From Aquilaria yunnanensis (taxonomy: Eukaryota; Streptophyta; Magnoliopsida; Malvales; Thymelaeaceae), in the NCBI GenBank assembly GCA_039654915.1, contig CM077600.1, positions 26,520,953-26,584,952 of the forward strand: a DNA stretch of 64,000 nucleotides, read 5' to 3'. The position numbers were made by a program, and so were the translations under genes. A model generated the notes under the pieces. The model was given only the letters and a program-made list of their open reading frames with translations, did no database searches and was not told the origin of the DNA. Below are positions 1 through 64,000 of the stretch, in pieces. How positions within the stretch are numbered: the stretch's first letter is position 1; each line of letters starts with the position of its first letter.

Positions 1-1751
1 GACCAAAGTATTTTATTGAACCATGGAGCTTTTAAAGTAAATAACTCATCATAAAAATCTCAATCATCGATAATGAAAAAATATGACCAAAATACATTAT
101 TATGTTTAATTTATGTTAATTAATCAAAGGTTCAACCATTAACTTAATAAAGATAAAAAAAAAGGCAAAAAATTGATGAAAAGGTTTAGAAACTATGATA
201 TATTTGGTTTTGAGTTAAACCGTTTCTTTTTTTAACATTTATTAAGTCAATTATTAAAACCTTAATGTCTAAAGTTATTTCTTCATGTTAAAGAAATAAA
301 CCATGATTACCAAGGTTTTGCTTTAGAAGACAATAAATAAAAAAATAAATAAAAAAATTATAGATAAAAGAGAACAAATTATGCTAACCAATGTCTTACT
401 TTAGAAAATATTACAAAAAAAAAGCTTGGGGACCAAGAGAGCAAATAAAAGAGTTAGATTTATAGTTATAAAATTTGAGAACCAAAATATAACACTGATA
501 TAAATTTGAGCCTAAAATGAAAGTATTAGAAAGTTAGGGACCGAAACGGTGTGTTCATCGAAACAACACATGAAACAGATCGAAAGTGAAAAATTTCAAC
601 ACAGGTCCTCAATAACTTAAGATCCTTACAAAAAGAGGATCAAACTAAAAAAAGAGCAAATTGTATCTGTAAGAAAAAATGACGAATGCAAAAAAAAAAA
701 AATGATTGAGGGGCAAAACAGTAAAGGCACTGTATTTTACTTTAGTTTTAACAGTAGCATCCTTACAGCTTTTAGAATATATTGTAATTTATAATTTTAT
801 TTTTTTAAAAAAATTTATAATAAAAATATGAGTTTTTATATGAAAATAAAATTTTAAACATTATAGTTTCTAAATATCATTTTAAATTTTTTTAATATAT
901 ATTAATATAAATATATTTAAGTTAAATTTTAATAAAAAAAAATAAAAACGTCAATTAATACAAAATAGGGGAGTAATATATAATGGGACATGTCTGAGTA
1001 TAAGTCGTACATCTGTTGCATACAAATCTTACGCAAAGAAGAGGGGATGGGAACTACTTGCTTCTTTTTTTTTTTTTTTTTTTGATTTGTGAAAAATAGA
1101 TATTAAGAGGGAAGTGGGACGCTAATAATTATACCTCCTCATTCTCCCCAATGTATTTCCTTTTATCCCAACAAAGATTCATGTTAATTTTTCTTCCTCT
1201 CTCCTTTTATTTCTTATATCGAAACAAATCCCTAGTGCACATGAATGAGAGCATTTCTTTATATAATGTATATTAGCCGCTGATATCAAGTTTTCAAATC
1301 CTAATTTAAGCTATCAGGTGCTTGTTAATAGTTTGAAAGTTCATAAACAGTTTAAATTAATAAATTTTCATTTATTCAATGTAAAATAATCTCCTTTTCT
1401 CCCCCTACTAGTGTCACTCGTGGAACAATTTGTAAACCTCCAAAATTGGATGAGCGAATTGTATTGTCAAACTAACTTCAGGGGTCGTTCTGCAATTACA
1501 CACAAGAGGAGCGTCGTACTAGTAAGGGGTGTATTAATTTGAATTCGTCTCCCAATTTTTTTCTTCTGATTATATTTTTATTTATTTTTTCTTATTGGTA
1601 TATTTTTTATCTTTATATTTTTAATTTTTAAAATATTTCTAATTAATGATATCATTTTTATTTTAAAATTGGTTGTAGTTATTTATTTATATATTTTTAT
1701 TTGGAAGCTTTATAAACGTCCTCATTTTTTTTTTCAAAACTTATTACAATG
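1..1751. other. AT-rich intergenic DNA, no gene seen
   Basis: No open frame of useful length and no recognisable domain on either strand. The stretch is very AT-rich, with short A and T runs, including 19 consecutive T at 1065-1083. I see no RNA gene or clear transposon end here. Confidence 0.6.
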
Positions 1752-2468
1752 ATTATTAAATCTATAATTAAATAAATGATAAGGCTTATATTTATCATAA
1801 TATGAAAACTTCAAAATCACTTTTATTTCAATTAATACAAAATTTTTCATTTTGTTAAAAATTTAATTTTATATATTTATTCATTAATTACTTTTTTTGT
1901 AAGAAAATCTTGTTCAACAAAATGCTTATTGATTATGTAACAATTTCTCAGACACTGATGGTTTTTAGTCATAATTTTTTAACCTTATCTTTGATGTTGA
2001 GTGAATTGAGATAGCTAAAAAATTAATGTCTTTTGGGTTATAATTCATCAACTTTTCATATTTATATTTTTCTAGAAAATATTCTTTGTTATTATTCTCG
2101 CTCAAGAGATGGTGCTATATAATGAATGACATCATTCTTTGTTGTATTCCATTTTCTAGTCGTCACCATTATTCTAAGAGTTAGTGTAGTTTTTATTTAA
2201 AGAAATCAAGAAATATATTACTAAATGAGACCTTCTTAAAAAATAAATAATTAATTAATCAATCAATATATATATATAAATAAAATAATCAATAAGCATT
2301 TTTTTGAATAAGACCTTCTTATAAAACAATTAAATATTGAATAAATATATAAAATTAAATTTTTAACAAAATGACTAATTTTGAATTAATTGAAATGAAA
2401 GCGATTTTGAATTTTTCATATTATTATAAATAAGCCTTATCATTTCTTCAATTTTGGATTTAATAGTG
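1752..2468. repeat. Foldback (long inverted repeat) element
   Basis: Two arms of about 185 bp, 1752-1936 and 2285-2468, are imperfect reverse complements. For example AATGCTTATTGATTA in the left arm pairs with AATAATCAATAAGCATT in the right, and ATGATAAGGC with GCCTTATCAT. The roughly 350-bp spacer is unrelated AT-rich DNA. No coding capacity and no clear target-site duplication. It is probably a decayed MITE or foldback transposon. Confidence 0.6.
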
Positions 2469-2537
2469 AAATAAGAACCCAGGCCATGATTTGGATAATG
2501 TTTGGTGAAAGTAATTTGAGTGATTATATTGCCTATT

Positions 2538-2981
2538 GGGAAAATTACAAAAAACCCTTATGCTTTGGTCTAACCTACAGTTTGTCCTCTTTATTTTGAG
2601 AAACCTACACTTTGCCCCCTATATTTTTTACATTGCCTGATAACAACTTCTAAAACTATATTTAAATTATATAATAATAATGTTCTAGTAATTTTAAGAT
2701 TTTTGATATTTTTTTACAGTCAACCGACCTTTAAAAAATACTGATATATAATACATGTGAGAAAGTACATTTACAGAAAGAAAAAATTGATAGTTTAAAA
2801 TGTCTATTAACTATAAAAAAAAATATTGAAGAGATTGAAATTACTGAAAGATGATTATCGTACTTCAGAAGTTGTTATTAGGCAATGTAAAAAATATAGG
2901 GGGCAAAGTATAGGTTTCTCAAAATAGTGGGGGCAAACTGTAGGTTAGACTAAACCACAGGGGAGTTTTTGTAACTTTCCC
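2538..2981. mobile_element. MITE of the GGGAAAATTACAAAAACCC family
   Basis: A 444-bp palindromic element. The left end GGGAAAATTACAAAA is the reverse complement of the right end at about 2965-2981 with few mismatches. Pairing continues inward for over 100 bp through blocks such as AACCTACAGTTTG and TGCCCCCTATATTTTTTACA. It has no coding capacity. Related copies recur at 3190-4691 (ends only), 8579-9006, 9150-9565, about 15385, 16850-17299 and 27125-27290, so this is the most abundant small repeat family of the window. I could not find a convincing target-site duplication for this copy. Confidence 0.75.
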
Positions 2982-3189
2982 AAGTAGATTTTATGACTAG
3001 CCTCTTAATAGGTAAAATGTGATCATTTAACAAAATAATATATTATGAGTTTATCTCATGAAAAAATATTTGTGAGACGTTTGCACCGTTTCATATTATT
3101 TAATTATATCTATATATCATGAGTTTATCTCATGAAAAAATATTTGTGAGAAGTGAATATGTTGTTACCTGACATTTAAAAAGAACATG

Positions 3190-3918
3190 GGAAATTTACA
3201 AAAGCCCCCCTACGTTTAGCCTAACATAAACTTATCCTCTTCTATTTTGTAAAACCTACACTTTGATCACTTAGAATGTCATATCTATCATCTTGACTGT
3301 TATGATAGTGGGCCTAATGCCTTGATTATCCAACAAGATTTAGAAATCGTGCAAACTAACCACAATATTTCATCTTATGTTACCTCAAATTCATTTTTCC
3401 CAAAATATATGATGTATTTCTAATAAATTTTCTAACTCTGAATAATTTCCACATTTATAAATTCACAAATAATTTCTAAATCTATAATAAATTTTCATGT
3501 TTATAAACAAAATTCATGCTCGTTATTAATATTAACCTTTACTTTTAACATCTTATTTATTTTTCAATTAGTTCAAACAAAGAAGTACTATAATCTTTTA
3601 GGACAAATATATTTTAGCTAATTTCATTTTATTTAAAAGACTAGTTCTCACCATATGAAAGAAATATACACATTTTATATTTTTTAGCAACATGTAATGT
3701 ACAATCATACTTTTTTTTTTGTTGCTCAGATCATGCTTTTATTTATTTATTTATCTATTACTAAATCATGTTATTTTCTCTTTCTTTTCTTTTTAAATTA
3801 CCATATTGATTCGTGCATCAATCTCTTGTGTGAGAAAAAATCATATGAACAAATTTGTTGGTTTGTATTAGTTTCCTGTTGTCTTTTAATTAAATATATT
3901 AGCTATAGACCAATCATC

Positions 3919-3961
<43 letters not shown>

Positions 3962-4691
3962 ATTATTAGTTGATTAATTGAAATAACATTGAATAAAGCT
4001 AATAATAAATCTGTGTGGTACAAGATAAATATATGGAAGTAAGATTTTTTTGTTTTTCCCTTTGAAATTTGTTATAATAACCAATACCACTAATTAAGTT
4101 AATTAGTTTATGTTATACTTCCCTTATTTGTTGCCATCTACCTATAAAAACCCTACATGCTTCCGCCCATATAACTAGCCCAATGTTATATCATATGGTT
4201 TAGTTGATATTGAAGCTCTTCAAATAAGAAATATATCAAATTAGTGACAAAAGATGCATCAAATTAGTTAAAATATGTTTGTCCTATAAAATGACACTTC
4301 TCCATTTGAATTAATTAAAAAATGAATAAGATGTTAAAAAGTAAATAGTAATACTAATCACAAGCATAAACTTGGTTTATAAATATGGAAATATATTATA
4401 GATTTAGAAATTAATAGTAAATTTATAAACATAGAAATTATTCAAGAATGAAAAAATTATTAGAAATATATCATACAATTAGGGAAAATGGATTGGAGGT
4501 GGCATGAGATGAATATTTGTGGTTGATTTACACAAATTTAAATTTTTTTTGGTCAATTAGGACATTTGGCCCACTAGCAAATCAAACAAGCTGATAGATG
4601 TAATGTTTTAAGGGGAAAAATATAGGTTTTCTAAAATAGAAGAGGTAAGTATAGGTTAGGGAAAACATTGGGGGGTTTTTGTAAATTTTCC
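3190..4691. mobile_element. MULE-like long-TIR element with 10-bp TSD
   Basis: A 1502-bp element flanked by a perfect 10-bp direct repeat AAAGAACATG (3180-3189 and 4692-4701), the duplication length typical of Mutator-like elements. The outermost bases read GGAAATTTACAAAA on the left and GGAAAATTTACAAAA on the right in reverse complement. Inverted arms of roughly 400 bp extend inward, about 3190-3640 against 4230-4691. The approximately 550-bp centre is not inverted and includes a GA microsatellite. No transposase is present, so it is non-autonomous. The 90-codon open frame at 3697-3969 runs through low-complexity DNA and is not a gene. Confidence 0.75.
3923..3958. repeat. (GA)n microsatellite
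   Basis: An almost uninterrupted run of GA dinucleotides inside the unpaired centre of the surrounding long-TIR element. Confidence 0.9.
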
Positions 4692-5090
4692 AAAGAACAT
4701 GGTATGGGACTGTAATGGACCAAGCAAGCAGCTTGACTACCTTGTGTGGAATTGTGGATAAATATAATCACCCTGTCGCGTTCCCTCGTCACGTGAACCA
4801 CATCAACATCACTGGTAAATTGCACGCGTTACCCCAAACCTTTTAATTTTGTTTCTGTTCTAACCCCAACCTTCATTTTGTTCGTTGCGCCTCCCTAACG
4901 TGGCTAAAACGTTTTATTTTGAACCTTTTTTGGATGGAATCCGTTATATTGGATGAAAAATGACATGTCAACATAAGATTGTAGGGGAAAATATTTTTTT
5001 TAACCCTTGTAAACATTTTTCTTTACCAAAAAAAGCTTTAAAAATTTCAAATCTAGCAAGAACACCCATCCACAGTGTCACTGCCTGCAC

Positions 5091-5402
5091 CCAGCAAGGC
5101 CAAGTTGTGGAAGGAAGATCAGGACGCCAGAGGCATGGACGAGCTTTTGGCGGTCCTTGGCTATAAGGTGCGCTCCTCCGACATGGCCGACATTGCACAG
5201 AAGCTCGAGCAGCTCGAGATGGTGATGGATTCGGCCCAGGAGGATGGGATTTCCCACCTATCTAACACTGTCCATTACAACCCAACTGACCTCCATGGAT
5301 GGGTCCAGACTATGCTCTCTGAGCTCAACAATCCCATTTCTGAGCCTCAACAGCCGTAGATTGACCGCCAATCTTCTGTCTTCAACGACGATTCCAAGTA
5401 CG
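5091..5402 (+). pseudogene. Captured DELLA-protein N-terminal fragment
   Basis: Translation from 5096 gives a lysine-rich lead, then the DELLA motif inside [18 protein letters not shown]. It continues through KLEQLEMVM and the second gibberellin-receptor contact motif TVHYNP at about codons 65-70 of the open frame starting at 5075, then LSELN. This is the GID1-binding domain of GAI/RGA-type repressors of gibberellin signalling. Similarity then fades, with a frame change after about 5340 and a trace resembling the following FNDDS segment up to about 5402. The frame 5075-5359 stays open, so a 94-codon polypeptide with DELLA and TVHYNP but no GRAS domain could in principle be made. It is a transposon-carried fragment, not a host DELLA locus. 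Confidence 0.85.
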
Positions 5403-5449
5403 TTCCCTCTCCGATCCGACGCAGAGAAATTTCATCAGTTTACAGATGA

Positions 5450-6075
5450 AAGGGAAAGCGTACATGAACCTTCCGGAGCTCAGAGTGGCGACGTCTTAGA
5501 AAGCCCGCATGAACTTACCATCGGCTTCGGCGTCGCTGCTGAGGCAAGATGGGTCGACATTGAAGGCCAATTTACAAATATTATCAAAAGCGTATCTTTC
5601 TAAAATATCCTGCAAGTCGAAAATTTTACTCGTTGAAGAAGCTTTTTGGAGCAGCGGAATCAGTCTGGAAGAAGTTTCAAACTAGACGATTTCTAAGGTG
5701 AAGTTGCGGAGCAATTTAGTGTTGAACTCGTAGCTGGCCGTCTTCCTCTGCAACTTCCAGGCGTCGCCGTCGGCGTTGAAGATTCCGCTGCCGAGGAAGT
5801 CGTGGAGGAGAGAGAGAAATCGTTCGCCTTTCAGGTAGTTCTCGAAGTTGGTCTTGAGGATGTACTTGACGACGGAGGGGTTCGCGGTAATGACGCCGTG
5901 GATTTTCCCCGGCCGCTAGAATGTCAAGGTGTTTCCCGGGTACTGGGTTAACACATGGGTTGACCAGTCGAGAAACCTATGGCGGTTTTTCAAGAATTCC
6001 GGCAGAACTCCGACGAGTGGGTAGACTTGAGTCCCTTAGACTCGGGTTTTTGGCGTCAAATCGAGAGGAATCAGA
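5450..6075 (-). pseudogene. Captured CYP94-like cytochrome P450 fragment
   Basis: Reading the minus strand from about 6075 downward gives a P450 N-terminal half: YPLVGVLPEFLKNRHRFLDW, then RPGKIHGVITANP, then LGSGIFNADGDAWKLQRK, then DLQDILERYAFDNICKLAF and SSGRFMYAFP. These blocks are diagnostic of the CYP94/CYP86-clan fatty-acid and jasmonate omega-hydroxylases, and CYP94 is the best guess. It is broken by in-frame stops (before RPGKIHG, after the RNFTLEIV block, and in the MRAF block). The I-helix and heme-binding halves are absent. It lies in opposite orientation between two DELLA pieces inside the Pack-MULE, so it was acquired as genomic sequence and is not functional. Confidence 0.75.
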
Positions 6076-6091
6076 AGAAGTAGAGGGAGAC

Positions 6092-6326
6092 GATGCATTG
6101 CAGCAGGTGGGCTGCAAGTTGGCCTAATTGGCTGAACACAATCGGCCTCGAATTCGATTTTGGGGGTTTTGTTTGCAACAGCTTGGCGGATCTAGAGCCT
6201 AAAATTCTGAATCTCTGTCCGCCGGAAGTCGAGGCGGTGGCCGTGAATTGCGTGTTCGAGCTTCATCCACTCCTGGCGCGACCCGGCGGAATAGAGAAGG
6301 TATTAGGCTTGATTAAGGCAATGAGG
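6092..6326 (+). pseudogene. Captured DELLA GRAS-domain fragment
   Basis: The piece opens with [10 protein letters not shown], a stop codon, and after a frame change [40 protein letters not shown] and a final [12 protein letters not shown] follow. These match the GRAS region around the LHR I/VHIID-flanking segment of DELLA proteins. One stop (TAA, about 6125) and one frameshift break it. Together with 5091-5402 it suggests that one DELLA gene was captured and that its middle was lost or replaced by the CYP94 piece. After it, a short GGTGAGGGAAGGCCGGAGAG-type unit is tandemly duplicated (about 6330-6380). Confidence 0.75.
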
Positions 6327-6730
6327 GGTGAGGGAAGGCCGGAGAGGGACGACGGTGAGGGAAGGCCGGAGAGCGACGACAGATGAAAGTGGCGGTAGGT
6401 GAGGGAGGCGGACAGCGGATAGGTTGTTCCAAGAGGGAGGCGGAGATGACGAGGAAGAAGCATGAGGGGTTTCTTGCTAGATTTGAAATTTTTAAAGCTT
6501 TTTTTGGTAAAGAGAAATGTTTACAATGGTTAAAACAAACATTTTCTCCTACAATCTTATGTTGACGTGTCATTTTCCATCCAATATAACGGATTCCATC
6601 CAAAAAAGGTTCAAAATGAAACGTTTTAGCCACGTTAGGGAGGCGCAACAAACAAAATGAAGGTTGGGGTTAGAACAGAAACAAAATTAAAAGGTTGGGG
6701 GTAATGCGTGCAATTTACCGTCAACATCAC

Positions 6731-7108
6731 GCACCCCCAGCCCAGGCAAAGTGTTTTACAAAATTAAAAGGAAAACCCCATGTGAAGTATAGGGGATCTT
6801 ACAATTTCACCCATTTAGTTTCGAATACTTATGCTATAGTACATTTACATGTACACCATACCCGAACCTGTAATTTTCCCCTGAACATATTTAAGATAAC
6901 ACTCCCTCCAACTCAAGCTGAAGTTACTTCGTTTCTCTTAATGTTTTAACGTCATCTTTTTATGGTGATTGGTTAAAGTTTAGAATTATCATTCATCAAT
7001 AGTAGAGGTACTATTGTGCTTATAATTTCTAGTACTAAAAACTACATACCTTTTATCAAATTATAATTAACCCTATTTAAAAAACGGAAGTTTATGCCGA
7101 GAACAAAA
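6731..7108. other. Intergenic DNA upstream of the P450 gene
   Basis: No gene recognised. It probably contains the distal promoter of the downstream P450. Short stretches resemble MITE ends (GGAAAACCCCATGTG near 6770), without a pairing partner I could find. Confidence 0.4.
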
Positions 7109-7154
7109 TGTGTGGACTTCAACTAGTGTTTGCGTAGACCGTGCAAGATTTGCC

Positions 7155-7160
7155 TATAAA
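7155..7160 (+). promoter_or_regulatory. Putative TATA box of the CYP92-like gene
   Basis: TATAAA lies 49 bp upstream of the chosen ATG at 7209. With the usual 25-32 bp TATA-to-start distance, the 5' UTR would be only about 20 nt. Position and context fit, but no transcription start was measured. Confidence 0.5.
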
Positions 7161-7208
7161 GAGAACCAGCACCACTCAAGCCATAACACCCTCTTTTACT
7201 TACCAAAA

Positions 7209-10200
7209 ATGGAAAACTTGGCGTCCCTCGCCGCCGTGGCTACCCTCCTCCTCCTCCTCCTCCTCTCCCTCAGCTACCTCCGACGCCGCCGCAATCTCAA
7301 CCTCCCTCCAGGCCCAAAACCCTGGCCCTTAATCGGCAACCTCAATCTCATCGGCGCCCTCCCTCACTGTTCCCTCCATGCCCTGTCCCAGAAATACGGA
7401 CCCCTCATGTATCTCCACTTCGGCTCCTTCCCCGTCCTCGTCGCCTCCTCTGTTGACGGCGCCAAAGCCATCCTCAAAACTCATGACGTCGTCTTCGCAG
7501 GCCGGCCAAAAACTGCCGCGGGCAAGTACACCACCTACAACTACTCCGACATCACCTGGTCTCCATACGGCCCTTACTGGCGGCAGGCCCGTCGTATGTG
7601 CCTCCTCGAACTCTTCAGCACCAAGCGACTCGAGTCCTACGAGTACATCAGAAGACAAGAATTAAAACTTTTCCTATTCGATCTCTTCAAATCCTCCCCA
7701 AAACCCATCATCCTCAAAGATCACCTCTCGAATCTGAGCCTAAACGTGATCAGCCTGATGGTTCTGGGGAAGAAGTACACGGAGTCGTCCGGCGAGAACG
7801 AGATCGTGACGCCGGAGGAGTTCAAGGAGATGTTGGAGGAGCTTTTCTTGCTTAATGGGGTTCTGGACATCGGCGATTCGATTCCGTACATCAGGTTTCT
7901 GGATTTGCAGGGGAACATAAAGAGGATGAAGAATCTGAGCAAGAAATTCGACAGTTTTTTGGAACATGTTCTGGACGAACACGAGGAGAGGAGAAGAGAG
8001 ATGGGCAAGGATTTTGTGGCGAAGGACATGGTTGATGTTCTGCTACAGCTTGCTGATGATCCTGATAATGAAGTTAAGCTCGAGAGGCATGGCGTCAAGG
8101 CATTTTCTCAGGTATGATCGTCTACACATACTTTCAATTTGTTTACGTCGTATTTATAAATTTATCTCTATTTTTTTTTAAAATCAATGTCATTAGAAGT
8201 CTACACTCCATCTTATTAACAATCACTTGAATAAATCTTTTTAACAAGGTAATTAATTTTTTGTGAATTCTTTTCTACAATCAACCAGGATGATGAAAAA
8301 TCAATAAAAAAATACCTAATTTTTTCTGAAAAATGATTGAAAAAGCTTTCTAGATTTTTTTTATTTATAAAATTTCAATTGGTATATAAGTTGAGGAAAT
8401 AATCATCATAAATTAAAATGATCATTAATAAATCATTTTTAAAAATCACTGTTAAATACACAATAAGTTGTTTGGACTTAATTTGGAAGTATATAAAATC
8501 TGGTGATCAAAACAACAAAAATAATAATAATAATAACAGCACGCTAGTGGCCAATAACATATTGTGAAGGGAAAATTATAAAAACTCATGTGGTTTAGTT
8601 TAACCTACACTTTGGCTCTTTATTTTTAAAAACCTAAATTTTACCCCCTATTTATTTTATAGTGTTTGACAATAACCTTTGAAACCCTTATTTAAACTGT
8701 CTGGTAATAATGTGTCAATAATTTGAAGATTTTTTATATTTTTTTCACAGCCAACCAACCTTTACAAAATACTTATATGTATTTACAGAAAGAAAAATAG
8801 ATTTACAGAAAGGAAAAAAATGATAATTTAAAATTTTTATTAACTGTAAAAAAATATTAAAAACATTAAATTTACTGAAAAATAATTATCATATATTTTA
8901 AATAGAATTTCAGAAGTTGTTATCAGATATCATAAAAAACAAATAGGACAAAGTGAAGGTTTCTAAAATTAGAATACAAACATATGTTAGGTAATTGTAA
9001 GTTTCCTATTTTAAACCTGTAAATACAATCGGCTATCTTCACATATAATTGACCCTTAGATTCTCACCGAATATTAATGTATAGAGAGGCCCAGATTAGC
9101 GAGGGAAAAATAAATTACTAAATAAATCAGAAATTTTCAATAATTAATAGGGATATTTACAATTTGCGCCATAAAGTTTAGGTTAAATTACACTCTATCT
9201 CTTTTTTTTAGAAATATACACTTTAGTTTTGTCTTTTTTAATACAGTCTGACAGCAAGTTCTAAAATCTTAATTTAGACATTGTGGTAGCCATCTTTTAA
9301 TAATTTTAATGGTATGGTAGTATTTTGTTTTTTTTAGAGTTAATGGATATTTTGAATTATTAATTTTTTTCTGTATTTTTTTTAGTTTTTTAAAAAATAT
9401 TTTTTAAATGTTAATTAATTATAAAAAATATTATACATATTGAAATTACTTTAAATGATATCCATACAATTTAAATTAAAATTTTATAAATTGCTGTTAG
9501 ATTATATTTAAAAGGTAGAGGTAAAGTGTATATTTTTAACATAAGAGGGCAAGGTATAATTTTATCTAACATCCGGAGTCAAACTGTGATTAATGCTACA
9601 TTAATTAAAGCGATGCTGATTTTATTTTATTTTTTGTTGGACTTGACCTTGACTCAGAAAAACATTAAATTATTTGAGGTTAGGAAAGATATCCTCAGTC
9701 ATTGCTGACCCATCCATGGTCGCAGGTGCTATTGATTGAAATGGGTTCTACTTTTTTTTTCTCTTTATTTTATCCTTTTTTATTATAGAAAAAAAAAAGG
9801 TTGAACCATATTGTAGACTACTTTAGGAACATATGGGAAGCAATAATATGTTTCCTGTATAAAATATTTGAGAAACATATTGTCTTACCCAAAAGTTAAA
9901 TTTTTTTTTTTAATAGAAGTTATTTTATTTGTTTTATAACTTTCGATTTCTTATTACTATATATATTCATAAATCATTGAGTGCTAAGTTAGAAGGAAAA
10001 TTTTGTAATAAGTAGCTAGCAGAAAAGACTTTTGTCTTTGTCAAGATTCAAACTTTAGACATCAAGATGATCAAAGTCCACACAAACTTGAAGATTACAC
10101 TACCAAGAAACCAAGCGGCAGGCTCAAGTTCATTTAAAATGTTTTTAATTAAATGAAAAAAAAGAAGAAAATCACTAAGAAAACAATGGTGAAAAATAGT

Positions 10201-11123
10201 AATAGATAAAAGAGTTGTATATACCTTCAAATGAAATGCTTGCGAAACAACGCACCAAGCACAGGGCCGGCTTCTAGGATCCTACTGAATGACTTCGCAG
10301 TTTGCAGTAGTTCACACCAAACAAATTGATTGATTGTAATTAAATACATTTCAATCTGTAGTTTCAGTGTGCTTTTGAAGTGGGAAACTACGATTACCAT
10401 AAAGATGGTGGGAGGGATTTTTTTTGGGGCGTGGGGGTGACAAAATAAAGAGCTAAATATATACATAAGTTCTCTTTCCTTTCTTTGCTCTAGGATCTCA
10501 TAGCAGGTGGAACTGAGAGCTCGGCCGTGACGGTAGAATGGGCAATCTCCGAACTCTTGAAACGTCCAGAACTATTCAAGAAAGCCACAGAAGAACTAGA
10601 CCGAGTCATCGGAAAAGAAAGATGGGTGCAAGAAGATGATATTGTCAACCTCCCATATATCAACTCTATCGTCAAAGAGACCATGCGCCTCCACCCCGTA
10701 GCCCCAATGCTCGTCCCTAGACAGTCTCGGGAGCATTGTAAGCTCGATGGCTATGACATCCCAAAGGGCACAAGAGTATTAGTAAATGTCTGGACCATCG
10801 GTCGTGACCCTAGCTTATGGGACAGTCCTGCAGAATTTATGCCTGAAAGGTTCATTGGGAAGAACATTGATGTGAAGGGGCATGACTTTGAGTTGTTGCC
10901 ATTTGGGGCAGGGAGGCGGATGTGTCCAGGGTATCCTCTAGGGATTAAGGTGATTCAGGCAAGTTTGGCTAATCTTCTGCATGGGTTTGAGTGGAAGTTG
11001 CCTTCTGGGATGAAGGAGGAGGATTTGAATATGGAGGAGGTCTTTGGGTTGTCTACTCCTAGGAAGATCCCACTTGAGACTGTTGTGGAGCCTAGGCTTC
11101 CACTTCATATGTATTCTCTTTAA
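7209..11123 (+). CDS. Cytochrome P450, CYP92-like (CYP71 clan)
   Basis: Two exons, 7209-8111 and 10494-11123, joined by a phase-0 GT-AG intron of 2382 bp, encode 510 residues, a normal length for the family. Visible features: hydrophobic membrane anchor at residues 6-23; PPGP hinge at 33-36; the block AGKYTTYNYSDITWSPYGPY, which is typical of CYP92; I-helix oxygen-binding AGGTES at 305-310; ExxR (ETMR) at 363-366; PERF at 418-421; heme-binding FGAGRRMCPG with cysteine 445. All signature residues are present, so the enzyme looks functional: an ER-anchored monooxygenase using NADPH-P450 reductase. CYP92 members act on terpenoids or phenolics; the substrate here is not predictable. The ATG at 7209 was chosen because it begins the anchor. 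An in-frame upstream extension exists but has no P450 character. Two MITEs sit in the intron. AATAAA sites near 11170 and 11197 suit polyadenylation. Confidence 0.9.
8579..9006. mobile_element. MITE in the P450 intron
   Basis: A 428-bp palindromic member of the GGGAAAATTACAAAA family. The left end GGGAAAATTATAAAA pairs with the right end near 8985-9006. Flanks TATTGTGAA (8570-8578) and TATTTTAAA (9007-9015) agree at 7 of 9 positions, consistent with an aged 9-bp duplication and so with Mutator-type transposition. It lies inside the single intron of the CYP92-like gene. Confidence 0.65.
9150..9565. mobile_element. Second MITE in the P450 intron
   Basis: A diverged relative of the 8579-9006 element. 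The left half has TTTACAATTTGCGCC and TAGGTTAAATTACAC blocks, and the right half has the complementary AAGTGTATATTTTTAAC and GGCAAGGTATAATTTTATC. The ends have decayed, so the borders are approximate and no duplication is visible. Confidence 0.5.
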
Positions 11124-13017
11124 TTAATTATCTCAAGCTAATGTTTGTTGCAGATTGATGTTTGTTCCAATAAAATTGGTTTAAGAGGAGATTTTCAATA
11201 AATGAAGGGTTTTCAATTTTGGGTGCCATGATATGTTTATGATATGTGTTTTGGAGTTTTGGATAATTTTCATTTCATTTAGAGTTTATTATTTTTATGT
11301 TTGCTAAACGTAAACTTTTGTTTTGCTTAAAGTTAAAGTTCAAAATGTCCGTTCGCTGGATGCACTATCAACTTTTGTGAATATAGATATTTATAAAATA
11401 GAATTAGACATTCATGAAATAGTAATGAAATTATATTGAAGTACTTTATAGGATTTAATAAATTAATGGGATTTTATATTACCTTATGGGTTTCTAATAT
11501 TATTTCAGAAAAATCTAATTTAATTTCACACAAAAATTGAATTTATAATTTGGTCCTATATTTCTTGAAAATTTTCAATATAGTCCCCATAGTTTTGAAA
11601 AAAAATACAAAGTGACCTATAAACTTTGATTAAATTTTCAGTTAAATTACTAAAGTTTACTTTTATTTTTTTTGGTTACTTTTCATAGTTAACATAAAAA
11701 TAATTATTTTTGTATAACATTTTGTATTAAAAAATATATTCTAACACTATATTTTATTTATATTTGACAAATTATGATAAGAAAAATTAGAATACATATA
11801 AAATGTGCAAAAAAATATTGAATTTATATCATCTTAAAATAATATTCTAACATTTATTTTTTTTGTGAAAACGGTAACAGTATGCGGCGTGGTATATCAT
11901 GCGGTATATCTTAAAAATTTTGGGTACATTATACCTTGTGGTAACGATATTTAACACATTAAAAATACTATATGTAAATATATAAAATGATAAAATATAA
12001 TGAATAAACATATTTAAACATAAATATTAATTTTATTATTATATTTACAAACAAAATTTAATTGGTGAATGATTGACATAATTGAGATTTGTCATTATTA
12101 GAGTATCCTTTCCTTTTTTTATCATATATCAAAAAATTAGTTTTTTATATATTTCATTTTTCATATTTTTCATGTAAAAATATAACAATTTATATGTATT
12201 TTATTTATATTTAAAATTTTTTATGAAAGCAATTAAAATATTCAGGTGAAAAGAAATTATAACAATATTTAATATCTTGGTGGGTGGCAAGTGGAAATCG
12301 TGATCAATCACTCGATGACTTTTCCGGCCTTCCCACAAACTATTGTCGACTTTTAAGTTAGTGACTTTGTTTTTTATTTAGAAAAAGTACGTGGAAAAGT
12401 ATCAGGGAAAGAACAATCCCAAATTTGTCTGTACTATTTGACTTGTAGTCAACTAAAAATTTCTAAATATTTAGATGGATAAATAGCATACATTTCCCCT
12501 AAACTATGTAATGTGTTGTTGTTTGATCCTTACGCTACGAAATCTTGCCTGACTGTTAAAATATGCTGCAATTACGAGATGATGTCAGAGGCGGACGTAC
12601 ATATTACATAGACCCCTACCCCTACTTTTTAAAAAAATATTGCTAGGTAATGTAATTTGGTAATTGGATCCTCTTTGATTTTCTATTGGACCCCCTAAAC
12701 TTTCATATCTCTTTTTACTTTGACCTTGAACTTTTTTCGTTGCTTACTTTTCTCTTCCAACATTGAAAAACTTAAGTACAAGATAAAGTCAAGGAATTAA
12801 GTAAGTATAAACATACAAGTCCAAGGACTATTAGGGCACTTTTTCCTTTCATATTATCCTAAAAAAACTTTTCTTTATGTGTGCCATACATTTAATTATT
12901 TTAACCTTTAATATTGTTTATGTACCCAAAAATAATAAGAGTAGCTATAGAGTACATCCGGTCTAGCTTGCTACTTCCTCACTTTCATATTATTTACAAA
13001 AAAATGCCACCGCATCC
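11124..13017. other. AT-rich intergenic DNA with decayed repeat ends
   Basis: No gene recognised. 11124-11210 is the probable 3' UTR of the P450, with AATAAA sites. 11540-11640 carries a GGTCCTATATTTCTTGAAAA / ATAGTCCCCATAG block, and 12600-12780 a GACCCCTACCCCTAC block; both look like single surviving ends of small transposons. The rest is AT-rich, with a run of short near-repeats. Confidence 0.45.
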
Positions 13018-14312
13018 TAAACAGTACGTCTGTCTAAATGGATCACGACTTTTACAGAACAATACGTTTATCTGAAGGGAACATTACTTTACAGAACAGT
13101 ACATTTGTGTAAATGGAATAATGTTTCTTATAGAATTAAATAAATTTATTTACAAGCAATATTTATTCTAAAATTAACAATATTTTATAGAATACCATAT
13201 TTGTAAGAATAGAATAGCACTTCTTTCCGAACAGAGCAACATCATTTATGAACATCATATCTTACAAAATAAATAGATATCACAGAAGAGCACATTTATG
13301 AGAATGGATCAACATTTCTTATTGAAATGAATAATATTATTTATAAATAATATTTCTTTCAAAATTAATAATATTTTATAGAATATCATATTTGTAAGAA
13401 CATAATAACACTTTTTACTGAAAAAAATAACATTTATGACTAAAAAGAATAACATATATTATTGAATAAAATAACACTTATTACGAATAACATATCTTAT
13501 TAAATGAATAGTATATTACAGAACAACATATTTGTATGAATAACATAACACTTATTACTGAAATGAACAATACTTATTCCTAAATAGAACAAAATAGCAC
13601 ATCTTATGAAATAAATAATATATTGTAGAATAGCTCATTTGTGTTAATGAAATAACACTTAATACTAAATGGAACAACATTTATGACAAATTGCATATCT
13701 TACGAAACAAAAAACATATTAAATAACAATACATTTGTATGAATGAAACAATATTTATTACTGAGCAGATCAACACTAATTACAAATAACACATCTTACG
13801 AAATGAACATCATATTATAGAATAACACATTTGTATGAATGAAATATTATTTATCACTGAAATGGAATAGCACTTTGGAATAAAACTATATTTGGTTCTG
13901 AATAAAAGTTGAGTCCTTTAGCATTACTATCAACGTACTCCTTTAGCCAACTCCTACTAGCGGCAATTTCCACCGCTAAAATTGCCTTCATTATAGCATT
14001 ATCTCTTTCAATCTTCTCTTTATTGGACATATTTATATAGTGAGTTTGATTCACATTCACTTGGGACTTATCATCTACCACATAATCAATGGAGCCAATG
14101 GAGTACGACATCATCTGTTGTTCTATTCTTATAAATTTGATATTTTGTAAAACATTGTTAATTTGAGATTTGTATATAATATTATTTGAATCAGCATAAA
14201 AAATGTCATTCTCTTCAGAGAAATATGCTGTTCTGTGAAGTATTGTTTCCTTCAAATAAATGTGCTATCTTATAAAATGTTGTTTCTTTTAGACAAATGT
14301 GTTGTTCAATGC
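13018..14312. mobile_element. Inverted-repeat element with ~50-bp subterminal repeats
   Basis: From 13018 a motif of about 50 bp (core ACAGAACAGTACATTTGTG) recurs with variation across the left half. The right end (about 14230-14312) carries the same motif inverted (ACAAATGTGTTGTTC; CTGTTCTGTGAAGTATTG), so the whole stretch has inverted ends built of subterminal repeats. Subterminal repeat arrays are typical of CACTA and some hAT/MULE transposons, but I cannot see a diagnostic terminus or duplication. A minus-strand open frame of 133 codons (14255 down to 13854) lies inside. It has no domain I recognise and may be a remnant of the element's own gene. Confidence 0.45.
13854..14255 (-). CDS. 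Unrecognised 133-codon ORF inside the repeat element
   Basis: The translation is rich in Asn, Ile and Ser, with mixed polar character and no membrane segment, zinc motif or repeat. It is the only sizeable frame in the 13-14.3 kb element, and it ends inside a subterminal repeat unit, so its C-terminus is repeat-derived. Possible readings are a degenerate transposon protein exon or chance. No function can be assigned. Confidence 0.2.
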   Translation of the reverse strand: MKETILHRTAYFSEENDIFYADSNNIIYKSQINNVLQNIKFIRIEQQMMSYSIGSIDYVVDDKSQVNVNQTHYINMSNKEKIERDNAIMKAILAVEIAASRSWLKEYVDSNAKGLNFYSEPNIVLFQSAIPFQ

Positions 14313-14902
14313 ACAATGACAGTTTCATAAATATCATAAAAGTATGGGGTGCAGCAATTGATCTAAAAGTATTTTATCATTAGCCAAATAATAATATTCA
14401 TGTATTGGCCTAAAACCCCCTTTTGCCTCCTAAACTTTGCCAACTCTGACATTTTACCCCTAGATTTTGACTTGAGTTCACTTGCTCCTCAAACTATGAA
14501 AATTGATACATTTTACCCCTTTAGTCTATGTAAATAGTTATTTAGGTTATGTGAGGACCAAAAGGAAGATAAAATGGAAGATAAAAGATTAATCTATCCA
14601 TTTTTTCCAACATAGACCTCCAGTTATGTAAACAAGTTGAGTATTAGAATTAAATAAATCATATTTAAGTGCAGAATGTTAATTGAATCATGTGGATTAT
14701 AAAGGGTTCGTAGTTTCCTGAATTATCTGCCCATTTTTTGAAAATAATGAAATACTTGACTCAAACAATAATACCATTGACCAATGCCCTAATACAATGA
14801 CACCAACCCAAATAACAAATAACACCGACTAGTAACACATCTTAACAATAATGGAAACACTCACTTGGACATGCTCTAATACGTGTTTGTCGCAATGACT
14901 GA
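14313..14902. other. Intergenic DNA with a single transposon-like end
   Basis: 14403-14520 reads GGCCTAAAACCCCCTTTTGC followed by TTTTACCCC blocks. This resembles the end of the GGCCAAAA-type elements at 22334 and 27819, but I find no matching inverted end downstream. No gene seen. Confidence 0.35.
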
Positions 14903-16225
14903 CACTACCTCGATCTTCCCCCATGCCCAAATCCACGGCCCATAATTGTCAATGCAGACCTTATTAGCCCACTTCCCCATTGGTCTATCCACACACTTTC
15001 CCAAAAATACAGACCCATAATGTACCTTTGGTTCTGTGTCTTTGTTGCCTGGCTCCTCTATGGATGTAGCTCGAGATGTCCTCAAAACCCATGAAGCTGT
15101 TCCCTTAGGCTGCCCAAAAGTCTTAGGCAACTGAATATGCCACCTACAATTACTTTGACATCATTTGGGGCCCCTACACAGCCCTTGTTGGCATCAAGCC
15201 TGCAATATCTATATGCTTGAGCTCTTTAGCACAAAATAGTTGCAATCTTATGAGCACATTCACAGAGAAGAAATGGGCTTGGAACTCGAGCCTAATTGAA
15301 GCCTTTGATAAACCTATAATTAAGGATGGTCTCACTAATCTGAGTTGAATGTGATGTGATTCTATTATGCTTATAAAATATTACAGAAATTACAAAAACC
15401 CCCTGAGGTATTGGCAAACCTACACTTTTGTCATCATTGATTTAAATATCTATATTTACTTTCTGTAAAGTTAATGTCGTGAATCACTGCTATGAAATGA
15501 AAGAAAATATGCCTAACGTTGCTCTCATAACTTTTCTTGCTTAGAAACTATGTCCCTCAACTTATGCATCTAATGCCCCAAATACTTTTTCCAAACTTAT
15601 GCTATTCATCTTCTTAAATGGAAATTAGTGATAATAATAACAATAAAATGTCAACTTCTCTTAATAGACAAAGGCCAGTTTCCTATTTCAACCCAAATGG
15701 ATTGATTAAGCTCAGTGTATACACACTGGTTGTATCTCAGAATGCGCCCCGAAGGATTAGAAAATGTAATTGCAAGAGAAAGATGGGAACGAGGCATCTC
15801 ACCTACATTGACTCAGTAGTCAAAGAAACAATGCGTCTCCACCCCATTGCTCTCCCCACAGCAATCATGGGAAAGATTGCCAAACTGAAAGCTATGACAG
15901 TCCTTAAGGGCACTAAGTCTTAATGAGCGTCTAGACCCTAATTCATTATACTTTAGGCCTGAAAGATTCATGGGGAGGGAGGGACATTGATGTGAAGGGC
16001 CATGGTTTGTAGTTGTTGCCATTTGGAGCAGGGAGGAGGATATGTCCTGGGTATAGCCCTTCTATGACGATTATCCAGTTTAGCCTCTGCCTGGCTAATC
16101 TTTTGCATGGGTTTAATAGGACATGGGCCGAGAATATGAGTAAAGAAGAGCTTAATATGCAGGAGAATTTTGGGCTTTCAACAACTAGGAAGGTACGGGT
16201 GCCTCTTGTTGGTGTTGGAATCTAG
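14903..16225 (+). pseudogene. Decayed CYP92-like P450 paralogue
   Basis: A broken copy related to the intact gene 4 kb upstream and in the same orientation. 14903-15340 corresponds to exon 1: traces of the proline-rich hinge, the FPKNTDP block matching QKYGP, VARDVLKTHEA, and the YAYNYFDIIWG region, interrupted by stops, frame changes and the loss of several segments. The intron position is followed by a partial MITE end (about 15385-15450). 15765-15923 contains IDSVVKETMRLHPIA (the ExxR helix). About 15955 has RPERF, and 16013-16225 has LPFGAGRRICPGY (heme site) and a KEELNMQENFGLST tail. The I-helix is missing. No functional product is possible. It indicates a local P450 tandem duplication followed by decay. 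Confidence 0.85.
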
Positions 16226-16849
16226 GCTTGGCTCTTTTGTTTTTTTTTTTTTTCGGTACATGAGTGAGTGGTTAATGAGGAAAGTGGAACATTGAACTTT
16301 AGATCTTCTAGCAACAATTATAAGTTATTGATTATTTTCTCGAATGTTGGATCCATGTTAGATTAGTAAATAAGCAATTTTTTTTCCATTTTCGGAGTGT
16401 TGGAACTTGGAAGTGACAAAAGGAAAAAAAGTGTTATCGGAAAACAAAAAATATGCAACTGTTGTTGGGCCAAACAAATGTCGGCTTCAAGAAAACTTTG
16501 TTTTTGTTTCGTCGGTTAGAATGTGTGAACCTTCAATCGTGAACTTTTCATTTCGTAAGCTGAATTTGGGACAACAAACACTTTCTCAATTGGTAACTTA
16601 GAAGTAGCTTAAATTTTCTATTCTCACTCTTTGAATTTATCCTAAGATTTATAACAAAAATAAAATAAAAATTAAAAAGAATTGAATAGAAGAGGAAGTA
16701 ATTGTTTACTCTGGATCAGCCTTCTGTTTTTATAATCATATACAACTCGTTATCGGAATAGCCTACCCGATTCCTCTGTTTTATAACCTGCTGCAGATAT
16801 GGAAAGACCTTTTGTTTGCCGTCGTTTTCCACTTTTCCTTCTTCACATG

Positions 16850-17299
16850 AAGTTATAATAACTTTTGATATTTACTCTAACCTATAGTTTGCATATTTTT
16901 TTTTTGAAACCTACATTTTATTTCTTATTTTTTTATACTATCTGATAACAATTTCAGAAACTGTAATTTAAATTATATGATAGTTATTTTCCTGTAATGT
17001 TAGTCTCTATAATTTTTTTTATAGTTAATAAATATTTTAAATTATCAATTTTTTATTTTTATAAATTTTTTTTGAGTTCTTGTAAATGCATATCAGTATT
17101 TTTTAAAAGACGCTAAGCTATGAAAAAAATATAAAAAATATTAAAATGGCTGAAACATGATTATCAGATAGTTTAATTTTAAATTTCAAAAGTTGTTGTT
17201 GGATATTATAAAAAAAATAAAAGTAAAGTATAGGTTTTTAAAAATTGAAGGGGTAAAATGTAAATTAGATCAAATCACAAAAAAAAAATTTATTTACCC
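16850..17299. mobile_element. MITE overlapping the 3' end of the kinase gene
   Basis: A member of the family at 2538. The left half carries ACTCTAACCTATAGTTTGC and CTATCTGATAACAATTTC. The right half has the complementary AGTTGTTGTTGGATATTATA and GTATAGGTTTTTAAAA, ending GGGTAAATAAA (minus strand) at 17299. The right terminus covers the last codons and stop of the minus-strand kinase gene. The left terminus is eroded, so its border is approximate. Confidence 0.6.
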
Positions 17300-19354
17300 T
17301 TTCTTTGGTCACTCTCTGCTTGGGTGGGAACAATATACACAAATGGCCCAACTGGAATGTCCTTCAAATCCAACAAGGGCTCCAAGGCCCTAACAACAAA
17401 GCTCATTCTGGGCCTAGACTTTGGGTTGCGGCTCAGGCATTGATGGGCCAAAGTGGCCACCTTTCGAGCCCCGACCGTGGAGTACTGTCCTTCAAGTTTA
17501 GGGTCCATCATCCCATGAAGCTTATATGGATCTTTGATACGGGGCTTAGCCCACTCTACAAGTATTTTCTCTCGACCGGATCGAATTTTGTCAATAGCTT
17601 TCCTACCCGTTAGTAGCTCCAAAAGCACCATTCCGAAGCTAAATACATCGCTCATAGTTGTCAGATGGCCTACAAATAAAAATAAAAATAAAGGGAGAAA
17701 GTTTTCATTATTTTTCTTGATAAAAATGAAGTACCAATATCTTTTTCTTTATGAAGTTATGAGTTCAGGGTCATACCAGTCATTACATATTCAGGAGCTA
17801 TATATCCTTCTGTTCCCATTATACGTGTTGAAACATGAGTATTACCATTATTTGGGCCATCGATAGCAAATCCAAAATCAGAAAGTTTGGCATTATAACC
17901 CTGAAAATGAACATTACAATCATCGAGTCATCCACTAATTAACAACTAAAACCTTATTCTAACAGCTAAAATTAAGGAGCTCTAAAATTTAATCATGTAC
18001 TTCAATTATGGGTCATCTTCATGCATCCTGATTGTAGGAATCAAAACCACACAATTAATCATTTTTGTCATGATCATCGCCAATATAAAACGCTTTCAAT
18101 TAGTATATTTTACATGCTAATTTCTTCTTAACTTTAACTCTTCATTGCCATCTAAGAGTCAATTATGCCAAAAACTAATGACATAGCTTAAATTGACGGG
18201 AGATCAGTTATTATTGATAATGACGTTTCTGGACTCTGGTTGCCAATTATTAGAATATTTGCGTCATTGCTTACAGAGTCCAGCAAGATGTTTGACGATT
18301 TGAAATCCCGATATATGACATGTTTTTCTTCTTCATGAAGAAATGCGAGACCTTTTGCTGCTCCAACCGCTATTTTCAGCCTTGTGAGCCACGGCAATGC
18401 TGGGAAAAGACCTATATATATATAATACCAACTGCTAATTAGACAATTTAATGTGTCTTATTCAAAATAAATACACACGAATATACAAGAGTCATCTGTC
18501 TCTCGCTCTCATTCTCTCTCTTTTTTTAAAAAAAAAAAAATTAAAGAAATTGGGCTTACTTTCAAATAGATGCTTGTGTAAGTTGCCTCCTTCCATGTAC
18601 TCGTAGACTAAAAGCCTGTGTTGGTCCTCGCAGCAATAGCCCATCAAGTTCACAAGATGAGGATGCTTCAATTGCCCAAGAAAAACAACTTCGGCCTGCA
18701 GCCCAATCATCCTTTTGTTTCACTATTGATTGTTTGAGAGATAAATGTGCATGGACTATATAACCTTTAAAGTTCATAAAAATTTTATAATATAATAAAA
18801 TAAACTTAAAAAATTGCAATATAAGTCAATAACAATAAACACACATATACACAACAAAAATTTGAATAATTAACTTCAGTACTTTTTGGGGAAAAAACTA
18901 CCGAAAATTTTCACTAAAATGACTCAACCACTAAAAATCCAAATTTAAGCATCATCGATTAGCTCACCAGCCATTCCCTATGCCCCTGCTTCGAACAATC
19001 CAAGTCCAAGACCTTCACAGCCACGACCTGAGCCTTCAACCCGGGCCTGAACCCATCCTCGACGAACCCCTTGTACACCGGACCGAACCCGCCTTTGCCC
19101 AGCTGGCGCGAGAAGTTTCTGGTGATCGTCTCAAGCTCCTTCAAAGAGAAGGCATGAACATCCACCAAGGAGCCCGACAGGTTGCTCAGGGAGGCCGGAG
19201 AGATGAGTCCACTCAGCTCAGAAAGTGACACCCTCTGCTGGCCCTGACAAATCCGCTTGTTGGAATCATGGATTTTGTGGGTCGACTGGTTTGGTCCGAA
19301 GCAACCTGGGAGGAGCAAATCTTTCCATGAAACAGCAGCAGTTTTGGAAGCCAT
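17290..19354 (-). CDS. Receptor-like cytoplasmic kinase, RLCK-VII (RIPK/PBL-like)
   Basis: Five exons on the minus strand: 19354-18968, 18695-18560, 18399-18275, 17900-17777 and 17669-17290. They join by GT-AG introns into 383 residues. Kinase motifs in order: [12 protein letters not shown] glycine loop, VAVKVLDLD with the ATP-binding lysine, [11 protein letters not shown] hinge, [14 protein letters not shown] catalytic loop (YRD in place of HRD, usual in this group), LSDFGFA magnesium loop, [17 protein letters not shown] activation segment, and [21 protein letters not shown]. The fold and catalytic residues are complete. RLCK-VII kinases relay signals from cell-surface receptors in immunity and growth, usually at the plasma membrane. 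The first ATG (GGCATGGCT context) gives no N-terminal glycine for myristoylation, but cysteine 18 could be acylated. The last codons and stop lie in a MITE end. Confidence 0.9.
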
Positions 19355-22333
19355 GCCGAAGGCTGATCTGGGTCCAAAAATATTGGAGGAAATGATAATT
19401 GAAATGGTAGGGTATTTATCAATGGAGAAGGATTTTGGTAATGTGGGATTGACCAAGAACAAGACTTGCAGAAGCCAGCTGAAGAACAGTGAATTGTCTG
19501 GTTTTCTAGATGTTTAGTTTAGGGCCCGGGATGGTAGTACAAAGGCGGGGAAGCAACAGCAATATGGTGGCGGACCACGCCAAGACCAAGAGCTGTGGCA
19601 TTTTTTTCACAAATTCCATCCGTCTACTTTCCACGTGCCTTGATTTGACGAAAGCTTTCCATGCAATTTCTTTGTAAACAACTGACTTTGTGGTGTTCAT
19701 ATAGAACGCGACAGAATTACCGTTTGGAACCAGCTGGGGATCCATTGAGACAACAGTTAACAGATTTCACACAACTTCAAGTGGTGGTAACTTAATCACA
19801 AGTTACATGTGTATTGCGTTTACTCCCATCAAGGTTTAAACATCCCTAGACACAAAAACTTCACTACTTGTTTTAAGTTTTTAACTTAGGTTCTTCATTC
19901 TTGTAGTTTGGTCAAACTTTTACATTTACTACAATAGTTTCGCAATATATACTTAAAATATACAATCTTATTGTTAGATATTTATGTTTAAGGATCAAAC
20001 CAGAATTTTGACAATCAAATTTCAAACATAATTAGAACTATTGAGCAGCGCCGAAAACCACAAAGAAAAAAAAAAGACAAATATTCTGAAATAAAAGTTT
20101 GTTGGAATATTAGCTTTTCATTCTATAATGCTCATCGAAATTTCCTAAATATTATTAATTGTTGTTAAATCAATTTTTATGAACTTTTTCTTTTTGCAGG
20201 CCACTGTACATGTAATAACATTGGCAATTTCTTGGCTACTTCATGTATTTGGCGTGTGCGTATGATTCTATGCGCGTATGTATAGAGGTGCGCTAGGATT
20301 TTATGTTGGGGAATAGAGATTTAAGAATTTTAATATAAAATTTATAAAAAAATTTGAAAACATAACTTGCAGAAATTTTACAGTGGGTGATGTGGATAAA
20401 AGAGAAGTTGAAATTGTAAGCTCCAACTTGAAAAAGTTGTTGTTGTGGAGATAACACTCTTATTTGTGGAGCATAATATTAGAGATCATGTACTGTTTGG
20501 ATTAAAAAAAAAAAACCATCAAACCAATCAATTAATAAAATTGATAAACATACAACTCCAAAAATTAAAAAAAAAATAACAAAATTGCTATCTGATGCTT
20601 TCGCAACTATCTATTGTTGCAAGCTCTTTTTTTTTTTTTTCTCATTATTTTACATGATCTCTCTATCTCAGTTTCTTACATCCAAAAAATAAAGCCAATT
20701 ATATGACTTTATATGTCAGTTAATATGACCATTTACCTTTTCCCCACATCATAAGCCTATTTCAATTTGGCTTTAACAAACAACTTGATTGATGTGGTAA
20801 TAAAAATAAAAAAATTAATTGGATTTTTAATTGTAAATAAAAAGTCGATGCTAATTCATTAGTGTTGCATTTAAACTTTTATATGAAAAAAGTTAAAATC
20901 AGCATGTTTTTTTTTAACTTTTTTTGCTATTTAATTTGTTGCATATATTTTTTTTCTATTTAACTTTCTAAAATAATTAATAAAATATACATCATATATA
21001 TAATTAGGAAAAATACTAGGGGGCGAGACACACCCTAGCCCCCTAGCTCCGCCCCTATGTATGTAGGTATATGGATGAATATTTGATAGTTTTAACTTAA
21101 ATCAACTTAATTTAAAATAATAATTTTAACTTAATTTAAATGTTATTCATTCAAATAATTGATTTGATCAGTACAGTGTTTTCTTTATTTTTATTAGATC
21201 CAATTTTTTTCTCTCTAGCAAATGAGGCAAGGGAGTTGCAGATTGAAAAAGCGATAGTCGGAAATTTCACTTGATGAAGTCGGTGATCTGTTTTTTCATA
21301 GTGAATCAAGTGTTATAGTTCGGTAATCCAAGCATTATACTAGATTTGTATCTCTTATTTTTTAGGATTTTTTCTGTCAATTTGTATGTTTTAATAACTA
21401 GTATATCTGTGTATTTTTTATAGTTTTTTTATGTAATACGATATCACAGAATTATTATAAACGACATGAGTTAAGTTTCAATGTCTCTATGAAATTCAAT
21501 GTTTCTATCCTATTGATAGATACCATAAAATCTACAATTAATTGAAAATAATTTTCATTAAAAAAACACAGACCAAATGAACCGTTTTATGGCCTACTGG
21601 CCCCCTCCCAGTCCCAGTCCCAGGCCTGTAACACACAGTTTTGAGAGGTAAAGAATTCTAAGTCCCTTTATGGCTTTCCAACGTAAAATTACGCTGGGAT
21701 CAGTGGTAATCACGAAGCGTGAGGAGAACGCGTTGCGATGGTACCCAAAAAACAATTCCTTTTCTATGGAAAAAAATTACAGTGCAAGTCTCGAGGAAGA
21801 AAGAACGGCGAGGCTCCCAATAGTTTTTCTCCCGCCCCGTCCAAATCCTGCTCTTGACGTCACTTTTGGTGACGATTTTTACACTAATGTGAAAAATGAA
21901 AGATGCAGGCCACTTCGCACACGACTAAAAACGGCTCCTTTTCTTAATTGACTTTTAACACTTGAAAGATTAGTTTTACTATTACATCAATAGCAAACTG
22001 GCGTGCAATATTGGCCAAGTATTTGGACTTACCCGCAAGGTGTTTCTCATCTTGACTAGCCCCCTTCTAATTCTACAAGCAAAATGGTGAAGAGAGGAAT
22101 AAAGTGTGTGGTTGTAGGTCTCCACTGTTAAAGTGTTAATGCATGAAGTTAGGTGATCAAGCAATGTTACCTTATCGTGGCATTCTCAATTTGATACCGT
22201 CTTTGCCATTAATAATATTTTTACACTTACTTCAAACGTTGCCTTGGCTTTAGAATGGTTTTAACTCCCTCATCCTCTAAACCACTACCCTCTATGCACG
22301 CACAGGCAAACCTATATTTTCACTTTTTTATAA
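19355..22333. other. Intergenic DNA, kinase 5' flank
   Basis: 19355 to about 19760 is the probable 5' UTR and promoter of the minus-strand kinase. A TTG-initiated extension of the first exon runs to 19462, but the first ATG is at 19354. 20000-21580 is AT-rich DNA with A/T runs and no gene. Around 21026-21056 a GGGGCGAGACACACCCTAGC block looks like a lone transposon terminus. A 93-codon frame at 21670-21951 has no recognisable domain. Confidence 0.4.
21822..21920 (+). repeat. Dispersed ~100-bp repeat, copy 1
   Basis: This segment, containing CACTTTTGGTGACGATTTTT and ACACTAATGTGAAAAATGAA, recurs in the same orientation at 29622-29720 with about 80% identity by eye. Sequence outside these limits does not match. 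It may be a transposon or gene-edge fragment; no coding meaning is evident. Confidence 0.55.
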
Positions 22334-23719
22334 GGCCAAAATCATTTTAAGTTCCTCGAATTATATTGATTCAGCTTTTTTCACCCTTGAATTTTAGCAC
22401 GGTACAACTCATTTCCTCAACTTTAAAACATGGGGCACTTTGTCCTTTTAACTCATTAACTCTATTAGATTTCTAACAGTTTAGTAATTTAATTTTAAAA
22501 GCTTAAAGCCTTAGTCACTAAATCACAAAAAGATGTAATTTGAAACACTTAATTAGGATTGAACATAAACTTATTAAAAGTTTCAAAAATATAAATTGAA
22601 AAATAATCCAAATAATGATTTTTTTTCAAATAATATAATTAATTCCAAAAAATATAATCTTATAAAATTAATTTTAATTACCAAAGTTCGGTAGTGGAAA
22701 AATTGTAAATTTGTAATCAATTATAATCAATTATAAAAGTACGTAATTTTAAGTATTTACAAGTAAGGAGAATTACAAGACTCCCCTGAGAGGCTCTACG
22801 TGTGTTTAATCCTGTTTTTTTGGGCCTCTTATATTTATCTAATCCTTTTTTATCATAAGATTAATCTTTGTTCTCGGGGTAATTGCATTTAACTGCTATT
22901 AAGCTCGATTTACTGGAGCTATAGGGGTTTACTTGGTCCAGATTTGATAGAATTTTTCACCTGCTTTCCTCCCCTATCTAATCGCTATAGGATCTACGAA
23001 TTTCAAGCTTTGCAGTGAAACTATCATCCATTCTTGATAATTGGATGCCAAGAGCTATGTTGATCAGATTAAAGGAAGCCCCGGTTCTATAAAACTAGGA
23101 TTCGTTCACCTTCAACAAGTCAGCACTACCGCCGGTAGACGAGGAAGTCGAAGTGTTTGTGACCACGATGTCTGAATTCGCAGCAGGAACGAAATAGAAT
23201 AGCTTGAAGACTTAGAACTATCCTTAAATCTCACCTGAAGGCGAATTTTTTGGGAACAAAGATGGTGAAGGCAAGATCTTCGGGCGATGAGTTGCAGCGG
23301 AGGAAAAGAATCAAGAGGTCGAAGTGGCGAAGCTTGTGGAAGGTAACGGTGGAATGAAAGTCATTTTGGGGGTTGAAGCAGTAGCGCGAGGAGGGAGTAT
23401 TGGCGGCGCGGAGGGGGACTATGGGCCTCATGATGAGCGTCAGCAGCGGTGAGGTTACAGAGGCAAGAAAAAATTGGGGATAGGGTTTAGATTATTAGAT
23501 TTGAAAGTATAGGGTATAAAAGACAGAAACTAAGAAACTGAGTGACAAGACACATAGTTTTATCTTTTTGTATATGTTAGTCAATTAACAAACTAGATGG
23601 TCAAAAGGGGTAAAATGCTCAACAGTTCATAATTAAGGGATTAAGTTACACCACATCAAAATTCAGGGACTTTTTTGAGTAAGTTGACAAAGTTCAATGA
23701 AATAAAAGTAATTTTGGCC
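22334..23719. mobile_element. MULE-like long-TIR element (GGCCAAAA type)
   Basis: The left end GGCCAAAATCATTTTAAGTT pairs with the reverse complement of the right end, GGCCAAAATTACTTTTATTT. Pairing continues inward for roughly 130 bp (TGAATTTTAGCACGGTACAA against TGAATTTTGATGTGGTGTAA). There is no transposase and no clear duplication. The central 22940-23460 is distinctly more GC-rich. On the minus strand it contains an open segment (23431-23231) followed immediately by a consensus splice donor (GGTGAG), which suggests a captured gene exon. Confidence 0.6.
23231..23431 (-). pseudogene. Possible captured exon, unidentified
   Basis: A 66-codon minus-strand frame inside the 22334-23719 element. 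The translation contains FHKLRHFDLLILFLRC and PEDLAFTIFVPKKFAF. The end faintly recalls the TIFAPTDEAF-like signature of fasciclin (FAS1) domains, but this is weak. The frame ends at a GGTGAG splice-donor-like site. GC content and codon texture differ from the AT-rich surroundings, as expected of a transduplicated exon. Source gene not established. Confidence 0.25.
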
Positions 23720-23954
23720 TTCTCCAACCATAGGCAGACCTGGTTTTTTTTTTTTTTTTAATGAAAGAGGAGCCAAGAAAAAAAAATTTTAAACTATAGT
23801 TTTTAGAAGTAAATTTGACCAATTTTGAAAAAGAATACATTTACCTTTGCTAAGCCTCTGTTAGCCCCCTTTTAGTTTCACCTCTACTTGTAACATTAAC
23901 TTGTTGAGTGATAGGAGTTAATTTTATGGTCAAATATGTTGACATTTTTGTTAG

Positions 23955-25100
23955 TGCTGTGCCCAAAAGCCAATCATGAGATGATTGTATTTTATACATT
24001 GAGTCATGATATTTCATTGAGATATTAATTCAGTAATTGTATTTGTTGTTTTGTTTCTATGTGACAAAATCAAACATAATTATAAGACTAGAATAATAGT
24101 ATTCTTAAACATCCTTAGTCTAGTGTTATTGTACAGTGAGTTGTAATAATACATGAAGACTAGCACATGTGGAGACTAATATGAGATATGTAGTCTACAT
24201 ATGGGTATAAGTTAGAGAATTTGTGTACTGAACCGACCCACAATGAAATACTACATGTATCGTTATATGAGTGTCATAAGTGATTTTCATTGTGATCATG
24301 GTATATATGGATATTTTTATTTGTTGCTCGTAATTGAGTAAACATGTAGATGATTATTGGGTATGTCACATATCAAATTAAAGGTTTTGTATGACCAAAA
24401 TGAGATTTGTCCCTCCTATGTAACGAAAGTGATATCTTCGGACTCTTTGATTGAGTGAGACTGAAGAAATGCATGGCCATGCTCAGATGAGTTGATATGG
24501 GATATCAATGTCATCAGTTTCAAACAGTCTACTCGGTAATCAAAAAATCTTATATTGGACTGTACGAGAGTGACACATTCCATGTCTTATGCTTGATCTT
24601 GATATTTTGGACAAAGAGACAATGACATATATGAATAATGATCATAGAGGTTTAGTCAAATCACTGACTATCTTGTTACTTATGTAGTAATGATGTGTTG
24701 CAAGATTCCGCTTATTGTTTATGATCATAAATTTGATTTATGATCATTGCCAATGTGATAGGAGCCTATTGAATCACACACTTAGAGCTAATTGGATTAT
24801 TTTAGTGTATGGGCCAAATTATTTGGTTTTCGTTTCATGATAATTTTGGATTAATAATTTGCCCAAAAGTTGAGCCATTATGAGCCTTGAAAACCTAATT
24901 AGGTTAAGGTTTTGAAACCTATTAGGCTTAGGAGTTATGCCTCACTATATATACATCATATAGTAAGGATTTCAAGCCCTAGCCTCCCTAAGGATGAAAT
25001 CAGAAATGTTCTAAAAGATTCCAGTCACACTCTCCTCCTACCTTTTCTTGGAGGACACAAGTTAGCACTGTGGATACAAGAGGAACACACTTGTTGAAAC
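23955..25100 (+). repeat. Possible solo or truncated LTR
   Basis: A 1.1-kb non-coding stretch starting near TGTTAGTGCTGTGCC. It carries a TATATATA core (about 24942-24949) some 160 bp before a CA-ending segment at about 25100. This promoter-like layout and the absence of frames resemble a retrotransposon LTR. I see no partner copy, PBS or gag in the window, and the boundaries are a guess. Confidence 0.3.
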
Positions 25101-27124
25101 ATGGTAGTATCATATGTTCAAGTTTGTGCTTTGACCCAACAATTGGGTGAAAGATCTCAGCCAACTAGGTATAAAAATTTTGAACACCCAATTTACTCTG
25201 TTTCACTTGGGTCTTGGAAGGTTTCGGTTAGTTTCCGCTGCATTTGTTTAGCTCCTGAAACCTTACAAATTTGTCAACTTTTTAATAGCTGGGGGTTTAG
25301 AAAGTTTTATAGCGTGATCTGTTCTCCTTTAAAGTTATAGTTTCGGAATTGAACTGGAAAAGGAAGGTGTTGCATAAGGAGCACAACTACAGGGGACTAG
25401 GAGATTGAACTCTAGTTGGCTAGGTGAAAAGCCAATAACCGTACCATTAGGCTTAGTGTGCTTTTCGAAATGCTGTAATTTAATTGAATGCATCAAAAGG
25501 TGATTTTTATAGTCTTACCAGCATGTGGAAATGATGTACTTTGATTGATTATATCCTAGTATCATTTGGAAGGTTTCACATGTCTTTCTGGTTGGAAGTT
25601 ATGAGTTTGTTGTTTGAGACAGTGATAATGGGCTACCACCACTTTGTTCCCTCCTTTCTAGGTACTGAATACAACAAAATGCATCTCTGTTGGTTCTGAG
25701 TTAAGATTTGTTTGTGATGATTACTAATTGACTACTAGTGCGTGTTTATTAGAAAACTTTTTAAAGGTGAAACATTTAAACTTTTTAAAGGTGAAACATT
25801 TACTTAGTACCTAGTAGATTGAGGTGATTAAAATTCTAGGCTTGGTTTGATGCGTTTCACATGAGGCAGTGCAGTTGAAATAGTGGAAGGCCTTAATTTT
25901 AATGAAGGTATCGAGATTGAGCAATATCCAAAAGCTTCTGCTGGAGATGAGGAGGCTTAGTTTGGGTGAATTGCTGCCTACAAAATCCAAGTATTCTATA
26001 AGACTTTTATGTAAATGGGCGTTGAAAGTTAATGATGTGTTTTAATCTCATTATATTTAGATTTTTTTTCAGTTCATTAATTTTTCTTTTATGTCTTACT
26101 CAGTTTGGTGGAGCAACTTCACTGATCATAAAAGAAGGATCCATTTGTAGGGTTTTTCATAGCCACCACATCTTGTATTTTCTATCATCTTTGTGGAGCA
26201 CTTATGGATTCTACTTGGAGAAAGGTTGGAAGACTTGAAGGCTTGTAAAGGCATTGATAGTCAAGTGTCTAGAGTTTTTTGAGTTCTTTCTTTCCCTCTT
26301 TCTTCGTGTATTGAAACATAGATACTCTTTTATATATTTTCATTGTTGAGTTTAGTTTAGTTATGGAGTAGTCTTCCTTATTACTTTCTATGGATGTGGT
26401 CACTTAGATTGATTTTTAAATTGATTATATTGGATGAATTTATAGTTATGTGATGTTAGTTTTCTATCAAATGCTTGTTTATTATTCTTTTGAGCTTATT
26501 GTTATGTTAACTAATTTAATAGCCACAATTAGTTGCACCATAAATTGCTTATAAGCTCTTGGAAAAGATTAAAAGTAATTGGAATTAAGAAAGGTTTTAA
26601 TGACTACGGGCTTATTAGGAAATTAGTCTAAGGCATTAGGTGAATGTATATTGAGCTTTAATTCCTCTTCTTAAGCTTATAATCATATGAGAATCCTTAT
26701 TAAGTTTAGATTAAAGAGATTAATTTTTTCACCTGAAAAAATAAGAATTCAACTGAGTTTATCTTAATCAATTTAGTAACACTGTGAGAAAAGAAAGATC
26801 AGACATGGATGGAGGATAAAAGGAAAAAAATTCAAGCAAAGGGTAAAAAGAGAATGGCTTGCTTAAAGAAGGTGAAGGACTAAGGGTAGGGACACAATCA
26901 CAGTGTGTGGACTAGCTGTGGCTATGGTTTTCAATGGAACAGAAACATTGTTTTCAAATAGCATAATATTGTCAGAGATCACTCCTCTTTTTCTCTTATG
27001 AGGAAATTCTTTCACAATTCACCAAATGCAATTATCATATATTTTGTATGAATGGGTAAGAATAATTAGCATAAGCCTTCACATAGATTACATTATTTAA
27101 TTATTTAATATAAAATAAAAACTA
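25101..27124. other. Intergenic DNA, no gene recognised
   Basis: Moderately AT-rich DNA resembling untranslated or intronic sequence, without a domain-bearing frame. A short tandem duplication (ACTTTTTAAAGGTGAAACAT, twice) lies at about 25757-25801. Small open frames at 25101 and 26032 show no protein-like composition. Confidence 0.35.
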
Positions 27125-27290
27125 GCAAAATTTTCAAAAAAACCCCTATGATTTGATACAACCTACAGTTACCTCCTGTATATTAGAAAACCTATAATTG
27201 CCCCCTTTGACCCAACCTCCGTAGGTTTTCCAATATTTGCGGGCTAACGGTAGGTTATAGCAAACCATAGGAATTTTTGAAAATTATCCG
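27125..27290. mobile_element. Short hairpin MITE
   Basis: A 166-bp near-perfect palindrome. The left arm GCAAAATTTTCAAAAAAACC...TATGATTTGATACAACC pairs with the right arm containing GGTTATAGCAAACCATAGG and TTTTTGAAAATTATCCG. It is a minimal member of the GGGAAAATTACAAAA family in which most of the centre is lost. Confidence 0.65.
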
Positions 27291-27818
27291 TAAAATTTAT
27301 ATTAAACTAATTCTTAAATTTAAAAAAATTGTTTATATAGATTATAACTTAAGAAAGTAGAAAATAATTTGAGTTAAATACACTATCTCCAAATATCCAA
27401 GTTAAAAAAAAAAAAAAACTAGGCATTAGGAAAAAAACAATTAGGATTTCAACTTTCAAACCTAGGTGACACAATTCGTTGATTTTTGCTGCGGCTACCA
27501 CGTACCGTTCGACAATCCGCATTTTCTAGACAAAACGTCCAAAAAAATGCGTTTTCTCATAAAAAAAACGTTGATTTCCAAGGATCGTTTCCGGCTATGG
27601 CTTCTTTCATCGGGAAGTTGACCCACTGGTGCGGCAGACTTAAGGAATGAAGTGAGGTTGTCTTGGAGGCGGTAATTGGCCTTTTCGAGGTAGGGGATGG
27701 GAGGTTGGAGGTGGCCTTGTTGTGAGGAGGGAGGTTGGAGGATGGAGCCTCACAGAGTTGGGGACGCAATCGGATATAAAAATATGTGATTTAGAGCCTT
27801 TTATGTAAATAAAATGTA

Positions 27819-28804
27819 GGCTGAAATGCACATTTGATCCTCCAACTTGGCAAACTCGCGCGAGTTAGTCATTTCTGTTTGACTCAGTGCAGCTTAGTCC
27901 TCAAACTTTCTAGGTTAGATGTGTTATCCCTTAACTTTGCTAAAGTAAACAAATTACTCCAAGAAGGATGAAAAACTCCACGTGTGAAGTTTGTGACTTA
28001 AACGTCGTGTAGCCTTGCTTAGGTGGATTAAAAGTGGGACTTGGTCTGAGTTAAGGGTTTGACGGAAGGTATTGAGGGCGGCGGAGCAAGTCTTGCGGTG
28101 AGATTTGATGACAAAGATCCTGTTGATTCGGCGAGGATAGATGTGACGATTCGTTGATTTGGCAAGGATCGACTTAGGGAGGTTCGATGTGAGGATCGAT
28201 TCATCAATTGGTCAAGGATTGATGCGAAGTCCATCGATTTGACGGCGAGTATAGATGCAATGATCGTCAATTTGGTGAAGATTAATGCAAGGATCTATTT
28301 GTTGATTCAAAGAGTTTGTCGATTGGTTGAGGATCGATGTAAAGAGTTCGTCAATTTGGCAATGAGGATCACTATGAAGAAATCACCGCCCCTAACAACC
28401 GGGAAGCTGATGGAGTCAAAGTCAAAGAGTGGGCCTTACCTAAGTAAGATACCCAAGGTGGTGCTCTTCATCGCAAGGGATTTGAACGTGAAGAAGAGTC
28501 CGGGTCCGGCAAGCTCAGCAGAGACGGCGAGTTCAATAGAGATAGCGAAATCGCTGAAACAAACCTTAAACAATGAGAGAGACGACGCGGGACAAAGTGG
28601 AAAAAATTTTCTTATGTGACAGACCAACTCAACACAATTCCATGCCACATCAACAACAAATCTAACTCCATTTACTTTTCCATCCAATTTGGATGAACTC
28701 ATTAAATTTTGCAAAGTTGAGGGACTAACTCTCATTGAGTCAAAGATAAATGATTAATTCGTTAGAGTCAGCCAAGTTGAGGGACCAACTGCACATTTTT
28801 GGCC
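27819..28804. mobile_element. MULE-like long-TIR element with 9-bp TSD
   Basis: A 986-bp element flanked by a perfect direct repeat TAAAATGTA (27810-27818 and 28805-28813). Termini GGCTGAAATGCACA and, inverted, GGCCAAAAATGTGCA begin inverted arms of about 150 bp with matching CTCCAACTTGGC / CCTCAACTTGGCTGA blocks. The interior (28040-28380) is a degenerate tandem series of a GATTTGGCAAGGATCGATG-like unit, with no domain I recognise. The overlapping frames at 28028-28270 (minus) and 28239-28619 (plus) arise from this repeat. No transposase. Confidence 0.7.
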
Positions 28805-28813
28805 TAAAATGTA

Positions 28814-30324
28814 ATATAAATAATAATTTAATAAAAACGTTTCCATGACGCTTTTAAATATATACATTTTACGGATAGATCCTTTCTCGCTCTCCCTCCC
28901 GCTTTATGTCACTTAGTTTCAAACACAGATATACGTAAATCAGTTGGGTTTCTGAAATAATCACTTTAGAATAAATTAAAGAGGGGAGGGAGAGGATAAA
29001 AAACCATGTAAACAGCTTTTATTTCTAAGAAAGAAATTTTTTTACCAAAAGTTTGAAACATGATTTACAGAAAACGATGAAGTTTTTTAGGTAATTACTT
29101 TACAGAAGATTAAAGAGGAATCCGGCAGACAAAAAAGTTTAGAAATGTGGAAAAAAAAAAAATTCTGGCACCGCTGTGCTGCGTCCAAAAAGTTTCTATT
29201 CGGCAGAGCCACCACCGGCAAATGCAAAGAAGTAGTTAAGGCATCATCCGTAAAGAAAGCAAGAGAGAAGCGAAAGGTTCGAGCGTGGGAGAGAGAAATA
29301 GAAGGAGTGAGTAACGGTTGGAGAGTTCTAATTTTGGGTATTTATATTATACTTGTAGATGAATTATACATTTTAGCCCCTTATCTTTTATTCTTAATCC
29401 ATCAACAGCCCAACCTTTACAATCTGTTATTTTTATCACTGAGTGACTTATGTAATTTTGGGTTTGTCAGATTTGACCTGAACTGACCTGAATTTAGCAA
29501 CAGAGAATCGGTTAAGGTCGGGTTGACCCAATTCAATGATATTTCTCTGTTAAAGCCAACCCAGACTCGATACTTTCAGGTCGGCAATTAGGTTCTAGAT
29601 TAACGTTTTTCACTCCTCTCAATTGTTTCTCTCATCCCGTCAAAATCTTGCTTTCGATGTCACTTTTGGTGGCAATTTTTACACTAATTTCGAAAAATGA
29701 AAGAGGCATGCTACGTCGCAGTAATTTAGGACCTCTTCATAGTTATGACAATGATTATTGTTTGATTGGCATGAGCATGATCGACTCCTTTTTTTATAAA
29801 CATAACCCTGACAAAACTTCCAAGCAAACAGAACAATTGCATGCAAAGAGATGGACATATGAACAAAGTGTAATATGCAATACAAGCTTGGCATGAAAAA
29901 CCAGAAAAGTTTATTGGGGAAGAAACTACTAACAAAATTTTTAAAGAACAACAAAACTGTCCTCAGTCTGAATTGAAACCGAGGTTTCTGTTTCTGACCA
30001 TTTTCCTTTTTTCCGAAAGCCTGGTTCCCGAAATGTACAAACTGTATCAACAGAAAGTATATTAGACTATTTCTGTCTAAAACGAAAAGAAAAACGACAG
30101 AACACGAAAGGGCAATTCGAACATTACCTCGTCCACTGACCAAACATCACACCGTGATATGTACAGAACAGCATCTGCAGTAATACTATGATGAGATAAG
30201 CAGAACCCAGAAGAAAATACAACTAGAGAATAAAGCAGCACGAGAATTGTAACATTCTGAAGATTAAGATCTGGTCTTCAGATTGAGGGAACGGAACATC
30301 AAGGGAAAAACTTGGTGATCTGTG
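28814..30324. other. Intergenic DNA and exportin-T 3' flank
   Basis: No gene recognised. 29140-29330 is a purine-rich, GC-richer stretch with an open frame of no known domain, and could be an untranslated exon. The second copy of a dispersed repeat is at 29622-29720. On the minus strand AATAAA at about 29910-29915 could serve as the polyadenylation signal of exportin-T, giving a 3' UTR of about 400 nt. Confidence 0.35.
29622..29720 (+). repeat. Dispersed ~100-bp repeat, copy 2
   Basis: Matches 21822-21920 in the same orientation through CACTTTTGGTGGCAATTTTT and the following block ending in TACGTCGCA, with scattered differences. No coding meaning seen. Confidence 0.55.
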
Positions 30325-33300
30325 CTATCTGAAAACAAGGCTTCCGTTTTGTTGAATCCGAAGGTTTTCGATAAGCGATTGATAAAATGATCTTAGTGCC
30401 TTTATATCACTGCCCTGAAGGAACAAACAATGTGAGATGGAACATTAGTGTTCACTGGCCTAAAAAATCCATTTCATTCAGAGTAAAAACATATAGGCCC
30501 CTTTCCAGATAAAGTGAATCATAATCACTACTTGCTCCAACCCAAAACAACAATTCACGTGCTTTTGAGTTTGTTTCCCATAATTTATGCCGGACATAAA
30601 GTGTATGACTTGCGGTTTCAAAATTTTCCCCAATAACCTGAGCAACAGTTATAAAAATGCATATAAATAGTGGTGGCAAATTACAGACATCACGGCCTAA
30701 TCAGGGCTGTCCATTCATGTGGGTTTGACATGGGACCTACATGAATGGACAGCTCAGATTAGACTGTGATGTCTGTGACCTGTCATATTATAATTTTTGA
30801 AAATAAAAGGCGGTTACAATGATCCTGAAACCTAACTTCTAATGCAGATCTCACTCAGTATAGGCTGCTAGAACCATTGAATACGACAGTTTGGGCAACT
30901 AAGAATGTTCTAAGGTTTTACTAACTGGAAAAATTGAACAGACACCCTATTGTCCTCTTAAAAAGTAACAATATTGACATAAACAAGAATCTTCTAAGAA
31001 AAGCATAATATGCCACCCTAACCAACAGCATCCGAGATGATTGCTCAGGCAAATATTCAGTTCTGCCTTCACTATTTTCTCCTTCTTCTTCTTCTTCTTG
31101 GTAAAAAAAAAACTAACCACAACAACAAGGGAAAAAGAGAGAGAGAGAGAGAGAAAAGCCGGTGCACGAAATTTAAAAGAGAAATCACATACAGAGGTAA
31201 GTTTAAAAAAGATCATAAACAAAATGGCGCCACCAAATAGCAGTCCAAAACAAAACATGGAAGACATAAAAATACTCACCTGCAACTTCTGACAATATTG
31301 TTGCACAAGATCTTGAGGGCAGTGAGCAGATGAAAAGCTTTTTGACGCAAAGTGCAGGAGGAAATCATTCCCAAATTTCTCATACATTACCTTCTGTGCC
31401 AGCACAATTTCTCCAAATAAAATAAGCTGCAGAAATATAAAAAAAATACAAGTTTTCCAGACTAATAAGGACCACGTAAAGCACATAAGGCATTAAATAG
31501 AACTTATTCTTCATGCAACCACACTTGCCTTCAACAAATTATTCAAAGGATGGAGGCAACAACTCTTGTGATACATAAAATTGCGAAGTTCCAATAAAGT
31601 TAAAATTATTTTCATTTATGTTTTCATCTTCTACATAACCAACTTCAAATTGTCCCCACCTAAGGCACATAGAATTTCCAGGAAACAAAACAGTAGCACA
31701 AGAATTTCTGGAAACAAAAAAGTAATGCCAGAACAGTCAGAAACCACTATTTTTACATCTTCTATTTTGATAAAATAAAAAGGTAAATCAGTAGGTAACA
31801 TGTTTCCAAATTTGAGAAGTCAACCATTGTTTGCTAGCAAGAAAATACACGATTAACAATTCTATGATCATCCATTGATTCATTTCAAGCAAAAAGAACC
31901 ACACATACAAATTGATAGCACAGAGAGACAGATTTCTTACGGTATTGGCATCACTAAACTCGAAGGATTTGTCAAGTACACTATACAAACAACAATTTGT
32001 TGCAAAAGCCTCTATCATGAAACTCCGGAAACCAGGTACCTGGAAAGTATCAACCCGGCTAAGACAAATTGTAAAATCACAACATGAAATTATAAGAGCA
32101 GAAGGAAAAAACTTACTTTTTCCTCACCAAATGGGCCAGAGCACCAGTCTTTAATTAGTCGAATGAATATTTGTACACAAGCCTATCTCATTTTAAGGGC
32201 AAAAAGAAATATCAGCTCAAGACCAACCATTGTAGAATTCTAGATATGCCATGTTTATAATGCTTTTACAAGCGTAAACCTTACCTTTCTAACAAGAATA
32301 TCCTTGTGATGGCAAGCTGTGTGTAACAGCAATTGCATCATTGGATTCAAGTAATTCCTACTTTTAGGAGAAAGGAACACTGGGGACAGATCATGTGTAG
32401 CTATCACATGAAGGAACGTATACAATGTCCTCTGGAGATCTTGAAGTTCACGAATTTCCTAGGAGAAAAGGAAAAAAAGGCTCAGGTGGAGAAAGAAATG
32501 CTCCAACAACATAGCTTTGTCAACCACCAGTTGGTCCAGAATTTCAGGAACAAAGAATAGAAATATTCATTAAATATGCTACATACTCGCACCTCTAGGA
32601 AGTTGAGATTTCATACCTCAGTATTGGTTTGAGGGCGCAGAGGATCAGCAACCCTTTCAATGGCTTTGAATACCCTACCGGAAATAGCAGGAAATACTTC
32701 TTCCAATATGCCGCGAACAGAGGTGTTGAATTTGCATATCAGTTGATTAAGCAATAAGAGGAACTCAACCATTTCTTTTGGCTGGAACCAAGAGCGCCCA
32801 GAATCAGATAACCAGAAAACATCATGAATAACAGATAGTTATTTGGAAAGATTGCTTCCCATGAAACTCCCCCAAAAGATTTTTTTCCCCACACACTCAG
32901 AAAGGTGAAGACCATAACATTATATATTGCAAAAACACAGACCCCGTAGCTATTATCATGTAACCTCCAAGTCCACATGGTACGAGACCCCATAAATGCA
33001 AAAAAGTAGTGAAAGAAAACAGGTCTCCACAGTTGGTCCTCGCCATTATGAAGTTCAATTTGGCAAACCAACAAAGAAATAAGGTTAACTAGACTATCAA
33101 TCAGAAGAGCTGGAAGCCAAGCAAATGTTAAAAAAATTGGTTCTACAGCTGATTGTTCTTTACATATTTCAGATGCCATTCTGAATTTCAAAATGGCTGT
33201 CAACAGGGCATCAGACAAGGTCACTTGAAAAAGACAAAACTGGAACTATCATCCTCAGAACGAAAATTCTCCTTATCACATTTTAGCCATAGGAGCAAGT

Positions 33301-36300
33301 TATCTTTCTTACCAATTTCTATCAATGATAATAAAGTTGAGGAAAAGAGATTGATAACATTTCTAGGTTTTAACCATCAAAAGAGGACAATAACACAACC
33401 ATAGTTTTTCTGTTTGCATCATATAATAACTGGAGACTTACTGTACCTCACTTTCAGCAAGTAGTTGCTCCAATGCCTTTGGAAGGTAAGGGAACACAGA
33501 TGTTCCTAAAGTGTCCACCATACGGTGTAGGAATGAAGTAACCTGGCCAAAAATGTAAAACAATAGCCTTAGACAACCTCTGTAGGTAAAACAAATTGAA
33601 AACCACAACTTTTCATATTCTTACAGCATCACGTATCCAAAATCTTACCTTACTCCGTAAAGGCTCCACAGTGGGGAATGCAACAAGAATTTGAAGCAGA
33701 ACATCCAATGTCTGGGTTAATAATATTGCAGCGATGGTTAGTGCTGCCAAGACAATTGAACAACTTCTAGACCAGCATGTGTTAAATATAACTTGCTAGC
33801 ATTTTCCATCAATCCATCAGCTCTTCTATTAGTCTAGTTGCTATGAAATAATGATGCTACAAAATTCGGATGATATTGTTCATAATAAACCAATAGTTCA
33901 ACTTTGCCAATTAAACTGAACTAGGCTTTGATCATCATGCACAGGAAAACTGAAAGAGGATATGCTTACATAGGCAACTAAAAATTTCAAAGACCAACCT
34001 GCTTAAACATGAGACCAATTCTGGGGCGGGTAGCAGTCACAAGGCGTTCGCTGAAGCCCTATTTATAACAATTAATGATATGAATCGTTACTTATCACAC
34101 TTGTAATAATCTGACCACTGTAAAGATTTCCTTTTTAAATGATATCTACTGAAAATAGAGAAATGAAAACAGAAGGAACTGCAAAATTAAAAACTAAATG
34201 CTCCAACCATGATATGTGTAAAGTAGAGATGCAAAATGGACCTTGCTAATTGCATTAATTGCCATAATTATGTGCTGAATGTTGGCAATTTTTGCATCAG
34301 ATCCTTCTGTTCTTAATACTTTTGCATTTGACAGCAATGTCTGGACCTGACAAATAAAATACATTAGCCGTCAACAGAATCACTTAAATGAGTTACAAGC
34401 AAGACTTCAAAGCAACTCATGGATTGCAAGGTGAAAGTGCAACCATAAAAAAGCAGCCCTAACCTGCTGACAGAGAGGAGTCAACAATGAGGAGAGGTAA
34501 TCAGATTGCTTTTCCTGAGGCACATCCTCCATCCCAATCAACAAGCCAATTGCCTGTAAGAGGAACAAAAGAAATCAAATGAAAACAGCTTATTTGCAAA
34601 CTAAAGAAAAAAAATTCCATGCAACTTTTCATAAAGAAGGACAGGAACACAAAAAGAAATATATAAACACGTAATAAACATTAAAAGTAAGAAACCATGA
34701 CAAATTACCTCAAATATATGACTGCCATCTTCTGACCCCATAAATTCATTTGATGTAAAGTCCATGCTAGTAAATTGAGCAACTACATCTTGCAAACTCT
34801 AACAGAACAAAAAAGAAAAAGGAATGTAATGTGTGCCTATATATATATGCTTATACCCATAATAATTAGGATACTTGTTATCATACCTAAGCAAACTATA
34901 CATTTTTCTTAATAATGAAAATCACATTTTAGTACCTGAAGAATCTTCTCAATGAAAGGCACAAGCTTTGATTTCAACAATTTCACGATCCTCATAAAGA
35001 GATAGCTGGCCCTACGACTCACATGAATGTTTGAGTGGTGTATGCCTCTTTCATCCAGAAAGGAAGCCAGAACCAAAGGAATGGATTGGCTGTTCTCTTG
35101 AATGAATTTCATATACCTTGTAACTGCCTCCAAGTATACAAGGGAAACCAACCTATTGGAATGGCAAGGAAAGTGAGTTGATAAAAGCCCTAGAATCAGC
35201 TGATTCAGATGTCCATTTCCTGCTCTCATGGCCTCATCACTAATCGACTCTCCTAGTGCATATAAAAGGGAAAGTGCAGCCTCAACTTCCTCTACATTTC
35301 TGTCTGATGAAGAAGAAACAGCACTTGCTAATGAGTTTCTGATAAATATCTGAGTAACTTCAGGGGCTACTTTGCCAACATTCCGAAGCAAAAGAAAGAA
35401 ATCCTTTCTGAACTCTGACATTCGATACTCCTCCTCCATTCCAATCTTATCCAGTGAATCAAGATTACTTCGGTACATGGGGTCATAGAGGATCTGAGAG
35501 CGAATCACTTCTAATATCTGACTGATGTGAAGAAGTTGTTTCTCTCTCAATTGAGAAAGGCTCTTCATTGTAGCAACATAGCCTGAAAGGAACTGGACAA
35601 CATTGAATGTTGCATCAACCTCACAGTTCTGCATTATGTAAAAAAAAGTGGGCAGAACTTCATCTAAAAGCTCTGTTGAAATCCTTTTCATGTCATCAGT
35701 GGTTGAGCGTTTGTAGCACTCTAGAACCTCAACTGCATAGCCAGTGAGTAATTCTGCCACTCTTGAAACCAAATCAGAATCACTGTCCTCTGATATCAAA
35801 CCAAAAACCTGACTCATTTTAATACTTTGCAAAAGAGACAGTTTTGACTGCATATCCATTCGCTTGGAAACTACTGCTAAAATACATCCAGCTGCAGCAC
35901 CACGAAGTTGTTCAGATGAACCACCAACCAGAAGCAACTCAAACAGCAATGGCATGAATATATCATTCACAATTAGCTTAATATCAATCCAGGAGATGTA
36001 TCTACCCATACAGTAAAAAACAGTAGCACAAAGTTCTGGTTCAGTGCTCCTATACATAGAGACAATGTCATACCATGCTCCAACAATTTGAGCTACACAT
36101 TGCTGCCTCATTGCATCCTTGATGCGACCAGAAGCAGCAACTTCTTCAGGTGTCCGAGGATAATCCAAGCTGATCAATTCATCATCCAATGCAACCAAAA
36201 GCCGGCAGAACATATCAATCACCAGAGCACCTTTGCTAAGGTGGGGCAGAAAATCAAGAAACACAGATGACCATATTAATGGGTACTCAAAATAAATCAA

Positions 36301-36660
36301 AGTTGCCAAGACCTGAGCAAGCTTGTTCTTTATAAATGCACGACCATCTAGAATCCTAACAGTACATGTATCATTGATCGCCTCATAGCATGCCATGGAA
36401 AAAACTGATTTTCTAATAAAACTCCTCTCTTCCAAGTTCAGTGAACCATACTTAACCCTGATAACCTCATGTAAAGTCTGTAAACACCAAAACTGAACCT
36501 GAACCAATTTGCAGAAGCACAATTTCTCAATGCAGATGCTGCAGATTGCAGGCGTTTCTTTACTCTGCTGACAAAAAGCCACTGCCCGGGACTTCAGCCC
36601 AGAATCTAGAGTACCCGATTCATCAAAACTAATTAAAATCGCCTTTTCAAGGTCATCCAT
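30325..36660 (-). CDS. PSD: Exportin-T (PAUSED), nuclear tRNA exporter
   Basis: Thirteen coding exons on the minus strand: 36660-34936, 34798-34709, 34553-34464, 34346-34242, 34058-33999, 33711-33649, 33542-33447, 32781-32617, 32458-32285, 32182-32117, 32039-31941, 31426-31280 and 30414-30325. They total 2970 nt, 989 residues, the usual size of plant exportin-T. The protein begins MDDLEKAILISFDESGTLDS. It has the exportin N-terminal repeats (VQFWCLQTLHEVIRVKYGSL, VFLDFLPHL, DYPRTPEE) and ends LRIQQNGSLVFR. Exportin-T is a karyopherin that carries mature tRNA out of the nucleus with Ran-GTP, and loss of the Arabidopsis gene delays developmental transitions. All splice sites are GT-AG. The donor after exon 4 is weak (GTCCAT). 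The reading frame is intact. A TATA-like run lies near 36862-36873. The ATG at 36660 matches the conserved start; an upstream in-frame extension adds only nine residues. Confidence 0.95.
30683..30776. repeat. 94-bp palindrome in the last exportin-T intron
   Basis: Arms of about 41 bp: the left contains CAGGGCTGTCCATTCATGT and the right contains ACATGAATGGACAGCTC, separated by roughly 10 bp. The outer bases ACAGACATCAC and GTGATGTCTGT also pair. Transcribed, it would fold into a long hairpin. It is probably a tiny MITE. Confidence 0.7.
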
Positions 36661-37651
36661 ATCTCTCCCAACCTTTTTAAACTCCAAAATTTCCTTGAGA
36701 AGTCGTCAAAATTGGTTACTGTATTTGAGTTTCGCTTCAGTTACTCCTGAAAATATATTTTGACATTGGGTCATTGAAAGCTTACCTTCTGGTGATGAGA
36801 TCAACAGAAAATATAGAAGCTTTACTTAGCAATGCCAGTGAGAGTTAGGAGCACAGTGCTGAATATATATATAACAGCAAAAAGAAAAAAACCCTAGAAA
36901 TTCTGGTAACTGTGGATTATACTGGGAGTTTTGCAACTTCAGAAACTTTGCGGCTTGGGGTAAGAAAAGAACTGATTTTTAATTTTCTTGGGCAGCGGCG
37001 AAGGAAAGAAGAGGGGCGGATTAAATATGGCGACCCTTATACCCCTGATAGAATGGTGGAGGTGACGAAAAACCGACATTGACCATGAGGTCTCCAACAG
37101 GCTTCGCAGCGTTTGACCCCTAAACGAGGGTATTTTCGGTGACCTAATCAGGCTACTAATGCTAATATCCTGAAACTAAAATGATCGTGTGACATTTTTA
37201 TTTGCCCATTAGCTCATCAATTTTTATTTTAAAAAACCATTCACATCTTATTCATTGAGCTAGGAACAAAACATCTTTTTAAAAAAAATTGTGGACCTGA
37301 ATAGTTTTTCAAATTTAGAAACTCACATAAAAAAGCAGCACAAAATTAAGAATTAGTTTAGTGAGATTCAAGAAACCTTATTTTGTTTAATTATATAATC
37401 TTTATTTCTCACTGGCTTTGCTAAAATATATATCATTTTCCAGCATTCGGGCTACCACCAAAAGTGAAAAAACTTCTTTAGACGTGTGTATATACGCACA
37501 TAGTTTGAGGGTGTTTAGTTGTGAAAAAAATTTCAATTTTTCTTTTCAAAATTTTTAATAAAAATTTGAATATATATTATTTTAAGAATATGTAAAATGT
37601 TGTTTTCTAAATTTTCCCATTCACACTTCCTTTTTTGGAGCATTGAAATGG
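36661..37651. other. Exportin-T 5' flank and left edge of the Copia element
   Basis: 36661 to about 37040 is the probable 5' UTR and promoter of the minus-strand exportin-T gene, with a TATATATATA run near 36870. 37041-37651 is AT-rich DNA without genes. It ends where sequence homologous to the LTR starts abruptly at 37652. Confidence 0.45.
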
Positions 37652-37930
37652 TTTTAGCTCAAGTTAGCTTATGTCAGCTCACTGCAGCTATAAGTAGCTA
37701 AGAGTAGCTGGATTTCAGCTCAAGTCAGATCACTTCAGCTATAAGTAGCTCAAAGTAGCTGGACTTCAGCTCAAGTTAGCTCAAGTCAGCTCAAGTCAGC
37801 TCACTTCAGCTTCTGGTAGCTGGACTTCAGTTCACTTCAGTTGAGAGCAGTTAACTCCAGCTCAAGGTCAGCTCTAGGAGCTGGACCTCAGTTCATGGTG
37901 CTTGGTTGGAGCTCAAAGGAGCTCAATGGT
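37652..37930. repeat. AGCT-rich tandem array in the Copia LTR
   Basis: A run of imperfect units containing AGCTCAAGTCAGCTCACTTC and AGCTATAAGTAGCTCAAAGT, period about 48-50 bp, with AGCT every 5-12 bases. The matching array in the 3' LTR (about 44520-44905) has one extra unit. AGCT is its own reverse complement, so the array can fold on either strand. Confidence 0.8.
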
Positions 37931-38410
37931 GCATAAGTAGCATAGTGAGCTAGTTTTGTGCCAGCTCACCTTGCTTTTAGCTCATAACCACCAAGAGACA
38001 CATCTTTTGTGTAAAGGTATGTCTCTTCATCAAAAGAGATGACTATTGGCTAAAAGAACATGTCCTTTCATCCAAAGGAAGTGTTCCTTGAGTGAAAAGA
38101 CATGTATATTCGGCCATAAGGTAGTTATGGGGTGGTTATAGGCCAAAAGAAGTGTTCCTTGGCTCTAAAAGACATGTATTTTCGCCCATAAGGTAGTTAT
38201 GGGTGGTTATAGGCCAAAGGAAGTATTCCTTGGCTCTAAAAGACATGTATTTTCGCCCATAAGGTAGTTATGGGTGGTTATAGGCTAAAGGAAGTGTTTC
38301 TTGGCTAAAAGACATGTATTTTCGCCACCATACATGACCCTTAGCCAAAGGAAGTGTTCTTTGGCTTAAAAGACACCTTTCTTGGTATAAAGGTGTGCCT
38401 TTTGGTCATC

Positions 38411-38418
38411 TATAAATA
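38411..38418 (+). promoter_or_regulatory. LTR promoter TATA box
   Basis: TATAAATA in the 5' LTR, repeated at 45401-45408 in the 3' LTR, about 500 bp before the LTR end. Its position fits the U3/R boundary of the Copia promoter. Confidence 0.6.
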
Positions 38419-38920
38419 GCCTTTAGTGGCTGGCCATTTTAAGCACGAATTTGTACTCTATTTGCTCCATTTTCTTGAGAGAAAATTGTTCTCCTCCTAT
38501 TTCCTTTCGAGGCCGAAATATTAAACACTTCTTGAGAGCATTGTGGGTGGATTTACATAGAGATTGTTCATCTCTATTCAAGCTTAAAGGTGCCCCTCTA
38601 AGATCAAGTTCTCCCTCAAGTTTTCACCAAAGATAACCAAGAAGAAATGTGCACATTCTCTCTTGGTTTAGTAGCATGCTAGGTTTGAATTATTTACATG
38701 AATGTTCTTAGTAGCATGCTAGGATTTATTTGACACAACATGTATGTAAAATTGATATGTTATATAGCATGTTATATCAACTGCATGAATAATATGTTAA
38801 AGAATTAGTATTATGTATATCTATATCCATGTTGAATTCAAATGAACAAATATGCATGTGGCATATATATGAGTAGATAACATAAAAGTATGTTATCATA
38901 AGATCCTGAAAATCTTCAAT

Positions 38921-38934
38921 TGGTATCAGAGCCT
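38921..38934 (+). other. Primer-binding site (initiator Met tRNA)
   Basis: TGGTATCAGAGCCT two bases after the 5' LTR is the standard plant Copia primer site, complementary to the 3' end of initiator methionine tRNA. It fixes the LTR end at 38918. Confidence 0.9.
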
Positions 38935-39185
38935 AGGTCATGAAAATGTATATGTTGTATGTAGTAAGCATGATTTAGGATCATACATATGTGTATGATT
39001 TTGATAAAGGCTAACGAAGGATATATGTATGAAGCAATGAAGGCATGTTTATGTATTTCTGATCGAATGCTATATGCATCTCTTTTGCCATATATGAGCA
39101 TGTTAGAAGTTATTTCATACACATGTTGCTTTGTTGAGTCTTGTTGTGTAAATTGAACTAAAACATGTGAATTGCATCAATGTAG

Positions 39186-42100
39186 ATGGCTTGTAAGAAT
39201 ATAGTTGCAGAATTAAACCGTGACCTCAAATTGGATGGTGAAAACTATTCAATTTGGCAACAGAATGTCAAATTCATTTTAACTGAGCAAGATACTCTTG
39301 ATGTGCTCACTCAAGAGATCATGCGTCCTGCTGAGGGACAAGATAGGACTGCCTATGAGGCATTCCTTAAGAAGAACTCTATGTGTAAAGTCACTCTCCT
39401 CTCCACTATGGTGGATGAGATTATGGTGGAATTCTCCATGCTTGAGGGGGCTAAGGCCATATGGGACTCAGTCAAGGCCAAGTATGGAGATGTTTCTATA
39501 GAGAAACAACGCTCAATGATTCTCAGGTTTGAGAATTATGTGAAGCGTGCTGATCACTCTATGAGTGCTCATTTGCGTGAGATGTCACGCATGATCCACC
39601 AACTCAAGACAACAGGGCATGTGCTCACTGATGAGCAACAAGTGCAAGCAATAATCCGTTCCTTGCCCGATGAGGAATGGCAGTTGATGAAGGTCAACTT
39701 ACACCATAACCCTCAAATAATGTCATTTGATGACATTGCTCGCCACCTCCTCCTTGAGGCTGAGGTGATGGGCCTCAAGGACTATTCTAAGGCATATGTT
39801 GCCTCATCCTCTATCCAGAATGGATGGAAGAAGAGTGGTGGCAAAGGAGGGCCAGGGAAGGGCAAGGGAAAAGGTCCTGCTTCCAATAAAAAGTTCAAAA
39901 AGAAGCGGGACATAAGCAAGCTGAAGTGCTTCAACTGTGGGTATAAAGGACACTTTGCAAAGGATTGCAAGGGTCCACCCAAGGTACATACATACCCTTC
40001 TACTTCCATTGTACATGTTGTGTCATGTACATTACTAACTGAGTGCAATTCTTTGTGGATTGTAGACTCGGGAGCAACAGACCACATAGCTCGGGACAAG
40101 TCCTGGTTTGTGGCCTACAGGAAGCTCTCAAAAGGAGCTAAGCATGTTTCAGTGGGAAATGATGCTAGGCTGGAAGTGGAAGGCATAGGAACATCTAGAA
40201 TTCCTATAGATATTGGATATTTGTATCTAATAGATGTATTGTATGTACCAAACATTTGTAGAAATTTGATTTTTATAAGTTGTATGTTGAAGTACAATTA
40301 TTGCTTTAAATTCTTTAATAATAATGTGTCTATTATTAAAGATGATCAGATAGTATGCACTTGTTCAGTTAATAATGGGCTTTATGAGTTAAAGCCAACT
40401 GACCATTCTGTTGCAAGTCCTAGTTGCTATGTGATAGAGGTCACAAATGAAATAAGATGGCATGAGAGGTTGGGTCATATTGGTCAAGATAGAATGGACA
40501 AGCTAGCCAAGAGTGGCTTGCTAGGTTCCTTGACCAAGGTTGTCCTTCCAAGTTGCCAATCATGCCTAGAGGGCAAAGCCACAAGAAAGCCTTTTGGCAA
40601 AGCAACTAGGAGAAGTGAGGCACTAAGTTTAGTTCACTCTGACCTGTGTGGGCCAATGAGGGTTGAATCCAGAAATGGATTTAAGTATTTCATCACATTC
40701 ACAGATGATTACACTTGATTCACCCACATCTACCTACTAAGAAACAAGGCAGAGGCCTTAGCATGCTTTGAGAAGTATGTACACTTAGTTGAGAACCAAG
40801 TAGGTAAGAAGGTTAAGTCCTTGAGGACAGATAGGGGTGGAGAGTATACATCAAATGCATTCAAGGCATTTTGTGACTTAAAGGGTATTGAAAGAGAGTT
40901 CACTCTTCCTTGGACACCCCAACAGAATGGAGTGTCTGAGAGAAAAAAAATAGAACTCTTATGGACATGGTACGTTCCATGATGGCAAAGGCCAACTTAG
41001 ACATCATTTATTGGAGTGATGCACTGCTGTGTGCAGTTCATGTCCTCAATAGAGTACCCACCAAGAATGTGAACTCTTCTCCATATGAGTTATGGAAGAA
41101 GAAAACTCCTAACCTAAGCTATTTACGCCCTTGGGGTTGTTTAGCTTATGTTCAAATAACGGACCATCATTTGGGAAAGTTGGGTCCAAGAGGGAGGAGG
41201 TGTGCCTTCCTTGGTTATGCTGAACAATCTAGGGGTTATGTGTTCTTGGATATAAGTCACAAAACTGGGAACATCTTTGATGCAAGGAATGCTAACTTTG
41301 TGGAGGATGAGTTTCCCAAAGTTAGTGAATGTGGTGACTTAACCTCATTAAGCCAGATCCTAGATGAGGATCAACCAAGTGTCATAAAGACACCTGGGAC
41401 ACATGCACCTACTCTAGAGGGAGTACCTCAACCACATGGAGCAATGGCTCCAGAAATACCTGTTGTTGTGGACCAACATGAGCAAGACCTCCAAGAGGAA
41501 GGTTTTGTTCAAGAGGGAGTTGAGGATACTCAAGAGCAAAATGTTGAGCCTCAAGAGATGGAGCATGAGTTGCCTCCATCTCAACCTACATTGAGAAGAT
41601 CAATGAGGAAATTTGGACCACCTAAAGAATGGTGGATCTTGGATAGTGAGGCAAATTTGGTTGCATCTGAGATAGATGAACCAAGTAACATTAAGGAGGC
41701 TCTTGAGGGTGCACAGAGGGAAGAGTGGCTAAATGCAATGAAGGATGAGTTGCATTCAATGTATCTCAATGGGGTTTGGGAGCTAAGTGATCTTCCTCCA
41801 GGCTGTAAGGCAATTGGGAACAAATGGGTTCTCAAGATCAAGGTGAACTCTGATGGAAGTATCAAAAGATACAAGGCCCGTTTGGTGGCCAAGGGTTTTA
41901 CACAGAATGAGGGTGTTGATTTCAAAGACACCTTCTTTCCTGTTGTAAAATTCACTTCCATTAGGATATTACTTGCCATCGTGGCAAATCTGGACCTATA
42001 GTTACATCATATGGATGTAAAGACCGTCTTTCTCAATGGTGATTTGAGTGAGGAGATATATATAAGACAACCTGAGGGGTTTGTCCAAAAGGGTCAGGAG

Positions 42101-43243
42101 GACAAGGTATGTAGACTGAAGAAGTCTATCTATGGTCTTAAGCAAGCTTCAAGACAGTGGTACTTGAAGTTTCACCATGCAATCACAAGCTATGGCTTTG
42201 TGATGATGCATGAAGACCATTGTGTATACTTGTACTCTTATGGGTCTAGTTTTGCAGTATTGACTCTATATGTAGATGATATACTGATTGCAAGTAATGG
42301 GGTTGCATTGTTAAGTACCATCAAGGGATGGTTGTCTTCCACCTTTGATATGAAGGACATGGGAGAGGCTGTCTTTATCCTAGGGGTTAAGATCCTAAGG
42401 GATAGAAAGGCAAGGCTATTGGCCCTTTCTCAAGAACCTTATATTGATAAGATTTTTGCAAGGTTCAACTTAACAAATGCAAAGCCCATGAGTACACCTC
42501 TTGCATATGGTTGTAAGATTGGAGAGGACTTGTGTCCTAAGACTCCAAAGGAAAAGGAAGAGATGGCTCAGATCCCCTACCTAAGTGCCATTGGTAGCTT
42601 GATGTACGCCATGTTATGTACAAGGCCAGACATCAGCCAAGCGGTTGGACTTCTAGCACAATATTCTTCCAACCCTGGTCTGGAGCATTGGAAAAGTGTT
42701 AAGAGGATCCTAAGGTACCTCAAGGGTACTAAGGATTATTGGCTTTGTTACCAAGGTAAAGACCTTGGTTTACGTGGCTATTCCGATGCTGATTGGGGAG
42801 GAGATAGAGACTCCAGCAAGTCTACATCTAGTTATCTTTTCATGCTAAATGGTGGGGCTACTACTTGGTGTAGTAAGAAGTAAACTTGTACAGCATTGTC
42901 CACAATAAAGGCTGAATTTATTTCATGTGCCTCAGCTGTACAAGAAGCCATTTGGCTAGGTTATTTCCTTAAGAATTTGGAGTCTAGGGTTTCTATTGAG
43001 AAACCTATTACTATCTACAGTGATAGTATGACAGCCATGGCTTATACCAAAGACCACAAATACCATGGAAAGACCAAGCATATTAGCATGAAATATAACT
43101 TTGTGCGAGATGCAATTGAAGAGGGTGAAGTTAGGATTGAGTACATTTCTACGGACCTGATGGTGGCAGATCCTCTCACTAAGCCATTGCCACCACTTGT
43201 ATTTGCTCGACATGTTAGAGCAATGGGTCTTAGAAGATTGTAA
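39186..43243 (+). pseudogene. Copia gag-pol, broken by three stops and one frameshift
   Basis: Gag starts at 39186 and carries the zinc knuckle CFNCGYKGHFAKDC (first Cys codon 39927). Then follow protease WIVDSGATDHIA (DSG at 40065), integrase zinc region WHERLGHIG...CQSC and catalytic DLCGPM, RTDRGGEY and NGVSER, reverse transcriptase with YVDD at 42269-42280, and RNase H with SDADWGGD and YSDSMTAM. Defects: TGA at 40716-40718 in integrase, a length change in the A-run at about 40946-40953, TAG at 41999-42001 in reverse transcriptase, and TAA at 42881-42883. The rest is well preserved, so decay is recent. The element cannot make a full polyprotein. Confidence 0.92.
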
Positions 43244-44478
43244 ATGTTGGATGTACTTCACCTCTTTGGTGTCACACATGTTATGTATTTTATGAAATAC
43301 TCAGTTCAATTTTATGAATCACAACGAATAAATGAACATGTCAAACATAGGCAGAGGATGACTTTCTCACACGAGTCATCCGCCCTTGATCTTTGTGTAA
43401 GATTAAGGATGAGACTGGCTAAAGACTTAAATGAAACTTAAGTGAATGATACATTTAAGTGGGAGTCATGCTCCAACACATGACACTTTAGCTTTTATGG
43501 TCGCCTTGATTATGAGTAATCAAGATTCCATGCTTTGGTGCATTCTGTTTGTATGACCATTCATACATTCTAGCCTATGTTAGATGTAAGCTAGGGCTTA
43601 CATGGAGAAATTTCATGGTTATTGACATGTCCTCCTTTTATGTGTTAAGAGGAGTACACTTAATGGTGTTTTAAGAGGGAGAAATGACACACTCCTCAAT
43701 TGGAATGGAGATCACTCCAAGTGGGAGTGACATGAGTAAAACACCTTAGAAGTGTATTATGGAACTTTAATGGATGTGTTTCCAAGTGTTCCATGACCAT
43801 GAAATACGACCAAAGAAGAATTTAAGCAAGTTGTCTCTATTCTTGCTTAGTGTGAGATTCTTCGAATCAGACTCTTAGTGACTATGGCTTGCTATTAGGA
43901 AGTTGAGTTAATTATGATTACTTTGATTGGTTGTCGAAGGTCTTAGAGAAATGAGACTGGAGTATCCTCCTTTTGGGTAATCATGTTAACTCATTGACCT
44001 AAGTAGTTGAAGCTAAAAGGAAAGACATTAAGATGATACATGTTCACCAAATTCAATCTTGGGCCCACATATTACTGTGAGTAGTATGCTAGATTGAATG
44101 ACAAGTGATTGAAATGAGTACTCAATGCTTAATACAATCATGGATTTCAAGGAGTTGAAATTCTAAGAAAGAGACTGATTGTGATTAAGAAGTGTATCAT
44201 ATGTCTGGGGTCTGGGAGGCATAGTTTGATGTGTTCAAGCAAGCTTGATGTGTTTAAGCAACACACTTGAATTTGATGTGTTCAAAGGAAAGTTTGAAGA
44301 AGTTCAAAGGACCATCTTCTATTGAGAGTCTAACAACCTCAATAGAAGAGACTTAGTGTGTGTGCCTGAGGTCGCACCCACAACTCTATATATGTAGAAG
44401 TGTCTGGATTATTTCGGCTATAAGGATTAAGGAATTTGTTTTGAGTGGGAGCTGGAACTTTAAAAGCATCTTAGTGCG
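43244..44478 (+). other. Copia 3' untranslated internal region
   Basis: 1.2 kb between the RNase H stop and the purine tract, with no domain-bearing frame. A short motif, AGTGGGAGT-like, recurs (about 43456, 43720), resembling the purine tract that precedes the 3' LTR. Confidence 0.6.
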
Positions 44479-44488
44479 AGTGGGAGTT
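44479..44488 (+). other. Copia polypurine tract
   Basis: GAGTGGGAG followed by TT, directly before TGTTGGAATTC, the start of the 3' LTR. This is the expected primer for plus-strand DNA synthesis. Confidence 0.7.
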
Positions 44489-45705
44489 TGTTGGAATTCT
44501 TGGCGCACCAAGATCCTTTTAAGGTAGGATTTGAGCTCACTGAGCTAACTTTAGCTTGAACAGCTATTTAAGGCAGCTAGAAGTAGCTCCCTTTAGCTCA
44601 AGTTAGCTTATGTCAGCTCACTGCAGCTATAAGTAGCTAAGAGTAGCTGGACTTCAGCTCAAGTCAGCTCACTTCAGCTATAAGTAGCTCAAAGTAGCTG
44701 GACTTCAGTTCAAGTTAGCTCAAGTCAGCTCAAGTCAGCTCACTTCAGTTATAAGTGGCTCAAAGTAGCTGGACTTCAGCTCAAGTCAGCTCACTTCAGC
44801 TTCTGGTAGCTGGACTTCAGTTCACTTCAGCTGAGAGCAGCTAACTCCAGCTCAAGGTCAGCTCTAGGAGCTCGACCTCAGTTCATGGTACTTGGTTGGA
44901 GCTCAAAGGAGCTCAATGGTGCATAAGTAGCATAGTGAGCTAGCTTTATGCCAGCTCACCTTGCTTTTAGCTCATAACCACCAAGAGACACATATTTTGT
45001 GTAAAGGTATGTCTCTTCATCAAAAGAGATGACTATTGGCTAAAAGAACATGTCCTTTCATCCAAAGGAAGTGTTCCTTGAGTGAAAAGACATGTATATT
45101 CGGCCATAAGGTAGTTATGGGGTGGTTATAGGCCAAAAGAAGTGTTCCTTGGCTCTAAAAGACATGTATTTTCGCCCATAAGGTAGTTATGGGTGGTTAT
45201 AGGCCAAAGGAAGTATTCCTTGGCTCTAAAAGACATGTATTTTCGCCCATAAGGTAGTTATGGGTGGTTATAGGCTAAAGGAAGTGTTTCTTGGCTAAAA
45301 GACATGTATTTTCGCCACCATACATGACCCTTAGCCAAAGGAAGTGTTCTTTGGCTTAAAAGACACCTTTCTTGGTATAAAGGTGTGCCTTTTGGTCATC
45401 TATAAATAGCCTTTAGTGGCTGGCTATTTTAAGCACAAATTTGCACTCTATTTGCTCCATTTTCTTGAGAGAAAATTGTTCTCCTCCTATTTCCTTTAGA
45501 GGCCGAAATATTAAACACTTCTTGAGAGCATTGTGGGTGGATTTACATAGAGATTGTTCATCTCTATTCAAGCTTAAAGGTGCCCCTCTAAGATCAAGTT
45601 CTCCCTCAAGTTTTCACCAAAGATAACCAAGAAGAAATGTGCACATTCTCTCTTGGTTTAGTAGCATGCTAGGTTTGAATTATTTACATGAATGTTCTTA
45701 GTAGT
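44489..45705 (+). repeat. Copia 3' LTR, left part
   Basis: Starts TGTTGG and runs parallel to the 5' LTR (from 37652) until GTAG at 45701-45704, where the inner element begins. It continues at 62198. It has one AGCT array unit more than the 5' LTR and retains the TG terminus the 5' copy lost. Confidence 0.9.
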
Positions 45706-46069
45706 TGTTGACACCCAATTTCGTCCGACCCGTAATTTTTTTTTTTTTTTAATTATTATTATTATTACCAAAAATAATAAAAAATTAATAAAAAAATTTT
45801 TTAGGATATGGGGGGCATTTTATTTTATAGGATTAGCTTTAAAATAATATATATCTATATTTGTGTATAAAAATCAAAATTAATTAAAAAACTTTTAAAA
45901 AAATTTACTATTAATTAATTAATTATTTATTTTTTTAAATTGATTAAAACTAAAACTAAAAAAATTCTCCCCCTAGATACGTGTTTTCCTTGTAGCTCGG
46001 CCTCCCCCAGAACAAAACAAAAAAATCTACCTACCTTACCTGCCCCTGACTTTGGCTCCCCCCTACTGG

Positions 46070-46925
46070 AGAAATCACGAACTCTCTCCCTTATCTCAGG
46101 GACCCGATCTGATCTCTAGAGAGTTCGATTCCAGCTCCTTCTCTGTCCAATCTATCTGGCTCTCTCTAGATTTTTCTGATCTTATCTTCTCCTTCACGCT
46201 CTCCTTCTCTCATCTGCTCTCCTTCTCCCTCTGGGGTTCTCTCTCTCTTCGCTCAAATTTCTTTCTTCTCTCTCACGCTCAGCACAGCTCATTCTCTCTC
46301 TCCCCTGGTAACTCTGACCTCTCTCTCTCCTCCTCCCTCTCCCTCTCGCCGAGCCTGCTGACCTCTTCCTCCTCGTGCCCAACTCTCTCCTCCCTCCTCT
46401 CCGTCCCTGGCGCGTCACCTTCATCAGATTCACCTCACCAGCTGCTACCACCGCGTCGACTCCGCGCAGCCCTTGCCAGCTCTAGCCTTCCTCAGTTTTT
46501 CCTCCTCTCTCCGCCTCGACGCCATTCACACCACCAACCGCCTCCTCCTGCTCTAGCTTTGCCCCCGACGCTCCAACCTTGCCGACGCCACCGCAGCCCT
46601 CCCGTAGCCGCTCCCCTCTCGCTCTGTCCGACGCCACCGCAGCCCTCCTTGCACCTTGCCCCCGCTCACCAGTTCCCCACCGTTGCACCGGAAGACTTCC
46701 CCTCCGTCGCGCCTCCCTGCCGTTGCGCCAGTCGCCTCGCGTAGTCCTCTGCCGCGCTCGCACGCCGTCGGTCTCTGCTCTCGCGACTCTCCCCCGCTCC
46801 GTCAGCCGTCGTTCTTTCCTCCGAGCACAGCGCCAGCGCCCGCCCCCTGGCTCGCCTCGTCGCGCCTCGCCTCCCCTGCTGCTGTGCTCCTTTGCTGCAC
46901 GAGGAAGAAGACGCGTTTTTAAATT
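46070..46925. other. CT/GC-rich island in the 5' LTR
   Basis: A strongly pyrimidine-rich then GC-rich stretch in otherwise AT-rich LTR DNA. Frames of 152 codons on the minus strand and 230 and 132 codons on the plus strand overlap. All are Ser/Pro/Arg-rich low-complexity translations without domains, so I do not call a gene. Its place just after the likely U3 suggests an untranslated leader. The same island is at 58665-59520. Confidence 0.5.
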
Positions 46926-47391
46926 GTTGACCAAAGTCAAAGACTTTTTATTTATTTTTGGTAAAATCTTTGTTTAGTCCTTAGCTTTCTTTGTTTTGTT
47001 CATTTAAGTCACTAACATATTCTATGTTGCAAATTAACCCCTATCAGCAAGATTTTCATTATTCATACTTTTCTTTGTTTTCTTTATTAATATTGGTTTG
47101 ATCTTACATAAAATTCGATCATTGAATTGACATGGAAAATAATATAGGATTTTGATTTGATATGTATATTCATGTATATTTATTGGATTTTAGAATAGTT
47201 TAATTTTTATTTTTGTAATATATTAATCTGTATCAAATTATTGGTTAATTAATATTTAAATTTATTAGAAATCCGTCCTAAGATGGATCATCTATCCATG
47301 TCCAGATGATTCGGTTAGAATCCATGGCTTGGATATTAATTGAAATTATTTAAAATAAAAAAATAAAATTAAATAGCAAAAAATCCAATCG

Positions 47392-47562
47392 TGCACCGCC
47401 AACTACCTCAAAATCAAGGACCTTCTCGAGCTGCTCAACCAAAAGATCGCCAAGAGGATCGAGAACAAGAGCGTCGAGTACGTCAGGAAATTCTTCACTG
47501 TCGAGAATGATTACACGCCGGAGAAGAAGGCCCGCCAGTCGCGACTCGCGTTTGTTTCTTGA
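47392..47562 (+). pseudogene. Captured SKP1-like C-terminal fragment (5' LTR)
   Basis: 56 codons ending in TGA. The translation contains CTANYLKIKDLLELLNQKIA and VRKFFTVENDYTPEKKARQ. It matches the SKP1 C-terminal signature of plant ASK proteins (NYLNIK, then FTPEEE), which binds F-box proteins in SCF ubiquitin ligases. The N-terminal cullin-binding domain is absent, and the acidic run after TPE and the usual WAFE end are changed. It is GC-rich against AT-rich neighbours. It looks like a host exon picked up by the retroelement, not an expressed subunit. Confidence 0.8.
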
Positions 47563-49600
47563 CTCAATCAAATTTTTGGGTAAAATTCTTATTTAGCCCT
47601 TGATTCTCTTTGTTTTTATTCATTTAAGTCACTAATGTTTTCCCGTTTTGCATATTTATCACTGACAGTATTGTTTTATGTTTTTATTTCTTTTTTTGGT
47701 TGTTGGTTTATTATTTCGAGAATCATGAATTAGTCTGTGATCAATATTACATAAAATTGCAATTTTAGGTTAGGTCAGATTTTTACCTATTTATTTGATT
47801 TTAATTTTAATAGTTAGCATAAATTTAAAACTCATGCTTACATAACGTATTAAAAAAAAAAAAGGGTCATATTTACGAGATTCAATTCTGAGCATATTTT
47901 AATGAAAATTCAAGAATGAATTTAGAACTAGTAAATCAAAAATCCATATCCAGATGATTCAGTTAGAATCCATGGTTTGGATATTAATTGATATTATTTA
48001 AAGCAAACAAAAAGCAAAAATTAAAAATCAAATAATGAAACCCGGATCGCAAATCGGCTCGTTATTGACCCAGTTATGAAAGTCCATAATTTAAGCATAA
48101 TTTTAATTTTTACCCCTGTATTTATTTGATTTGTCTAATTGAGATCCTATGTTGTTCTAATTTGTAATATGGCCATTGGTTTATCGGCATTTATTTCCTT
48201 TTATGGATTTGTTTTGTTCAGCAAATTAAAGGCATAAATTCATTTAGAAATTAACATTAAGCTTAGGCATAATTAAATATAATTATTATTTTTATTATTA
48301 TTATTATTATTATAAGGGAAGGTTATGTCTCCTATTTATTATTTTAAAAAAAAAAAGTGGATGGCCGAAAAGCCCCACTTTATTTATTTATATATCATCT
48401 TTTGATATTCTTTTATTTACTTTATGTGTTTTCCCTTTATCTATTTGCATGTGTTATTTAATTTATGCATCTCTTTTTTTTAATGGATGTTCAAAACAAA
48501 AAAAAGTAAATAAATAAATAAAAAATAAAAAGAGAAGAAAACCTCCACTTTATTTATTGTTATTTAATTTTTCTTTATTTTATGGTTAAACTCATTTCAT
48601 TTAAAGAAATTAGCCATAAGAAATATATATGTAAAATAAATCTGAACCATGTTGTTAAGTTAAAAAAAAAATTTTAGTTCATGGTATATTGGCTGGAAAC
48701 TGTCTCGTGCCCGCTTTTGAGCTGCTTCACCTGGTGAAGAGAGTCTGGCTGAGTAACAACGCCCCGTACCATGATCAAAGATTTTATTTTTTAAACTCTT
48801 TGATTCCTTTAAATTAACTTCTTATTAAATAAAAAATTAATTATTTTTTTAATTCTTTTATAAATTGAGTAATTCTTTAAATAATAAATATCCTTCATTA
48901 AACAAGAAAAATCAGATAAGAAAAAGAAAAGAAAGATAAAAAAAAGATAAAAATCAAAAAGATAAAGAAAAGAAAAGAAAAGAAAGAAAAGAATAATAAG
49001 ATATAAAAAAGAAAGATTTTTTTTAAATCATTAACAAATTTAATAAAAAAAACTTATAAGTTAAACTAATAATTGATTCCATAAAATAATAAAATAATAA
49101 TTAACTATAAATAATTTCCATATCCGCATGATCCGGCAGGATCTACGGTTTGGAAAATATCAACTTTTTTTTAAAAATTAAATAAATAAAAAGGTAAAAA
49201 TCCATATTTTACAATATGGATTAATTTATTTAAAATTTCATTAAATTCCGTATCCGGGTGACTCGGCAGAGTCCATGGTTCGGAATTAAAAACTTCCGTG
49301 TCCAAATGACTCGGCAGAGTCCATGGTTCGAAAATATCAACTTAACTTAAAAAAAAATCCACATTTTGACTAATTCAGTTAAAATTTCTAGTTTGAAAAT
49401 TAACTGAATTTTTTTTAAAGCAAAGTAAAACAAAATTAAAATCAACTAAGGTGCCAATTTTGGGCGCTATAACAATATTGTTTTAGCGTAACCGTACTCC
49501 CGATCCCCGAACTCTCGCAGACCAATTTTAAGGTGTCCAATCGACCTAGGTAAACAGATTGGTGGTGACTCCCAAAAAAGACCCGCCGCACGTTGCCACA

Positions 49601-49622
49601 GCTTGGCGACTCCACTGGGGAC
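49601..49622 (+). other. Inner element primer-binding site
   Basis: Directly after the LTR end CCACA, GC is followed by TTGGCGACTCCACTGGGGAC. TGGCGACTCC-type primer sites are seen in Ty3-gypsy elements of the Tat/Ogre type. I do not assign the tRNA from memory. It fixes the 5' LTR end at 49600. Confidence 0.65.
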
Positions 49623-50351
49623 ACGGTTAGTGAGTCGAGCCTAAAACTTGATTTGTTTTGTTTTGCTTTGCTTCTTTTTATGTGGATTTTTATATGCTAT
49701 ATTTACTTAAGTAAACATGCATAATGCATTCACAAAATGAAGCTCTATACCCGAGCTTCCTTAAATCAAACACGATTCTTTCTAAGCGGAATTAGTATTG
49801 CTGTCCTTGTGAGGCCACTGTCTCCAAGCCTTCACCGGTTTCAAAGTAGCAAAGTAGTGTATTGCCTTCTGAGACGGTTAGTCTCTGCATGGGCCCACGA
49901 AAAGCTACGACTCGAATTAATCCATTCCTTACGTTAACCCTAGAGGGTAAGGAATCGGGCCGTCACTATGATTTAGTGACGGGATTCGGGAACTATCCCT
50001 TGCCTTTTTGATAAGCCACCTTATGCATATAGAATTCCCCACTTAACCATAGAGCTGACCATAGAATTTCTACCATTTTACCAACGCCATAAGCATATCC
50101 TCGTTATGCTGTGTTGTTACTCTACACTTTTCTTCGTATGGTTTTAACTTGTTTATCCATAATACTTCATGAGTTGTTAATTACTATTTAACTTGTTAAT
50201 AACCTTATTTTTCTTTTGTTATACTTCCGTTCTGTGCAATTATTCTTCATGTATCAAAACCACGCATCAAATTATGCTAACTTTTTGGTCTTTTTAATAA
50301 TAACTAGAAGTCTTGAAGTTTCACAATAGTTAATAATCAAGCTCACTCATT
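49623..50351 (+). other. Inner element leader, no ORF
   Basis: Untranslated internal DNA after the primer site. A 66-codon frame at 49737-49937 has no known domain. No gag is found where one would be expected. Confidence 0.5.
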
Positions 50352-50508
50352 GTAATGGAATACATGCAATGAGATTATTTTTATCAGATTTTTATCAATC
50401 ACATGCATATAAAATCTGATAAAAATAATCTTATTGCATGCATCCATTACATCAATCACATGCATATAAAATCTGATAAAAATAATCTCATTGCATGTAT
50501 TCCATTAC
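50352..50508. repeat. Perfect 40-bp inverted repeat with direct repeats
   Basis: 50352-50391 is the exact reverse complement of 50469-50508 (GTAATGGAATACATGCAATG... against ...CATTGCATGTATTCCATTAC). Between and after them lie further direct copies of the ATGCATATAAAATCTGATAA unit (about 50402, 50460, 50520, 50588). The RNA would form a strong stem-loop. Confidence 0.8.
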
Positions 50509-50675
50509 ATCAATCACGTGCATATAAATTTTGATAAAAAACATAATCTCATTATGTATTGCATGCATCCATTGCATCAATCATATACATGTAAAATCTA
50601 ATAAAATGAATCTCACTTTAAAAAGGTAAAATTGGACCTCAACACCGATATCCAACTCGGCTCCAAACAAGACTA

Positions 50676-50858
50676 ATGGCAGAACAAACCGAAGGACGTC
50701 TCATAGATATAGAGTCCAAGATAGAAAATATGGCCGGAGCAATTCCCTCCTCATTACACCAAAAAATGAAATTCATTTTTGAAGGAAAGTTAATCACAGT
50801 CTTTGCTGGTGAAGACATTCTGCTATCATCTATATCAATAGTAGCAAAGACCAAGTGA
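50676..50858 (+). pseudogene. Tat/Ogre polyprotein remnant
   Basis: A 60-codon frame. Residues 20-50, AGAIPSSLHQKMKFIFEGKL then ITVFAGEDIL, resemble the conserved segment just after the aspartic protease in Tat/Ogre Ty3-gypsy polyproteins (AGAVPSSLHQ-KFI, then E-D-L). The first 19 residues look like a gag-type start (MAEQTEGRLIDIESKIENM), so gag and protease appear deleted and their edges fused. The protease site and everything downstream are gone. This is the only trace of the element's own coding sequence I could find. Confidence 0.55.
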
Positions 50859-51175
50859 CCTTCTCTTCCAAGTTGGTGTGACCCAAATCCCAAATGTAAC
50901 TGAAAATTCTGTCATATTGAAACTCAATGTCCAACAGTTGGTCGAGTCCAAGTTGCTAGGCCCGATGTGATTGGTAATTAAAAGTGAAGATTTTGAGCTG
51001 GAATTACATTAATTTTGGAAGAGCTCCAAGTCAGATCTGACCTAATAGTCCGCACACACTTTTGAATGACAGGGAATCCTTTGAATAAACTTGTATCTTT
51101 GAAAGCTTGCAAAAGTAATTTAATAGTAAAAATCTCCTAGATTTAGTCCAGAATCTAGGGTGTAGTCTTTGTTAA

Positions 51176-51520
51176 ATGGACACCTGCTATTCTTTTTCTG
51201 GTACAACAAAAAGATGTAATGCGTGCATTCTACTACTTTCCATTTTTACACTCTTTGCCATTATACTATCCATTATTGCCATCACACTTTACTTTTCGAC
51301 AACCGGTAATTCTTTTTGTTCTCTAACAAAAAGATGTTGCGTGTGCATTCTACCACTTTTCAATCCCATTATTACTTCTACACATTCTACCAATTTTTAC
51401 CAAAAATTCAATTATTACTCCTACACATTCTACCACTTCTTACCAAAAATTCCGTTTTTACATCCATCTCTCACTCCTTTCCATTATACTATCCATTATT
51501 GCTATCATACTTTACTTTGA
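51176..51520 (+). CDS. Unrecognised 114-codon ORF with one membrane segment
   Basis: Starts MDTCYSFSG. A Cys-flanked hydrophobic stretch follows (ACILLLSIFTLFAIILSIIA, about residues 17-38), then a Phe/Tyr/His-rich tail made by short tandem duplications of the DNA (ACAAAAAGATGT and CACATTCTACCA units). The N-terminus recalls small plant membrane-anchored proteins, but the tail looks like repeat expansion. May not be a gene. Confidence 0.2.
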   Translation: MDTCYSFSGTTKRCNACILLLSIFTLFAIILSIIAITLYFSTTGNSFCSLTKRCCVCILPLFNPIITSTHSTNFYQKFNYYSYTFYHFLPKIPFLHPSLTPFHYTIHYCYHTLL

Positions 51521-53420
51521 AAACGATACTACTCGTGGGTGAAAATAAAAAAGTTAAGGGAGATTTAATAGTGGCGATCTTGAAAGTGCTGTCAAATCTA
51601 GTAAGAAGGATTTCATATGTTACACCCCAACTCTCAAAAAAAAAGAATTCATAGTGGTTATCAACATCCTTACAAGAAGTCTAGGGTTAGCTTCCAAACA
51701 AGGTAGCTCTCATATTAAATGACTTCAGTGGCATCCCAATTCTCACAAACGCTCAATACAAAAAAAAAAAGATTCTCAGTTTTCCGCAACACAAATTCCA
51801 ACAAAGGAAAGAAGTTTATCCCTTCCATCAAAAGACAACAAGGGAAAATTCAAAACCAAAAAGGACTGAGAACAAGCACGAGCAAGCAAGGCCACTTGAG
51901 TCATCTCACTTCAAGAGAGTTATCAAGTATGTCATCACCATAGCTCACAAAAAAAAAAGGGAAACAAAAAAAAAAAAAAGAGAAAGGAAAAAGGGCTCAA
52001 GTTATAGCAAAAGAAAGAAAACAAAAAAGTGAGCTATGGATTCTAGATTGAAAACCTGCAAAGGCGGTTTAGAACACAAAAGAAACCCTCAAACCAAGCA
52101 TGCATAAAGATCACAATAGTTGGGGGGCAACAGATGAGGTCTAACTTTCTGGAAAGAGTGGCAAGTTGAGGTCATCACTATTGAGTTTTTCACCATAATC
52201 AAATTTGCTCACGAGTAGTATTAAAAGACCATTCTTCCACACCACTTAAATTTAACTTTTCTCAAACCGAACATCCTCATTCAGTTAAAAGACTATCATT
52301 GTGAATCATGTTTCTACCTTGTTTAATACTGCTCACGAGTAGTATTAAAAGACCCTTCTTTCACACCACTCAAACTTAACGTTCCTCGGACCTAACACTT
52401 ACCTCTTGATATCATCGTCATTCAGTTAAAAAGCTATTATTGTGAATCATCTTTCTACCTTATTGTCTTGCACAGTTTATGTCTTCGAGTTGGAAAGGGA
52501 AGAATGGCAGGATATTTTAATTAAAAACAAATACCGTAAATTACTTTGTCAAGCTTTGCAAATTGATGAAAGCTTTTCTTTAAGGCCAAACCATTATTCA
52601 TTAATGTGTGTAGACTTAAAAGTGAGGAGATAGCTTGAGTCTTTCTTTAATAAGATGTGGTTCTTGTAAGAGAAATTTACGATCAAGTGTCATCACAAAG
52701 GTATAGAAATGCTCGACCTTCTGTTAAATCAAAGGCGAGGTAATACCTTTTATCCACATAAATACCATATTCAGAGGGCAAACTAGTCTCTATGAAGCGT
52801 AAGAGGAGTACTGCCAATAAAGAAGCTCAATAGACAACAGGGCAAGTCTTATGAATCAGAACTTGAGTTTAAGAAAGAACAATCACTCAGACTATAACAT
52901 GGGGATAAGTAAATGTCGGCATGACCACAAGAAAAGGGGCAAAGAGACATTGAAAGTAAAGCCTTCGATGGTACGAAATCCATGACAACGGATGAGTATC
53001 TAAAGAAATATAAAGTATGAGGCGTGCGAATATTAAAGAAATTGAGGCCAAAATTCAAGAACAAGTCAAAGAAAAGGGATTTTGAAAAGAGTTCGGCTTT
53101 TGAGGCAGTGAACAAAAGCTGGAAAGCATAAAGAGATTCAATGATAGTCCAAGAAGGCCATCACAAAGAAGATCCAGTAAAACAAAGACATAAAGAACTA
53201 GATCCATACAAAAAAAAAAGCCATTAGTTACACATGCTCTGCATTCATGCATTTCATATCATGCATACATAGCCTTTACATAACAATGACCAAACGGGAA
53301 TCACATTCACAGCACAGTTACAGCAATATAAGCTGAGATCTTAATGTCATCAGCTCTTATTAATCTATCACTGGATACACAGCTAATATGCTGAACCAAC
53401 CCGCATCAGGAATTCAAAAA
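51521..53420 (+). other. Inner element spacer with tandem duplications
   Basis: Mostly A/G-rich non-coding DNA. 52207-52465 is a 124-bp unit present twice (GCTCACGAGTAGTATTAAAA at 52207 and 52331). Small frames at 51719-51943 and 52442-52633 have no known domain. No gag-pol homology was seen on either strand. Confidence 0.5.
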
Positions 53421-53810
53421 TATAAAGTAGACAATATTGTCAAAAGCCTGGCAATTGATTCAATAATCGAGACTACACCTGGAAGGATAGGATTGACGCC
53501 AGCTAGTAGTATCCAAGATAAGAGATAGCTATAGCCAAAGATAAGGCAGATATCAAAAAAAAATATATAAAGTAGACAATATTGTCAAAAGCCTGGCAAT
53601 TGATTCAATAATCGAGGCTGCACCTGGTAGGACAGGATTGATGCCAGCTTAGCAGCATCCAAGATAAGAGATAGCTGTGGTCAAAGATAAGGCAGACATC
53701 AAGAAATATTGATGTTGAAACTTTGTCAAAAGCGGACAAAAGATTCAATAATCAAGGACTCGATCGACGTCAGCTGGATGGAATATCAAAGATAAGAAAT
53801 ATCATTCACA
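53421..53810. repeat. 145-bp tandem repeat, 2.5 copies
   Basis: Units start TATAAAGTAGACAATATTGT at 53421 and 53566, with shared CAAAAGCCTGGCAATTGATT and AAGATAAGAGATAGCT blocks. A third, diverged partial unit runs to about 53810. Confidence 0.8.
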
Positions 53811-53942
53811 TCAAAATAAAGTAGGATCCACTTTTCCGGTTAAGCGGCGGATACGGTATTCCGTGACTCTTAAGTCGGTTCTCTCAGTTGCCCATAATAA
53901 CTGATTCTTTCCTCTCTTCTTTCTTTTACTTCCCTCTAGAAA

Positions 53943-54491
53943 ATGGATCCTACTCTTTCTGTCTTACGAAAATATTTTCCTTCTCTCCCAATGAACATTC
54001 TCAAAAAGATCTACCAAGTTCGCTGTGAACGATTAAGAGCTCTGATGCACAAAGGAATACCTGAAGATGTACGGTGGTTAATCGAAGCCAAGGTTCGTCT
54101 GGCAGGTGAAATCCCAGAGACATTTGCGTCTTACATGCCTGGTGTTGGCAAAAGTTCTTATGCTAGAAAAAGAAGAGCGAAAAGATTACAAGTCTGCCAT
54201 AAATGTGGTAGGTGGACTTGTAAGACTAGGTGTCGTTCTTTAGGAATGATCTCCAATAATTGAGAAGATAAAATACGATTCATCAAGAATGGCTTGAGTA
54301 AGGACTCATTGGATGATATCCAATTGACTCTTGATACGCATTCTTGTGGATCTGTGCAACGTGAACTTCTGGGTTTATGGAGCATTTTTAATGAAGAACG
54401 AAACCGTTACAGTCCCGGGAATCTGACGTTAAACGACCCTGTTTGCCAGCTTGTAAGAAAACTGGATGGGAAGCAAATCCTCGACTCATAG
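53943..54491 (+). pseudogene. NABP-like zinc-finger ORF, copy 1 (one stop)
   Basis: 182 codons from ATG 53943 to TAG 54489, broken by TGA at 54261-54263. The middle has a strongly basic Arg/Lys stretch (about residues 75-84) followed at once by a Cys cluster of C-x2-C-x4-C-x3-C form (about residues 86-96). This layout (SSYAR-type basic motif, then CHKC) is that of the cysteine-rich nucleic-acid-binding proteins near the 3' end of betaflexivirus genomes (carlaviruses and relatives), some of which suppress silencing. The C-terminal 80 residues are unlike those I know. Whether this is a captured viral gene or a plant look-alike needs a profile search. As read, the product stops after 106 residues but keeps the basic and Cys motifs. 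Confidence 0.5.
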
Positions 54492-54650
54492 AAGCCGTTA
54501 ATCCCGTTACTGGACGTAAAACCAGTGGAAGATGTGAGTCACAGTCACAATCACTGTACATACAATTTATCATATTTAAAATTTTCCATTTTTCTTTTAA
54601 TAATGTATTTGCTCCCGTAAGTGTAATCGACACGTTATCCATTTCATCGC

Positions 54651-54658
54651 TATAAATG
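54651..54658 (+). promoter_or_regulatory. TATA-like box before ORF copy 2
   Basis: TATAAATG lies 80-87 bp upstream of the ATG of the second NABP-like copy. Suggestive only. Confidence 0.3.
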
Positions 54659-54737
54659 CATGTTCTTCCAGTCGGTTATCTAAGTTTCTTTCAATAACTA
54701 ATTCCTTTCCATCATCTCTCAAATTCTTCTCTCATCA

Positions 54738-55286
54738 ATGGATTCTACTCTTTCTACCCTGCGAAAATACTTTCCTTCTCTTCCAATAAATGTTCTTAAA
54801 ATGATTTACTAAGCTAGATGTGAAAGGATTAGAGTCTTTATGCACAAAGGCATTCCTGACAATGTGCGGTGCTTAATTGAAGCTAAGGTCCGCTCGGCTG
54901 GTGAAGTTTCAGACGCATTTGTGCCCCGTATGCCCGGCTTAGGTAAAAGCGCTTATGCCAAAAAGCGAAGAGCAAAGAGGCTAGGTGTCTGTCATAAATG
55001 TAGACGATGAAATTGCGATACTAAATGTCATTCTTTAGGGCTGATCACCAGAAATCGTGAAGATAAAAGAAAATTCATCAAGAATGCCCTGCGTAAGGAA
55101 TCTTTAGATGATATCCTATTAACTTTTGAAACACATTCTTGTGAAATAGTGCAATGGGAAATTATGGATTTATGGTGGACTTTCCGTAAAGAACATGATC
55201 GTTACAGTCTTGGAAATCTGACTTTTAATGACCCAGTTTGCCAGTTTGTGAGAAAACTGGATGGGATGCAAATCGCCGATTCATAG
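54738..55286 (+). pseudogene. NABP-like zinc-finger ORF, copy 2 (two stops)
   Basis: A tandem duplicate of the preceding ORF, 795 bp downstream, again 182 codons with similar leader and 3' flanks. Stops are at codon 25 (TAA, 54810-54812) and codon 91 (TGA, 55008-55010), both at places where copy 1 is open; copy 1's stop is open here. The basic stretch and the CHKC pair are kept, but the second stop falls inside the Cys cluster. Broken, no full product. Different lesions in the two copies imply that an open ancestral ORF was duplicated before decay. Confidence 0.5.
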
Positions 55287-55339
55287 AAGGCATTGAAGCC
55301 GTTACTGGATGCAAAATCAGTGGAAGACGTGAACCAAAG

Positions 55340-55620
55340 TCACGATTACTGTACATGCTAGCTGTCGCTTTTGAAATTATCCTCCCAATAATGTACCCAC
55401 TCCTGACATGAGATACAGTTATGACTACTGTATATAGCTGCTACTTTTGAAATTTTCCTTCTCTTCCAACAATCACGTACCTACTCCTGACGTAAGCTAC
55501 AGTAGTGACTACTATGTATGCTAGTTGCTTTTGAAATCTTCCTCCTCTTTTAACGATAGTGTACCCATACCTGACCAGAGTCATACTCGTGACTACTGTG
55601 AATAGCTGACAATAATGTAT
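55340..55620. repeat. ~80-bp imperfect tandem repeat upstream of the LOG-like ORF
   Basis: Four diverged units recur with GACTACTGTATATAGCTG-like and GTACCCACTCCTGAC-like blocks at roughly 80-bp spacing. The 3' flank of NABP-like copy 1 (54540-54620) starts the same way, so the repeat probably grew from ORF 3' flank. Confidence 0.6.
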
Positions 55621-55654
55621 CCATTCTTGAAAAATAAAATTATTGCTTTACCTC

Positions 55655-55662
55655 TATAAATA
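55655..55662 (+). promoter_or_regulatory. TATA-like box before the LOG-like ORF
   Basis: TATAAATA 41-48 bp upstream of the ATG at 55703. The spacing would suit an internal promoter with a very short leader. Confidence 0.35.
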
Positions 55663-55702
55663 TATCATATTTTCTTCTTTTCTCATAAGGGTAAGGATAG
55701 GA

Positions 55703-56332
55703 ATGGAGAAAACCTCTACTCGTAAACCCCGAAGTATTTGTGTATTTTCTGGAGCTTTTCCTGGAGAAGATGAAGAGTACTTAAAGGCAGCCAACCATTT
55801 GGGTAGTGTATTAGCTGAGCGAAAAATACACTTAGTTTATGGAGGAGGTAGTGTCGGATTAATAGGAACTGTAGCATCAGCAGCATCTTTAGGAGAAAGC
55901 CAGGTTCTGGGTATTATCCCTGCATCTCTGAAATCGGTTTCTGGGGGCACGATTGGAGAAGAGCTAGTGGTTAAAAATCTGAAAGAGCGTTTGTTACAAA
56001 TGCTTTTTAATGCTGATGCTTTTATCGCTCTACCAGGTAGCTTTGGCACATTAGGAGAAGTCTTCCAAATCGCTTTCATAGCCCAACTTAATTTGCATCA
56101 AAAACCCATTGGGCTGTTAAATGTTAACTATTTCTTCGCAGGTCTATTATCTTTTATGAATCGTGCTGTGAAGCAAAAGTTTATCCCTGAGGTGGCACGA
56201 CGAATCATAATATCCGCAACAACTGCTGAAGAATTGCTAGATAAAATGCAAGCTTTTGTTCCTGAACCAGATCCAGCGATGATCCAATTAGACTGGGCAC
56301 GACAGTCTTTCCCAACCAGTTCCGTCCCATAA
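55703..56332 (+). CDS. LOG-like phosphoribohydrolase ORF carried by the retroelement
   Basis: An intact single-exon frame of 209 residues, close to the usual LOG length. LOG enzymes release active cytokinin bases from nucleoside 5'-monophosphates in the cytosol. Visible: SICVFSGAFPG start, YGGGSVGLIG at 46-55 (phosphate loop), conserved arginine in LKER (residue 96), DAFIALPGSFGTLGE at 105-119 and KPIGLLNV at 134-141. The family motif PGGxGTxxE reads PGSFGTLGE: the second glycine is serine, the last glutamate is kept, and the usual lysine after ER is leucine. Activity may be altered. Plant LOG genes are normally split by several introns, so this copy probably came from an mRNA. The frame is uninterrupted although neighbouring ORFs are broken, so it is either recent or maintained. 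Start chosen at the first ATG before the conserved region. Confidence 0.85.
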   Translation: MEKTSTRKPRSICVFSGAFPGEDEEYLKAANHLGSVLAERKIHLVYGGGSVGLIGTVASAASLGESQVLGIIPASLKSVSGGTIGEELVVKNLKERLLQMLFNADAFIALPGSFGTLGEVFQIAFIAQLNLHQKPIGLLNVNYFFAGLLSFMNRAVKQKFIPEVARRIIISATTAEELLDKMQAFVPEPDPAMIQLDWARQSFPTSSVP

Positions 56333-56875
56333 TTGTCCTTTACCCAGCCTGTTGAAGCATTGTAGAAGAAGAAGCAATCTGATCCGTTTTTCTTGTCCTT
56401 TAGTTTTATTATCAGCATTTTCTTTCGTATTTCAGTTTTTCTTTTCAGGAAATTTCATTATCTTATAAGATAGTTTCGTCCATGCTGATATTAAAACCAT
56501 GCGACAATGCCTTTAGGTTGGAATGGCTGAGTAAAGAGTAATTTTTATTACTCTTGAGACGCATCCTACTAGGTCTACTAGGCATAACATTTTGGGGTAG
56601 TTAAGCTTTAACCTTATTTGGATGACATATCTCACAAGGGAATCTATATTTACTGAAGAAAATATTAGATGAACCTTGGATATTGATTCCAAACATCCGT
56701 TCCCTCTACATAATTTGTTAGTGTTATTGTCATCATCAAGATTCACTCATCTTATCGAAGTCTAAATATCTGCACTCACCTATTATGAAAATTCACACTT
56801 CCGAATAGAACATTTAACCTTCGATTGTCTGAGGTACTTAAAAAGGAGGAAAGAGTTTTTCTCCACAATCATAAT
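56333..56875 (+). other. Spacer between LOG-like ORF and minisatellite
   Basis: Non-coding. AT-rich, with no domain-bearing frame on either strand. Confidence 0.5.
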
Positions 56876-58130
56876 CAATTTTCATCATCGGGGTTTTAAG
56901 GATGGAACCTTTGCCTCGAAAACAATCAATTTTCATCATCGGGGTTTTAAGGATGGAACCTTTGCCTCGAAAACAATCAATTTTCATCATTGGGGTTTTA
57001 AGGATGGAACCTTTGCCTCGAAAATAATCAATTTTCATCGGGGTTTTAAGGATGGAACCTTTGCCTCGAAAACAATCAATTTTCATCATCGGGGTTTTAA
57101 GGATGGAACCTTTGCCTCGAAAACAATCAATTTTCATCATCGGGGTTTTAAGGATGGAACCTTTGCCTCGAAAACAATCAATTTTCATCATCGGGGTTTT
57201 AAGGATGGAACCTTTGCCTCGAAAACAATCAATTTTCATCATTGGGGTTTTAAGGATGGAACCTTTGCCTCGAAAATAATCAATTTTCATCGGGGTTTTA
57301 AGGATGGAACCTTTGCCTCGAAAACAATCAATCAATCCGAGGTTTTAAGGATGGAACCTTTGCCTCGAGATCAATCAATCAATTCGAGGTTTTAAGGATG
57401 GAACCTTTACCTTGACATCAATCAATCAATCCGAGGTTTTAAGGATGGAACCTTTGCCTCGAAATCAATCAATCAATCCGAGGTTTTAAGGATGGAACCT
57501 TTGCCTCGAGATCAATCAATCAATTCGAGGTTTTAAGGATGGAACCTTTACCTCGACATCAATCAATCAATCCGAGGTTTTAAGGATGGAACCTTTGTCT
57601 CGACATCAATCAATCAATTCGAGGCTTTAAGGATGGAACATTTACCTCGACATCAATCAATCAATCCGAGGTTTTAAGGATGGAACCTTTGCCTTGAAAC
57701 CAACCAATCAATCTGAGGTTTTAAGGATGAAACCTTTGCCTCGAAATCAATCAATCAATCTGAGGTTTTAAGGATGGAACCTTTGCCTCAAAATCAATCA
57801 ATCAATTCGAGGTTTTAAGGATGGAACCTTTGCTTCGAAATCAATCAATCAATCCGAGGTTTTAAGGATGAAACCTTTGTCTCGACATCAATCAATCAAT
57901 TCGAGGCTTTAAGGATGGAACCTTTACCTCGACATCAATTAATCAATCCGAGGTTTTAAGGATGGAACCTTTGCCTCGAAACCAACCAATCAATCTGAGG
58001 TTTTAAGGATGAAACCTTTGCCTCGAAATTAATCAATCAATTCGAGGTTTTAAGAATGGAACCTTTGCTTCGAAATCAATCAATCAATCCGAGGTTTTAA
58101 GGATGGAACCTTTGCCTCAGAAACAATCAA
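56876..58130. repeat. Minisatellite, 51-bp then 47-bp units with higher-order structure
   Basis: About 25 units sharing GGTTTTAAGGATGGAACCTT. Up to about 57330 the unit is 51 bp with a CAATTTTCATCATCGGGG spacer and occasional 48-bp variants. From 57331 the unit is 47 bp with a CAATCAATCAATCCGAGG spacer. Variant units show higher-order repeats: a 252-bp block in the first part (variant TTGGGG at 56990 and 57242) and a 282-bp block of six units in the second (variant TTTGTCTCGACATC at 57595 and 57877). Frames through it (165 codons minus, 75 plus) come from the 51-bp period being divisible by three and are not genes. Confidence 0.9.
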
Positions 58131-58141
58131 TTTTCCTTCAA

Positions 58142-58161
58142 CGATAGGAGAGCTCCTATCG
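58142..58161. other. Short stem-loop sequence
   Basis: CGATAGGAG and CTCCTATCG are separated by two bases: a nine-base-pair perfect inverted repeat between the minisatellite and the purine tract. Confidence 0.5.
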
Positions 58162-58253
58162 CCGGGGTTCTAAGGAGAGTTCCTTAACCTCAGGATTTAA
58201 GCGGAGAGAAGATTCTCAATGCCTAGTTAAGCCGGACGAAATTTGGTAACGAC

Positions 58254-58296
58254 TTTGCATGCGTCATGTTCCATGAGGCATGCAAAGGGAGGCAGC
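58254..58296 (+). other. Hairpin and purine-rich tract before the 3' LTR
   Basis: TTTGCATGC (58254-58262) and GCATGCAAA (58278-58286) form an inverted repeat. Its last AAA leads into GGGAGGCAGC, directly before TGTTGACACCC at 58297. The AAAGGGAGG run is the likely polypurine primer. Confidence 0.6.
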
Positions 58297-61200
58297 TGTT
58301 GACACCCAATTTCGTCCGACCCGTAAATTTTTTTTTTTTTTTAATTATTATTATTATTATTACCAAAAATAATAAAAAATTAATAAAAAATTTTTTTAGG
58401 ATATGGGGGGCATTTTATTTTATAGGATTAGCTTTAAAATAATATATATCTATATTTGTGTATAAAAATCAAAATTAATTAAAAAAATTTTAAAAAAATT
58501 TACTATTAATTAATTAATTATTTATTTTTTTAAATTGATTAAAACTAAAACTAAAAAAATTCTACCCCTAGATACGTGTTTTCCTTGTAGCTCGGCCTCC
58601 CCCAGAACAAAACAAAAAAATCTACCTACCTTACCTGCCCCTGACTTTGGCTCCCCCCCTACTGGAGAAATCACGAACTCTCTCCCTTATCTCAGGGACC
58701 CGATCTGATCTCTAGAGAGTTCGATTCCAGCTCCTTCTCTGTCCAATCTATCTGGCTCTCTCTAGATTTTTCTGATCTTATCTTCTCCTTCACGCTCTCC
58801 CTCTCTCATCTGCTCTCCTTCTCCCTCTGGGGTTCTCTCTCTCTTCGCCCAAATTTCTTTCTTCTCTCTCACGCTCAGCACAGCTCATTCTCTCTCTCCC
58901 CTGGTAACTCTGACCTCTCTCTCTCCTCCTCCCTCTCCCTCTCGCCGAGCCTGCTGACCTCTTCCTCCTCCTGCCCAACTCTCTCCTCCCTCCTCTCCGT
59001 CCCTGGCGCGTCACCTTCATCAGATTCACCTCACCAGCTGCTACCACCGCGTCGACTCCGCGCAGCCCTTGCCAGTTCTAGCCTTCCTCAGTTTTTCCTC
59101 CTCTCTCCGCCTCGACGCCATTCACACCACCAACCGCCTCCTCCTGCTCTAGCTTTGCCCCCGACGCTCCAACCTTGCCGACGCCACCGCAGCCCTCCCG
59201 TAGCCGCTCCCCTCTCGCTCTGTCCGACGCCACCGCAGCCCTCCTTGCACCTTGCCCCCGCTCACCAGTTCCCCACCGTTGCACCGGAAGACTTCCCCTC
59301 CGTCGCGCCTCCCTGCCGCCGCGCCAATCGCCTCGCGTCGTCCTCTGCCGCGCTCGCACGCCGTCGGTCTCTACTCTCGCAACTCTCCCCCGCTCCGTCA
59401 GCCTTCGTTCTTTCCTCCGAGCACAGCGCCAGCGCCCGCCCCCTGGCTCGCCTCGTCGCGCCTCGCCTCCCCTGCTGCTGTGCTCCTTTGCTGCACGAGG
59501 AAGAAGACGCGTTTTTAAATTGTTGACCAAAGTCAAAGACTTTTTATTTATTTTTTGTAAAATCTTTGTTTAGTCCTTAGCTTTCTTTGTTTTGTTCGTT
59601 TAAGTCACTAACATATTCTATGTTGCAGATTAACCCCTATCAGCAAGATTTTCATTATTCATACTTTTCTTTGTTTTCTTTATTAATATTGGTTTGATCT
59701 TACATAAAATTTGATCATTGAATTGACATGGAAAATAATATAGGATTTTGATTTGATATGTATATTCATGTATATTTATTGGATTTTAGAATAGTTTAAT
59801 TTTTATTTTTGTAATATATTAATCTGTATCAAATTATTGGTTAATTAATATTTAAATTTATTAGAAATCCGTCCTAAGATGGATCATCTATCCATGTCCA
59901 GATGATTCGGTTAGAATCCATGGCTTGGATATTAATTGAAATTATTTAAAATAAAAAAATAAAATTAAATAGCAAAAAATCCAATCGTGCACCGTCAACT
60001 ACCTCAAAATCAAGGACCTTCTCGAGCTGCTCAACCAAAAGATCGCCAAGAGGATCGAGAACAAGAGCGTCGAGTACGTCAGGAAATTCTTCACTGTCGA
60101 GAATGATTACACGCCGGAGAAGAAGGCCCGCCAGTCGCGACTCGCGTTTGTTTCTTGACTCAATCAAATTTTTGGGTAAAATTCTTATTTAGCCCTTGAT
60201 TCTCTTTGTTTTTATTCATTTAAGTCACTAATGTTCTCCCGTTTTGCATATTCATCACTGACAGTATTGTTTTATGTTTTTATTTCTTTTTTTGGTTGTT
60301 GGTTTATTATTTCGAGAATCATGAATTAGTCTGTGATCAATATTACATAAAATTGCAATTTTAGGTTAGGTCAGATTTTTACCTATTTATTTGATTTTAA
60401 TTTTAATAGTTAGCATAAATTTAAAACTCATGCTTACATAACGTATTAAAAAAAAAAAGGGTCATATTTACGAGATTCAATTCTGAGCATATTTTAATGA
60501 AAATTCAAGAATGAATTTAGAACTAGTAAATCAAAAATCCATATCCAGATGATTCGGTTAGAATCCATGGTTTGGATATTAATTGATATTATTTAAAGCA
60601 AACAAAAAGCAAAAATTAAAAATCAAATAATGAAACCCGGATCGCAAATCGGCTCGTTATTGACCCAGTTATGAAAGTCCATAATTTAAGCATAATTTTA
60701 ATTTTTACCCCTGTATTTATTTGATTTGTCTAATTGAGATCCTATGTTGTTCTAATTTGTAATATGGCCATTGGTTTATCGGCATTTATTTCCTTTTATG
60801 GATTTGTTTTGTTCAGCAAATTAAAGGCATAAATTCGTTTAGAAATTAACATTAAGCTTAGGCATAATTAAACATAATTATTATTTTTATTATTATTATT
60901 ATTATTATAAGGGAAGGTTATGCCTCCTATTTATTATTTAAAAAAAAAAAGTGGATGGCCGAAAAGCCCCACTTTATTTATTTATATATCATCTTTTGAT
61001 ATTCTTTTATTTACTTTATGTGTTTTCCCTTTATCTATTTGCATGTGTTATTTAATTTATGCATCTCTTTTTTTTAATGGATGTTCAAAACAAAAAAAAA
61101 TAAATAAATAAATAAAAAATAAAAAGAGAAGAAAACCTCCACTTTATTTATTGTTATTTAATTTTTCTTTATTTTATGGTTAAACTCATTTCATTTAAAG

Positions 61201-62193
61201 AAATTAGCCATAAGAAATATATATGTAAAATAAATCTGAACCATGTTGTTAAGTTAAAAAAAAAAATTTAGTTCATGGTATATTGGCTGGAAACTGTCTC
61301 GTGCCCGCTTTTGAGCTGCTTCACCTGGTGAAGAGGGTCTGGCTGAGTAACAACGCCCCGTACCATAATCAAAGATTTTATTTTTTAAACTCTTTGATTC
61401 CTTTAAATTAACTTCTTATTAAATAAAAAATTAATTATTTTTTTAATTCTTTTATAAATTGAGTAATTCTTTAAATAATAAATATCCTTCATTAAACAAG
61501 AAAAATCAGATAAGAAAAAGAAAAGAAAGATAAAAAAAAGATAAAAATCAAAAAGATAAAGAAAAGAAAAGAAAAGAAAGAAAAGAATAATAAGATATAA
61601 AAAAGAAAGATTTTTTTTTAAATCATTAACAAATTTAATAAAAAAAAACTTATAAGTTAAACTAATAATTGATTCCATAAAATAATAAAATAATAATTAA
61701 CTATAAATAATTTCCATATCCGCATGATCCGGCAGGATCTACGGTTTGGAAAATATCAACTTTTTTTTAAAAATTAAATAAATAAAAAGGTAAAAATTCA
61801 TATTTTACAATATGGATTAATTTATTTAAAATTTCATTAAATTCCGTATCCGGGTGACTCGGCAGAGTCCATGGTTCGGAATTAAAAACTTCCGTGTCCA
61901 AATGACTCGGCAGAGTCCATGGTTCGGAAATATCAACTTAACTTAAAAAAAAATCCACATTTTGACTAATTCAGTTAAAATTTCTAGTTTGAAAATTAAC
62001 TGAATTTTTTTTAAAGCAAAGTAAAACAAAATTAAAATCAACTAAGGTGCCAATTTTGGGCGCTATAACAATATTGTTTTAGCGTAACCGTACTCCCGAT
62101 CCCCGAACTCTCGCAGACCAATTTTAAGGTGTCCAATCGACCTAGGTAAACAGATTGGTGGTGACTCCCAAAAAAGACCCGCACGTTGCCACA
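58297..62193 (+). repeat. Inner element 3' LTR (3.9 kb)
   Basis: 3897 bp, a near-identical partner of 45706-49600 with the same block order. Differences are scattered substitutions (for example a cluster at about 59317-59340) and A/T-run lengths. One three-base loss near its end (ACCCGCCGCACG in the 5' LTR against ACCCGCACG here) may mark the integration edge. Confidence 0.9.
59988..60158 (+). pseudogene. Captured SKP1-like C-terminal fragment (3' LTR)
   Basis: The 3' LTR copy of 47392-47562: same 56 codons and stop, with one amino-acid change (Ala to Val at the third codon). It is present because LTRs are copied from one template, so capture happened before this insertion, in a parent element. 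Confidence 0.8.
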
Positions 62194-62401
62194 GTAGCAT
62201 GCTAGGATTTATTTGACATAACATGTATGTAAAATTGATATGTTATATAGCATGTTATATCAACTGCATGAATAATATGTTAAAGAATTAGTATTATGTA
62301 TATCTATATCCATGTTGAATTCAAATGAACAAATATGCATGTGGCATATATATGAGTAGATAACATAAAAGTATGTTATCATAAGATCCTGAAAATCTTC
62401 A
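62194..62401 (+). repeat. Copia 3' LTR, right part after nested insertion
   Basis: Resumes GTAGCATGCTAGGATTTATT exactly where 45705 broke off (the matching 5' LTR region begins at 38711) and ends ...AATCTTCA at 62401, the same terminus as the 5' LTR. The first five bases are the right copy of the inner element's target duplication. Confidence 0.92.
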
Positions 62402-64000
62402 GCTTGTTACCACCTCACAAAAATGAGAGAATTACAAGTGTGCCATAATGGCTAAAAACCATTATATTGTGTAATTCTCACCATAGTAATTGAAGTGTGG
62501 GGGTAAAAGGCATGATTAATACCTCCTTACAAGTGTTCCAAGTCAGTAACTTGGCCCCTAAGAAAATCCTTTAGGATTGCTTGTTTGTCAAGCAACCTGT
62601 GGACTTTTTTGTAAGATTTTGGAAATTCAGGTACTCAATTACAAAACTTTCACAAAAAAGATTTGGAGAGTTATGGGAAGGATATGAATGGTATGAAAGT
62701 ACTATTGGATGACCAAATTGCTTATAGAAGATAACTATGGACAAAGGAAAGCACAAAAAGGCTTTAAGGACGTAAGTATCCTATTGTGTGCCTTTAGTTG
62801 TCCATGCTTATGACTTAAAGTCAAATAGAAGTTTTATAGGGTTATCCCACGTAATGAGAGGCTGCTATGGCATGAGATAAGGAAGTCAAATGTGAGCCAA
62901 GAGATTAAGGTAAAGAAACCATGGTCTTGTAGCAAGGAAAATGACATAAAGCTTGGTTAAACTTGTTAAGTCTGTTTAGTGCACTTAAGACCATATAAGT
63001 GTCTATTCTTATCCTTATCCCCCAAATTTCGGCCTCTACCAGTAAAAAGGAAGCTAGCCCTCTCCTCCACACTTCCTCCATAGCCACCATATCTTTAAAC
63101 TCAAAACTACTTGCAATTGAAGTCAAGGAAGCACAATTGGAAGCTATTTTGTGCTATTGCTTGAGTGCACCTAGGATCAAGCTCCAATTTTAGCATACCC
63201 ATCAAGGTAAGGGTTCCCTTGCTTTCATGGGTTGTTTTCTGTATTTTCAAGCAACCATGGAGCTAGGGCTAAGCTTGGAAGAGAACTAGGGGCTTGATGA
63301 CCCAAGCTTAATGAGGGGAGTGCATTTATTGAAGGTTTTGTGACTTAGTGTGAAGTGCACAGTGATGGTAGCGAATTTAAGGGTTTCTAGAGCTCAAAGT
63401 TACTACTAACTAGTGTTAAAATCCTCATAAAACTAAGTATTAACTTGAGAAGGGCTGTCATAGTGATTTATTTATATTTATTGCATGTTTTATGGACTAA
63501 CCTATGGTATATGTTGCTTCCACATTTCATGTGTTTATTGGTTGTGAATAGCTGCTGCATTTGGTTGCTATATATTGTATGTATGCATTGTGGTTTTTGC
63601 GTTTTAGTGTCTTTGAATGCAGGTTTTAATGATGGTTACATTGCCTATTGAATCCAAGTGCTACCCTTATTAAGTTTCTTAATGAAACTTACTCCCCTCA
63701 ACTCTGTCATTTCAGGTTCAGCTGAAAGATCATTTTCAAACTAACCTTTGTGGTTTGATTTTTTCCTTGAATTTTCAGGTACTTGAACTTCCATATATCT
63801 AGTTGTGATCTAGAAATTTTGGTGATTTTAGAAGCATATTTGATATTTTTAGTGATGGTACTTATTGTGTTGTGCAGCAGCTGTCCAACATCCTGTTTTG
63901 GAGTCCATTGTGTCTCAGGCACTCCTATAACCTAGGGTGTGTATTTAGCTAAGTTAAGACCATTTTGTAGTGCATGTATGCATATACATGTAGTGTATGT
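62402..64000. other. Right flank, no gene recognised
   Basis: Host DNA right of the Copia element. Several small frames exist (for example 62999-63193) but none shows a known domain. AAG|GTAAGGGTTCC near 63207 looks like a splice donor after an A/C-rich exon-like stretch (63020-63208), so an untranslated exon or unknown transcript is possible. Confidence 0.35.

Follow-up and report, generated by a model that had tools for sequence, protein, structure and literature searches.

A multi-copy LTR element family of Aquilaria yunnanensis with a NABP-LOG cassette and no pol in the copies examined

Introduction

LARDs are large non-autonomous LTR elements with long LTRs, a primer site (PBS), a purine tract (PPT) and a long interior free of gag-pol. 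The extra ORFs carried by plant LTR elements are mostly without known relatives or function. A LOG (YgdH) gene was reportedly recognized in Citrus and Populus gypsy elements by Steinbauerova et al. in 2011. Here, we analyzed a 64,000-nucleotide stretch of the Aquilaria yunnanensis genome (the window), in which a preliminary description based on the letters had noticed an LTR element with SKP1-, LOG- and NABP-like cargo.

Results

The element is intact, and its features, with their window positions, are as follows.

45701..45705, no strand: left target duplication (TSD), GTAGT
45706-62193: whole LTR element, intact
45706..49600, + strand: 5' LTR, TGTTGACACC...GTTGCCACA, from alignment to the 3' LTR
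47392..47562, + strand: piece of the SKP1 C terminus (dimerisation domain), 56 codons, without its own start; PF01466, 50.9 bits
49604..49622, + strand: PBS TGGCGACTCCACTGGGGAC
49623..53831, + strand: leader with no detectable pol, common to other genomic copies
53832..53942, + strand: NABP module, upstream portion; over 75 nt it is 84% identical to the same place in the integrase-bearing contig L001
53943..54491, + strand: NABP-like copy 1, reading frame stopped at codon 107
54738..55286, + strand: NABP-like copy 2, reading frame stopped at codons 25 and 91
55703..56332, + strand: LOG-like ORF, 209 aa, open; PF03641, 101.5 bits
56873..58135, + strand: tandem array, unit 47-51 bp, in the interval from LOG to the 3' LTR
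58284..58296, + strand: PPT AAAGGGAGGCAGC
58297..62193, + strand: 3' LTR, including the second SKP1 piece
near 59986-60156, + strand: second SKP1 piece, one residue different from that of the 5' LTR
62194..62198, no strand: right TSD, GTAGC

A near-identical LTR pair (33 mismatches over 3,889 aligned sites, 0.85% divergence), TG..CA ends, a PBS, a PPT and a TSD agreeing at 4/5 bases characterize a non-autonomous LTR retrotransposon. The complete LTRs, PBS and PPT of the preliminary description were found as claimed, and its 5-bp target duplication has to be qualified, as all five bases agree (AGTAG) if the ends are shifted by one base and four agree with the TG..CA ends. The insertion is nested in a Ty1/copia-like element, and the empty site GTAGC is found at 38711-38715 in the uninterrupted 5' LTR of that surrounding element. 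The PBS, which we take to be of tRNA-Arg type, follows the pattern TGGCGACTCC[AG]CTGGGGAC with one variable base, and no mention of the PBS strings was found in the literature. Ogre elements have a PBS of tRNA-Arg type according to a passage of PMC9289625. No conserved RNA structure was detected upstream of NABP (z of -0.64 and -0.06).

A six-frame Pfam search of 49602-58293 (E ≤ 0.1) detected no gag, PR, RT, RH or INT, and 53 NABP-linked proteins compared with the element gave no tblastn match outside the cargo (E ≤ 1e-3). A possible pol remnant at 50676-50860, presumably resembling Ogre pol, drew no hit from Pfam at a threshold as lax as E 10. These searches confirm the reported lack of reverse transcriptase and integrase, and the window element was found to have no gag-pol coding capacity. 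The Ogre/Tat lineage, a candidate for the backbone, is marked by a polyprotein with a second RNase H (aRH); the window element yielded no polyprotein.

The element is multi-copy in the genome, with at least 106 pieces that match it, spread over seven numbered contigs (18 of 10,810 candidates scored). Full-length, stop-free NABP was found at each of the 150 best-scoring places among 8,502 first-look candidates; as the ranking favors open frames, this gives no open fraction. At all 30 fetched loci NABP1 is open and the window's leader lies upstream of it, the match ending at most 160 nt from the ATG; a pol match was seen at none of the 30 (1.5 kb examined per locus). Three NABP-like segments are present at 29 of these loci and two at the other. 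A second nearly complete copy (L040-L043) has the LTR start, leader and cargo of the window, a PBS that differs by one base, open NABP1 and NABP3 (182 aa) and an open LOG (209 aa); its LTR pair shows 3 mismatches over 2,845 columns in the first 2.8 kb, and no pol was found in it by tblastn or in a three-frame forward translation of its 5' part. At L003, an LTR 97.7% identical over 1.5 kb adjoins the same cargo.

The multi-copy matches, the 150 open NABP places and the second copy rule out a one-off assembly join and bear out the proposed cargo-bearing family, whose mobilisation would need enzymes supplied in trans. LTR-matched copies with ordinary gag-pol and no cargo, the other outcome that would have contradicted that proposal, are at odds with both copies compared, L040-L043 and L003. 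The window element is a single young representative of a large LTR family with pol in no copy examined, and the family cassette, located between the leader and the 3' LTR, combines one LOG-like gene with NABP-like genes in tandem, two or three in number. The SKP1 C-terminal piece claimed for each LTR is present as a PF01466 match in the 5' LTR and a one-residue variant in the 3' LTR. It looks like a subfamily feature, because the LTR sequence examined in the second copy yielded no such piece.

Substitution patterns were compared at two ranges of distance. The two NABP copies of the window differ at 134 of 549 nt without an indel (41/26/67 by codon position), with a Ka/Ks of 0.26 (frame controls 0.88 and 1.39). 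Between the window and L041, Ka/Ks is 0.13 for NABP1, 0.29 for NABP2 vs NABP3 and 0.30 for LOG (LOG controls 0.56 and 4.37), and within L041 it is 0.22 for NABP1 vs NABP3 (controls 0.71 and 1.79). Over these longer distances, both NABP and LOG look to be under purifying selection, with Ka/Ks of 0.13-0.30. At 0.24, the NABP1 Ks between the window and L041 is larger than the divergence of the leader (8-12%), thus the cassette and the leader may differ in history, and the selection may partly date from a pol-bearing ancestor.

Among close copies, LOG has 0-1 silent vs 7-8 replacement changes in three copies, and Ka/Ks is 0.20-0.89 for NABP1 and 0.68-1.46 for NABP2 with little silent change, in a comparison made on one strand with four of the eight copies left out. 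Stops, counted in all eight window-type copies, are found at codon 107 of NABP1 in 6/8 (window included), in NABP2 in 2/8 and in LOG in 3/8. The window subfamily spread with NABP1 already stopped at codon 107, a stop common to six of eight copies, so the element has no strict need of NABP1 in cis. Such stops, together with the excess of replacement over silent changes in LOG between close copies, are what one would expect if the cassette were passive cargo, inherited from a pol-bearing ancestor and now decaying in a pol-less family, with a selection signal that is ancestral. However, NABP1 is open at every best-scoring place (under a ranking that favors open frames) and at every fetched locus, and the LOG Ka/Ks of 0.30 was obtained between two pol-less copies, so that passive cargo is considered unlikely.

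The Cys-rich basic ORF described as duplicated is indeed present twice, although both copies are interrupted by stops in the window. Its suggested resemblance to viral nucleic-acid-binding proteins (NABP) is borne out by scores above the Pfam curated cut-offs for Carla_C4 (25.2 vs 20.9) and Viral_NABP (25.2 vs 23). At E ≤ 0.001, Carla_C4 is matched by 43 of 51 relatives, some relatives score below the curated cut-offs, and of the 19 proteins linked to pol or LOG, only 12 have a NABP Pfam match. Sequence similarity to viruses is weak (best E 3.4e-9 among 51 members). The structure model is poor (pLDDT 62.8), and Foldseek with this model gave no match at E ≤ 0.001 (best 0.16). The modest Pfam scores and the lack of a significant fold match could reflect convergence, in which a Cys-rich zinc finger and a basic stretch make a nucleocapsid-like or cellular zinc-finger protein look viral. 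Against this, the similarity of P0162 to the viral profile spans about 117 residues (86-202, E 5.8e-8), 44 of the 51 members match Viral_NABP (E ≤ 0.001), and a general viral library gave flexivirus NABP, RNA-binding or silencing-suppressor proteins in 12 of the top 14 Foldseek rows, none of them significant; convergence is therefore judged quite improbable. NABP as a virus-encoded gene was rejected, as its relatives lie on plant chromosomes and protein-based scans of IMG/VR found none. A viral origin of the whole unit is likewise unsupported, with no relative in IMG/VR, where the LTR-start and PBS strings also have no match.

The LOG-like ORF, reported as intact, is open over 209 aa and belongs to the Lysine_decarbox family (PF03641, 101.5 bits). 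The PGGxGTxxE motif and a conserved Arg have roles in LOG enzymes. In the window copy R96 and E119 are retained and G113 is changed to Ser, and the Lys after the conserved Arg, mostly lost in this LOG clade, is replaced in 116 of the 120 LOG relatives listed. LOG being a plant hormone gene family, NABP and LOG might be domesticated genes that serve the host and were amplified as host genes via retrotransposition. Yet they adjoin integrase in gene models or lie between LTRs in the examined copies, and the linked LOG-like proteins fall on different branches from the Arabidopsis LOGs, which makes a host-serving role highly improbable.

The order integrase-NABP-LOG is found in annotated gene models of Citrus, Primulina and Henckelia, and integrase-NABP in those of Melia, Populus and others. 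Among 55 proteins tallied, 31 are INT-NABP, 11 INT-NABP-LOG, 7 NABP-LOG, 5 NABP only and 1 NABP-INT; NABP follows integrase in 42 of the 43 carrying both, and contig L001 also has integrase, then NABP. Athila elements have a Ty3/gypsy pol that lacks aRH, with an extra ORF on the downstream side of pol. In 19 scanned proteins, RT and RNase H were each found in 7, integrase in 9 and RVT_3 in none, and only four (P0205, P0207, P0221, P0225) span RT to integrase. The notion that the unit itself combined three captured genes is unsupported, since NABP-LOG is elsewhere a cassette downstream of a Ty3/gypsy integrase. The arrangement was also thought to be undescribed, which is correct in part: the presence of LOG in gypsy elements of Citrus and Populus has been published, in a passage of PMC9289625 citing Steinbauerova 2011, and no account was found in print of the NABP partner, the NABP-LOG pair or a pol-less family keeping both. 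Homology to L001 begins 4 nt after a pyrimidine-rich CAG. Capture from a spliced mRNA is only an idea, because among 45 sites of this kind in L001 the CAG ranks fourth, and an acceptor-like site also exists in the window itself, at the ATG.

Discussion

We consider it probable that this pol-less LTR family with its NABP-LOG cassette is a trans-mobilised satellite carrying a silencing-suppressor/transactivator-like protein and a cytokinin-activating enzyme. A gag-pol-bearing relative would copy and integrate the element in trans, recognising the PBS, the PPT and the LTR ends, and the source of the cassette would be an autonomous element, probably of Athila type. The p12 protein of chrysanthemum virus B activates transcription in the nucleus and suppresses silencing in the cytoplasm (PMC7588395), and it induces hyperplasia (PMC12172455). 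By analogy with p12, NABP may dampen RNA silencing and/or switch on host genes, and the LOG-like protein, given its predicted activity, would release active cytokinin. The element would then stay unsilenced in cells that transcribe it, and these cells would divide. Both NABPs of the window element have decayed since, with LOG still open.

A bolder version of the satellite reading is possible, though we hold it to be doubtful. The satellite, lacking enzymes for its own movement, might keep two host-manipulating genes by selection, a silencing-suppressor/transactivator that shares descent with flexivirus NABPs and a cytokinin-activating enzyme, as a plant counterpart of a defective transforming retrovirus; NABPs would have been exchanged between RNA viruses and Athila-type elements, possibly from retroelement to virus.

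Both cargo ORFs have named relatives with testable activities, the NABP-LOG order is kept in plants as distant as Citrus and Primulina, and the cassette is kept in a family where no other protein gene was found. Two questions thus become testable, namely whether plant retroelements bring along means of countering silencing and promoting growth, and whether genes were exchanged between RNA-virus and retroelement NABPs. Furthermore, these findings suggest that some annotated multi-copy plant LOG-like genes may be retroelement genes.

The window element shares with LARDs the long LTRs, PBS, PPT and gag-pol-less interior; unlike in LARDs, the interior of its family carries protein genes with a purifying-selection signal. 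A LOG-family ORF is common to this family and the Athila-type Ty3/gypsy elements with extra ORFs treated by Alvarado-Marchena et al. (2022, PMC9289625). In contrast to the Citrus and Populus LOG gypsy elements, the window family has no gag-pol in the copies examined and pairs LOG with a flexivirus-like NABP. Such a NABP is unnamed in the LOG-gypsy passage of PMC9289625. The window family has tandem NABP copies, and the NABP-LOG pair is seen in more plant genera than the Citrus/Populus LOG gypsy elements. Bs1 and other gene-transducing plant LTR elements, as presented in PMC7264820, hold host gene pieces, and the SKP1 piece fits this pattern; in contrast, NABP-LOG is a cassette common to several plant orders rather than a fragment private to few copies. 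A giant Phalaenopsis Gypsy element, according to another passage of PMC9289625, carries an AlkB-like m6A demethylase, likewise an accessory gene with a domain also found in flexiviruses, but it has Gag-Pol and one extra domain, whereas the window family has two other genes and no pol. The carlavirus/flexivirus NABPs, such as p12 of chrysanthemum virus B, have the same CxxC...C...C finger, basic stretch and Viral_NABP and Carla_C4 matches, but the retroelement NABP is 182 aa long and chromosomal, and at its C terminus it extends past the region matched by the profile.

Structure and insertion site of the element

The element was found inside the 3' LTR of a Ty1/copia-like retroelement, and the features involved are as follows (window coordinates):

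37653-45705 and 62194-62401: Ty1/copia-like target element, whose 3' LTR is the insertion target
37653-38918: 5' LTR of the Ty1/copia-like element, uninterrupted, with the empty site preserved
45706-62193: complete LTR element, inside the 3' LTR of the Ty1/copia-like element
56873-58135: tandem array in the element

The LTRs, primer-binding site (PBS), polypurine tract (PPT) and 5-bp target duplication of the preliminary description are all present. Because the copia 5' LTR is uninterrupted and the empty site can be seen there, the insertion and its duplication (GTAGT/GTAGC; original site GTAGC) are direct observations. The 3.9-kb LTR pair of the element differs at 33 of 3,889 sites, which would correspond to an insertion about 0.3 million years ago at a substitution rate of 1.3 × 10−8 per site and year. 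The order of nesting is consistent with the divergence of the copia LTR pair (14 differences over 1,062 sites). By eye, the copia coding frame carries one or more in-frame stops. When the internal region was scanned with Pfam in six frames, only NABP and LOG families were matched (Carla_C4, Viral_NABP, Lysine_decarbox and LDcluster4), which bears out the reported lack of reverse transcriptase and integrase. A fold-back (inverted) repeat of ~100 bp lies in the leader, between PBS and NABP genes, at 50351-50509.

A pol-less family in the Aquilaria genome

The search for further cargo-bearing copies proposed in the preliminary description was performed on the 842-Mb genome with two queries. The internal region matched at least 106 pieces, spread over seven numbered contigs, with 18 candidates scored. 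The second query was P0121, an NABP-bearing database protein, for which the best 150 of 8,502 first-look candidates were scored; all 150 are full-length without stops, at 97-98% identity, a result that gives no estimate of the open fraction because the ranking favors open copies. The window's leader precedes NABP1 in every one of 30 fetched loci (the match ends within the 150-nt cut-off in 13 and at 150-155 nt in 17); 29 have three NABP-like segments, and none has a pol match within 1.5 kb per locus.

A second, nearly complete family copy (L040-L043) was read in pieces from 5' LTR to 3' LTR, and is laid out as 5' LTR, PBS, leader, NABP genes, LOG, tandem array, PPT and LTR. Its PBS is one base apart from that of the window element, its leader is 88-92% identical, and its LTR starts alike. 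In its cassette (contig L041), NABP1, NABP3 and LOG are open, and NABP2 lacks any open frame of 100 aa. Neither tblastn with 53 proteins nor Pfam (three forward frames, 5' part) detected pol in this copy, and its LTR sequence yielded no SKP1 piece. The LTR pair has 3 mismatches over 2,845 columns, beyond which the 3' LTR runs directly into an inverted LTR end (L041 9857-10000 and L043 1-723); the 3' end is thus rearranged or abuts another copy. The leader also holds an inserted element (L040 804-9291) with an open 1,323-aa ORF that looks copia-like by its first residues.

The NABP-like and LOG-like genes

The duplicated Cys-rich basic ORF described earlier does exist as two copies, both of them broken by in-frame stops (at codon 107 of copy 1 and at codons 25 and 91 of copy 2). 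Among 83 NABP relatives found, 26 are 180-186 aa long, and one (P0128) resembles copy 2 more than copy 1. Alignments of 29 and 51 sequences show complete or nearly complete conservation of four Cys and a KKRRAK-like basic stretch; of the 51 members scanned with Pfam, 44 match Viral_NABP and 43 Carla_C4. In a quick tree of 34 sequences, the copies of the Aquilaria genome (window and L041) group together with P0121 and P0128 (SH-aLRT 97), which places the tandem duplication within the lineage of that genome. The AlphaFold model is poor (pLDDT 62.8), and with it no match at E ≤ 0.001 was obtained; in a general viral fold library, flexivirus NABP, RNA-binding or silencing-suppressor proteins make up 12 of the first 14 rows listed, none at E ≤ 0.001.

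The LOG-like ORF, described as intact, is indeed open in the window (209 aa), and its closest Protein Data Bank sequence is Arabidopsis At2g37210. Among the 120 LOG relatives listed, the conserved Arg is kept in 116; in the two Arabidopsis LOGs a Lys comes next, and 116 of the 120 have another residue in its place. A tree of 59 sequences comprises the window LOG, two Arabidopsis proteins, 44 of these relatives and 12 NABP- or pol-linked LOGs; its bootstrap is not settled. The Arabidopsis LOGs are placed with Xanthoceras proteins, and the linked Citrus LOGs form a separate group. Linked LOGs of Orobanche gracilis fall with Paulownia, and the Primulina and Henckelia ones join the LOG-like P0035; the Orobanche minor sequence has a very long branch and no placement. 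Among the retroelement-linked LOGs of the tree also fall many LOG-like genes that are annotated in multiple copies (Populus LOGL10, Reevesia, Paulownia, Diplodiscus), and these may be element genes.

Selection on the cassette

Over longer distances, the cassette genes show purifying selection. Between the window and L041, Ka/Ks is 0.30 for LOG (wrong-frame controls 0.56 and 4.37), 0.13 for NABP1 and 0.29 for NABP2 against NABP3. The two window NABP copies differ at 134 of 549 nt without indels (41/26/67 by codon position), with Ka/Ks of 0.26 and wrong-frame values of 0.88 and 1.39; NABP1 and NABP3 inside L041 give 0.22 (controls 0.71 and 1.79), and NABP1 of the integrase-bearing contig L001 against that of L041 gives 0.26. 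Among three close copies, replacement changes in LOG number 7-8 and silent ones 0-1, and Ka/Ks is 0.20-0.89 for NABP1 and 0.68-1.46 for NABP2, so that the genes may recently drift in the window subfamily. Among eight window-type copies (including the window, and L005 and L006 as near-identical neighbors), six share the codon-107 stop in NABP1, six have an open NABP2 and five an open LOG. The Ks of NABP1 between the window and L041 (0.24) exceeds the leader divergence (8-12%), a hint that cassettes and backbones may recombine.

The cassette in other plants

When prokaryote genome contigs were scanned with the NABP alignment, one 3.3-kb contig came up, L001 (DAIEQH010000041.1), in a Candidatus Nomurabacteria MAG. 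It looks like plant retroelement DNA deposited as contamination, since over 63% of its length its NABP is 97% identical to P0211, a Melia azedarach gene model. There, an open NABP lies ~200 nt downstream of an integrase (rve, Integrase_H2C2), and no LOG match better than E 0.03 was found in the 1 kb downstream. The noncoding stretch before NABP (window 53832-53905, L001 1665-1739) is 84% identical over 75 nt, against 74% for the whole matched stretch; no significant RNA fold was found before the NABP start.

Gene order was tallied in 55 proteins (53 longer proteins with an NABP stretch, plus P0197 and P0198): integrase-NABP in 31, integrase-NABP-LOG in 11 (Citrus 7, Primulina 3, Henckelia 1), NABP-LOG in 7 (Citrus, Acer, Orobanche), NABP only in 5 and reversed in 1. 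These show adjacency and not fused proteins, because automatic models join neighboring frames. In a Pfam scan of 19 NABP-linked proteins, only 4 of which span reverse transcriptase to integrase, reverse transcriptase and RNase H were each detected in 7, integrase in 9 and an NABP family in 12; no protein matched a second RNase H (RVT_3). By the lineage scheme in passages of PMC6317226, this domain content, which is no lineage test, speaks for Athila over Tat.

Proposed mechanism

The observations establish the element structure, the copy number, the absence of pol in the copies examined, the same cassette order in other genera and selection over longer distances. We propose that the family is mobilised in trans and that the cassette would have originated in an Athila-type element. 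By analogy, NABP could act like chrysanthemum virus B p12, presented in parts of two reports as a nuclear transcription activator and cytoplasmic silencing suppressor (PMC7588395) that causes hyperplasia (PMC12172455). LOG would raise active cytokinin. Both products would favor unsilenced, dividing cells, which would suit an element that needs copying in meristem or germ-line cells.

Relation to known elements

Two Athila-like elements with LOGL4 similarity were reportedly noted by Steinbauerova in 2011. The occurrence of LOG in Ty3/gypsy elements of Citrus and Populus is already in print in PMC9289625, with that 2011 work as its source. The survey in PMC6317226 covers extra ORFs of at least 250 codons only, and both NABP and LOG are below that minimum. 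For the NABP partner and the NABP-LOG pair, no paper was found in open-access full text, where most subscription journals are missing. LTR elements with extra genes are a known kind, and the present element is likewise one. What appears to be new is the pairing of a virus-like NABP with LOG in what we take to be several plant orders, and the retention of this pair in a satellite family without pol.
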